From: Nemania diffusa | Lineage: Eukaryota; Ascomycota; Sordariomycetes; Xylariales; Xylariaceae | Length of the DNA: 64,000 nucleotides | Direction of reading: 5' to 3' | Assembly (NCBI GenBank): GCA_038501195.1 | Contig: JBBPUQ010000004.1 | Span: 5,718,001-5,782,000, forward strand | Shown here: positions 1 through 64,000 of the stretch, piece after piece | How the letters are laid out: the number at the start of each line of letters is the position of its first letter | Numbering within the stretch: the stretch's first letter is position 1 | Program-made: the position numbers and the translations under genes | The notes under the pieces: generated by a model | Database searches by the model: none | Told to the model about the DNA's origin: nothing | Seen by the model: only the letters and a program-made list of their open reading frames with translations

Positions 1-780
1 ATTAGTTTTTTTATATTTAATTATTATTAAAAACTATATATAATTTATTATAATATTTATTAATAAATATATTAAATTTTTTTATTAAATTTTTTTTTTA
101 AATTTAAGTTTTTAAAATTAGATTTTTTTATATATTTTTTATATAGTTTTATTTTATATTTTCTGTTAATTTTATTACTACATTTAATTTTTGTGTATTT
201 TAAAAACTTATAAAGTTTTTTTTTTTTTTTTTAAATAATTTAATTTAAATAAATAAGTTTTTAATTTTATTAAAACTAATTAAAATAAAACTGTTAATAA
301 CTTTGTTTAAATTTTATTTTAATAAATTTTAAAATAATATTTTGTTATACTTATTACAACTTGTTAATTTTATCTATTTAATTTATTTACAAATTTAATT
401 TATTTTTTTTTTTTTTTTTTAAATTTTAATATATATAATATAATTTTTTAAAAATGCTTTTAATTATTTATACTATTATTTTTTATTTTTCTTTTCTTTT
501 TTTATTAATATAAAGTTTAATTTATTAAATTAAAAACTTAAAATATTAACTTTATTTATAAGTTAATATATACTAATATTTTTTAAAATTTTATTTTATT
601 TTAATATTAAAAATAATTTTTAGTTTATTTTATATAACTATTTATATTATTTAAATTTATATAACTATTTATATTATTTAAATTAGCTTTTTTTATTTAT
701 TTAAACTATATAACTAAGTTAAAAAAATATTTATTTTTTATATTATAGTTAATTTTACAAATTTAAAAAATTTTTAATTT
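1..780. repeat. Satellite unit A0 (750-bp module), left copy
   Basis: This stretch is a close copy of the 750-bp module that recurs seven times between 44440 and 53345. It opens with the same ATTAG plus T-run start, has matching internal poly-T tracts near 220, 400 and 490, and ends near the same TTTTTAATTTATATT junction. The nearest relative is the last unit of the array (52594-53345), because both run straight into the same flank without 165-bp sub-repeats. It is probably the last unit of another array that continues left of the window. No coding content is visible. Confidence 0.85.
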
Positions 781-982
781 ATATTTTATTTAAATTATAG
801 TTTTATAAACAATTTTTATTTTTTATATTATATTATAAAACTTTTTATTTATTTTATTTATTTAACAAACTTTAAATTATTTTAATATTTTAAATATTTA
901 GTTTTAATATATTTATATTGTTAAATTATTATTATAAAAATAGTTTAATTAAAATTTATAACAAAAATTACTTTATATATAG
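781..982. repeat. Array-to-composite-repeat junction, left copy
   Basis: AT-rich spacer that matches 53346-53520 closely, including a shared tract around ATTATAGTT and ATTTAGTTTTAATATATTTATATTG. At its right end the other copy carries the decayed mobile element (53521-54592), whereas here the sequence passes directly into a TA microsatellite. This copy therefore acts as an empty site for that insertion. Confidence 0.75.

Positions 983-1026
<44 letters not shown>
983..1026. repeat. TA-dinucleotide microsatellite
   Basis: About 40 bp of uninterrupted alternating T and A. The same microsatellite opens the composite repeat at about 54600, and similar ones lie at about 58206 and 60258, so it marks the left edge of the composite-repeat family. 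Confidence 0.9.
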
Positions 1027-1029
<3 letters not shown>

Positions 1030-1781
1030 TACAAATATTAAAAAAATATTTTTTAAGTTTTTATATTTAAAATTTTCTATTATATAAATTAATTTTGTTT
1101 TAATATTATTAATTTTTTATTTGTTTAATATTTAATACTGCTTTTGTTATATAATAATTATTTATTAAATAAATAGCTTAATATATAATAACTTATTAAT
1201 TTTTTATATAAAACTTATTAAATTAAACAATAATAAATTATTAATATATTTAGCTATTATATAGCAAAGCTATAATTTAAAACTAGCTATAACTAATGAT
1301 TTAATAATATTTAATAGCTTTTTGTTATTTAAATATATTATATAATATATAAATTAAATTAATAAAGCTTATAAATTAAAAAAACTATATTTTATATATT
1401 ATAGAATTATTAAATTAAATTATTTATATAATATTATAAAATAATTAATTAATATATAATATAAAACAATATATATTTTTTAATAAAATAATTATTTTAT
1501 TATATAATATAAAATAATTAATATAATAATTTATATAAACTATTAATTTTTATATTTATTTTAATAATTATAAATTAAAATTTATATATTTTGTTATAAT
1601 ATAATTTTATAATTTTTACTACTTTATAAAAACTATAATTTTTAAAATAATTTATTTTAAAAGATTTATTTTATAAGATTTATTATAAAAAAACTTTAAT
1701 TAAACTTTATAATTTTATTTACAATTTTATTTATAGTTTTATATATTTATATATTTTATATATTATATATATATAATTTAG

Positions 1782-1815
<34 letters not shown>

Positions 1816-2480
1816 TTTTAGTTAATAAAATTATTTAATTAGCTTTTATATTTTTTACAATTATAACAACTAATATAATATAATTTATATTTAAATAGTT
1901 AAAAAATATATATAAATTAATAGTTTATATATAATATAATATATTACTTTATATTTTTATATATAAAAAATAATACAATGTTTTTTATTTATATATATTA
2001 TAATATATTATTTTATATTTATTTATATATAATATATTATAATATATTTTATTTATATATAATATATTGTAATATATTTTATTTACATATAATATAATAT
2101 AATATATTTTATTTACAAACAATATATTGTAATATATTTTATTTATATATAATATAGCATAATACTTTATATATATACAATATAATGCAATATTTTTAAA
2201 AAATAAAAATAATTAGTTAAAATATTTATTGCAGCTAAAAAAGCAGATGTAAAAACATTTATATTTTTTTGAAAATATTTAATATAGTAAAATATAAAAG
2301 TTTTATAATTTATATTTCATATAAATATTAATTAAAAAAGCAAATAAAAAAAAATAAAAAATAAATTTTTAATAGTAAAATTTTAAAAATAATAGTAAAA
2401 ATATTAACAAAAAACTTAATTAAAAAAATCAAAAAAAGTTTAATTAATTAAATATATTATAAATTCTTTAGTAATAAATA
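1027..2480. repeat. Composite repeat B, left copy, first half
   Basis: Matches 54632-56045 almost throughout, with differences that are nearly all C/T or G/A. Shared landmarks include AGCTATTATATAGCAAAGCT near 1251, a poly-T tract near 1785 (absent or shorter in the partner) and an array of exact 30-bp units at 1981-2190. No open frame is longer than a few dozen codons. It is a mutated repeat whose original identity cannot be read. Confidence 0.8.
1981..2190. repeat. 30-bp minisatellite, left copy
   Basis: Units with a 30-bp period begin at 2041, 2071, 2101, 2131 and 2161, built on AATATATTTTATTTATATAT. The same array lies at about 55560-55745. Variation between units is mainly G/A and C/T. 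Confidence 0.85.
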
Positions 2481-3453
2481 ATATATTATAATTATATAAC
2501 TAGATATATAGTTATATAAATAAATATTTACTTTATATGCTAGTAGAAATTTTATTTATAATAAAGTTTTTAACTATATATAAAAACTTTTTTTAAAATC
2601 AATTATTAATATAAATATAATATAACTAGTTTTATATTTTATTTATATATAATTTATATATATTATTATATATATATAGCTTATTTAATATTATTATTAA
2701 ATAATAAACTATTATTTATTACTGCTAAGCTATATTTTATTTTATTTAATAACACTTTTTAAAATTTGCAAAAAAACAATAACAAGTTTTTTAATTTAAA
2801 TAATATTAAAAAATAAAAATTGTTAAAATACTAATATTAGTTATAACTATATATTATAGTTTATATATTGCAATATTTATATTACAATTATATAATTAGA
2901 TATATAGTTATATAAACAGGTATTTACTTTATATACTAGCAGAAATTTTATTTATAATAAAATCTCTAGCTATATAAAAAAACTTTTTTTAAAATTAATG
3001 ATTAATATAAATATAATATAACTAGTTTTATATTTTATTTATATATAATTTATATATATTGTTATATATATATAGCTTATTTAATAAAATTATTAAATAA
3101 TAAACTATTATTTATTACTATTAAGCTATATTTTATTTTATTTAATTATATTTTTTAAAATTTGTAAAAAAACAATAATAAGTTTTTTAATTTAAATAAT
3201 ATTAAAAAATAAAACTTGTTAAAATATTAATATTAGTTATAACTATATATTATAGTTATATAAATAAATATATAGTTATATAAACAAATATTTACTTTAT
3301 ATATTAATAAAGATTTTATTATAAATAAAATTTTTAATTATATAAAAAAACTTTTTTTAATATTAATTATTAATATAAATATAATATAACTAGTTTTATA
3401 TTTTATTTATATATAACTAATATATATTATTATATATATATAATTTATTTAAT
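2481..3453. repeat. Three tandem copies of a 266-bp LTR-like module
   Basis: Three copies lie in direct orientation: 2481-2690 (5'-truncated), 2821-3086 and 3217-3453 (shortened in its 5' third). The copies are separated by two copies of the same ~130-bp spacer. Full-length modules start TGTTAAAATA and end TATTTAA(T/C)A, the 5'-TG...CA-3' arrangement of retrotransposon LTRs. Further copies lie at 4931, 56046 and 58825. LTR identity is inference from termini, length and dispersion. No polymerase remnant or target-site duplication is visible. Confidence 0.6.
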
Positions 3454-4332
3454 ATTAATTAATAGTTATAAAATATATTAGAAATTAATAAAAATAAAAA
3501 TAAAACTAATTTAAAACTTAAATAATTTAAACAAGTTTTTATACTATATTTTAAAGTTTTCATTTTATATAAATTAAATAATTTTTATATAACAAATTTA
3601 AAAAAAAAATTAAGCTTAAATATTATTTTTAAATATATTTTATTATATTATAAATTTTATATATAATAAATAATATTAAAAAAATAATATATAATTATAT
3701 TAAATTATTTATTATATAATAATTAAATAATAAATTTTGTATTACTTTATTTTTATATTTTATTACTTTTTTTAATTATTATAATATTAAAATATTTATA
3801 TAATAAAAAAGAATTTTTTATATATAATAATATAAACTAATATAATAAAATTGCTATAAATTATAAAATTAATAAATATATTATATAAAATTTAATAAAT
3901 ATATAATATTAAAATTAAAAACTTGATTTTATATTTATAATATTAATTATATTCAATATTTAAATAATTTATTATATTATTAAATATAAATATTTAAATA
4001 TTATTAATTAGTTATTTTAAATATTATATATTGAAAAGTTTAATTTTTAAATATATAAAATATAAAATAATTTATAAAAGCTAATTTAGTAAAAAATAAT
4101 TAATATATTAATTAAAAAAAACATATAATATAAAATAATTTTTATATAAAAGCTGTTTTTTTTTTATATAAAAAAATATATATTTAAATATTATAAAAAA
4201 CTTATATTTAATAAATAAGTTTTAATAATATAACAATAATATATATAATATTTATTATATATTTTAAGTTTAATTTTTAATTAAAATATATATAGTTTTA
4301 AATTAATATTAAAAATTATCGATTTTAAACTA

Positions 4333-4365
<33 letters not shown>

Positions 4366-4826
4366 TTATATATATTTAGAATTATTTATATATAATATAT
4401 TTCTATTTTATATTAACAACTATATATATATATAATATATTTTTATTTTATATTAACAGCTATATATATATATAATATATTTTTATTTTATATTAACAGT
4501 TATATATATATACGATATATTTTTATTATATATTAATAGTTATATATATATATAATATATATTTATTATATATTAATTAATATATATATATATAATATAT
4601 TTTTATTTTAAGTTAATTAATAAATATATATATAATAAATTTTTATATTTAAAAAATAGTTAAAAAATTTATATATATTTAATAATTTATATATAATATA
4701 AAATATTTTATTATATATATATATAAAAAATATTTATATTATATATATAAAAAAAACAGTATTAAAAAAAACTAAAAAATTAAATTTGTTATTTTTTAGC
4801 TATTATATAAAAAATAAAACAAACTT

Positions 4827-4872
<46 letters not shown>

Positions 4873-4930
4873 TTTATAAGCTATTTTAAAAGCAACAAAT
4901 ATTATATAAGCATTAAATATATATATTATA
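3454..4930. repeat. Composite repeat B, left copy, second half
   Basis: Matches 56313-57700. The left copy is more decayed: many C and G bases still present near 56330-56400 are A or T here, including sites after A or G. It contains a 40-bp minisatellite (4391-4640) and long T tracts at about 4340-4364 and 4830-4869. A third partial copy starts at 5197. Confidence 0.8.
4391..4640. repeat. 40-bp minisatellite, left copy
   Basis: Six units with an exact 40-bp period begin at 4391, 4431, 4471, 4511, 4551 and 4591. Each has TATAATATAT, a T-rich stretch, a TATTAACAGC-like core and a TA run. Five units of the same repeat lie at 57253-57430. Confidence 0.9.
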
Positions 4931-5196
4931 TGTTAAAATATTAGTATTAGTTACAACTATATGTTGCAGTTTATATACTGCAGTATTTGTACTGCAGTTA
5001 TATAAACATGTATATAGTTATATAAGCAAGCACTTATTTTATATACTAGCAGAAATTTTATTTACAATAAAATCTCCAGCTGTACAAAAGAACTTTTTTT
5101 AGATTTAATTATTAATATAAACATAGTATAACTAGCTTTATATTTTGTTTATATATAATTTATATATATTATTATATATATATAACTTATTTAATA
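4931..5196. repeat. Dispersed 266-bp LTR-like module
   Basis: Starts TGTTAAAATATTAG and ends TTATTTAATA. It keeps more G and C than the copies at 2481-3453 (for example CTGCAGTATTTGTACTGCAG near 4978), so it is younger or less mutated. It is followed by the same downstream sequence as the copies ending at 3453 and 56312. It may be a solo LTR; no target-site duplication can be recognised in this base composition. Confidence 0.65.
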
Positions 5197-5900
5197 TTAA
5201 TTAATAATTATAAAATATATTATAAATTAATAAAAATAAAAATAAAGCTAGTTTAAAGCTTAATTAAACTTAATAAGTTTTAATATTGCATTTTAAAATT
5301 TTTGCTTTATATAAATCAAGTAATTTTTATATAACAAAGTTTAAAATAAAAAATTAAATTTAACTATTATATTAAAATATACTTTATAATATTATAAAAT
5401 TTTAAATATAAAAAACAATATTAAAAATAATAATATATAATTATATAAAACTATTTGTTATATAATAACTAAATAATAAAACTTTTTTACTTTTTATTTT
5501 ATATTTTTAATTATTATAATATTAAAACAATTATATAACAAAAAAAAACTTTTAATTATATATAACAATAATAACTAATATAATAAAATCGCTTTTAATT
5601 ATAAACTTTTAAAACATTATATATAAAAATATATCAATATTTAATTATAAAATTAAAAGTTTAATATTATAATAACAATATTAATTATATTTAATATTTA
5701 AATAGCTTGTTATATTATTAAATATAAATATTTAAATTTAACTAATTAGTTATTATAAAAGTTATATATTAAAAACTTTAAATATTAAATATATAAAACA
5801 TAAAATTGAATAAATAAATTAGTTTAATAAAAATTGCTTAATATTTTAAAATAAAAAAACATATAATATAATAATAATAATAATATAAAATAATAAATAA
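5197..5900. repeat. Partial third copy of composite repeat B
   Basis: Parallels 3454-4130 and 56313-57000, sharing the ATTAATAATTATAAAATATAT start, the TATATAACAAA motif and the ATAATAATATATAATTATAT stretch. Similarity fades by about 5900. No coding signal. Confidence 0.65.
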
Positions 5901-7877
5901 AATTTATATAAATTATATAAAATTAATATTTATTTAATAATAATAAATAAACTTTTTTTTTAATTATTTAATTAATTTTATTACTTTTTATATAAATATT
6001 TAATTTATTAATTTTAAATTAATAGTTTTATATAACTATAAATAATATAAATATATTTTAATTAAAACTAATATAGTTAAAATTAATTTTAAATATATAT
6101 TTTTAAATATTTATAAAAAAAAACAATAAATTATTTATATAATTAATTATTAAATATAAATATATTTTTAATTTTATATATTAATATATAATAACTATTA
6201 GCTATAAATTAAATTTTTAATTAATTTATAAATATTTTATAATATATTACTTTTTATATATTTTTAAATAATAGTTTTATATTTATATAATATTTAATTT
6301 AATAATATTAAATATATTTTTTAAGTTATTTTTAATTTAAAATATATAAAATAAAATAATTTTATTAAAAAAATATATTATTTTTTAAAAAATATATAAA
6401 AAAAAAAAAAACTATTTTAATAAATTATATAATTTATTATATAATAAAGTACAACTATTTATTAATATATACTAATAATTTAAAATAATAAAAAACTAAT
6501 ATTACGCTATTTTTTCAATAATATTAAAAAGTTATATAAAAAACTTTTATATATATAATATTAAACTAAAAAAAATATAAAACAAAATTTATTATATAAT
6601 AAATATTGATTTTAATATTAATATAAATTATAATTAATATTAAACTAATTAAATTAATATTATTTTTATATAAATTAAAAAAAAAAACTTTGATTTATTT
6701 ATTTATAATATATTTAATATTATAATTATAAAGTTTATAAAAATATAATAAGTTTTTAATATAAGTTATTAAAGCAAAATTTAGTTTAATATAACTATTA
6801 TATAAATATATTAAAATATATTAAAGCTAATAATAATTTTAATATTTTAAAAACTTATATATAAAAACTTTTTTATTAATTTATAAGTTTGTTTTTAAAT
6901 AATAAATAAAAATAAATTAAAACATTTTATATAAAAAATAAATAATATATATTTTATTAACTAAAAATATTATTAAAACAATTATATAAAAAGTTTTCAA
7001 CTTAAAAATATATAAAAATTTTCAAATCTATTTAATATTTAATAAAACTTTATATAATTAAAAAAACAACTTATTTAAAACTTTTATATAAATAAAAAAT
7101 ATTTTATATATAAAAAGCTAAATTATTAATTAATTAATTATATATTTTAAAAAAAAACTTATATTAAAAGTATATATTTTAATTTATATAAAATAATTTT
7201 TAATTATATATTAATATTTAATTAGTTTTTAATATATTTTATAAAATATAAAAAGTATATTAAATTAAAATTAAATAAAAATAACTTAAAAATAAACAAA
7301 AAATAAAAAAATTAATTAACTTAGTTTTTTATAAATAATATATTTATATATTATATAACAAATAAAAATATTTAAAATTAAAATATTATTATTTTATTTA
7401 ATTAATTTATATTAAATAATTAATATTATATAAAATATTAAAATAAACTATAAAATATAAATGTTTTTAATTATTTAATAATAAAAAAAACATAATTAAA
7501 AGTTTATTTTTAAATATATTTTTATATAAAAATAAACTAAACATTAAAAATAATATATATTTTTTTTAATAATAATTATATAATTATTATAATTAATACT
7601 ATATAAATAAAAAATATATTAAATATAACAACTTATTATATTTTTAATATAGCAATATTATTTTTGTTTTTTTTTAAAAATATTAATTATTTAAAAATAT
7701 ATTTTAATAATATAAAAGATTTAATTATACAATATAATAAAAAAACTATTTTTATTATATATAAATAAAAATATTTATTTTTTAATATAAATTTATAAAA
7801 AGTTAATATATATTTTATAAAAATAAAACTTTAATAATTATATTATTATTTTAAATATTTTTATATAAAATATTTAT
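5901..7877. other. AT-rich stretch with no recognisable feature
   Basis: G+C is lower than in the flanking repeats, only a few percent by eye. I see no open frame of note, no clear tandem repeat and no match to the other repeats in the window. It is probably old, heavily mutated repeat sequence. Confidence 0.6.
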
Positions 7878-7975
7878 TGTAACAAGTTATAAGTTAAAGT
7901 TAATTCTAAGCATTTGTTTAATTTAGTTAAAATTTTGTTTTATTTTTTTTATATTAATTATATGTATTTAATTAA

Positions 7976-8465
7976 AACATTAAATATTGTGTTGTATTTT
8001 TTGCGTTTTTTTATTTTTTTACTATATATTTAATAAAAATATTAAATATTGTATTGTATTTTTTGCTTTTTTTTACTTTTTAACTATATATTTAATAAAA
8101 ACATTAAATTTAATATTGCATTTTTTGTACTTTTTTACTTTTTTATTATATATTTAATAAAAATATTAAATATTGTATTATATTTTTTGCTTTTTTTTAT
8201 TTTTTAACTATATATTTAATAAAAATATTAGATTTAGTATTATATTTTTTATACTTTTTTACTTTTTTATTATATATTTAATAAAAATATTAAATATTAT
8301 ATTATATTTTTTGCTTTTTTTTATTTTTTAACTATATATTTAATAAAAATATTAAATCTAGTGTTATATTTTCTATGTTTTTTTATTTTTTTATTATATA
8401 TTTAATAAAAATATTAAATATTATATTATATTTTTTGCTTTTTTTTATTTTTTTATTATTTATTT
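7976..8465. repeat. 62-bp minisatellite in the 3.7-kb repeat, copy 1
   Basis: Eight units of about 61-62 bp, each built from AACATTAAATATTG, a T-rich block ending in TTGC or TTATAC, and ACTATATATTTAATAAAAA. Alternate units carry AAATATT or AAATTTA after the first bases, giving a ~124-bp dimer. Confidence 0.85.
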
Positions 8466-10776
8466 AATTAAATATTAAATAATATATTTAATATATAAAC
8501 TAATTATTATTTAATAATATAGTTATATATTTATAATAATAATTTAGTATATTATTAAATAATAAATAATTATAAATTTGCTTATTTATATATATTAAAT
8601 TTATTATATATATATAAATTTTTAATTATAATAGTTTTTATATTTAGTTAAATAAATTATTAAACTTTTTTAAAATATATTATAAATTTATAACATTAAT
8701 AATTAATATTTAATTAATTATTAATAACTATTATTTGTTATTATTTTTTATTTTTTTATATTTAATTATATATATTAAAAATAAAATATTTAATATATAA
8801 TTATTTTATTACTTAAGTAGTTTATTAAAAAACGAAATATTTAATATATAGTTATTTTAATATTTAAATATTTTTAATTTTAATTAAAAAATTAAAAAAC
8901 AGAATATTTTATATTTATTTATTTTTTTATTTTATTTTTTTTTACTTTTTTATTTTTTACAACTTTTTTTTTTAAAAATGTTTACTTTTTTTTTTTTTAT
9001 ATTTTTTTTTATTAAAAATACTTGTTTATTTTTTTAAATATTTTATTTTTTAAGTCTTTTTTTACTATATGTTTTATTTTTTGTTATATATATATATTAA
9101 TATATTTATAAAATAACTAAATTATTATTAATTTTTTATAAAAAAAAAAACTTTTTTTATAATAAAAATATATAAAAGTTTTTTATTGCTTATTTAAATA
9201 ATTTTTAATTAATTTAGTACTTTTTTTGTAATAAAACTAAAGTTTTACTAATTAAAATACTATTAATTATAAAAATAATATAAACATAAATTATTTATAA
9301 CTATAACAAAATAAAAAATATATAAATATATAATATTAAAGTTTATAGTATAACTTGTTATAAATTATAAAGTAGGTTTTTTATTTATTAGTTTTATTTT
9401 ATAAATATAAACATGTTTTATTTTTTTATTAATATATATAATATATAATTTTTTTTTATATATTTTATTTATATAAAGTTAAAAAATAAAATATTTAGTT
9501 TTTTATATATTTTGTTTTTTAATTATTACTACTTTTTATTTTAAACTTTTTTATAATATTAGTTGTATTAAAACTATATTATAACTATTATAATATTTAT
9601 ATAAATATAAAAACATTTAAAATTGCTACATTTTTAAATTTTATAAATAATAAATTATAATTATTAATAAATATTAGTAAAACTTATAATATAGTAATTT
9701 AATAAACAATAAGCAATATATTTAGTTTTTTTAATATAAATATTAAACTAATTAATAAAAATTATTTATTATTAACTATTAATTATATAATAGTAATAAT
9801 AGCAAAAAACTTATTTTTTATATTTTTTAACTATTTTTATATTTATAGCAGTAATAATTACTTTATAATTTTTAATTTTATTATAAAAAACTAATATTAA
9901 ATATTAACTATAATAACTTATTATTAGTTTTATTAATATAAATTAAGCAGTAATTTTTACTATAAATAGTAATATATAAATAAAAATATTATTACTTTTT
10001 TTATTATTATTAACAAAGTTATATATATTATTTTCAAAATAAACGTTAATAAATTTACTGTTAGTAATATAGCTAAAAATATATTAGCTAGCTTTAAATT
10101 TATAACTAAAACAAATATAGCTATTAAATTATAATATATAAAACAAAAAAGCTGCAAAAAATATTATATAATAAATTATTTAAAAAAACTAATAAACAAT
10201 ATTTTTATTAATTTTTATAAGTTTTAAAGTTTTTAAAAAAAATAAAAAATTTTGTTTTAACTATTTATTATTTAAAAACAAATGCTATTATTACTTATAA
10301 CAAAAAGTTTATAAAAATTACTATATTTAAATATTATAAATTGTAAATATATTTATAATTAAATAAAAGTTTTAGTTAACTAAAGTATTATTAGCAATTT
10401 TAAATTATTAATATAAAATAAAAAAAGCGTTAAAATTAAAGCAATTATTTTTGCTAATAATAAAAATAAACTAAAAAATTTAATTAAATAAAATATAGTT
10501 TAATAAACTTTTAAAGTTACAAAAAATAAGCTTAAAAATAAAGCTAGCAATAATAATATTACTTTAGTTATAAAAGCAGTTAAAAAAACAAAAATTTAAA
10601 AATAAAAATATATTATTATTAATTAATTAGTAATTAATAGCTTTGTAAAAAAGTTGCTTTTAGTTTAAAATATTATTTATTATTTTAAAATTAATTGAAA
10701 AAATATAAAAATAGCTTTAAATAATAAAACTATTTATCGATTTTATTAATTTATTAATAAATACAGTTTTATTTTA

Positions 10777-10824
10777 TTTAAAAAACAAAATATTTAATTA
10801 TTTAAATATATTTTATTTTTTAAT
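10777..10824. repeat. Hairpin palindrome in the 3.7-kb repeat, copy 1
   Basis: Imperfect inverted repeat with arms AAAAAACAAAATATTTA and TATATTTTATTTTTT around a short centre. It belongs to a palindrome family found at a dozen or so other places in the window. The same position in copy 2 is 14322-14368. Confidence 0.55.
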
Positions 10825-11702
10825 TTTATAGCTTATTATTAATTTTTTTTTTTTAGTAAATATAACAAAGCTTTTAAATAAAATGTTAATATTTTTATGT
10901 TTTGCTTTTTTTATAAATAAATGTAAAATTAACAAAACTATTATTTATAATAAAACAATAGTTTATTATATTTTAAAAATAAAAATTAAATAAATAAAAA
11001 GCTTATTAAAGTATTATTTTTATTTAGTTTTTACTATATTTTTTATAACAGTTTAAACTTTTTAATATTTATAAAAGTTTTTTAAAAATATATTTAAGAT
11101 TTTTTTTATATATAAAAAAAGCAAAGTTAAATATAACTATATAAAAAAGAGTTAAATTTTAAGCTAGCAAAATTTAAAAAAAATAATAATAACTATTAAT
11201 AAAAAAAATCATAAAATAAGCAATTTTTTTTAAAAATAAAATATTTTACTTATATTTATAAATATTTTGTTTTTAATATTTTTATTAAATTTGTTTATAT
11301 TAATTATTTTTAAACTAGTTAAATAATTATTATAATATTTATATAAATTTTTTTTAATTGTTATATTATAAAAATTTTACAGTTTATTAAAAACTTTATT
11401 TAATTAAAACAAAAAAAATTCAGTTTATTTAATAATAATAATTTTATTAAGTTTAAACTTAAAACAAGTTTAATAAAGCAGATTTTAATAAAAAAAAGTT
11501 TTAAAAAGTAAATAAAACTAAAAAAAAAAAATAAAATCGATATTATTTTTACTTTAAAATAGTACTATTTTAGTTTATTAATTATTAATAAAGCTTATAT
11601 AGTTAAATTATAACAAGTTATAAATTAAAATTAACTTTAAGTACTTATTTAATTTAATTAAAATTTTGTTTTATTTTTTTTATATTAATTATATGCATTT
11701 AA

Positions 11703-12010
11703 TTAAAACACTAAATATTATGTTGTATTTTTTGCACTTTTTTACTTTTTTACTATATATTTAATAAAAATACTAGATTTAATATTGCATTTTTTACTTT
11801 TTTCTACTTTTTAATTATATATTTAATAAAAATATTAAATCTAATATTGTATTTTTTATACTTTTTTATTTTTTTATTATATATTTAATAAAAATACTAA
11901 ATATTGTATTATATTTTTTGCATTTTTTTACTTTTTTACTATATATTTAATAAAAACACTAAATATTATATTATATTTTTTGCTTTTTTTTACTTTTTTA
12001 CTATTTATTT
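11703..12010. repeat. 62-bp minisatellite in the 3.5-kb repeat, copy 2
   Basis: Five units of the same ~62-bp repeat found eight times at 7976-8465. The difference of three units accounts for most of the length difference between the two tandem copies. Confidence 0.85.
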
Positions 12011-14321
12011 AATTAAATATTAAATAATACATTTAATATATAAACTAATTACTATTTAACAATATAATTATATATTTATAATAATAAATTAATATATTAT
12101 TAAATAATAAATAGTTATAAATTTGCTTATTTATATATATTAAATTTACTATATATATATAAATTTTTAGTTATAACAGTTTTTATACTTAGTTAAATAA
12201 GTTGTTAAATTTTTTTAAAATATATTGTAAATTTATAGTATTAATAGTTAATATTTAATTAATTATTAATAACTATTATTTACTATTATTTTTTATTTTT
12301 TTATATTTAATTATATATATTAAAAACAAAATATTTAGTATATAATTATTTTATTATTTAAGTAGTTTATTAAAAAACAAAATATTTAATATATAATTAT
12401 TTTAATACTTAAATATTTTTAGCTTTAATTAAAAAATTAAAAAATAAAATATTTTATATTTATTTATTTTTTTATTTTACTTTTTTTTACTTTTTTATTT
12501 TTTATAACTTTTTTTTTTAAAAGTGTTTACTTTTTTTTTTTTTATATTTTTTTTTACTAAAAATATCTGTTTATTTTTTTAAATATTTTATTTTTTAAGT
12601 CCTTTTTTGTTATATGCTTTATTTTTTGCTATATATATATATTAATATATTTATAAAATAGCTAAATTACTATTAATTTTTTATAAAAAAAAAAACTTTT
12701 TTTATAGTAAAAATATATAAAAGTTTTTTGTTATTTATTTAAATAACTTTTAATTAATTTAATATTTTTTTTATAATAAAACTAAAGTTTTACTAGTTAA
12801 AGTATTATTAACTATAAAAATAACATAAATATAAATTATTTATAACTATAATAAAATAAAAAATATATAAATATATAACATTAAAGTTTATAATATAACT
12901 TATTATAAATTATAAAATAAGTTTTTTATTTATTAGTTTTATTTTATAAATATAAACATGTTTTATTTTTTTATTAATATATATAGTATATAATTTTTTT
13001 TTATATATTTTATTTATATAAAGTTAAAAAATAAAATATTTAGTTTTTTATATATTTTGTTTTTTAATTATTATTACTTTTTGTTTTTAACTTTTTTATA
13101 ATATTAGCTATATTAAAACTATATTACAACTATTACAATATTTATATAAATGTAAAAATATTTAAAATTACTATATTTTTAAACTTTATAAACAATAAAC
13201 TATAGCTATTAATAAATATTAACAAAATTTATAATATAATAATTTAATAAATAATAAACAATATATTTAGTTTTTTTAATATAAATATTAAATTAATTAA
13301 TAAAAATTATTTACTATTAACTATTAGTTATATAATAATAATAGCAGCAAAAAACTTGCTTTTTATATTTTTTAATTATTTTTATATTTATAGCAGCAAT
13401 AACTGTTTTATAATTTTTAGCTTTGCTATAAAAAACTAGTACTAAGTATTAACTGCAGTAGCTTATTACTAATTCTGCTAATATAAATTAAGCAATAATT
13501 TTTATTGTAAACAGTAATATATAAACAAAAACATTATTACTTTTTTTATTATTACTAATAAAGTTATATATATTATTTTTAAAATAAATACTAATAAATT
13601 TGCTGTTAATAATATAGCTAAAAATACATTAGCTAGTTTTAAATTTATAGCTAAAATAAATATAACTACTAAATTGCAATATATAAAACAAAAAAGCTGC
13701 AAAAAATATTATATAGTAAACTATTTAAAAAAACTAATAAATAATACTTTTATTAATTTTTACAAGTTTTAAAGTTTTTAAAAAAAATAAAAAATTTTGT
13801 TTTAACTATTTGCTATTTAAAAATAAATACTATTATTACTTATAACAAAAAGTTTACAAAAATTACTATATTTAAGTATTATAAACTACAAATATATTTA
13901 TAATTAAACAAAAGCTTTAATTAACTAAAATATTATTAGCAATTTTAAATTATTAATATAAAACAAAAAAAGCGCTAAAATTAAAACAATTGTTTTTATT
14001 AATAATAAAAATAAACTAAAAAATCTAGTTAAACAAAATATAGTTTAGCAAGTTTTTAAAGTTGCAAAAAGTAAGCTTAAAAATAAAGCTAGCAATAATA
14101 ATACTGCTTTAGTTATAAAAACAGTTAAAAAAGCAAAAACTTAAAAGCAAAAATATATCGCTATTAATTAATTAGTAACTAGTAGCTTTGTAAAAAAGTC
14201 GCTTTTAGTTTAAAACACTACTTGTTATTTTAAAATTAATTAAAAAAACATAAAAATAGCTTTAAATAATAAAACTATTTATTAACTTTATTAACTTGTT
14301 AATAAATACAGTTTTATTTTA

Positions 14322-14368
14322 TTTAAAAAATAAAATATTTAGCTATTTAAATATATTTTATTTTTTAA
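14322..14368. repeat. Hairpin palindrome in the 3.5-kb repeat, copy 2
   Basis: Arms AAAAAATAAAATATTTA and TATATTTTATTTTTT; counterpart of 10777-10824. Confidence 0.55.
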
Positions 14369-15148
14369 TTTTATAGCTTATTATTAACTTTTTTTTTTTA
14401 GTAAATATAACAAAACTTTTAAATAAAATATTAATATTTTTATGTTTTGCTTTTTTTATAAATAAATATAAAACTAGCAAAACTATTATTTATAATAAAA
14501 CAATAGCTTATTATGTTTTAAAAATAAAAATTAAACAAATAAAAAACTTGTTAAAATATTATTTTTATTTAATTTTTACTATATTTTTTATAATAGTTTA
14601 AACTTTTTAATATTTATAAAAGTTTTTTAAAAATATATTTAAAATTTTTTTTATATATAAAAAAAGTAAAACTAAATATAACTATATAAAAAAAAGTTAA
14701 GTTTTAAACTAACAAAATTTAAAAAAAATAATAACAACTATTAATAAAAAAAATTATAAAATAAACAATTTTTTTTAAAAACAAAATATTTTATTTATAT
14801 TTATAAATATTTTGTTTTTAATATTTTTATTAAACTTGTTTATATTAATTATTTTTAAACTAACTAAATAATTATTATAACGTTTATATAAACTTTTTTT
14901 AATTGCTATATTATAAAAATTTTGCAGCTTATTAAAAATTTTATTTAATTAAAACAAAAAAAATTTAACTTGTTTAATAATAATAATTTTATTAAGTTTA
15001 AATTTAAAACAAGTTTAATAAAGCAAATTTTAATAAAAAAAAGTTTTAAAAAGTAAATAAAGCTAAAAAAAAAAGTAAAATCGATATTATTTTTATTTTA
15101 AAATAATACTGCTTTAATTTATTAGTTATTAATAAAGCTTATATAACT

Positions 15149-16029
15149 AAAAACTTTTAAAGTACTATATATTAAATAATTGCTTCTATTTAATATAACG
15201 CTATTTTATTTTGTTTAATAATACTATTAATAAATTACTTTTATAATATATTAAAATATTTTTATTTAAAATTTTTAAAACTATTAAAAACTCTATATTT
15301 ATTATTTCGTTATAATAAATTAAAACTATATAAAAATATATTAAACTTTTATAACTTGTTTAATTATATTTTATATATTAATATAAACAGTGTTAAATGT
15401 TTATTTATACAACTTTTTTGCTAGCTTTTTTTTAAAAAATTAAAAAACTTTAATATTTTATTATTTAATTTTGAACTTGCTTTAGCTTATTTTAAAAACA
15501 GCTATTGCTAGTAAACACTTTTATTTGTATTTTTTTAAATAACTACAAAGTAATACAACTAAAGCTTTAATTTTTATTATATTATAATAAATATTATTTA
15601 CTAATAAGTTTTTTTATATTAAAACATAAATATAAAAATTATAAACTTTAATAAAAACTAAATTTTTTTTAGTAATAATATTTTTAATATAAAATTTATT
15701 ACAGTATAAGTTGTTTTAAATACTATTAAATAAAACATATATAATTTTTAGTTTAAATGCTATTAAAAATATTTATATATAATATTAAAAATTTTACAAA
15801 TAAAAAATTTACAGAAAAAAAAAAACAAAACTACATTTAAAATAAAAAAAATTTTGCTATATTTAACTTTAAAGTTTAAAAAAAGCTTAATATTTTAACT
15901 TTAAATTCAAATAATAAAAAAACATTACATTTTAAAAATAATTAAACTTTATACTTAAAAAAAAAAAAAAAGCAAAAATATAAAGCTTTTTTATAAAATA
16001 GTAGTTATAACAAAAACAATAACAGCTAA
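15149..16029. other. AT-rich stretch, no gene
   Basis: Unique within the window as far as I can see. It keeps somewhat more G and C than the tandem repeats before it. The right end runs into AAC/AGC/AAA triplet repeats that continue into the frame at 16030. No other signal. Confidence 0.5.
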
Positions 16030-16269
16030 AATAACAAAAACAGCAAAAATAGCAAAAATAGCAAAAATAACAAAAGCAGCAAAAATAATATATTTAATAA
16101 AAATAGCAATTTTAATAAAAAAAAGCAACTAGCGCTACTTTCTATTATAATAAATGTTCAAAAAATCCGCGAATTAATTGTAAACATTAATAACAATAAT
16201 ACTAACTATATTTTCGAAAAAACGAAAAAAAATTATTATACTGCTTTTTTTATTAATTATATTAGTTAA
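16030..16269 (+). pseudogene. Possible remnant of an Asn/Lys/Ser-rich coding frame
   Basis: A 79-codon frame without an ATG runs from just after a TAA (16027-16029) to TAA at 16267. It starts with an Asn-Lys-Ser repeat made from AAA AAT AGC triplets. It continues without a stop into a non-repetitive part containing CAA AAA ATC CGC GAA TTA, then Asn repeats, then TTC GAA AAA ACG. Upstream triplets stay in register across the TAA, which could be a mutated CAA. TpC and CpG dinucleotides kept here (ATCCGCG, TTCGAA) are rare elsewhere. This could be a decayed exon or transposon gene, or a chance frame in AT-rich sequence. No domain is recognised. Confidence 0.25.
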
Positions 16270-16456
16270 TTTTAATATATAATTAAACAGAACTTATTTA
16301 TAGCTTATTTTATTATTTAAATTTTTAACTATATATATAAACTTAAAAATAAAAAAAATTTGCTATTTTAAGCAATTATTATAATAAATTTATTATAATT
16401 ACAACAATAAATTGTTTTTTATTATATTTTATTTTGTTATAATATATTAAAAAAAA

Positions 16457-16655
16457 AATTAAAAACAAAATATTTAATATATTTAAATATTTTATTTTTT
16501 AACTAAAAAAACAAATGTATTATAGCTATATAGTTAAAAAATAAAATATTTAGCATATTTAAATATTTTATTTTTAAACTAAATAAACAAATATGTTATA
16601 ATTACAAAACTAAAAAATAAAATATATTATTTAACTATATATTTTATTTTTTAAT
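16457..16655. repeat. Cluster of three hairpin palindromes
   Basis: Three palindromes of about 41-47 bp lie at 16457-16502, 16533-16579 and 16613-16655. Each has an AAAAAAYAAAATATTT-like left arm and an AAATATTTTRTTTTTT-like right arm. The spacers between them contain AAACAAATRT. They are members of the dispersed palindrome family. Confidence 0.65.
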
Positions 16656-17560
16656 AAAAGTTTTACTTAGTTTTAACATTTATTACATAAGCTATTTTAT
16701 TTATTTAATAATATTAACTATTTAATAATAAAAAATTATATATTTTGTTTAATTTATTCGATTTAAATATTTTTATAATTATATTTTATTATATAACTAA
16801 AAAACAAACTAATATTATATTTATATTTAACAATTTTATATTAATTATAAATATTTTAATTTATAATATATATATTATAAAAACAAACATTAATTTATAT
16901 TTTTATTGTTACTGCAGTTTTGTTTTTTTAATTTTATAAAATATAAACAATTTAAATTAAATTTTAAACAAATTTATTAAAATTAAACAAAAACATTTTG
17001 TTAACTAAATAATTATTATTATATTTAAAACTATATTTAAATAGCATAAAATAATTATATAGCAAAAGTTTTTTTATTAACTTATTACAAAAAGCAAAAT
17101 TAACAAAAAGATTTGTAAAAAAATAAACATTTTAATTATATATAAAATTATTTGTTATTTTTATAACTAACTTATTATTTATTATATTTTAAAAGCTTTT
17201 GTTTTTTTAGTTTTTATTAGTAAAAAATATATAATTAAAATTATTAACATATTGTTTTTTATAATTTGTTTTATATTTAATAACTTAACAAATTATTATT
17301 ACTTAAATAATTATAGTAAATTTAACTTTATTATAAATGTTATATAATTTATTATTAATTTTAACAACTTTAATTTTATGTTGCTTATTATAATATTAAA
17401 GCTAGTTTTTTTAATAAATTGTTTTAAATAAAACTTAAATAATTATAAGTTTAAAAAAATATTATAAAAAGTTTTTATTATTATTTAAAAAGTAAAAACT
17501 AAGTTTAAAAAAAATATAAACTTTAAAAAAAAAAAAATCGAAAAAGTAAAACTAATATAA

Positions 17561-17689
17561 AAAAAAACAAATGCTAAAATTAAAAAAACTAAAAAAAAAA
17601 CTAAAACAAAAATAAAAAAAGCTAAAAAAAAAGTAAAAACAAAAGTAAAAAAAAAAGCTGCTAAAAAAGCTAAAAAAAAAGCTAAATAA
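17561..17689 (+). other. Lysine-rich low-complexity open frame
   Basis: 43 codons run from after a TAA at 17558 to TAA at 17687. They read mostly as Lys with interspersed Thr, Ala, Val and Ile, including a repeated GCT AAA AAA AAA pattern near the end. The composition resembles the tail of a linker histone or other basic protein. However, poly-A sequence with scattered G and C gives the same reading without any gene, there is no in-frame ATG, and no globular part is visible. Treat it as low-complexity sequence unless homologs show otherwise. Confidence 0.15.
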
Positions 17690-18074
17690 ACAGCTACAGT
17701 TAAAAAAAAAAAAAAAAAAACAAAAGTTTAAATAACTTGTTTTATTTATAAATAAAAGTTTAATAAAAATTAAACAAAAAATAATGTTATTTTAACTAAA
17801 ATAGTTTTTAGTTTTTAATAAAAAATAAATTTAAATAATTATATAATATATTATTATATTTTTAATATAACTAAGCTTTAATTATATATATTAAAAAATA
17901 TATAAATATATTTAAAGCATATAATATATTAACTGTTAATAATATTTAAATAAAAAAAAACAATTTTATAAAATATATAACAATTTATTTTTTTATAATA
18001 ACTTTTACTTATTTAACAAAACATTTATAAGTTTATAAAAACTTAATTAATATATAAAAGCTAAATTTTAATAT

Positions 18075-18941
18075 AAAAACTTATTTAAATTTAGTTATAC
18101 AATTATACTTTTTTAAAAAATAAAAAAAAAGCAAGTTTTAATATATAACTAGTTAAAACAGTTTAAAATATAACTTTTAAACATTTTATTATTACTATTT
18201 GTTAAAAATTTATATTTTTTTATTAAAAACTTATTTTTTTTGTTATAAAGATTTATTTAAATTTAGCTATATAATTATACTTTTTTAAAAAATAAAAAAA
18301 AAGCAAGTTTTAATATATAGCTAATTAAAACAATTTAAAATATAACTTTTAAACATTTTACTATTACTATTTGTTAAAAATTTATATTTTTTTATTAAAA
18401 ACTTATTTTTTTTATTATAAAAACTTATTTAGATTTAGTTATATAATTATACTTTTTTAAAAAATAAAAAAAAAGCAAGTTTTAATATATAGTTAATTAA
18501 AACAGTTTAAAATATAACTTTTAAATATTTTACTATTATTATTTATTAAAAATTTATATTTTTTTATTAAAAATTTATTTTTTTTATTATAAAAACTTAT
18601 TTAAATTTAACTATACAATTATACTTTTTTAAAAAATAAAAAAAAAACAAGTTTTAATATATAATTAATTAAAATAGTTTAAAATATAACTTTTAAATAT
18701 TTTATTATTACTATTTGTTAAAAATTTATACTTTTTTATTAAAGATTTATTTTTTTTGTTATAAAAACTTATTTAAATTTAGTTATATAATTATATTTTT
18801 TTAAAAAATAAAAAAAAAGCAAGTTTTAATATATAGCTAGTTAAAATAATTTAAAATATAGCTTTTAAATATTTTACTATTACTATTTATTAAAAATCTA
18901 TATTTTTTTATTAAAAATTTATTTTTTTTGTTATAAAAAAA
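18075..18941. repeat. 172-bp tandem repeat, five units
   Basis: Five units with an exact 172-bp period: the motif TTATTTARATTTAG occurs at 18081, 18253, 18425, 18597 and 18769. Each unit contains a TTATACTTTTTTAAAAAATA block, an AAGCAAGTTTTAATATATA block and a closing run of TTATTTTTTT. Differences between units are C/T and G/A. No coding content. Confidence 0.95.
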
Positions 18942-20754
18942 TATTTTAATAAGCTATATTATATTTTTTAATATTAACAAAAAAAATTAAGCTAATATAT
19001 TAAACTTTTATTTAATTTTAATAACTTTTTTAACTTTAAATGCTTTAATATATACTATATATTTATTAAAACTAAAAAATAATACAGTATTAATAAATTG
19101 TTATATTTTATATAATATATTTTTTAAAAGTAAACTTTTTGTTATAACACTTTTTTTAAATTTTTTTTTAAATTAATTGTTTAAAATATTTTAAATATTT
19201 TAAATGTTATATATAATTATATTGCAAAAAAATATATATTTGCTAAATATTATAGTTTTTTTGTTTAATTAGCATTTATTTTATTAATTTTTTAAACTAA
19301 TTATTTTAATATTTATTTTAACTTTTTTTTTAATTTTTTTTTAAATTAATATATTTAAAATATTTTTTATTAAAAAAACAACTTTAATTTTATTTTAAAT
19401 AAACATTTAATTTTAAACTTATATAAAATAAAATTATTAAAATTAATATATAAATAAAACTTATATTTACTTTATTTTTTTTTTATTTTATTTTTATTAA
19501 TTTATTATTTATAATATTATATAATATTTTACTATTAAAATTACAACTTTAGATTTTATTTTATATTTATATTATTTATATTAATTTATATTTATTACTA
19601 GTTTTTTTTGTACTAATATTTTTATATAGCTTTAAAGCAGTAAATATTATTATTTAAAAGTTTGTTTGTTTTTTTAGCACATTTATTATTATAGCAATTT
19701 AATATTTTAAATTATACAATATATTATAAACTAATTAAACTTAAAACAAATCTTTTTTTAAATTATATTTTATATATAAATATTTAATTTAGTTGCAAAT
19801 ATTAGTTTTTTAGTTATATATTATACTTTAATAAATAATAAATATAGCTTTTAAAAAGCTACTAAATTTATTATTTAAAAATAAAACAGTAAATTATAAA
19901 ATAAATAACATTTAAAACTATTAAGTTTTTACAACTAATAATAATTTTTTAAATATAGTTTTATTTATATTAGTTTTTAATATAATATTTTTAATAAATA
20001 TTAAAATAGCTAAAGTTAATAAAACTAACAAAATAAAAAAAAAGCAATTAAAAAAAAAAACAAACAAAACTACTATTATATTTATATTTTTATTTAAAAT
20101 ATTAAATAAAAAAAATAAAAATAACAGTAAAATAACACTTAAAGCAAATATATTTTTTACAAAACTAAAAATTTTATTAAAATATTTTAATAAAAATGTT
20201 TTAACTTTTAATTTAAACATTAATTTTATAAACATTAATATTTTAATAAAACATTTTAATTTAATATTAAGTTTAAAATTAATTATTAATATATAAAATA
20301 TAATTATTATAAATAATATATTAATAATTTTGTTTTTTTATAATTTTAGCTAACTTGCTAATATATTTAAGCTTAAAATTAAAACAATATAAAAAAAAAA
20401 AAACATATTTTTTATATAAAAAAATATTTTTATAATAAACTTTATTACATTTTTTACTAAAATATTTTATAAACAAAAAAAAAACATTGTAAAAAAGTTT
20501 GCAGTTAAAAAAACTAAAATAAAAAATACAAATAAAATTACAGCAAACTTGTTAATAGTAGCTAGTAATATTAATATTTTAATAAAGTTATATTAAAATA
20601 TAATATTTTAAAAATTATAACTAATTTTTAAAATATTAAATTAATATAAGTTATATTTTAAATATATTATAATTTATATTTTTTTTTATATATATAAATA
20701 TATTTTTTACTATTTATTTAAAAAATAAAATATATATATTATTTTTTTAGCTTT

Positions 20755-20965
20755 TTTTACAATTTTTTTTTTTATTTTTTTTACTATTTTTTTACAACTA
20801 TTTTTTTTACTTTTTTTATAACTTTTTTACAATTATTTCTTTTATTTTTTTTATAACTTTTTTATAGCTGTTTTTTTTATTTTTTTTACAACTTTTGTAC
20901 AACTATTTTTTTTATTTTTTTTACAACTTTTGTACAACTATTTTTTTTATTTTTTTTACAACTTT
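20755..20965. repeat. T-rich minisatellite
   Basis: Repeats of about 38-40 bp combine a long T run, ACAACTTTTGTACAACTA or close variants, and another T run. The last two or three units are nearly identical. It contains many C bases preceded by A, as expected for survivors in this window. Confidence 0.75.
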
Positions 20966-21500
20966 TTTTTAAAAGCTGCACTTTTTACTATTTATTTTAG
21001 CTTTTTTGCTTTAATGCTTTTTTTTTAAATATTTTGTTTTTAAGTTTTACTTTTTTATTTTAATTATATAAGTTTTTTATATATTTATTAATATATTATT
21101 TGTTATAAATAAAAAAACTTTTAAAAAAAAATATAGCAAAAAATGCTAAAATTTTATTGTTTAAAAAATATAACATTATTTAAATAAACAAAGTAATTAT
21201 AACAAATAGAACTTTTATAATATTATTAAAAAAAAAGTTTTAATATTTTTAATTAGTTTTATAAATTTAAAAAAGTAATTGTTTATAAAGCATTATTAAA
21301 TTATATTAATAAAAACAATAATAACAAAACAAGTTTTATAAAAAAAACTGCTTATATTTTTAATATTTTTTACTTTTTAATTAATTAAAAAAACAATTTA
21401 AATATTAAAGCAATATATATATATTTTATTATTACAAAATATTATAAATGTTACTTTTATATAAATAGTAAATAATTTAAACTAAAAAACAAATATAATA

Positions 21501-21550
21501 CTTTTAAAAAACAAAATATTTAAATTAATAAATATTTTATTTTTTAAAGC
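21501..21550. repeat. Dispersed hairpin palindrome
   Basis: Left arm CTTTTAAAAAACAAAATATTTA and right arm TAAATATTTTATTTTTTAAAG are inverted repeats around a 6-8 bp centre. It lies 160 bp left of the GC-normal island. Confidence 0.65.
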
Positions 21551-21718
21551 TTTATTTATAACTAAATATTTTGTTAATATATTAATAATTGCTGATTTTT
21601 TAAAGCTAATATATAAATTCTTTTATAACAAAGCTTTAGTAAAATTTACTAAAACTAAAAAATAATTTATTTATATTTTTTAAGTTAAAATAGTTTTTAT
21701 AACTATTATACTAGAGGC

Positions 21719-21737
21719 CCTTAGGGGTTAGGGGCAA
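21719..21737 (-). repeat. Two telomere-like TTAGGGG units at the element 3' end
   Basis: CCTTAGGGGTTAGGGGC on the plus strand, so the element's own 3' end carries two CCCCTAA units. One TTAGGG-like unit could be chance; two in tandem inside a terminal hairpin region are unusual. In the mutated copy this part has lost most of its C and G. Confidence 0.6.
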
Positions 21738-21741
21738 GGAA

Positions 21742-21755
21742 GCCTTCGTTTTTAA
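21742..21755. repeat. Subterminal inverted repeat of the element (3' side)
   Basis: GCCTTCGTTTTTAA, a perfect 14-bp inverted match to 22941-22954. A further near-copy, GCTTTCGTTTTTAA, in the same orientation lies inside at 21921-21934. The motif therefore occurs three times and could be a protein-binding site. Confidence 0.85.
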
Positions 21756-21770
21756 GGGTACTATATATAA

Positions 21771-21801
21771 GCCATACAGGCCACACAGGCCACACAGGCC
21801 C
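21771..21801. repeat. 10-bp VNTR in the element
   Basis: Three units of GCCACACAGG (first unit GCCATACAGG). The mutated copy has about eight or nine corresponding 10-bp units (54476-54545), so this array changes length between copies. Confidence 0.85.
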
Positions 21802-21938
21802 TTCAACAGAGTAACAAAGGCAGCCCTCTCTTTTAGCCTCCTTCCTACCAACTGTGTGCTCCGCCGCGTAGGCGTTTCGCGCGCGCGGCTCCCGCTTCTT
21901 CCCAGCTAAAGGAGAGGACTGCTTTCGTTTTTAACGCC

Positions 21939-22058
21939 TCTAATCCTAGCTCTTCCAATTCTAGCCCTTCTAATCCTAGCTTTTCCAATCCTAGCCTTTC
22001 CAATTCTAGCCCTTCTAATCCTAGCTCTTCTAATCCTATCCCTTCTAATCCTAGCCCT
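21939..22058. repeat. 15-bp minisatellite in the element
   Basis: Eight units of 15 bp, consensus TCTAATCCTAGCCCT, with variants TCCAATTCTAGCCCT and similar. The mutated copy holds roughly three decayed units near 54270-54320. Confidence 0.9.
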
Positions 22059-22225
22059 AGGTCCTAGGCCTTTGTTGACTTGCAGTTAGGTCTGTAGGTA
22101 GGTAGGTAGATTAGTTGGTCACCTGGCAGGTAGGTAGGCCGGCTGGTGACCCACTTGGTAGGCTGGCAGGTCACTAGGTAAGTCGGTCAGTCACCTGACA
22201 GGTCGGTAGGTTGGTCAGTCACCTG

Positions 22226-22405
22226 ACTGGTAGGTAGGTAGGTTGACTGGTAAGTAGGTAGGTTGACTGGTAAGTAGGTAGGTTGACTGGTAAGTAGGTA
22301 GGTTGACTGGTAGGTAGGTAAGTTGACTGGTAAGTAGGTAGGTTGACTGGTAGGTAGGTAGGTTGACTGGTAGGTAGGTAGGTTGACTGGTAGGTAGGTA
22401 GGTCA
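22226..22405. repeat. 20-bp minisatellite in the element
   Basis: Nine units of exactly 20 bp, consensus ACTGGTAGGTAGGTAGGTTG, start at 22226, 22246 and so on to 22386. Flanking sequence from 22090 to 22600 is made of looser GGTAGGT, CAGGTCACCTG and similar pieces. The array keeps minus-strand frames open across 22215-22493 and 22219-22554 (Pro-Thr-Tyr-Leu repeats), which are repeat artefacts rather than genes. The mutated copy has about three units. Confidence 0.95.
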
Positions 22406-22599
22406 CCTGACAGGCAGCCAAGTCGGTAGGCCAACTGGTAAAGTGGTAGGTCGGCTGGTATGTCACCTGGTTGGCCGGTAGACTGGCTGGCAAGTGACCT
22501 GGTAGGTCGGCAGGTCACTTGGCAGGTAAGTAGGTCACCTGACAAGTAGGTCACCTAACAGGTAGGCAGGTCGGTTAGCCACCTGTCAGAGTGGTAGGT

Positions 22600-22617
22600 G
22601 AATATGTGTGTGTGTGT
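22600..22617. repeat. GT microsatellite
   Basis: A short run of GT repeats between the minisatellite and the unique part of the element. The mutated copy has a TA run at the same place (about 53860-53872), the expected product of C-to-T and G-to-A change. Confidence 0.85.
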
Positions 22618-22757
22618 ATTGTTGGGTGCCTATGACGTAGGCTCCGTAGGCTTTCTGTAGAGATTGTATGTGTAGAAGACAGCTTGTACGTAGGTATAGC
22701 CGGTTTAGCCGATTATAGCCGCGTGCATGCGATGGAAGCCGAATTGGACGAACTATA

Positions 22758-22906
22758 CCCAAATAGGCAGGGAGAACTTCTTATTTGGGATGAAAAACGG
22801 TCCTGGAAAATTTTCGACAACTAGCTGGCCCACTTTTCTCAAATAGGAAGGCAAAATTACTTATTTCGGCTATAGAATTCTGCTAGGAATTTTTTATGAC
22901 ACTAAG
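22758..22906. repeat. Diverged tandem duplication in the element 5' part
   Basis: Two related units of about 70 bp start at 22758 and 22838. Each opens with C(C/T)CAAATAGG, has a middle ending in CTTATTT or ACTTATTT, and continues with a GGAA, A/T-run and GACA order. The first unit also contains an inverted repeat, CCCAAATA (22758-22765) and TATTTGGG (22782-22789). This looks like an old duplication of a hairpin-forming site. Confidence 0.55.
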
Positions 22907-22940
22907 TAACTTTTCGTTTTATTTAGTCGTTTTTTTTTTG

Positions 22941-22954
22941 TTAAAAACGAAGGC
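22941..22954. repeat. Terminal inverted repeat of the element (5' end)
   Basis: TTAAAAACGAAGGC, perfect inverted match to 21742-21755. Alignment with the mutated copy shows this is the exact end on this side: the other copy starts at 53521 with the same bases after C-to-T and G-to-A changes. Confidence 0.85.
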
Positions 22955-24228
22955 ATTTTTTATAAATACTAAAAATAATATATTTATTTAAAAATTAAAA
23001 GTAAATACTATTTTTATTAATATTAAAAATTTAATTTTTTAATATATAATAATATTAATTGTAGCATTTTATATATTTATAAAAGCAAACTTTTAATAAT
23101 TTAATAAAACAGTTTATAAAATATTACTTTATAATTTAGTTTTTGTTTTTAAATATTTAATAAAAAATTAAAACTAAATATTATATATTTATTTAATGTT
23201 TATTTATTTTTAAGCTATTAATATAAAATATACTTTTTTTAAAATAAACTTTTTGTTTTAAAAAACTATTAATATAAAACTAAAGTATAAATTAATTTTA
23301 TTAAATATAAAAATATATTAAAAGATTTAAAATATATAAAACTTAGTTTTATTATAAATATAAATAGTTATAAATATATTTAAGTTTTTTAGTATAATTA
23401 TTAAAAATTATAAATTAATATATAAAAAATACAAAAAAAACTCTAACTTTTATAAAAAGTTTATAAAAGCAATAAATTTTATATTATATATTTTAAACTT
23501 AATTATAATATTGCTATTAAATAATATTATTTAATAAATATTAAATTTAATAAACAAAAAAGTTATTAGTTTTAAATTAATATTTATAAATTAAATTAAT
23601 ATTAATTTAAAAAAAAACTTTAAATTAAAAACAAATAATACTGCTATAAATAAAATTTAAATATTAAATTTTATAAATATAATATATTATTTTAAAAAAA
23701 TATAAGCTATATTTTTTGTTATATACTGTTTAAATTTTAAATTTAATAAAACTAACTTATATAAATATTTATAATAATTAAATAATATTTTATAAAAATA
23801 TTTCGATATAACAACTAGTATAAACAGCAAAACATTATTTTTTTACAACTATATTATAATATAAATTATATTTATTACAAATATAAATATTAAACTGTTT
23901 AAATTATTAAAGCTATAAAAATTTAATAATAAAATTATTAAATTTGAAAATTTATTTATTAAAGCTATAATAACTAAAAAACTATTTTATAAATATAATA
24001 ATATTAACATTTTATTTTTTTTTAATATTTTTTATATTAATAAATATATTTAGTTATTAATTTTTTACTATAACTATTTATATTTTTTGTTTAGTTAGTT
24101 TGTTATATTAAATAAACTTTTATATATTTTATTTATTAATAACGAACTAAAAAAAAAAGTTATATATTATATTGTAATAACGCTTTTTTTTTTTATTTAA
24201 TAATAAATAATATTTTATATATAGTTTT
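22955..24228. other. AT-rich stretch, no gene
   Basis: Base composition drops abruptly at the element boundary. Nothing recognisable follows until the palindrome array at 24229. Confidence 0.55.
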
Positions 24229-24376
24229 AGCTTTTAAAAAACGAAATATTTGCAAGTTGTAAATATTTTGTTTTTTAGCTTTTAAAAAATAAAATATTTA
24301 CAAATTATAAATATTTTTTTTTTTAGCTTTTAAAAAACAAAATATTTACTAATTGTAAATATTTCGTTTTTTAGTT
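24229..24376. repeat. Array of three hairpin palindromes
   Basis: Three units spaced about 50 bp apart, each near AGCTTTTAAAAAACRAAATATTT followed by its inverted complement. The first has 20-bp arms on each side of a single G, AAAAAACGAAATATTTGCAA and TTGTAAATATTTTGTTTTTT, with two mismatches of C/T or G/A type. These are the best preserved members of the palindrome family. Confidence 0.8.
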
Positions 24377-25474
24377 TTTTTTTTTTTCTGCTTTTTTTTT
24401 TTGTTTATAATATATTAATTTTTATTTATAAAACATATAGCTTATATTTTTAATATAATTAATTTATTTGTTTATAATATTTATTTTAATATTTATTAAA
24501 AAAATATTAATATATATATATTGGATTTTAATTAACTTTATATTATTACTAAAATTATTATTGTAAATATTGCTTATTTTAACTAATTTTTGTTATAAAA
24601 AAAAACTTTATATTATTATAACATTTTTTTTAGTTTTTTAAATTTTTTAAATTTATTATTTTATACTATGTTTAATTTTAGCAGCAAAATTTTAAATTTT
24701 AAAATTTACTAAAATTTTTTTATTACTATTAATATTTTAAACAATGTTAATTATAGCTATACAATTTAGTTATATTATAAAAATATGTTATAAAGCTATA
24801 ACACTTTTTTTGTTTATTTAAAATTTGTTATTAAAATAAAAAATATTTTAAATATAATAATAAATTTATATTTTTAATTTATATAAAATATTTTTTTAAA
24901 TAGTTACTATTATTATATAATTATTAATACTAACTTTATATTAAATTATTTTTTATATATTAATATAGTACTAAATAACAAGTTTATTAAATAAAAAAAC
25001 TTTAATTAAATGTTAAATGTTAACTTGCTGTTGTTTATAATATATATTAATTATAAAAAGCTTAATATTTTTAATGCAAAGTTGTATAATTAACAAATGT
25101 TTAAACAGTTAACAAACTAGCTAAACTTTGTTAAATCGCTGCTATTTTTTTTAACAGTTCAAGTTTAAACTAATAATAAAATTATATTTAGCTAAATATT
25201 TAAAAAGTAATTAATAAGCTAAAACTAAAACAAATATAATAAAAGTTAATATAAAGCTTAAAATAAAGCGTTTTTAAAACAAAAAAACTTCAAATATAAA
25301 AATAGCAACTATTACAAAAAAGTTAAAAACTAAATTATTAATTTAAACAAAAATTTAATAAATAACAAACTATAATTAAAAACTTAAATATATAATATAA
25401 ACGATTTAACAAATAATAAAAAAAATATTAAAAAAAATACTGAAAAAAATGCTAAAAAAAATTTTATACTGCTA
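24377..25474. other. AT-rich stretch, no gene
   Basis: No open frame, repeat or RNA signal that I can support. Confidence 0.5.
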
Positions 25475-25815
25475 AAAAAACATAGCTAAATTATTAAACT
25501 AAATATAAATTTAATAAATATTAACAAATATTTTGCAGTACTAGTAAAAAATAGTTAAATTATTAAATAAAACATAAATTTAATAAATATTAACAAAAAT
25601 TCTATAGTACTAGCAAAAAATAGTTAAATTATTAAACTAAATATAAAACTTATAAATATAAATAAAAATTCTGTTATATTAATAGTATATAATTAAATCA
25701 TTAAGCTAAGCATATAACTAATAAAAATAAATAAAAATTTTATATTGCTAATAATATATAATTAAACTATTAAAAGCAGTATATAACAAATAAAAATAAA
25801 TAAATATACTATAAA
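25475..25815. repeat. 69-bp tandem repeat, five units
   Basis: The motif TAAATTATTA (or a variant) recurs at 25487, 25556, 25625, 25694 and 25763, an exact 69-bp period. Units contain AAACTAAATATAAA, AATAAATATTAACAAA and a TTCTGTAGTACTAG-like block. The last two units are more diverged. Confidence 0.85.
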
Positions 25816-26156
25816 TTATATAATATTAACAAACATTTTAAAAAAAAACTTTTAAATAAAACAAGCATTTTTAATTAATATTTTAGCTGTTTTATTAAAA
25901 GCTTAAAAACAAACGCTTTTAGCTAATGTTTTGCCTGTTTTAATAAAAGCTTTAGTTTTAAAAAAAAATACTAAAAAAAAACACTTTTTTAAAAACAGTA
26001 CTTTTAAAACAATTTTTACAAAAACACTAAGTAAAAAAAAAAAAAAGTTATAATTTATAAAATTAGTTAAATCTAAATTTTTATAACTAAGTTAAGTAAT
26101 AATAAAAATTAAAACAATTAAATATTATAAATTTAAATATTTGTTTAAAAGCTAGT
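25816..26156. other. AT-rich stretch, no gene
   Basis: Nothing supportable. There are short repeats of AAACGCTTTTAGCTAATGTTTTGC type near 25870-25960 only. Confidence 0.4.
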
Positions 26157-26300
26157 TTAAAAAATAAAATATATAAAATTAATTATATATTTTATTTTAT
26201 AAAAACTTATATAATTAAACAAAATAAAAAAGTTAATTGTTTAAAACTAGCTTAAAAAATAAAATATTTAAATTAATTATATATTTTGTTTTTTAAAAGC
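26157..26300. repeat. Two hairpin palindromes
   Basis: 26157-26204 and 26250-26300, both with AAAAAATAAAATAT arms and the inverted ATATTTTRTTTTTT partner around an AATTAATT centre. They are separated by AAACAAAATAAAAAAGTTAA. Confidence 0.65.
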
Positions 26301-29300
26301 CTATTTAGCTAACTAATACAAAAAAATTAGTTTTTAAAAGCTAGCTATATTTTATAGCTTTTTTTAAAGTTTAAATAATACAACTATTATATTAAATTAA
26401 AACTATATTATAAATAAAAACAAAACTATATTTAATTTTTTTTTTACTATAAGTTTTAAAAAAGTTTATTTATTTTAAAAGTAAATAATTATTAATATTA
26501 TTAGTATTATTAATATAGTTACTATTATTAATATAGTTAGTATTATTAATAGCTAATATAAAACTAATATTATTTCTGCTTTTTATATTATATTATTCAA
26601 TGTGTTTTTTTTACTTAGTAAACTTTAAAAAAAGCTTTTTCTGTTTTTTTACAAAATTTATAATTATATCGAAGCTATATTTATTGTTTATATTTGCAGC
26701 ATATATTAATTAATTTATAATTATACTTAGTAAATTAAGCTATATAAACATATTAATAAGCAAAAACAGCAGCTTTATAACATAAAAATATATATTAAAA
26801 CAATAATATAATTAATTTTTATATAAAACAAAGCAAGCTATTAAAAGTATAAAAAACTGCTTAAAATATATATAAAAGTTGCTGTTACAACTTTTTACTG
26901 TTAAATATTTTAATAAAACAGTAAAACTAGTATACTTTTCGAATTTATGCAGTATTATTTATTAAGCAGTATAATATTAATATATTATAAAGCATATATT
27001 AAACATTTATAGTTTAAACTAGTTTTTAGTTAACAATAAATAAATAGTTATTATAAATAAAAATATTTAGTTTAAAAAAGTTAATACGTTATAATTTAAA
27101 TAATTTTTTATATAACAAGTTAAAAAGCTAAAACAGTAGTAAAAAATACTAAAAAAGTTAAATCGTTAATTATTACTATATTTTAATAATTATAAACATA
27201 AAAACTTTATATATTTAAAGTTAAATATAATAAAAATATAAATTTTAATATAAGTTTTATAATAGTTAGTTTAATTATTTTATAATATATAATAAAAGTT
27301 TTAATAATTAAATGTAACATTTTAAATAGTTTAAATTTCAATATATTAATAAATAAAAGTTTTAGTTTTTTAAACTGTAATTTTAATTTAACTGTTTAAT
27401 ATTAACTATATATATAATAATTAAAAACAGTGTTTATATTTATTAAATTTATTATTAGCTGCATTTATTTTAAGTTATTGCTGCTATATTAAAATAAGTA
27501 ATAACAATATACTGCTATTAAATAATATATTGTTTTTTTTAAACAAAACAATAATTTCTTTTTTTTTTAATACTAAAAATATTTTAATATAAAGTTTATA
27601 TAAATTAAAAAATGTAAAAATATAAAAGTAACTGCTATTAAAGTTTAATAAGCTTTTATATAAAATAGTTTTAATAGCAGTATTAAAAAAGTTTAATTAT
27701 TTAAGTAATTTTTTATAAGTTTTAAAAAAGTTAAAGTTATATATATAAATAATAATTTATAGTACTAATTTATATGTTTTATTATATAGCTTATATACTT
27801 TATTATATTGTTTAAATAATATTGTATATATTAATATTTATGTTATATTTATTTATAATATAGTTTTAAATAAAACATTAGTTTTAATAGTGTTTTATAT
27901 AGTATTTTATAAATATAGCTATTTATTGTTATAAAATAGTTTTAAAAACAATAAATATATTTTGTTTAAAATAATATTGTTAAACTAAAGCATATGTTAC
28001 TAAAATATATTATTTAATAATTATGTTATATTATATTTATATATAATATTTTCAATTTTAAGCTTATAGTACTGTTGTTTTTGTTTGTTAAAAAAACAAA
28101 TACTAAACTTTTGTTTTTATATTTAAAAGTATTAAAAAAACATACTGCTAATATAAATAAATTAAAATAAACTTAAAAATAATTAATTAATATATAAGTA
28201 CTTAATATATAACTTTGTTAAAAACTAGTTAATAAATAAATTAATATTAAACAAAGCAAATATAGCAAACCTTTTAATAAACTTAATAAAACAAGTAATA
28301 TATATTAATACTAAAGTATTAAAATTTTTAATTAAAACAAAAAAGCAAAAGTTATACTTTGTATAATTTGTTAAAACAAATAGCTAATATATTTATATAA
28401 ACATAAGTTGTTAAAAGTTAACAGCTATAAAATGTAACTATAAAATATAGCATTTGTAGCAAAAGCTATAATTAAACAATAATATTTATAACAGTATAAA
28501 AAATAACAAAACATACAACTAACTTTTATAATTTTAAAAAGTTTAAAAAATGCGCTTTATATTTACAAACTACTTAAAAATAAACATACTAGCTTAAAAA
28601 CAGTAAAAAGTTTATATAAAATCAAAACTTAGTATAAATAGCTTAAACTATAGCATATTAAACAAAAGCTAGTTTTTATTTAATATTTAAAAATATTATT
28701 TATAAATATTATAAGCTTTTAATTAATATAGCAAAAAAAGCTTTTTAGTAAGCTTTTTTACTATATTTAACAAACTTATATTTTAAAACAAATTTTACAA
28801 ATATAAATATACTATAAACTTTTTAAATATATAATTAATTATTTATTTTATATAAATTAAATATTTTAATTTATAAAACAATATAAATAATAAAATTAAA
28901 ATGTTAGTTTAGTTTTTAAGCTTAATAATATATAGTATATTACAAAATTTAAAATTTATTTAAGTTGTTTTAAAGTTTAACAAATCAAAGTTAATAATTA
29001 ACAAATATTTGCAGTAAAAATTACAAATTGTTTTTTTTAAAATATTATTTATAATAACATTTTTTATATTATATTTTTATAAAATAATAATTAAACTAAC
29101 AAAATAATATAATTTGTACTTATTATATAACTATTTTAAATATTTTTAAAACTTAATAATATATTTATATAGTATATAATATTGCAAATAAATTTAACAC
29201 TTTTATATATAAACTCAAACTTTAGTTTATAATATATTAACTTTTATTTATATTTAAACAAATAATATAAAATATTAATTTATAACAATATATAAATAAA

Positions 29301-29964
29301 AATATTTAAGCGCTAATAATATATAATTGTTAATAAATAAAAACTATATATTAAAAAACAAATAAGCAATATATTGTTTAAAAACAAATAGTATATTTAA
29401 AAAAAATAAATATATATAGTTAAATCTACTAATATTATAAACACTAAGTTATATATTATATATTATATAAAATATAACAAACTAAAAAATATAATATAAG
29501 TTTTATAACAATATAATATAAAAAAAGAAAATATAAAACAAATAAAATATATGTTTTAAAAACATTTTTAAAAACTAAAGCTAAATAATATAACTATTAA
29601 TATTATAATTTTTTTTAATTAAAAGTTGTGCTTACAATATAAAAAAAAAGTTTTTAATTAATTAAAACAAAAGTTTAAGCTTGTTATAATCTGATAATAA
29701 ATATTAAAACAGTATTTTCTAATGTATTAACTTTTTTTAAAGTGCTATTTTATTTGTTAAGTTGTTGTTTATTAAAGTATTATTAAATATAACTAAATTA
29801 TCATTAGTAATATATTTAGTTAATTAAAACAAAATATTACTTTTTTTATACTTATTACTGTTTAATATAGCTATTAGTGCTACTTTTAATATATATTTAA
29901 TAAAAATATATAAAAAAAGTTTATAATTAAAATATTGAACAAATTTAAAAAAAAATAAAAAAAA
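26301..29964. other. AT-rich stretch, no gene
   Basis: In a 360-bp sample (28021-28380) I count 46 G:C pairs. In 44 of them the C is preceded by A or G, and C followed by A is common (20 of 46). A short ATTATTAATATAGTTA tandem lies near 26490-26560. No gene, RNA or clear mobile element is visible. Confidence 0.6.
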
Positions 29965-30150
29965 AGCTTAAAAAATAAAATATTTACAAAAATTAAATAT
30001 TTTGTTTTTTAAAAGCTTTTAAATTACATAGTTTATTTTTTAAAAGCTTTTAAATCAAATATTCTGTTTTTTAAAAGCTTTAAATTAAATAGTCTGTTTT
30101 TTAAAAACTTTTAAATTAAATATTCTGTTTTTTAAAAACTTTTTAAAAAC
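29965..30150. repeat. Palindrome plus 31-bp tandem repeat
   Basis: A palindrome with AGCTTAAAAAATAAAATATTT and AAATATTTTGTTTTTTAAAAGCT arms (29965-30017) runs into five units of about 31 bp at 30005, 30036, 30067, 30097 and 30128. The units have consensus TTTTTTAAAAGCTTTTAAAT plus TAAATATTCTG. The tandem seems to have grown from the palindrome's right arm. Confidence 0.75.
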
Positions 30151-31140
30151 AATAAACAGCTTAATTAATAAATAAAAAAAACAAAAAGTAAAATTAGCTA
30201 AAAAACGTATTATAATTGTATACTTTTTAATATATTACTATTAATTAATATTAAACAAAGTTATATTTTTGTTTTAAAAAAATAAAAAACTGCTATTTTA
30301 GCTAATTATATAAAAAAGCTAAATTAAAAGCTGCTTTTATTAACTAAGCAATAAACAATAAATTTTTTAAAACATTAGTACTTTTAGTAAAGTAATTATT
30401 AATAATAATAGTTCGAAGTTTAAATATTATTTTATTAATTGTTAAATAGTTAAGTTTAAAATTAAACAAGTTCAGTTTATTAAATATAATATTATTTAAA
30501 TTTTTAATTATAGCTTTGTTACTATTTATTAAAAAAGTAGCAAAGTTTGTTCTGCTTTAGTTATTATTATAAAAAAAGTTTAAAACTTTTAAACTATATT
30601 AAAAAACAGTATAATTTAAGCTATTAAAAGCAGCACTTAATACATAGTATAATCAAAAAAATAAACGCTAGTTATTTTTTAGCGTTTTAATTATACTAGC
30701 ACTATTAAAAAAAAAAGTAGTATAGCAATAAAATAAAATATTAATTTAAAAGTTAATAAATTAAATAGTTAAATTGTTATAAATTACTGTTAAAAATAAT
30801 AAAAATTTATAGCTTTAAGATTTAGTTGTATATTAATGCTATAACTATATTAAAAGTTCGATTAAAATAAAAAATAAAGCAGTTAAGTTAAAAAGTAAGC
30901 TAATTAAATCAAATTATAAATTGTTTTAAATAAAGTATTATTTAAAAAGCTGTATTAACAGCAAAATAAAAAAAAAACAGAACTAGTTATTTAATTAAAA
31001 AGTTTTTTGTAGCAGTATTTTTTGCTTTTGTACTTGTATTTTGTTTTGTTTTTTTTAACTACGTTTAGTATTTAATAAAAGTATTGTTTTTATAATTATA
31101 TTAACAATAAAATAGTATATAAAATGTAAAACTAGTAGCG
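30151..31140. other. AT-rich stretch next to the core
   Basis: Apart from the hairpin at 30645-30698, nothing recognisable. G and C are still present up to about 31140 and then almost vanish. Confidence 0.5.
30645..30698. repeat. Long imperfect hairpin with CpG-containing stem
   Basis: Inner arms AAACGCTA and TAGCGTTT pair perfectly. Outer arms TAGTATAAT and ATTATACTA extend the stem after an extra A-run on the left side. CpG is kept on both arms in a region where such sites are mostly lost. Function unknown. Confidence 0.55.
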
Positions 31141-31899
31141 TTGTTTTTATAATAGTATTAATAATAAAATAATAATTAAAAATATAAAATTAATAATATT
31201 ATATAATATTTATAATAATAATTATAAAAAAAAATATAAAAATAAAATTAAAATTTATTTTATAAAAAATATATAAATTAATAAATAAATAAAATATAAT
31301 TAAAATAATAAAATAAATTATTTAGTTTTTTTTATTATATTTATTTTAAAAATATATATATATATTTTATATATTTTAATTTTAAAATAATAAAATATAA
31401 TTATAAATTTAAATATAAATATATATATTATAATAAATATATTTAAATAAAATATTAATATTATATTTTAATAAGTTTTTTTATTTAAATTTATAATAAT
31501 AAAAAAAATAAAATAAATTTTTTAAAAAATTAATATTTTTTTTTAATATTATAATAAAATAATAAAATATTTAATAATTATTTTTTTTATATTTATTATA
31601 TATTATAATTTATTTTATATTTATATTTAAATAAATTTTTTTAATTTAAATTTATAATAATAAAAAATATAAATTAATATATTTTATAATATTTTAATAA
31701 AATATTAAAAAATTAAATATTTATTTTTTTTATATTTATAATTTATTTTATATTTATTATTTAATATAATAAATTTAATTTAATATTTATATTATAAATA
31801 TTATTTAATTTAAAATTAAAATAAAATTTATAATAATAATATTTATATTAAAAAAATTAAAAAAATAAATTTTAAATAATATATATAATATATATAATA

Positions 31900-32035
31900 T
31901 AAATAAATATATAAAATTTATAATATATATATAAAATATAAAATATATAAAATATATAAAATAAATATAATATATAAAATATATAAAATATATAAAATAT
32001 ATAAAATATATAAAATATTTAAAATATATATATAT
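31900..32035. repeat. 11-bp AT minisatellite in the core
   Basis: Repeats of about 11 bp built on ATATATAAAAT, most regular at 31965-32020. Confidence 0.75.
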
Positions 32036-34219
32036 AATTTTATTTAAAATATAATTATTTATTTTTAAAATTAATTTATTTTATTTATAATAATAATTTA
32101 TTTATATAAATTTATTAAAATATTAATATATATTTTTTAAATTAAATTAATTTTTATATATTAAAATATTATTTATTTAATAATATAATTAAAATTTATT
32201 ATTAAAATTTTATATATTATATATAAATATTTAATAATTAATTTATAATTTTTTATTTATTTATTATATTATTTAAATTATTAATATAAAATATTTTTAA
32301 TTTATATATATAAATATTATAATAATAATATAATATTAAATTAATTTAATTAATATTTTAATTAATATTATTAATTTAAAATTTAATATAATTTATTATT
32401 ATTTTTAATTAATTTTATAAATATTTAATATTAATATTATTTTTTTTATTAATTATATTTTAATTTATATTATTTTTATAAAAATAAAATAAATTTTTAT
32501 AATTTAAAAATATTTATATAAAAAATTATTATTATAAATATAATAATAATATAATTTTATTTATTAATATTTTATTTAAAAAATATTTTTAATTATTATA
32601 ATAATTTTAAATTTTTTATATTTATAATATTTAAATTTATATTAAATAATTAAAAAAATATTTTATTTATATAATTAATATTTTATATTATAATTTATTA
32701 TATAATTATAATTATTATAAATATTAAATTATATATTATATTTAAATTTAATTTATAATTAAAATTATTATATTATTTTATAATTTAAAATTAAAATTAT
32801 ATATAAAAAAATTAAATATTAATTATTAAATATATTTAAAAAATATAATTTTAAATAATTTTTATTTTTATATATATTTAATATTTATAATTTATAATTT
32901 AAAATATATAAAAATTTAAATTTAATAATTAAATAAATATTTTTAAAATTATTAATTAATTATAAATTAAAAATATAAAATTAATTTAATTAATATTTAT
33001 AATTTATAATTATAAAATTATAATAAATAAAATTTTAAATATAATAAATAAAATAAATATTATATTATAAAAAATATAAAATATTTAAAATTTTTAAAAT
33101 TATAAAATTATAAAAAATATTTAAATATAATTTAATATAAATTTTAAAATATAAATATAATTTTATTATAATATTTAAAATTTATATTTATTATAATATT
33201 ATTAAATTTTTTATTTTAATTAAATATTATTTATTATTATATATATTAAATATATAATTATAATTATATATTTTAATTTTAATTTTTTAATTTTTTTAAT
33301 TTTTTTATAATAAATATATTTTAATTTTTAAATTTATATAATTTAAAAATTTATTTAAATTTTAAAGAAATTTATTTAATATATTAATTTTATTATATAT
33401 TTTATATTATTTTATTAAATAATATTTATTATTAAAATAAATTAATTAAATTAATTAAATTATATTAAAAATATAATTATATATATATATAAATAATTAA
33501 ATATTTTATAAATATTATTTTTAATATATTATTTTAATTATATATTATATAAAATTATAAAATTTAATTAATTATATTTATTATATTAATTTAATTTATT
33601 ATTTTTAATAAAAATATATTATATATAATATTATTTATAATTTTATAAAATTTATTAATTTTTTATTTATATATTTATAATAATATAAATTATATTAAAT
33701 TAATTATAAATTTATATATATAAATATAAAAAAATAATAAATTTTTAATTTTTTTATTTTAAATAATTTTAAATTAATAATAATTTAAATAAAAGGTTTT
33801 TTTATTATCAATTATAAAATAAAAATATTTTAATTTATTTTAATTTAATTAATTAATTATTATAATTATTTATTAAATTTTATTAAATTTATAAATTAAT
33901 TTATAAATATATTTAAATTTATTTATATTATTTAATATATTTAAATTTTATTAATTTTATATATATATTTTTAATTTTATAATATTATTAATTTTATTAA
34001 TTAATTAAATTATATAATATAATTAAAATTTAAAATATTAATATTAAAATTAAATTATTAAAATAAAATTATTATAATAATAATATTTAAATAAATAAAT
34101 AAAATATAAATTAATAATATAAATTAATAAAAATATTAATATTTATTTATTATATATTATATTATAGTTTTATTAATAAAAATTATTAATTTATTTATTT
34201 TATTTATATAATTTAAAAT

Positions 34220-34490
34220 TTATAATTTAATATAATTTATATATATATATATTTATATATAAATATATTTAATTAAAATTTTAATAAATTAATTTAATAA
34301 ATATAAAATAAAAAAATTTATTAAAATTTTTAAAATTAATAAATTTTATATAAATATATATATAAATAATTTATATATATTTTATTTAATAATATTTTAT
34401 ATTTTAATATATATATATATATTAATATAAAATTTTAAAATTTAAAAATAAAATTTAAATATTTTAAATTATAATTATAAATTTATAAAA
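34220..34490. repeat. Diverged copy of the ~300-bp core repeat
   Basis: Shares the order of blocks with 36131-36440 and 40571-40870: TA run, TTTAATTAAAATTTTAA, TAAATAATTTATATAT, a second TA run, then AATATAAAATTTTAAAATTTAAAAATAAA-like sequence. It is more diverged than the other two. Confidence 0.5.
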
Positions 34491-36130
34491 TTAAAAATTA
34501 AAAATTAATTTATTTTAAAAATAATTTTTATAATATATATTTTATTTTTTTATATAAAATATAAATAATAATTTTTATTAAATAATTAAAAATATATTAA
34601 ATAAATTATTAAATAAAATTAAATTTAAATATAATAAATATAAAAAAAATTTTAATATTTTTTTAATTAAATTTATATAAAATTTAATTAAATTATAAAT
34701 TTTTTTATATATTTTATAATTTTTTTTTTATTTATAATTATATTTATATTTATAATAAAAATAATAATAATTATAATTATTAAAATAATTTAATATAATA
34801 TATTTATAATTTTATATAATAAAATTAAATTTATATATAAATAAAAAATAAAAATTATATATTTTATATAAAAAATAAATTAAAATTTTTTTAATTATAT
34901 TTAATTTAAAATTAATTATTAATATTAATTTTAATTTATATTATAAATTATATATAATAAAATTTAAATAAAATATAATATTATAATTATATAATATTAT
35001 TATTATTTTAATATTTAAAAAAATATTTTATATATATAATATATATATATATATTTATTTTATAAATTAATTAAATATTTATTAATATTATATATAATAA
35101 AATATAAATAATTATTTATTAAATAATATATAAAATATATAAAATAAATTTTAATATTTAAAATTTTATATTTTAATTATAATTTTATATATATATAAAT
35201 AATTAATAAAAATTAATATTTTTAATATATAATTAAATTTATTTTTTATTAATTTAATATATTTTTTATATTTTTTATTAAATAATTTATATAATAATAT
35301 AATATTAATTATAAATTTATTTTTTAATAATATATTAAATTTAATTATATAATTATATAATAATTTTTATTTAAAATATAATATTATTAAAATTTATAAT
35401 ATAATTAATATTTTTAAAACTTTTTAAATAATTATATAAAAAATAATTATATTATTAAATTAAATAATTATTATATATAATTTATAAATTAATATATTTT
35501 TAATTATTTATTTATATTTAATTAAATTTTAATAAATAATATTATATTTTTATTATAATTTTTAATTTAATATAATTATATTAATTTTTTAAATATTAAT
35601 AATTTAAATAATAATAAATAAATTATATAAAATTTTTAATTAATAAATATTATATTTTAATATATTATTATATAAAATTTTTATATTAAAATTAATTTTA
35701 AATAATTATATTATTTAATTTTTTTAAATTAAAATAATATATTAATTTTAAATTTTATAATATTAAATTAAAATTTTTTTTAATTATAAATTTTAAAATT
35801 ATAAATTTAAAAATATTATTTTTTAATAATTAATAAATTAATATTATATATAATAATAATTATTTTAATTTTTTAAAAATATTTATTTTTAAATTTAATA
35901 AATAAATATATATAAATTTATTAATTAATTATATATATATTTATATAATAATTTATAATTTATATAATATATTATAATTTTAAAATAAAATAAAATTAAA
36001 AATTAAAATTAAATATTAATTTATTTATAAATTGTTTTAATTTTATATTATTAATTAAAATTTTTTATATAATTAAATATTTTTATATATAATTTTATAT
36101 TTAAATTTTAATTTAAAAATTTAAAAATTA

Positions 36131-36440
36131 TAATATTTATTAAATTAATAATTTAATAAAATTTATATATATATATTAAATATATATAATTAAAATTTAA
36201 ATTAAAATTTTTATTAAATAAATAAAAAATATAAAAATTAATTAAAATTTATAAAATTTATAAAATTTATAAATATATATATATAAATAATTTATATATA
36301 ATTTTATTAATTATATTTTTTTTTATAATATATATATATAAATTAATATAAAATTTTAAAATTTAAAAATAAATTTTAAATTTTATAAATTTTTTTAAAT
36401 TTTTATATATATATATATATATAAAATTTTATTAATATTA
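36131..36440. repeat. ~300-bp core repeat, copy 2 (possible left LTR)
   Basis: Aligns nearly base for base with 40571-40870. Shared blocks are AAATTAATAATTTAATAAAA, a TA run, ATATAATTAAAATTTAAATT, and AATATAAAATTTTAAAATTT. Some C and G of the partner (AAACTTTTA, AAGTTTTAAACTTTA) are T or A here. Two direct copies about 4.44 kb apart would fit the LTRs of a 4.7-kb retroelement. Confidence 0.65.
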
Positions 36441-39400
36441 ATTAATAATTATAAAAAATAATTATAAATTAATAAAATAAAAAAATAAAATTTAATTATA
36501 ATATAATTTTTATATTTAATATTTTGTTTTTTATATAAAAAATAAATTAATATTTATATTAATTAAAAAAAAAAAAATTAAATTAATTATTAAATAAAAA
36601 AAATTTAAATATTATAAAATTAAAATAATTTTTTATATAATAATTTTATTATTTTTATATAAAAATTAATAAAATTTTAAATTATTTTATTTATTTTTAT
36701 ATTTATTTTTTTTTATAATTTTATTAAAATTTATATATAAATTAATTATAATAATTATAATTATAATAATTAAAATTAATTATTTTAATTTTTTAAATAA
36801 AAAATTATATTTATTTTTATATAAAAATAAAATTAAAAAAAAATAAAATTAATTTAAAATATTAAAATATTATAATTAATTTAAATAATATAATTATTTT
36901 AATATAATTATTAATATATTTTATATAATATTTAAAAAAATATATATAATTAAAAATTAAAAATAAATAATTTATATAAATATTTATAATAATTTTTAAT
37001 AATTAAATTAAAGTTATATTTATAAATATTAATTATATATTTAAATAAATATTTATTATAATAATTAAATATAATAAAAATATAAAAATATATAAAAAAA
37101 TATTAAATAATTAATTTATATATATTTTTAAAAAATTTAATAAAAATAATAATAAAAATTTAAATAATAATAAATTTATATAAATAATTTTAATATTTAT
37201 ATTAATAAATATATTAAAATTAATAATTATATAAATATATTTTTTAATATTATAATTAATTATATTAAAATTAATAATATTAATATATAATATATTTTAA
37301 AATTTAATTATTATAAAAAAATATTATTTTATATAATAATTATATAAATATATTTTAATATATTTAAATTTAAATTTATTTTAATATATTTAAATTTAAA
37401 TTTATTTTAATTAATTAAAAATTAATATATAAAGTTTTATTTTTTAATTTATAAATAATATTATAAATTTTTTTTAATTAAAAAATAAATTATTATTATA
37501 TATTAAATATTTATTTTATTAATAAATAATATAATATTAAATATTTAAAATAATTATATAATTATAATTATAAAAAAAATTTTATTTAAAATTATTATAA
37601 TTATATAATAAAAATAATAAAAATAATAAAAAATATTTTATTTATAAAAAATTTAATTATTAAATTATTAATTATAATTAATAAAAAAAATTAAAAATAA
37701 AATATTTTATTATATATAATATTTTAAAATAAAAAAATATAATATATTTATATTAAATTATAAAAATAATAAAAACTTTTTATATAATAATAAATTTAAT
37801 AATAATTTAAATTTTAAAATTAAAAATAAAATAATTTATTTTTTAATAAATTTAATATATTTTTATTATATAATAAAAAAAAATATATATATTTAAAATT
37901 AAATATTAATATTAAATAATTTTTATTTAAATTATTAATATAATATAAAATATTAAAATATTTTATAAAATATTAATATAATTAAAGTTTTAATTATTAA
38001 AAAAGTTTAAATTAAAACTTTTATATAAAAAATTTTTTTTATATAAATAAATTAAATTTTAAATTATAGAATAATTTAATTTAATAATATTAAAAATTTT
38101 AAAATTATAAATATTATAATAATTTTAATATTAATTAAATTAATTAAATTTTATATTTTAAATATATTAATTATATAAAAATAAAAATAATTATTTTTTA
38201 ATATTAATTAATTAAAAATTAAAAATTATTTTATAAAATAAAAATTTTAAAAATTATATTATTAATTTAAATATTTTTATATAAAAAATATATATAAAAT
38301 TATTATAAAAAATTAAAAAGTTTTATTATTATTATTAATTATATAATTAAATTTTAAAAAAATTAAAATTTTATTAAAAAAATAAATATAATTTTAATTA
38401 TAAAATTATTATTAATATTATATAAATTAATAAATAATTAATATAAATATTTTATTTTATATAATTAAATTTTTAAAATTTTTAAATATATATAATATTT
38501 AAAATATATTATATTAATATTAAATTTTAATATATTAAATATTATTTAAATATATTATATATAATTTTAATATAAATTTTTATTTAAAAATTTTTATAAT
38601 AATATATAATTAATTAAAACTTTATATAAAAAAATATTTATTAAAATAAAATAAATTATTATAAAAATTAAATATTATATAAATAAAAAAATAATATTAT
38701 AAATAATATATTTAAATTAAATAATTTTATATTTATTTTTTTAATTTTTAAAATTTATTTTAAAATTAATAAAAATTTATTTTTTTTATTAAAAATTATA
38801 TAAAAAATTATAAAAATATTAAAAAATATTTATATAAATATTAATATTAATTAAATTATATAAATTAAAAAAAAAATTAATATTATTATATAAAATATAT
38901 TTTTTATTTTTTTAAAATAAAATTATAATATAAAAAAAATTTAAAAATTAAATAAAACTATATAAAATTTTTATAATTAAAAATTATAATATTATAATTA
39001 ATATAATAAATAAATTAATTAAATTTTATTATATATAAATTAAATTATATTAATAATAAAAAATTATATTTTATTTATAATATAAAAAAATAATTTTTTA
39101 TATAATTTTTTTTAAATTATTAAATAATTATAATTTTAATATTAAAATAAATTAAAAAATTATTTATATTTATTAATAATTAATATTTTATATTAAAAAA
39201 AATTAATAATTATATTTTAATTATAAAATTAAAATAAAATAAAATAATTATTATATTTAATATATTTTTTAAATAATTAAATATAATTAAAATAAATATA
39301 TTAATAATTTAAAATATATTTTAATATATATAATATAATTTAATTTAATATAATTAAATAAAAATATTTTAAATTAAATTTATATAAAAAATTAAAAATA

Positions 39401-40570
39401 AAATAATTAAATTATATAAAAAGTTTAAATTAATTATATAAAATTATAAAAATAATAATAAAATTTAAATTTTTATATAAATATTAATAATTTAATATAT
39501 AAATTAATAATTTATTATAATTTTAAAATTATTATTAATTTAAAATTATATAATAAATAAAATTAAAAAATTTATATTTAATAAATATTATATTTTAAAT
39601 TATATAATTATTATATAAATTAATTAAATTAAAATTATATTAATATAAAATTTATTATAAATATTATTATTAAAAATTAAATATAAAAATATTTATATAT
39701 AATTTATATTTATTATATATTAAATTTTTTTTTTATAAATTTATAATTATAAAATTTTAAATAAATAATATTTTTAATATTATATTTAAAAAGTTTTTAT
39801 ATAAAAAAAAACTAAATTGTTATTTTATATAAAATTAAAAATAAAATTAATATTTAAATATTTTATTAAATTTAATAAAAATAAAATTTAAATAAATAAA
39901 TAAATTAAATAATTATATGTTATTAATTTTAATATAAAAAATTATTTTTAATAATATATTATTTAATAAATTAAAAAAATATTATATAATTTATTAATTA
40001 TTATATAAATTTAAAAATTATTAAAAAATAATATTAAAAAATTAAATATATAAATATAATAATAAATTAATAATATATAATAAAAATTATATTATTTATT
40101 TTTAAATTTTAATTATATAAAAATTTTTATTTTTATTAATAAAATATTTATAAATAATAAACATTTAAATTTTTAAATTAAATTTATAATTATATTAATT
40201 AATAAAAATTATATAAAAAATATTTTTATAATTAAAAATAATATAATTTATTAAAATTTAATTAAATATAAATAAATTATATATAATTTATTAATAAATA
40301 AATTATATAATATAATTAATAAATTTAATTATATTAATATATTTAATAAAACTTTTTAAAAAATTATTTTTATAATAAAATTATTAATTATATTATTAAT
40401 TATATATATAAAGTTTAAATTTTTATATAAATATTTATAAAAAAAAAATATTTAATTAAATATTAAAAATATTAATTATATAAATAAAAATATATATATA
40501 TTAATTAAATAATAAAAAAAATAATAAAAAATTAATTAATATTAAAATTAAAATTATAATATAAAAAAAA

Positions 40571-40870
40571 AATATTTAATATTAAATTAATAATTTAATA
40601 AAATTTATATATATATATTAAATATATATAATTAAAATTTAAATTAAAACTTTTATTAAATAATTAAATAAATAAAAAATATAAAAATTTATAAATTTTA
40701 TATATATATATATATAAATAATTAATATATAATTTTTTTAATTATATTTTTTTATTTAAAATATATATATAAATTTATATAAAATTTTAAAATTTAAAAA
40801 TAAGTTTTAAACTTTATAAATTATTTTAAATTTATATATATATATATATATATATAATTTTATTAATAAT
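40571..40870. repeat. ~300-bp core repeat, copy 3 (possible right LTR)
   Basis: Direct repeat of 36131-36440 and slightly less mutated. The 4.1 kb between the two copies is pure AT-rich sequence with no readable frame, so a retroelement origin rests on spacing and orientation only. Confidence 0.65.
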
Positions 40871-42827
40871 ATTTATTAAAATTATATTTTATAAATTTAA
40901 ATTTTTTTATAAAATATTTATTAAAATAAATAATATATTATTTTTATTATTTTATTTTATATTTTTTATTAATAATAATAAAATATAATTTATATATAAT
41001 AAAACTTTATAAAATTATTAATTATATTAATATTAATATTAAATATTTTAATAATTTATATTTTATATAAATTAAATAATTATATAAATTAATTATATAA
41101 ATAATTTTATTTTTAATTAATATATTAAAAATATTTATATAATTTTTATTAAAAGTTTTTATATTTTATATAATATTTAAAAATAATAAAAATTTTTAAT
41201 TAATTTATTAATATATATTAATAATAATTATATTATTAAATTTTTTATTATTTTTTATAAAATTATTTTATTTTTTATATTATAATTTATTTTATTTTTT
41301 AAAATATTATATATATAATAATAAAATTTATATATTTTTTTAATTTTATTAATAATTTAATTAAATTTAATAAATATTTTTTAATATATAATAATTTTAA
41401 TTTTAATTTAATATTAATTAAATAAATATTTTATTTAATAATTATTTAATTATTATTAAAAATATAAAAATATATATAAATATTAATAAAAAATATTTTA
41501 TAAATTAATTTTTAAAATATTAAAAATATTATTAATTTAAATAATATATAATATATATATATATAATAATTAATATTTAAAATTTATTAAATATTTTTTA
41601 TAAAGTTTTTTTTAAAAAAATTTATATTATTTATATAAAAATATTAAATATATAATTAATTTAATATTAATTTTATAATATATTTTATATTAAAATTTAT
41701 TTAATTTAATATTATATATAAATAAATAATATATATTATTTATTATTTAATATTTTAATTTTTATTAATTATATTTATTATTTTAAATAAAAAGTTATAT
41801 TATTAATATTAATATATAATAAATATTTTTTTATTATTTTTTTATTAATAAATTTTTTTATTATATAAATTTAAAAATAATATTATAATATATAAATTTT
41901 ATTAAAAAGTTTTAAATTAAATTAATATTAATTATAATAATATAATTATAAATTTATAATAAAATATTAAAATAAATATTAAAATAAATTTTATTATTTA
42001 AAAAATTATATAATTTATTAAAATATTATATTTTTTTAATAATATAATTTTATTTTATATAAAATATATAAATAATAAATATAAATAAATATATTATAAT
42101 ATTAAATTTAAAATTATATAATAATTTATATAAAAAATAAAAATTATTAAATAATAATAAAAAATATTATTATTATAAATATAAATATAAATTATATTAA
42201 TAATTTAAAGTTTTAATATTTTAATATTTTAATTAATTATATAAATTTTTATAAATATAAATTATAATTTAAATATAATTAATTATTTAAAAACTTTTAA
42301 TATATAAATAAAATTTAAATAAATATATTTTATATATAAATATATAAATATATATTAATAATAATTTAAATTTAATTTATTTTAAATAAATATTTTTATA
42401 TAATATTATTATTAATTTTAATAATTATAATAATTTTTTAATTATTATAATTTAATTTTTTATTAAAAATATTAAAAAATTATTATAATTAAAAATAACA
42501 AATTATTAAATAAAAAATATAAATATATAATATAAAATTTATATTTTAATTTATTATTATTATTATATATATAAAAAATAATATAATTATTAATTAATAT
42601 TAATTTAATTTTATATATTAAATTATATATAATAAATAATAAATTTATAATTAAATAATTAAAATTAATTTTAATAATAATTTATTTATATTATAATATA
42701 TTTATTTTTTTAAATTAAATATTTTTAATTATATTATTATAATTATAATTAATAATTTAAATATTTTAATTAATTTATTAATATTTTATAAAATTATAAT
42801 ATTATTTATAAATTTAAATATTAAAAT

Positions 42828-42902
42828 AATTAATATAATAAAAAAAAATATATTAAATATAATTAATATAATAAAAAAAAAATATATTAAATATAATATT
42901 AT
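42828..42902. repeat. 37-bp tandem duplication in the core
   Basis: Two units containing AATATAATAAAAAAAA and ATATTAAATATAAT. Confidence 0.7.
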
Positions 42903-43559
42903 TTTAATTTTATATTTAAAATTTTTTTTTAATATATAAAATATATATATATATATTATTAATATTATTTATAATAAAATATAATAATTTATTTAATAAA
43001 TAAATAATAAATTAAATAATAAAATTTAAATATATATTTATTATAAATAATATTATTGTTTTAATAAATAAATTATAAAAGTTTTTTTTATATTAAATAA
43101 ATTTAATATATTTATAAATTTTAAAAATTTTATTAATTAAAATTTATATTATATTATATATATATAATTATTATTAATAAAATAGTAATTTTAAATAATT
43201 TAATATAAATAATATATATTATATTTATATATAAAAAAAAAATTAAAAATATAATATATTATTATAATTAAAATAATTTTTTTAAAATAAAAAATATAAT
43301 TATAATTAAAATTTAACTTTTTTAATAATATAATATAATTTTAAAAAATATTAATTATTATATTATTAATTATTTAATATATAAAAATATATATTTATAT
43401 AAATAAAAAGTTATTTTATTAATATATAATTTTTTTTTTAAAAAAAAATTAATTTTATTATTTTAAATATTAATTAAAGTTATTTTTTAATTATAAATTA
43501 TATTATATAAATTTATAAATATTTTTTTTTTTTAAATTATTTTAAATAAATTAAAATAA

Positions 43560-43875
43560 ATTAATATTAAATTATAATTTAAATTATAATATAAAAATAT
43601 ATAATATAATTAAAAATATAATTAATATAATAATTTTATTATAATTATAATTTAAAATAAAAATATAATTAAAATTTAAAATTATAATTTAATAAAATAT
43701 AATATAAATTAAATTATAATATAAAAATATAAAATATAAATAATTTAAATTATAATTTAATAATATAAAATATAATTTAAATTATAATTTAAAAATATAA
43801 AATATAAATAATTTAAATTATAATTTAAAAATATAAAATATAAATAATTTAAATTATAATTTAAAAATATATAAT
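43560..43875. repeat. AT minisatellite at the right edge of the core
   Basis: Roughly eight units of 36-37 bp built on AATTTAAATTATAATTTAAA and ATATAAAATATAA. It ends where the higher-order satellite array begins. Confidence 0.75.
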
Positions 43876-43885
43876 ATTATTATTT

Positions 43886-46800
43886 TAATAGTATTTTTAT
43901 AATTAAAGTTACTATAATGCTTTTTATAAGTTAAACCTATTTTAAAACTAGTGTATTTTTTAATACTTTTATAAAGTATTAAAAAATTTTTTAACTTATT
44001 TTTTTATAATTTAATTAAAATAAAAATAACTTTTTTTTTTTTTTAATTTAATAATATTTTTATAGTTAAAATTATTATAATACTTTTTATAAGTTAAACT
44101 TGTTTTAAAACTAATATATTTTTTAGTACTTTTATAAAGTGTTAAAAAATTTTTCAATTTATTTTTTTATAATTTAATTAAAATAAAAATAACTTTTTTT
44201 TTTTTTTAATTTAATAGTTTAATAATATTTTTATAGTTAAAATTAATATAGTACTTTTTATATTTTAAACTTATTTTAAAACTAATATATTTTTTGCTAT
44301 TTTTACAAAGTATTAAAAAATATATTATTTACTATATATTTTATATTAAAAATATTAAATATATTTATTATTTTTATATTTTTTTTTATTTTATTTTTTA
44401 TGTTTTTTAGTTTATTTTTTTTTTTTTTTTTTTATATATATTAGTTTTTTTATATTTAGTTACTATTAAAAATTATATATAATTTATTATAATATTTATT
44501 AATAAATTTATTAAATTTTTCTATTAAATTTTTTTTTTAAATTTAAATTTTTAAAATTGGATTTTTTTATATATTTTTTATATAGTTTTATTTTATATTT
44601 TTTACTAATTTTATTATTACTTTTTATTTTTGTTTATTTTAAAAACTTATAAAGTTTTATTTTTTTTTTTTTAAATAATTTAGTTTAAACAAATAAGTTT
44701 TTAACTTTATTAAAACTAATTAAAACAAAACTATTAATAGTTTTATTTAAATTTTATTTTAATAAATTTTAAAATAATACTTTGTTATAACTACTACAAT
44801 TTGTTAATTTTATTTGTTTAATTTATTTATAAATTTAATTTATTTTTTTTTTTTTTTTTTTAAATTTTAATATATATAATATAATTTTTTAAAAATCTTT
44901 TTAATTATTTATACTATTATTTTTTTTTTTTTTTTTTTTTATTAATATAAAGTTTAATTTATTAATTTAAAAACTTAAAGTATTAAATTTATTTATAAAT
45001 TAATATATATTAATATTTTTTAAAATTTTATTTTATTTTAATGTTAAAAGCAGTTTTTAGTTTATTTTATATAATTATTTATATTATTTAAATTAGTTTT
45101 TTTTGTTTGTTTAAACTATATAATTTAATTAAACAAATATTTATTTTTTATATTATAGTTAATTTTACAATTTTAAAAAATTTTTAATTTAATAATATTT
45201 TTATAATTAAAGTTATTATAGTGCTTTTTATAAATTAAACTTATTTTAAAACTAGTGTATTTTTTAGTACTTTTATAAAATATTAAAGAATTTTTTAACT
45301 TATTTTTTTATAATTTAATTAAAATAAAAATAACTTTTTTTTTTTTTTAATTTAATAGTATTTTTATAGTTATAGTTATTATAATGCTTTTTATAAATTA
45401 AACTTATTTTAAAACTAGTATATTTTTTAATATTTTTATAAAATGTTAAAAAATTTTTCAACTTATTTTTTTATAATTTAATTAAAATAAAAATAACTTT
45501 TTTTTTTTTTTAATTTAATAATATTTTTATAGTTAAAATTATTATAATACTTTTTATAAATTAAACTTATTTTAAAATTAATATATTTTTTAATACTTTT
45601 ATAAAATATTAAAAAATTTTTCAATTTATTTTTTTATAATTTAATTAAAATAAAAATAACTTTTTTTTTTTTTTAATTTAATAGTTTAATAATATTTTTA
45701 TAGTTAAAATTAATATAGTATTTTTTATATTTTAAATTTATTTTAAAACTAGTATATTTTTTGCTATTTTTATAAAATGTTAAAAAATATATTATTTATT
45801 ATATATTTTATACTAAAAATATTAAAAATATTTATTATTTTTATATTTTTTTTTATTTTATTTTTTATATTTTTTAGTTTATTTTTCTTTTTTTTTTTTT
45901 ATATATACTAGTTTTTTTATATTTAGTTATTATTAAAAATTATATATAATTTATTATAATGTTTATTAATAAATTTATTAAATTTTTTTATTAAATTTTT
46001 TTTTTAAATTTAAATTTTTAAAATTGAACTTTTTTATATATTTTTTATATAGTTTTATTTTATATTTTTTTGCTAATTTTATTACTATTTTTTATTTTTG
46101 TTTATTTTAAAAATTTATAAAGTTTTATTTTTTTTTTTTTAAATAATTTAGTTTAAATAAATAAGTTTTTAATTTTATTAAAATTAATTAAAACAAAACT
46201 ATTAATAGTTTTATTTAAATTTTATTTTAATAAATTTTAAAATAATACTTTGTTATAACTATTATAACTTATTGATTTTATTTGTTTAATTTATTTATAA
46301 ATTCGATTTATTTTTTTTTTTTTTTTTTTTAAATTTTAATATATATAATATAATTTTTTAAAAATTCTTTTAACTATTTATATTATTATTTTTGTTTTTT
46401 TTTTTTTTTTTTATTAATATAAAGTTTAGTTTATTAACTTAAAAACTTAAAATATTAAACTTATTTATAAATTAATATATATTAATATTTTTTAAAATTT
46501 TATTTTATTTTAATATTAAAAGTAGTTTTTAGTTTATTTTATATAACTATTTATATTATATAAATTAGCTTTTTTTGTTTATTTAAATTATATAATTTAG
46601 TTAAAAAAATATTTATTTTTTATACTATAATTAATTTTATAATTTTAAAAAATTTTTAATTTAATAGTATTTTTATAGTTAAAGTTACTATAATGCTTTT
46701 TATAAATTAAACCTGTTTTAAAACTAACATATTTTTTAATACTTTTATAAAATGTTAAAAAATTTTTCAATTTATTTTTTTATAATTTAATTAAAATAAA

Positions 46801-49800
46801 AATAACTTTTTTTTTTTTTTAATTTAATAGTATTTTTATAATTAAAGTTACTATAATGTTTTTTATAAATCAAATTTATTTTAAAACTAATATATTTTTT
46901 AATACTTTTATAAAATATTAAAAAATTTTTCAATTTATTTTTTTATAATTTAATTAAAATAAAAATAACTTTTTTTTTTTTTTAATTTAATAGTTTAATA
47001 ATATTTTTATAATTAAAATTAATATAGTGCTTTTTATATTTTAAACTTATTTTAAAACTAGTATATTTTTTACTACTTTTATAAAATGTTAAAAAATATA
47101 TTATTTATTATATATTTTATATTAAAAATATTAAATATATTTATTATTTTTATATTTTTTTTTATTTTATTTTTTATATTTTTTAGTTTATTTTTTTTTT
47201 TTTTTTTTATATATATTAATTTTTTTATATTTAATTACTATTAAAAATTATATATAATTTATTATAATATTTACTAATAAATTTATTAAATTTTTTTATT
47301 AAATTTTTTTTTTAAATTTAAATTTTTAAAATTAAACTTTTTTATATATTTTTTATATAGTTTTATTTTATGTTTTTTATTAATTTTATTATTATTTTTT
47401 GTTTTTGTTTATTTTAAAAATTTATAAAGTTTTATTTTTTTTTTTTTAAATAATTTAGTTTTAACAAATAAGTTTTTAATTTTATTAAAACTAATTAAAA
47501 CAAAACTATTAATAGTTTTATTTAAATTTTATTTTAATAAAATTTAAAATAATATTTTGTTATAACTACTATAATTTGTTAATTTTATTTATTTAATTTA
47601 TTTATAAATTTGATTTATTTTTTTTTTTTTTTTTTTTAAATTTTAATATATATAATATAATTTTTTAAAAATCTTTTTAACTATTTATACTATTATTTTT
47701 TTTTTTTTTTTTTTTTTATTAATATAAAATTTAATTTATTAATTTAAAAACTTAAAGTATTAAATTTATTTATAAGTTAATATATATTAATATTTTTTAA
47801 AATTTTATTTTATTTTAATATTAAAAGCAGTTTTTAATTTATTTTATATAATTACTTATATTATTTAAATTAGCTTTTTTTATTTGTTTAAATTATATAA
47901 TTTAATTAAAAAAATATTTATTTTTTATATTATAGTTAATTTTACAATTTTAAAAAATTTTTAATTTAATAATATTTTTATAGTTAAAGTTACTATAATG
48001 TTTTTTATAAATTAAACTTGTTTTAAAACTAGCATATTTTTTAATATTTTTATAAAATATTAAAAAATTTTTCAACTTATTTTTTTATAATTTAATTAAA
48101 ATAAAAATAACTTTTTTTTTTTTTAATTTAATAGTATTTTTATAGTTAAAATTACTATAGTACTTTTTATAAATTAAATTTGTTTTAAAACTAATATATT
48201 TTTTAATATTTTTATAAAGTATTAAAAAATTTTTCAATTTATTTTTTTATAATTTAATTAAAATAAAAATAACTTTTTTTTTTTTTTAATTTAATAGTAT
48301 TTTTATAGTTAAAGTTATTATAATGTTTTTTATAAATTAAACTTGTTTTAGAACTAGTGTATTTTTTAGTACTTTTATAAAGTATTAAAGAATTTTTTAA
48401 TTTATTTTTTTATAATTTAATTAAAATAAAAATAACTTTTTTTTTTTTTTAATTTAATAATATTTTTATAGTTAAAGTTACTATAATACTTTTTATAAAT
48501 TAAACTTGTTTTAAAACTAGCGTATTTTTTAGCACTTTTATAAAGTGTTAAAAAATTTTTCAACTTATTTTTTTATAATTTAATTAAAATAAAAATAACT
48601 TTTTTTTTTTTTTAATTTAATAGTTTAATAATATTTTTATAATTAAAGTTAATATAATGCTTTTTATATTTTAAACTTATTTTAAAACTAATATATTTTT
48701 TACTATTTTTATAAAGTGCTAAAAAATATACTATTTATTATATATTTTATATTAAAAATATTAAATATATTTATTATTTTTATATTTTTTTTTATTTTAT
48801 TTTTTATATTTTTTAGTTTTTTTTTTTTTTTTTTTTTATATATACTAGTTTTTTTATATTTAATTATTATTAAAAATTATATATAATTTATTATAATATT
48901 TATTAATAAATTTATTAAATTTTTTTATTAAATTTTTTTTTTAAATTTAAGTTTTTAAAATTGGACTTTTTTATATATTTTTTATATAGTTTTATTTTAT
49001 ATTTTTTGCTAATTTTATTATTACTTTTTATTTTTGTTTATTTTAAAAACTTATAAAGTTTTACTTTTTTTTTTTTAAATAACTTAGTTTAAATAAATAA
49101 GTTTTTAACTTTATTAAAACTAATTAAAATAAAACTATTAATAGTTTTATTTAAATTTTATTTTAATAAATTTTAAAATAACATTTTATTATAACTATTA
49201 CAATTTGTTAATTTTATTTATTTAATTTGTTTATAAATTTAATTTATTTTTTTTTTTTTTTTTTTTAAATTTTAATATATACAATATAATTTTTTAAAAA
49301 TCCTTTTAATTATTTATACTATTATTTTTTTTTTTTTTTTTTTTTTATTAATATAAAGCTTAATTTATTAATTTAAAAACTTAAAATATTAAATTTATTT
49401 ATAAGTTAATATATACTAATATTTTTTAAAGTTTTATTTTATTTTAATATTAAAAACAGTTTTTAGTTTATTTTATATAATTATTTATATTATTTAAATT
49501 AGCTTTTTTTGTTTGTTTAAACTATATAATTTAATTAAAAAAATATTTATTTTTTATATTATAGTTAATTTTATAATTTTAAAAAATTTTTAATTTAATA
49601 GTATTTTTATAGTTAAAGTTATTATAATGTTTTTTATAAATTAAACTTATTTTAAAACTAATATATTTTTTAATATTTTTATAAAATGCTAAAAAATTTT
49701 TCAATTTATTTTTTTATAATTTAATTAAAATAAAAATAACTTTTTTTTTTTTTTAATTTAATAATATTTTTATAGTTAAAGTTACTATAGTGCTTTTTAT

Positions 49801-52555
49801 AAATTAAACTTGTTTTAAAAATTAATATATTTTTTAGTACTTTTATAAAGTGCTAAAAAATTTTTCAACTTATTTTTTTATAATTTAATTAAAATAAAAA
49901 TAACTTTTTTTTTTTTTTAATTTAATAGTATTTTTATAATTAAAATTATTATAATGTTTTTTATAAATTAAACTTATTTTAAAATTAATATATTTTTTAG
50001 TACTTTTATAAAGTGTTAAAAAATTTTTTAACTTATTTTTTTATAATTTAATTAAAATAAAAATAATTTTTTTTTTTTTTTAATTTAATAATTTAATAAT
50101 ATTTTTATAGTTAAAATTAATATAATATTTTTTATATTTCAAATTTATTTTAAAACTAGTATATTTTTTGCTATTTTTACAAAGTGTTAAAAAATATATT
50201 ATTTACTATATATTTTATATTAAAAATACTAAATATATTTATTATTTTTATATTTTTTTTTATTTTATTTTTTATATTTTTTAGTTTATTTTTTTTTTTT
50301 TTTTTTATATATATTAGTTTTTTTATATTTAGTTACTATTAAAAATTATATATAATTTATTATAATATTTATTAACAAGTTTACTAAATTTTTCTATTAA
50401 ATTTTTCTTTTAAATTTAAGTTTTTAAAATTGGATTTTTTTATATATTTTTTATATAGTTTTATTTTATATTTTTTGTTAATTTTATTATTACTTTTTAT
50501 TTTTATTTATTTTAAAAATTTATAAAGTTTTATTTTTTTTTTTTAAATAATTTAATTTAAACAAATAAGTTTTTAATTTTATTAAAATTAATTAAAACAA
50601 AATTATTAATAATTTTATTTAAATTTTATTTTAATAAATTTTAAAATAATATTTTATTATAACTATTACAATTTACTGATTTTATTTGTTTAATTTGTTT
50701 ATAAATTTAATTTACTTTTTTTTTTTTTTTTTTTAAATTTTAATATATATAATATAATTTTTTAAAAATCTTTTTAACTATTTATATTATTATTTTTGTT
50801 TTTTTTTTTTTTTTTTATTAATATAAAGCTTAATTTATTAATTTAAAAATTTAAAGTATTAAACTTATTTATAAGTTAATATATACTAATATTTTTTAAA
50901 ATTTTATTTTATTTTAATATTAAAAGCAGTTTTTAGTTTATTTTATATAACTATTTATACTATTTAAATTAGCTTTTTTTGTTTGTTTAAACTATATAAT
51001 TTAGTTAAAAAAATATTTATTTTTTATATTATAGTTAATTTTACAATTTTAAAAAATTTTTAATTTAATAATATTTTTATAGTTAAAGTTAATATAATAC
51101 TTTTTATATTTTAAATTTATTTTAAAACTAGTATATTTTTTGCTACTTTTATAAAGTATTAAAAAATATATTATTTATTATATATTTTATACTAAAAATA
51201 TTAAATATATTTATTATTTTTATATTTTTTTTTATTTTATTTTTTATATTTTTTAGTTTATTTTTTTTTTTTTTCTATATATACTAGTTTTTTTATATTT
51301 AGCTATTATTAAAAATTATATATAATTTATTATAATATTTACTAATAAGTTTACTAAATTTTTTTATTAAATTTTCTTTTTAAATTTAAGTTTTTAAAAT
51401 TAGACTTTTTTATATATTTTTTATATAGTTTTATTTTATGTTTTTTGCTAATTTTATTATTACTTTTTGTTTTTGTTTATTTTAAAAATTTATAAAGTTT
51501 TACTTTTTTTTTTTTAAATAATTTAGTTTAAACAAATAAGTTTTTAATTTTATTAAAACTAATTAAAACAGAGCTACTAATAGCTTTATTTAAATTTTAT
51601 TTTAATAAATTTTAAAATAATACTTTGTTATAACTATTATAACTTGTTGATTTTATTTATTTAATTTGTTTATAAATTCGATTTATTTTTTTTTTTTTTT
51701 TTTTTTAAATTTTAATATATACAATATAATTTTTTAAAAATCTTTTTAACTATTTATACTATTATTTTTGTTTTTTTTTTCTTTTTTTATTAATATAAAG
51801 CTTAGTTTATTAATTTAAAAATTCAAAATGTTAAATTTATTTATAAGTTAATATATACTAATATTTTTTAAAATTTTATTTTATTTTAACGTTAAAAGCA
51901 GTTTTTAGTTTATTTTATATAACTATTTATACTATTTAAATTAGCTTTTTTTGTTTGTTTAAACTATATAATTTAGTTAAAAAAATATTTATTTTTTATA
52001 TTATAATTGATTTTATAATTTTAAAAAATTTTTAATTTAATAGTATTTTTATAATTAAAGTTACTATAGTGCTTTTTATAAATTAAACCTATTTTAAAAC
52101 TACTGTATTTTTTAATACTTTTATAAAATGCTAAAAAATTTTTCAACTCATTTTTTTATAATTTAATTAAAATAAAAATAACTTTTTTTTTTTTTTAATT
52201 TAATAGTATTTTTATAGTTAAAGTTACTATAATATTTCTTATAAGTTAAACTTATTTTAAAACTAGCGTATTTTTTAGCACTTTTATAAAGTGCTAAAAA
52301 ATTTTTCAACTTATTTTTTTATAATTTAATTAAAATAAAAATAACTTTTTTTTTTTTTTAATTTAATAGTTTAATAATATTTTTATAGTTAAAGTTAATA
52401 TAGTGCTTTTTATATTTTAAATTTATTTTAAAACTAATGTATTTTTTATTACTTTTATAAAGTATTAAAAAATATATTATTTATTATATATTTTATACTA
52501 AAAATATTAAATATATTTATTATTTTTATATTTTTTTTTATTTTATTTTTTATGT

Positions 52556-52588
<33 letters not shown>

Positions 52589-53345
52589 TATATACTAGTT
52601 TTTTTATATTTAGCTACTATTAAAAATTATATATAATTTATTATAATATTTACTAACAAGTTTACTAAATTTTTTTATTAAATTTTTTTTTTAAATTTAA
52701 ATTTTCAAAATTAGACTTTTTTATATATTTTTTATATAATTTTATTTTATGTTTTTTATTGATTTTATTATTACTTTTTGTTTTTGTTTATTTTAAAAAC
52801 TTATAAAGTTTTACTTTTTTTTTTTTAAGTAATTTAGTTTAAACAAATAAATTTTTAATTTTATTAGAATTAATTAAAGCGGAGCTATTAATAGTTCTAT
52901 TTAAATTTTATTTTAATAAATTTTAAAATAGTATTTTGTTATAACTATTACAACTTGCTAATTTTATTTATTTAATTTGTTTGTAAATTCGATTTATTTT
53001 TTTTTCTTTTTTTTTTAAATTTTAATGTATGCAATATAATTTTTTAAAAATCTTTTTAACTACTTATACTATTATTTTTTTTTTTTTTTTTTTTTTTTTA
53101 TTAATATAAAGCTTAGTTTATTAACTTAAAAACTCAAAATATTAAACTTATTTATAAGTTAATATATACTAATATTTTTTAAAATTTTATTTTATTTTAA
53201 TATTAAAAGCAGTTTTTAGTTTATTTTATATAACTATTTATATTATTTAAATTAGTTTTTTTTGTTTGTTTAAACTATATAATTTAGTTAAAAAAATATT
53301 TATTTTTTGTATTATAGTTAATTTTACAATTTTAAAAAATTTTTA
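43886..53345. repeat. Higher-order satellite array, seven units
   Basis: Seven 750-bp modules start at 44440, 45907, 47215, 48844, 50313, 51283 and 52594. Each is preceded by a variable number of ~165-bp sub-repeats and one variant sub-repeat joined to a short link. Full sub-repeats before the modules number 2, 3, 2, 4, 3, 0 and 2. Start-to-start distances (1467, 1308, 1629, 1469, 970, 1311) fit about 970 + 165n. Unequal crossing-over within the sub-repeats would explain this. Units share nearly the same mutated state, so either amplification followed mutation or the same sites were hit in each. No coding signal. Confidence 0.95.
47961..48837. repeat. Largest sub-repeat cluster of the array (four units plus variant)
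   Basis: Full ~165-bp units start at about 47961, 48124, 48288 and 48452, and the variant at 48613. Each unit runs from AATTTAATAGTATTTTTATA through a TAAACTTGTTTTAAAACTAG-like core and an AAAAAATTTTTCAACTTATT-like block to a T run. The variant replaces the second half with a sequence ending before the next module. Confidence 0.9.
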
Positions 53346-53520
53346 ATTTATATTTTATTTAAATTATAGTTATATAAACAATTTTTATTTTTTATATTAT
53401 ATTATAAAACTTTAAATTATTTTAATGTTTTAAATATTTAGTTTTAATATATTTATATTGCTAAATTATTATTATAAAAACAGTTTAATTAAAATTTTTA
53501 ATAAAAATTATTTTATATAT
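53346..53520. repeat. Array-to-composite-repeat junction, right copy
   Basis: Matches 781-960. It ends at the exact left boundary of the decayed mobile element. Confidence 0.8.
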
Positions 53521-54592
53521 ATTTTTGTTTTTAATAAAAAAAAAACAACTAAATAAAATAAAAAGTTACTTATAATGTTGTAAATAATTTTTAGCAGAAT
53601 TTTATAGCTGAAATAAGTAATTTTGCTTTTTTATTTAAAAAAAGTAAATTAACTAGTTGTTGAAAAATTTCTAAAACTGTTTTTTATTTTAAATAGAAAA
53701 TTTTTTCTGCTTATTTAAGTATAGTTCGTTTAATTCAGCTTCTATTGTATACACGTAGTTATAATTAGCTAAACTAGCTATACTTATGTACAAGCTGTTT
53801 TTTATATATATAATTTTTACAGAAAGCTTATAAAGCTTACGTTATAAATACTTAACAATATATATATATACTACTACTTTAACAAGTAGCTAATTAACCT
53901 GTTTATTTGTTAAATGACTTATTTATTAAGTAACTTATTTATTAAGTGATTTATTTATTTGCTAAATGATTTACCGACTTACTAAGTTATTTGCTAGCTA
54001 GTTTATTAGCTAACTAAATAATATATTAACTAACCTATTACTTTACTAGTTAGCTTACTGACTTAGCTGCTTGTTAAATAACTTATTTACTTACTAGTTA
54101 ACTTATTTATTTACTAATTAAGTAACTAACTTACTTACTTACTAGTTAAATAATTAACTGACTTATTTAGTAACTTGCTAGCTTACTAAGTAAGTTACTA
54201 GCTAGCTTACTTACTTATTAAATAACTAACTAACCTATTTATTTATTTGTAAATTTAACTGCAAGTTAACAAAAGCTTAAAACTTAAAGCTAAAATTAAA
54301 AAGCTAGAATTAAAAAAGCTAAAATTAAAAGCGTTAAAAACGAAAGCAGTTTTTTTTTTTAGCTAAAAAGGAGCAGAAGCTGCATACACGAAACATTTAC
54401 ACAGTAAAACATACAGTTAATAAAAAAAAAGCTAAAAAAAAAAGCTGCTTTTGTTTCTTATAGCTTATTAAAAGTTTATATAGCTTATATAGCTTGTATA
54501 GCTTATATAGCTTATATAGTTTATATAGTTTGTATAACTTGTAGCTTTTAAAAACAAAAGCTTTTTTACTTCTGATTTTAAAAAGCTTCTAA
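53521..54592 (+). mobile_element. Decayed, inverted copy of the Helentron-like element
   Basis: Aligns end to end with the reverse complement of 21711-22954. The left end ATTTTTGTTTTTAA is GCCTTCGTTTTTAA after G-to-A and C-to-T changes. The inner inverted repeat is TTAAAAACAAAAGC (54548-54561), and the 31-bp tail ends CTTCTAA. Over the first 274 bp of the alignment, 58 of 107 G:C pairs are now A:T, and only 4 A:T positions and one 2-bp indel differ otherwise. The minisatellites differ in length (20-bp array about 3 versus 9 units; 10-bp array about 8-9 versus 3). Flanks are T on both sides. Confidence 0.9.
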
Positions 54593-54594
54593 TA

Positions 54595-54634
<40 letters not shown>

Positions 54635-56045
54635 TACAAATATTAAAAAAATATTTTTTAAATTTTTATATTTAAAATTTTCTGTTATATAAATTAATTT
54701 TGCTTTAATACTGTTAATTTTTTATTTGTTTAATATTTAATACTACTTTTTTTTATATAACAATTATTTATTAAACAAATAGTTTAATATATAACAACTT
54801 ATTAATTTTTTTTATAAAACTTATTAAATTAAATAATAATAAATTATTAATATATTTAGCTGTTATATAACAAAGCTATAATTTAAAACTAGCTATAACT
54901 AATAATTTAGTAATATTTAATAGCTTTTTATTATTTAAATATATTATATAATATATAAGCTAAATTAATAAAGCTTATAAATTAAATAAGCTATATTAAA
55001 TATGTTATATAATTATTAAATTAAACTATTTATATAATATTATAAAATAATTTAATTAATATATAATATAAAACAGCATATATTTTTTAACAAAATAATT
55101 ACTTTATTATATAATATAAAATAATTAATGTAATAATTTATACAAACTACTAATTTTTATGTTTATTTTAATAATTGTAAATTAAAATTTATATATTTTA
55201 TTATAACATAACTTTATAATTTTTATTACTTTATAAAAACTATAATTTTTAAAATAATTTATTTTAAAAAATTTACTTTATAAAATTTATTTTAAAAAAA
55301 CTTTAGCTAAATTTTACAATTTTATTTACAACTTTATTTACAGTTTTATATATTTATATACTTTTTATAATTGTAACAACTAATGCAATATATTTTATAT
55401 TTAAACAGTTAAAAAATATATATAAATTAATAGTTTATATATAATACAACATATTATTATATATTTATATAAAATAAAAATTTGTACTATATATTATGTA
55501 ATATTTTGTTTATATATAACATAATATATTACTTTATATTTTTGTATGTAAAAAATAACGCAATGTTTTTTATTTATACATGTTATAGCATATTATTTTA
55601 TATTTATTTATATATAATATATTACAATATGTTTTATTTACATATAATATATTGCAATATGTTTTATTTAAATATAATATAGTGCAATATGTTTTATTTA
55701 TATATAATATAGTATAATATTTTATATATATACAATATAGCGCGATATTTTTAAAAAATAAAAACAATTAGTTAAAACATTTACTGCAGCTAAAAAAGCT
55801 GATTTAAAAGCATTTGTATTTTTTCGAAAATATTTAATATAGCAAAATATAAAAGTTCTATAATTTATATTTTATACAAGTGTTAGCTAAAAAAACAAAT
55901 AAAAAAAAGCAAAAAAAAAATTTTTAATAGTAAAATTTCGAAAATAATAACGAAAGTATTAGCAAAAAGCTTAATTAAAAAAATCGAAAAAAGTTTAGCT
56001 AACTAAATATATTGTAAGTTTTTTAACAATAAATAATATACTATT
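54593..56045. repeat. Composite repeat B, right copy, first half
   Basis: Counterpart of 983-2480, starting with a TA microsatellite (54600-54631). It keeps more C and G than the left copy. The 30-bp minisatellite is at 55560-55745. Frames on both strands across 55482-55767 (Tyr/Ile/Asn-rich repeats) are products of that minisatellite. Confidence 0.8.
55560..55745. repeat. 30-bp minisatellite, right copy
   Basis: About five units of 30 bp built on CAATATGTTTTATTTA plus TATAATATA; counterpart of 1981-2190. Confidence 0.85.
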
Positions 56046-56312
56046 TATTAAAATACTAGTATTAGTTACAACTATATATTATAGTTTATATATTGTAGTA
56101 TTTATACTACAGTTATACAAACAAATATATAGTTATATAAATAAGTATTTATTTTATATACTAATAGAGATTTTATTGTAAATAAAATCTCTAGCTATAT
56201 AAAAGAACTTTTTTTAGTATTAATTATTAATATAAACATAATATAACTAGCTTTATATTTTGTTTATATATAACTAATATATATTATTATATATATATAG
56301 CTTATTTAATAC
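56046..56312. repeat. Dispersed 266-bp LTR-like module
   Basis: Single copy where the left duplicate (2481-3453) has three in tandem. Begins TATTAAAATACTAG (TGTT start with G mutated) and ends CTTATTTAATA. Confidence 0.65.
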
Positions 56313-57612
56313 TAATTAGTAGTTGCAAAATGTACTACAGATTAGCAAAAGTAAAAACAGAGCTAACTTAAAGTTTAAACAGCTTAAACAAGTTTCTATA
56401 TTGTATTTTAAAACTTTTGTTTTATATAAATTAAGTAATTTTTGTACAACAAAATTTAAAAAAAAGATCAAACTTAGATATTATTTTTAAATACATTTTA
56501 TTACATTATAAAGTTTATATATAACAAGCAATACTAAAAAAAATAATATATAATTATATTAAATTATTTGTTATATAATAACTAAACAACAAATTTTTTA
56601 TTATTTTATTTTTATACTTTGTTACTTTTTTTAACTATTATAGCGTTAAAACATTTATATAACAAAAAAAAACTTTCTATATATAATAATATAAACTAAT
56701 ACAACAAAATTACTATAAACTATAAAATTAGCAAATATATTATATAAAACTTAATTAATATACAATATTGAAATTAAAAACTTAACTTTATAACTGTAAC
56801 ACTAATTATATTTAATATTTAAATAGTTTATTATATTATTAAATATAAATATTTAAATGTTATTAACTAGCTATTTTAAATATTATATATTAAAAATTAT
56901 AGTTTTTAAATATATAAAATATAAAATAGTTTATAAAAGCTAATTTAGTAAAAAATAATTTATATATTAGCTAAAAAAAGTATATAATATAAAACAATTT
57001 TTGTATAAAAGTTGCTTTTTTTTTTTTTTGTATAAAAAAGTATATATTTAAATATTACAAAAAACTTATGTTTAATAAACAAGTTTTAATAATATAGTAA
57101 TAATATATACAGCATTTATTATATATTCTAAGTTCGATTTTTAGTTAAAATATATATAGTTTTAAATCAATATTAAAAATTATCAATTTTAAACTGTATT
57201 AATTTTTTTGATTTTTTTTTTTTTTTTTCTGTTATATATACTTAAAATTACTTATATATAATATATTTTTACTTTATATTAACAGCTATATATATATACA
57301 ACATATTTTTACTTTATATTAACAGTTATATATATATATAACATATATTTATTATATACTAACTAATATATATATATATAATATACTTTTATTTTAAATT
57401 AACTAATAAATATATATATAACAAACTTTTATATTTAAAAAAAAGTTAAAAAATATATATATATTTAACAATTTATATATAATATAAAACATTTTGTTAT
57501 ATATATATACAAAAAACATTTATATAGTATATATAAAAAAAACATTGTTAAAAAAAACCAAAAAATTAAATTTGTTATTTTTTAACTATTATATAAAAAA
57601 TAAAGCAAAACT

Positions 57613-57649
<37 letters not shown>

Positions 57650-57711
57650 TTTATAAGTTATACTAAAAATAACAAATATTATACAAATATTAAACATATA
57701 CGCTATATATG
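56313..57711. repeat. Composite repeat B, right copy, second half
   Basis: Counterpart of 3454-4930, less mutated near its start (for example GCAAAATGTACTACAGATTA at 56334). Contains five 40-bp minisatellite units (57253-57430) and a long T tract near 57618-57646. The 77-codon frame at 57494-57727 spans the T tract and is low complexity. Confidence 0.8.
57253..57430. repeat. 40-bp minisatellite, right copy
   Basis: Units at 57261, 57301, 57341, 57381 and 57421 with an exact 40-bp period; counterpart of 4391-4640. Confidence 0.9.
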
Positions 57712-58600
57712 CTTTTTTAAAAACTAAAAACTTAATAACATTTAATAAATAATATATTAATATAATATTAACAACTATTTTAAAAGCTGTTAATATAAAG
57801 CAATATAATTAAACTTTAACTTTAAACTAAAATAGCTTGAAAATATTCTTTTTAATATATAAACTTTGTTTAAATATTTGTAAAAACATTTAAAACAAAC
57901 ACTTAAAAAAAAATGTCGGTAAAAAAAGCAGTACAAACAATACTTTTTTTAGCTTATTATACAATTAAACATATTAGCTAAAAATATACAAAAAGATTTA
58001 TTTGTATAAAAATAAATATATATTTATATAAAACAACTATATAAAAGCTTTGCAAATTCAGCTCTTAGTCAAAAAGCTATATATTTTTACTGCTTTATTG
58101 TTTTTAGTTTGAATAAAATTTTAAAACTATATTATGCTGCTTAAAAAAGCAAACATAAAACAAAAACAAGCAGCAGCTATTGTACTATTACTGCTATTAT
58201 TATACAACATATATATATATATAAATAAATAAATGTATATATATATATATATATGTATATATAATATATATGTATATATAAATAAATAAATAAATAAACA
58301 AACAAACGTACAAAAAAAAAACAAAAAAAAAAAAAACAAAAATAAACAAGAATTAACTAAATATATTTAAAATTTTGTGCTATATAAACTAATACTTCAA
58401 CTAATACTGTTTATTTTTTTTTATATAATATTTAATATTTTTTTTTTTTTATATAACAATTATTTATTAAATAAACAAGTTAATATATAATAATTAATTA
58501 ATTAATTATATAAAAACTTTTAAATTAATTAATAATAATTTATTATAAACTTAATTGCTATATAAAAAAGTTATTTTTATTGAACTAACTATAATTAACA
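57712..58600. repeat. Repeat C, copy 1
   Basis: Parallels 59769-60620: same CTTTTTTAAAAACTAAAAA start, same ACTAAAATAGCTTRAAAATAT block, a microsatellite of TA and ATAA type (58206-58300), then sequence resembling the start of composite repeat B (compare 1050-1250). A 70-codon minus-strand frame at 58127-58339 is mostly microsatellite translation and is rejected as a gene. Confidence 0.75.
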
Positions 58601-58824
58601 ATTTAATAAGTAACAATTAGTTATTTTAATTAATTAAAAATATTATATAATATATAAGCTAAATTAATATAACAAATAACTAAATTATATTATTTATATA
58701 TAGTTATAAAACAACTAACTTATTATATAATAAAACTAAGTTATTATAAAACATATTGTACTTTTATTTTTTATTTTTTTACTTTTGTATAATATTCAGT
58801 TATTACTAAAAGAAAAAAGAGCTA

Positions 58825-59091
58825 GTATTAAAATATTAGTATTAGTTACAACTATATGTTATAGTTTATACACTGTAGTATTTATACTGCAGTTGTACAA
58901 CTAGATATATAGTTATATAAACAAGCACTTACTTTATACGCTAGCAAAAATTTCATTTATAATAAAATCTCCAGCTGTACAAAAAAACTCTTTTTAATAT
59001 TAATTATTAATATAAACATAGTACAACTAACTTTATATTTTGTTTATATATAACTAATATATACTATTATATATATATAGCTTATTTAACA
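58825..59091. repeat. Dispersed 266-bp LTR-like module
   Basis: Best preserved 3' end, CTTATTTAACA, supporting a TG...CA type terminus. The start, TATTAAAATATTAG, has lost the G. Followed by TA-rich sequence unrelated to the other copies, so this copy defines the right border of the module. Confidence 0.65.
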
Positions 59092-59768
59092 AAAATCAAA
59101 TTAATTTATATACTAAAATAGCAAACAAATATTATATAATGTTTTGTTTATATATAATATAATATATTGTTTTATATTTATATATATAAAACATAATATA
59201 ATACTTTATATATATATATAGTATAATACTTTTTATTTATATACATTATAACACATTATTTTATATTTATTTATATATAATATAATATAATATGTTTTAT
59301 TTATATACAATATAATATAATATTTTATATATATATAATATATTATATTATTTTATATATATTTATAAAATATAAAATAATGCTTTATATTTATATATAT
59401 ATAATATAACACATTGTTTTATTTATATACAATATAATACAATAGTTTATTTATATATAACATAATATAATAACTTATATATATATATAATATAATATTT
59501 TATATTTACATATATATAATATAGCATAATATTTTATATATATAGAGCATTTATACAACATATTATACAATATTTTATTTATATACAAAAAAAAAAAAGA
59601 GCTAAAATAAAATCAAATATAAAAACACTGCGAAAAAAATATATTGTTTATTAAAAACTTTTTAATAAATTGTATAACTTTTTAACTAAAACATAACTTT
59701 TTTTTTTTTTTTTTTTAGCTATATATAAAATAATATATTTTATACAAGCATTAAATGCAAATACTACA
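59092..59768. repeat. TATA-rich minisatellite region
   Basis: Loose repeats of TATATATAATATAAT and TTTTATTTATATACAATATA type, related to the 30-bp minisatellite at 55560-55745, followed by a poly-T tract near 59700. No gene. Confidence 0.65.
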
Positions 59769-60254
59769 AGTACTTTTTTAAAAACTAAAAATTTAACAAC
59801 ACTTTAGAAATAGCAACTTAATATAATAATAATAGCTATTTTATAAACTTAGAACTTTTATATATAGTAAATATAACATTTTTAGTTTTAAACTAAAATA
59901 GCTTAAAAATATTTCTTTTAATAAACAAGTTTTGTTTAAATATTTTTAAAATTGTTTAAAAATAATACTTAGAATAAAATATTAATAAAAAAAGCAATAT
60001 AAACAATTTTTTTTTTAATTTATTATATAATTAAACATATTAATTAAAAAAATATATTACAAATTATTTGTATAAAAATATATATATTTATATAAAATTT
60101 TTATATAATAGTTTAATAAAATTAGTTTTTAATTAAAAAATTATATATTTTTATATAGCTATTATTTTTAATATAAACAAAATTTTAAAACTATAATATA
60201 CTGCTATAAATATTAAAAGCAAATAAAAATAAGCAGCTATATTTTTACTGCTAC

Positions 60255-60307
<53 letters not shown>

Positions 60308-60620
60308 TAAATAAACATATAAAAAAGAAAAAAAGAAAAAAAAAAAACAAAAGCAAACAAAAACTGCTTAAATATATATATTTAAAATACAGCTTTATAT
60401 AAACTAACATTTTACTCGATATTATTTAATTTTTTTTGTATAATATTTAATATTTTTTTTTTTTTATATAGCAATTATTTTTTAAACAAAAAAATCGACA
60501 AATTACAACTTATTAATCAATTGTATAAAATTTATTAAACTAAATAACAGTAACTAATTGTAAATTTTATTATTATATAAAAAAGCTAAACTTATTTGTA
60601 AGTTTAACTAACTATATAAA
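59769..60620. repeat. Repeat C, copy 2
   Basis: Diverged copy of 57712-58600, with a TA microsatellite at 60258-60297 in the same relative place. The 69-codon minus-strand frame at 60151-60360 parallels the one in copy 1 only because both span the microsatellite and its A-rich flank. Confidence 0.7.
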
Positions 60621-63600
60621 AAACAAAAATATAAAAACGTTAAAATATAAATATTAAAATATAAACATTAAAACAATAGTACTAAAATATAAATATATAA
60701 AATTATTTAAAGTTAATAAAATTATTAAAGCTTTATTTATTATTTAGCAATTTATTACAAAACTTAAAAGAAATTTTTTTTATTAATAAGTTAATAAACT
60801 TATTAATAATTTAATAAATTAACTAATTTATAAATTAGTTATTTAATATATAGTTATTTAACTAGCTTATAACTTTATTTAAATTTACTAACTTATATAG
60901 CTAAAAACTTTAGTTTTGTTAAATTTTCACTTACTTTTTTAATATATTATTTTTTTATATATTAATATAACAATACAGCTTTTTAGCTTTTTATATTTTT
61001 ACACTTTTTTTATGTTTATATATTGCTATATAAAGTTTTAAACATTTATATTATTATATTATTTATAAACACTAGTTTATTATTTTTTTTGCTAGTTTTA
61101 TTATTTAAAATATTTATACTATTATTTTTTATATTATTTTATTTATATAGTTGCTATTTATAAAAACATACTTTGTTTAATATTTTCAATATATTAACTT
61201 TTTTAATAAACTTGCAGTTAACTTTTACTATAAACTTTTACTGCAAACTTTTGTTACAAACTTAATTTAGTATAAATATTTAATAAAGCAAGTTTTATAT
61301 TTTTATATATTAAATTATATAAACATTAGTTTTAATATTTTTATTATATATAACTAGTTTATTTATATATATTATTTTATTTAATATAAAGTACTAGCTT
61401 TACTTGTTTATATTATATAGTATAGTTAATAGTTTATTTATTTTATTATTTTTTCTGTTAATTTTTTATGCTATTTTTAATATATTTTATAGCTAATATT
61501 TAAGTATTAATTATAATAAATTTATATTAGCTATATATTATATAAAATATTTATTTTTATTATATTATAAAATATAATTTTAAACTATAATTATTTATTA
61601 CTTTATTATATTTTATATATATTGTTTTATATTTTTTATAATAGTTTTTAAACTTAATTTTATTTTTAACTTTAACTTTTGTTTTTTTAACTTTATATTA
61701 AATATTGCTGTTATTTTGTTTTTTTAAAGCTTAAGCTTATTTTTATTTCTAATTTTAATTTTTATTTTTCTAACTTTATATTAATATTTGCTGTTGCTTT
61801 AGTTTTTTTAACAGCTTTAGTTTTATTACAATTATTTAATAACTAGTTTAATAAATTTTTTAAACTTACTTTTTTATTTAAACAACAATTTATTTAGTAT
61901 ATATTTTTGTTTTTTTCTTATTTTTTTTTTTAATTAATTAAAAAATGTTTGTTTTTAGTAGTATTTAATTTTATAGCAAATTTTAACTTTAATATTAAAT
62001 TTAACAATAAATTATTATATTTTTTGTATTTTTTATTTTTTTTATATTTTTTTTTTTTTTTTAATGTAAATTTAAATTAAAATAACAATAACAATAATAA
62101 CAACAACTTTTTTGATAGCTATTTTATTAATTAGCTATTAAACAATAACTAATTTGTTATTTAGTTTTTTATTTATTTTTAACTATTAAAATAAATTCAA
62201 AGTTTTTTATGTTTTAATATTTAAGTTGTTTATATATTTTATTCTGTTTTTTGCTATAGTTTTATTCTTTGTATTAAAAACTTCTATATTTGAACTTTTT
62301 ATACTTATAGCTATAATATTTCGACTTTAAGCTAATATATTAATAATCGACATTTTTTTTTAAACTAAATAATTTAATTTAATAATAGTATTTAACAGTT
62401 TATAACTAATATTAAGTTATATTTTTTTAATGCTATTTTATATTAAATATTTTTTAAACAACTTTATATTAAATATTTATTTGCTAACTGTTTTTAACAA
62501 ATATTTAGCAAACTATATTTTTAAAAACTAAATATATTTTTTATACAATTTACAATGTTTTCTTTTGTTAATTTTTTCGATATATATTATTTATTTAATA
62601 CAACTGAATCGTTAGTTATAAACAGCTAATTTTCAGCTAAAATATATTTAAGTATAAAAAACTCGACTGATTTTAATATATTATATACTATATATAATAT
62701 CAATAGTTATATTTAAATTTTACAACTATTAAACTTTATTTAAAATGTTTGTTATATTGCTTTATTTTAGTTTATTTATTTATTACATTTTAATGTTTAT
62801 ATTTTTTTTATAGTAGGAATAAATTTAACAACAAAATTTCTAATATATATACTATTTTACAAAGTTTTTTATATTTACTTCAGCAAATATAACAATGCAA
62901 TAATATATATAATGCTTTTTGCTATATATAAATATAACACTTTTTTGTTTTTTTTAACAACAAAAGAGTTAGTATATATATATAAACAAATTGTTTATTT
63001 AACAATTATTTTTATTAGTTTTAACTAATAAACATAAGCTTTAGTATTGTTTGTACTATATATATATTATAATAAAGCAAACAATATAAAAACTAAAGCT
63101 AAAACTAATAGTTATATTATTTTTTTAGTTATAAAATTAAATATAAATATATTTAAAGCTATTTAAATAAATTTTATTTGTTAATATGTTTATTTTAATA
63201 AAATAAATTTTATTAAAGCTTTTTTTATTTTAAACAAAAAAAACACAAAGTTACTATATAGATTTTATTAAACAATTTTAAATACTTTTTTTAAATACTA
63301 GTTTACTAGCTAAATATTTCAAGCTATAGTTTTTTAGCAGCAACAAATTTAATTTTTTAATTTTGCAGTTTAATAATAATTAAAAAAGTAAAACATTTTA
63401 TTAATTTATTAATATTATATTCAAAATATACTATAGTTTTTATACAGTAATTATAAAACAGCTATTAAAAAGTAAAATAACACTAAAAATTAAAACATTA
63501 AAAATAATCAAATTATATACTAGCTTATAACTTTTTTTGTTAAATTTAATTTATATATAAAATATTTATTACTTAAACTTTATAATATTATTACTTTATT

Positions 63601-64000
63601 GTTAAAGTTATATTTTAATTGTTTATAATTTATTGCTAATATATAGTATATTTAATTATATTTAATATATAAAATAGCTTTTAGTTTTAAAAATATTTAT
63701 TTTTAGCAAAATTTTAAACTGTTATATTTTAGTTATTTTAAAAACAAATTTAAAAGTTTGTAAAATTAAAACAAATCGTTTAATTTTAAACAAACAAATT
63801 ATAAAGCTTTTAATGCTGCTTTTAAAAAACAAATTTTAAAAAATATTAAATTTTTTATTAAAACTTTATTTTTTTAGCAGTTTAAAGTTTAAACAACTAT
63901 ATAGTTTTATTAAAAATTAATATAAACTAAAAAAAACTAAAAATAAAAACAAAATAGCTTATAGAACTAAAATAATTAAAACAATATTTTTTAAAGCGAC
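60621..64000. other. AT-rich stretch, no gene
   Basis: No open frame, RNA gene or clear repeat. Residual C and G again sit mainly after A or G. Triplet-like TTA/GTT and TTTAGTTTTTTTAAC patches near 61650-61840 and 62070-62110 are low complexity. Confidence 0.5.

Follow-up and report, generated by a model that had tools for sequence, protein, structure and literature searches.

The window and its repeated element

The window, i.e. the whole stretch of 64,000 nt that was analysed, covers positions 5,718,001-5,782,000 of contig C4 in the genome of Nemania diffusa (55.6 Mb, 16 contigs). Its GC content is 8.3%; three stretches taken at round coordinates have GC contents of 47-49% (L046 and L048) and 3% (L047). 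The window contains two copies of a repeated element in inverted orientation, a GC-rich copy, referred to below as the "island", and a hypermutated copy. They lie among an AT block, a satellite array and a 12-kb block that is possibly centromeric (Table 1). Neither a tRNA gene (ARAGORN) nor an Rfam match at the gathering score was found in the whole window (1-64000).

Table 1. Features of the window, with positions counted from its first base, and genes of the genome matching PF00383
Feature	Position	Strand	Remarks
Repeated element, GC-rich copy ("island")	21711..22954	+	48.8% GC; 100% self match; lightly edited
Hypermutated inverted copy of the element	53521..54592	-	About 21% GC; alignment and counts against the island
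Inverted repeat, inner copy, GCCTTCGTTTTTAA	21742..21755	+	31 bp from the CTAG end; from sequence and copy borders
Inverted repeat, terminal copy, TTAAAAACGAAGGC	22941..22954	+	From sequence and copy borders
Internal array of the element, built of related 20-bp units (family D17)	22085..22548	+	
AT block	1..21710	.	About 8% GC; surviving C mostly after A or G
12-kb block	31501..43500	.	0.36% GC; adjoins the satellite array; possibly centromeric
AT-rich satellite array	43714..53400	.	163-nt units within longer repeats of about 1.0-1.6 kb
PF00383 match, L055			dCMP deaminase-like (PDB or NCBIfam)
PF00383 match, L056			Tad2 (PDB or NCBIfam)
PF00383 match, L062			Tad3 (PDB or NCBIfam)
PF00383 match, L057			Cytidine deaminase (PDB or NCBIfam)
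PF00383 matches, L058 and L059			RibD-type, weak
PF00383 match, L060			TadA-like, weak
PF00383 match, L061			Guanine deaminase-like, weak
PF00383 match, L063			Unnamed ninth match

A genome-wide DNA search with the element yielded at least 78 matches (40 of the 105 candidates were scored), and 37 further loci beyond the window were taken for comparison. The copies have fixed borders, i.e. the same start base in 16 of 17 aligned copies and an end within or close to the inverted repeat in all 17, and the partner of this repeat lies 31 bp inside the opposite (CTAG) end. The fixed termini and the asymmetric inverted repeat, with one copy terminal and the other about 30 bp inside, are shared with the non-autonomous Helitron2-type elements of fungi (PMC5148889). 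In contrast to these, the element has no coding frame of note, its terminal bases are unlike those of the published FoHeli, and the end of the window copy, the only one folded, forms no significant hairpin in comparison with shuffled sequences (z -0.19). Some of the published Helitron2-type members also lack a terminal hairpin (PMC5148889).

Mutations in the hypermutated window copy

The earlier note, which was made from the window sequence alone, had aligned 274 bp of the two copies by hand and had counted changes at 58 of 107 G:C pairs and 4 of 167 A:T pairs. Realignment reproduced these values, with C-to-T or G-to-A changes at 57/106 G:C pairs and changes at 4/167 A:T pairs; the recount omits the end column, hence the difference of one pair. 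The fractions of changed cytosines depended on the 5′ base (CpC 25/26, TpC 19/26, GpC 8/29, ApC 5/25); sorted by the 3′ base, they were 13/20 for CpA, 16/28 for CpG, 13/26 for CpC and 15/32 for CpT. Over the whole pair, 287 of 503 G:C and 16 of 514 A:T pairs differ. The values for the 5′ base are 146/153 for CpC, 65/87 for TpC, 51/140 for ApC and 25/123 for GpC, so that 211/240 cytosines after a pyrimidine were changed, compared with 76/263 after a purine (Fisher p 1.3e-43). For the 3′ base, CpA was changed in 81/112 cases and all other CpN in 206/391 (p 2e-4); the 3′ base thus has an effect, but a subordinate one. The proposal that the 5′ base decides and the 3′ base has little influence is confirmed, and the dominance of the 5′ base was retained when both neighbours were regressed (see below).

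The island had been regarded as a sister copy and not as the true ancestor, which is correct. In 915 usable columns it differs from the majority of 27 other high-GC copies and the island itself by 17 C-to-T or G-to-A changes and two other changes, and of the 16 edits whose 5′ base is known, 13 come after a pyrimidine. The island is therefore itself derived, albeit only lightly edited. Its edits do not create the 5′ rule, because the rates after pyrimidines exceed those after purines in all 13 low-GC copies when the column majority is used as reference.

The polarised spectrum across the element copies

Ancestral states were assigned to the columns in which the 27 high-GC copies and the island agreed by at least 80%. 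For every spectrum, the core of the internal array (element columns 496-700) was masked. Of the 1244 columns, 329 were left out, i.e. the 205 of the masked array and those with less than 80% agreement or too few copies. The derived set comprises the 13 copies with a GC content below 44%, a cut-off (0.44) that was chosen by us; L043 and the first fragment of L021 were left out as broken copies. The spectrum thus describes one transposon family in one genome.

The derived copies carry C-to-T or G-to-A changes at 1674/4618 G:C sites, only 12 other changes at G:C, and changes at 32/4664 A:T sites. Per site, C-to-T thus exceeds change at A:T 53-fold, which argues for a burst rather than for slow decay. 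At sites with a full trinucleotide, 1320/3762 G:C pairs were changed. The pooled rates are 0.53 after C (574/1085), 0.47 after T (311/665), 0.30 after A (300/995) and 0.13 after G (135/1017). For the 3′ base they are 0.43 for A (331/768), 0.41 for G (277/683), 0.39 for T (438/1113) and 0.23 for C (274/1198). In a logistic model with a term for each copy (3114 sites), dropping the -1 base costs a deviance of 347, compared with 54 for the +1 base, 44 for the -2 base and 22 for the +2 base; the -1 base thus explains 6.5 times the deviance that is explained by the +1 base. After pooling, the 5′ effect is present within every 3′ class. A 3′ purine raises the rate after purines (ACA 0.46 versus ACC 0.23; GCA 0.19 versus GCT 0.07) and adds hardly anything after pyrimidines. 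The rule for the base before the mutated cytosine is thus C >= T > A > G, and a purine on the 3′ side adds to the rate mainly where the 5′ base is also a purine.

These values allow the earlier claims to be graded. The rates after pyrimidines are above those after purines in each of the 13 copies, and the rule applies to both strands, as had been predicted, and the mutation is indeed set from the 5′ side, but the clean division into pyrimidines and purines has to be replaced by a graded series. In the pooled data, GpC is the protected class; it has the lowest rate in 12 of the 13 copies and shares a rate of zero with ApC in the remaining one. ApC is intermediate and less low than in the small sample of the earlier note, and its rate varies most among the copies, from 0.00 to 0.53. 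A dominance of CpA irrespective of the 5′ base was seen neither in this one polarised element nor in the composition of the AT-rich DNA described below. The earlier note had further stated that the pattern fits neither CpA-directed RIP nor a TpCpG rule, and both parts are upheld: the -1 base dominates, and TCG (91/200, 0.46) is not above other contexts such as TCC (0.47), TCT (61/110, 0.55) and CCT (297/534). In the copies L019, L026 and L034, CpG was mutated more often than CpA (L019: 22/55 versus 8/50).

Surviving cytosines in AT-rich DNA

The composition of AT-rich DNA can be analysed without any alignment. Within 49.5 kb of the window's AT DNA, A precedes a surviving C 2884 times, G 1220 times, T 326 times and C only 22 times. 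The quotients of observed and expected values are 1.42 for ApC, 6.1 for GpC, 0.16 for TpC and 0.11 for CpC; for the 3′ base they are 0.75 for CpA, 0.77 for CpG, 1.36 for CpT and 0.11 for CpC. On both strands of bases 1-21700, 1641 of the 1757 C sites follow A or G. Of the 43 C sites that remain on the two strands of the 12-kb block, 39 have an A before them. The AT-rich stretch elsewhere in the genome (L047, 10 kb) has the same 5′ pattern as the window, and 20 kb of GC-rich DNA from the two other stretches are flat and have no 5′ mark. The AT flanks of the other element copies, taken whole (63 kb), agree with the exception of CpC, which has a quotient of 1.40. When the flanks were divided into 150-bp pieces and only those with at most 15% GC were retained (51.75 kb, 24 loci), the quotients were 0.19 for TpC, 0.20 for CpC, 1.41 for ApC and 8.1 for GpC, and 0.61 for CpA, 1.42 for CpT and 1.32 for CpG. 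The decrease of CpC from 1.40 to 0.20 is due to the removal of mixed GC-rich pieces.

For comparison, both rules were simulated, starting from GC-rich DNA of the genome. The CpA weights followed those of N. crassa. The CpA rule leaves quotients of 0.12-0.30 for CpA, above 1.7 for CpC and CpG, and near 1.1 for GpC, whereas the 5′ rule at 10% GC leaves 7-8 for GpC and 0.02-0.40 for TpC. The observed residues match the simulated 5′ rule and are opposite to those of the CpA rule, so that the two rules can be told apart. The substrate index is about 0.5 in the observed DNA, compared with 0.8-1.0 after a pure 5′ rule, which indicates a modest CpA effect on top of the 5′ rule. A GC floor near 20% was considered as a further mark of the CpA rule and was dropped, as its simulation also reaches 10%.

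Other repeats

In the window, five repeat families of the satellite DNA provided a further, though weaker, test, and TpC and CpC were mutated more often than ApC and GpC in three of them, two of which overlap. The 5′ rule was absent from family D13 (TpC 12/28 versus ApC 56/132) and from a 62-nt tandem repeat, in which every class has a value of 0.87-0.90. Summed over the families, GpC (0.51) is not below ApC (0.48). A second transposon was sought with PF03184, which has two matches at loci that share only 69 bp. PF00078 has 50 matches (15 on C12/C13, 11 on C14-C16 and 24 elsewhere), many of them with TAA stops. A self-comparison of the analysed loci for repeats of unequal GC content gave six rows, none of them useful.

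The rDNA (5.8S, LSU) is located on C15, and the piece analysed (L066, C15:60001-61500) is unmutated and has a GC content of 50%. In Neurospora the rDNA is spared by RIP, and an unmutated piece would be expected if the same holds here. Very long open frames that match reverse transcriptase occur on C14-C16 and perhaps represent a retroelement inserted into rDNA.

The spatial distribution of the mutations

Two modes can be distinguished. In the first, the mutations fill the repeat. Two copies at L039 are strongly mutated inside; DNA with 48% GC adjoins on one side, and on the other side a 300-bp dip to 15% GC is followed by a return to 46%. The mutated copy at L033 likewise has GC-rich DNA on one side, while its 5′ side borders an AT block. 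Mutated copies thus adjoin GC-rich DNA, and two GC-rich stretches are unmarked; yet mutation also enters from AT-rich flanks, which is the second mode. In many copies within AT blocks, the mutated fraction of YpC declines from 0.32-0.35 over the outermost 150 bp to 0.14 at a depth of 450-525 bp. GC-flanked ends have values of 0.02-0.05 over the outermost 225 bp and of 0.08-0.13 deeper inside; L039 and the window copy are not part of this profile. AT-flanked ends were more mutated than the centre in 21 of 34 cases, equal in 2 and less mutated in 11, while the corresponding values for GC-flanked ends are 4, 5 and 10 of 19. Over 66 ends, the GC content of the flank and the mutation of the end are correlated with a rho of -0.64. 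Pronounced examples are L019, with 0.81 at its 5′ end and 0/44 in the centre, and L034, with 0.75 and 0.83 at the ends and 0.14 in the centre. Some AT-flanked ends are untouched (L012 and the 5′ end of L022), perhaps because the insertions are recent. Inward mutation from the ends of GC-rich insertions in AT blocks was observed at L019, L022, L026 and L034.

The rates after C, T, A and G are 0.56, 0.46, 0.39 and 0.14 at AT-flanked ends and 0.53, 0.46, 0.31 and 0.09 in centres; this comparison comprises 16 end and 5 centre pieces that were picked after the positional profile had been seen. The rule is thus nearly equal in both modes, and one activity therefore probably dominates both.

Candidate enzymes

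A search for RID- or DIM-2-type methyltransferases and for nucleic-acid cytidine deaminases had been proposed in the earlier note, and it turned up members of the first group. PF00145 has six matches in four genes. One gene (L051) is a DIM-2 gene, for which the best PDB chains are 9baq and 9bap (E 6e-143 and 5e-100). A GC-rich copy of the element (L012, C7:4337791-4338972) is located about 4 kb from it (region C7:4332865-4339000; L051, L053). Two further genes (L049, L050) are RID-like and have EQT in motif IV, which we take to be the mark of RID; other C5 methyltransferases carry ENV at this position. One of the two proteins shares 97% identity with a Hypoxylon argillaceum protein, followed by Nemania, and the second shares 94% with a Nemania diffusa protein. 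A tree was built from 43 rows, of which 41 had been selected by hand from the search matches. In it, the second gene (378-aa core) falls apart from the first into a clade of 15 rows (support 100/99), the members of which are all Xylariales or Xylariomycetidae by name. The two RID-like genes would thus represent an old duplication, as judged from the tree. The fourth gene lies in an open frame of 2142 aa (L054, C5:3725599).

We infer that 9baq and 9bap are the DIM-2 of a structural study in which an arginine is wedged beside the -1 nucleotide and Asn1170 contacts the +1 side; the study leaves the effect on the flanking preference open (PMC11315935). In the alignment of L051 with 9bap, the position of Arg1175 is kept as Arg and Asn1170 aligns with Leu, assuming an offset of two between the chain index and the published numbering, with which 7 of 7 looked-up residues of the target recognition domain match. 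The conserved arginine beside the -1 nucleotide of the solved structure makes DIM-2 the better single candidate.

The deaminase search covered three families, PF08210, PF00383 and PF14441. APOBEC_N (PF08210) had no match at E <= 1 in a six-frame search of the genome. Eight of the nine PF00383 matches were given the name of a housekeeping deaminase, four of them weakly (Table 1). Three genes of the OTT_1508 type are present (C6:2385096, C8:2140892 and C4:1604663).

Comparison with known systems

The hypermutation resembles the RIP of N. crassa and other Pezizomycotina in several respects: C is changed to T on both strands, repeats become AT-rich, RID and DIM-2 homologues are present, and the rDNA piece is spared. 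The stringent RIP criteria are passed by 82 of 127 overlapping 1-kb windows. The median product index is about 1.2, the substrate index is about 0.5, and the AT blocks have 3-15% GC. In three control fungi that are positive for RIP, the large RIP regions have a higher GC content (21-23%), a higher product index (1.6) and a lower substrate index (0.2-0.3) (PMC7882544). The main difference is that the base before the cytosine dominates here and CpA is only slightly preferred. According to a 2025 survey of fungal genomes, RIP-like defences have the CpA preference in common; the accessible part of this survey describes two RIP pathways of N. crassa and does not analyse the 5′ neighbour of the cytosine (PMC12543289). 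Of these pathways, the heterochromatin-linked, DIM-2-dependent one shares with our case the presence of DIM-2 and the spreading of mutations beside AT-rich blocks.

The signatures named in the accessible literature are CpA, CpT, CpG or TpCpG (PMC4352252, PMC5381629). Repeats without a decrease of CpA have been described for Monacrosporium haptotylum (PMC3828140), so that a deviation from CpA is as such not novel. The RIP-like process of Pucciniomycotina (Microbotryum) shares the repeat-directed C-to-T change and the 5′ pyrimidine in the target, but it requires a 3′ G (PMC5381629), and CpC is as good as TpC in our case. A literature search, with most subscription papers outside its reach, found no report of a 5′-base rule.

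Interpretation and alternatives

We favour, with a probability of roughly 70%, a RIP-like hypermutation of the methyltransferase type, with RID-like proteins and/or DIM-2 as probable actors, in which the target is read mainly on the 5′ side. Both strands of the repeats would be rewritten from C to T; the preceding base would set the rate in the order given above, and the 3′ base would count mainly after a purine. Repetition would be the trigger, presumably before meiosis as in Neurospora, and the 5′ rule would reside in the DNA contact of the enzyme. Several observations speak against this reading: the CpA preference, the usual mark in ascomycetes, is weak; the gradient from AT-rich flanks is found in only 21 of the 34 AT-flanked ends; ApC has a wide spread between copies; the satellite result is mixed (3/5); one of the 13 copies has strand runs; and CpC was not depleted in the whole AT flanks before the mixed GC-rich pieces were removed.

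A tentative second reading is a mutator distinct from CpA-directed RIP, which reads the 5′ side, acts on repeats and creeps in from AT blocks. It would be a specialised activity, i.e. the old second RID paralogue of Xylariales, a retuned DIM-2 or an unrecognised deaminase, and may be common in fungi and yet unseen, because the usual measures do not distinguish it from ordinary RIP (see below).

Slow decay is unlikely. It would consist in the spontaneous deamination of heterochromatic 5-methylcytosine, with a DIM-2 methylation that prefers YpC, and the inward gradient from AT-rich flanks and the presence of a DIM-2 gene would be compatible with it. The 53-fold excess of C-to-T and the heavy mutation of repeats that adjoin GC-rich DNA argue against it, as does mutation accumulation in N. 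crassa, in which no influence of either flanking base could be detected at C:G (PMC10234303).

Somewhat less probable still is the cytosine deaminase that the earlier note had suggested. Several APOBEC3 enzymes act at YpC, and an enzyme that is APOBEC-like in effect could edit repeats, or single-stranded intermediates of a rolling-circle-type element, at TpC and CpC. The likeness to APOBEC3-type deamination ends with this context, as the PF08210 search of the genome revealed no such domain and the PF00383 matches look like housekeeping enzymes. Strand-coordinated runs, which would be expected from a processive single-strand deaminase, are missing from 12 of 13 copies (|z| < 2, with L030 at z -1.99) and present in one copy at L039 (L039:2001, z -4.7). 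The same mark is also found on AT blocks and on some satellites that are not this element. The OTT_1508-type genes would offer candidates, but such proteins have been reported as A-to-I RNA editors in Neurospora (PMC12754623).

Classical CpA-directed RIP, with the 5′ pattern as an artefact of element composition or polarising, is very improbable: although many windows pass the stringent indices and CpA has a modest effect, the influence of the 5′ base persists when both neighbours enter the regression, holds in every 3′ class of the pooled data and marks unaligned AT DNA, in which a simulated CpA rule leaves the opposite residues. Dipyrimidine damage of the UV type, the context of which is C-to-T at TpC and CpC and which could account for double changes at RCC sites (126 versus 98.6 expected within copies), can practically be dismissed, because GC-rich stretches lack the mark, mutated copies adjoin unmutated DNA, the YpC change is absent from single-copy DNA, and the RCC excess is modest and may follow from spatial gradients.

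Implications for RIP in Xylariales

The standard indices call ordinary RIP here because surviving ApC lowers the substrate index in much the same way as lost CpA does. Neither these indices nor CN-to-TN counts separate a 5′ rule from ordinary RIP. The results make it testable whether the DIM-2 arginine beside the -1 nucleotide sets the sequence choice. If the 5′ rule is general in Xylariales, published CpA calls that are based on indices would need rechecking, and RIP would be able to move its specificity from the 3′ to the 5′ neighbour of the target cytosine.
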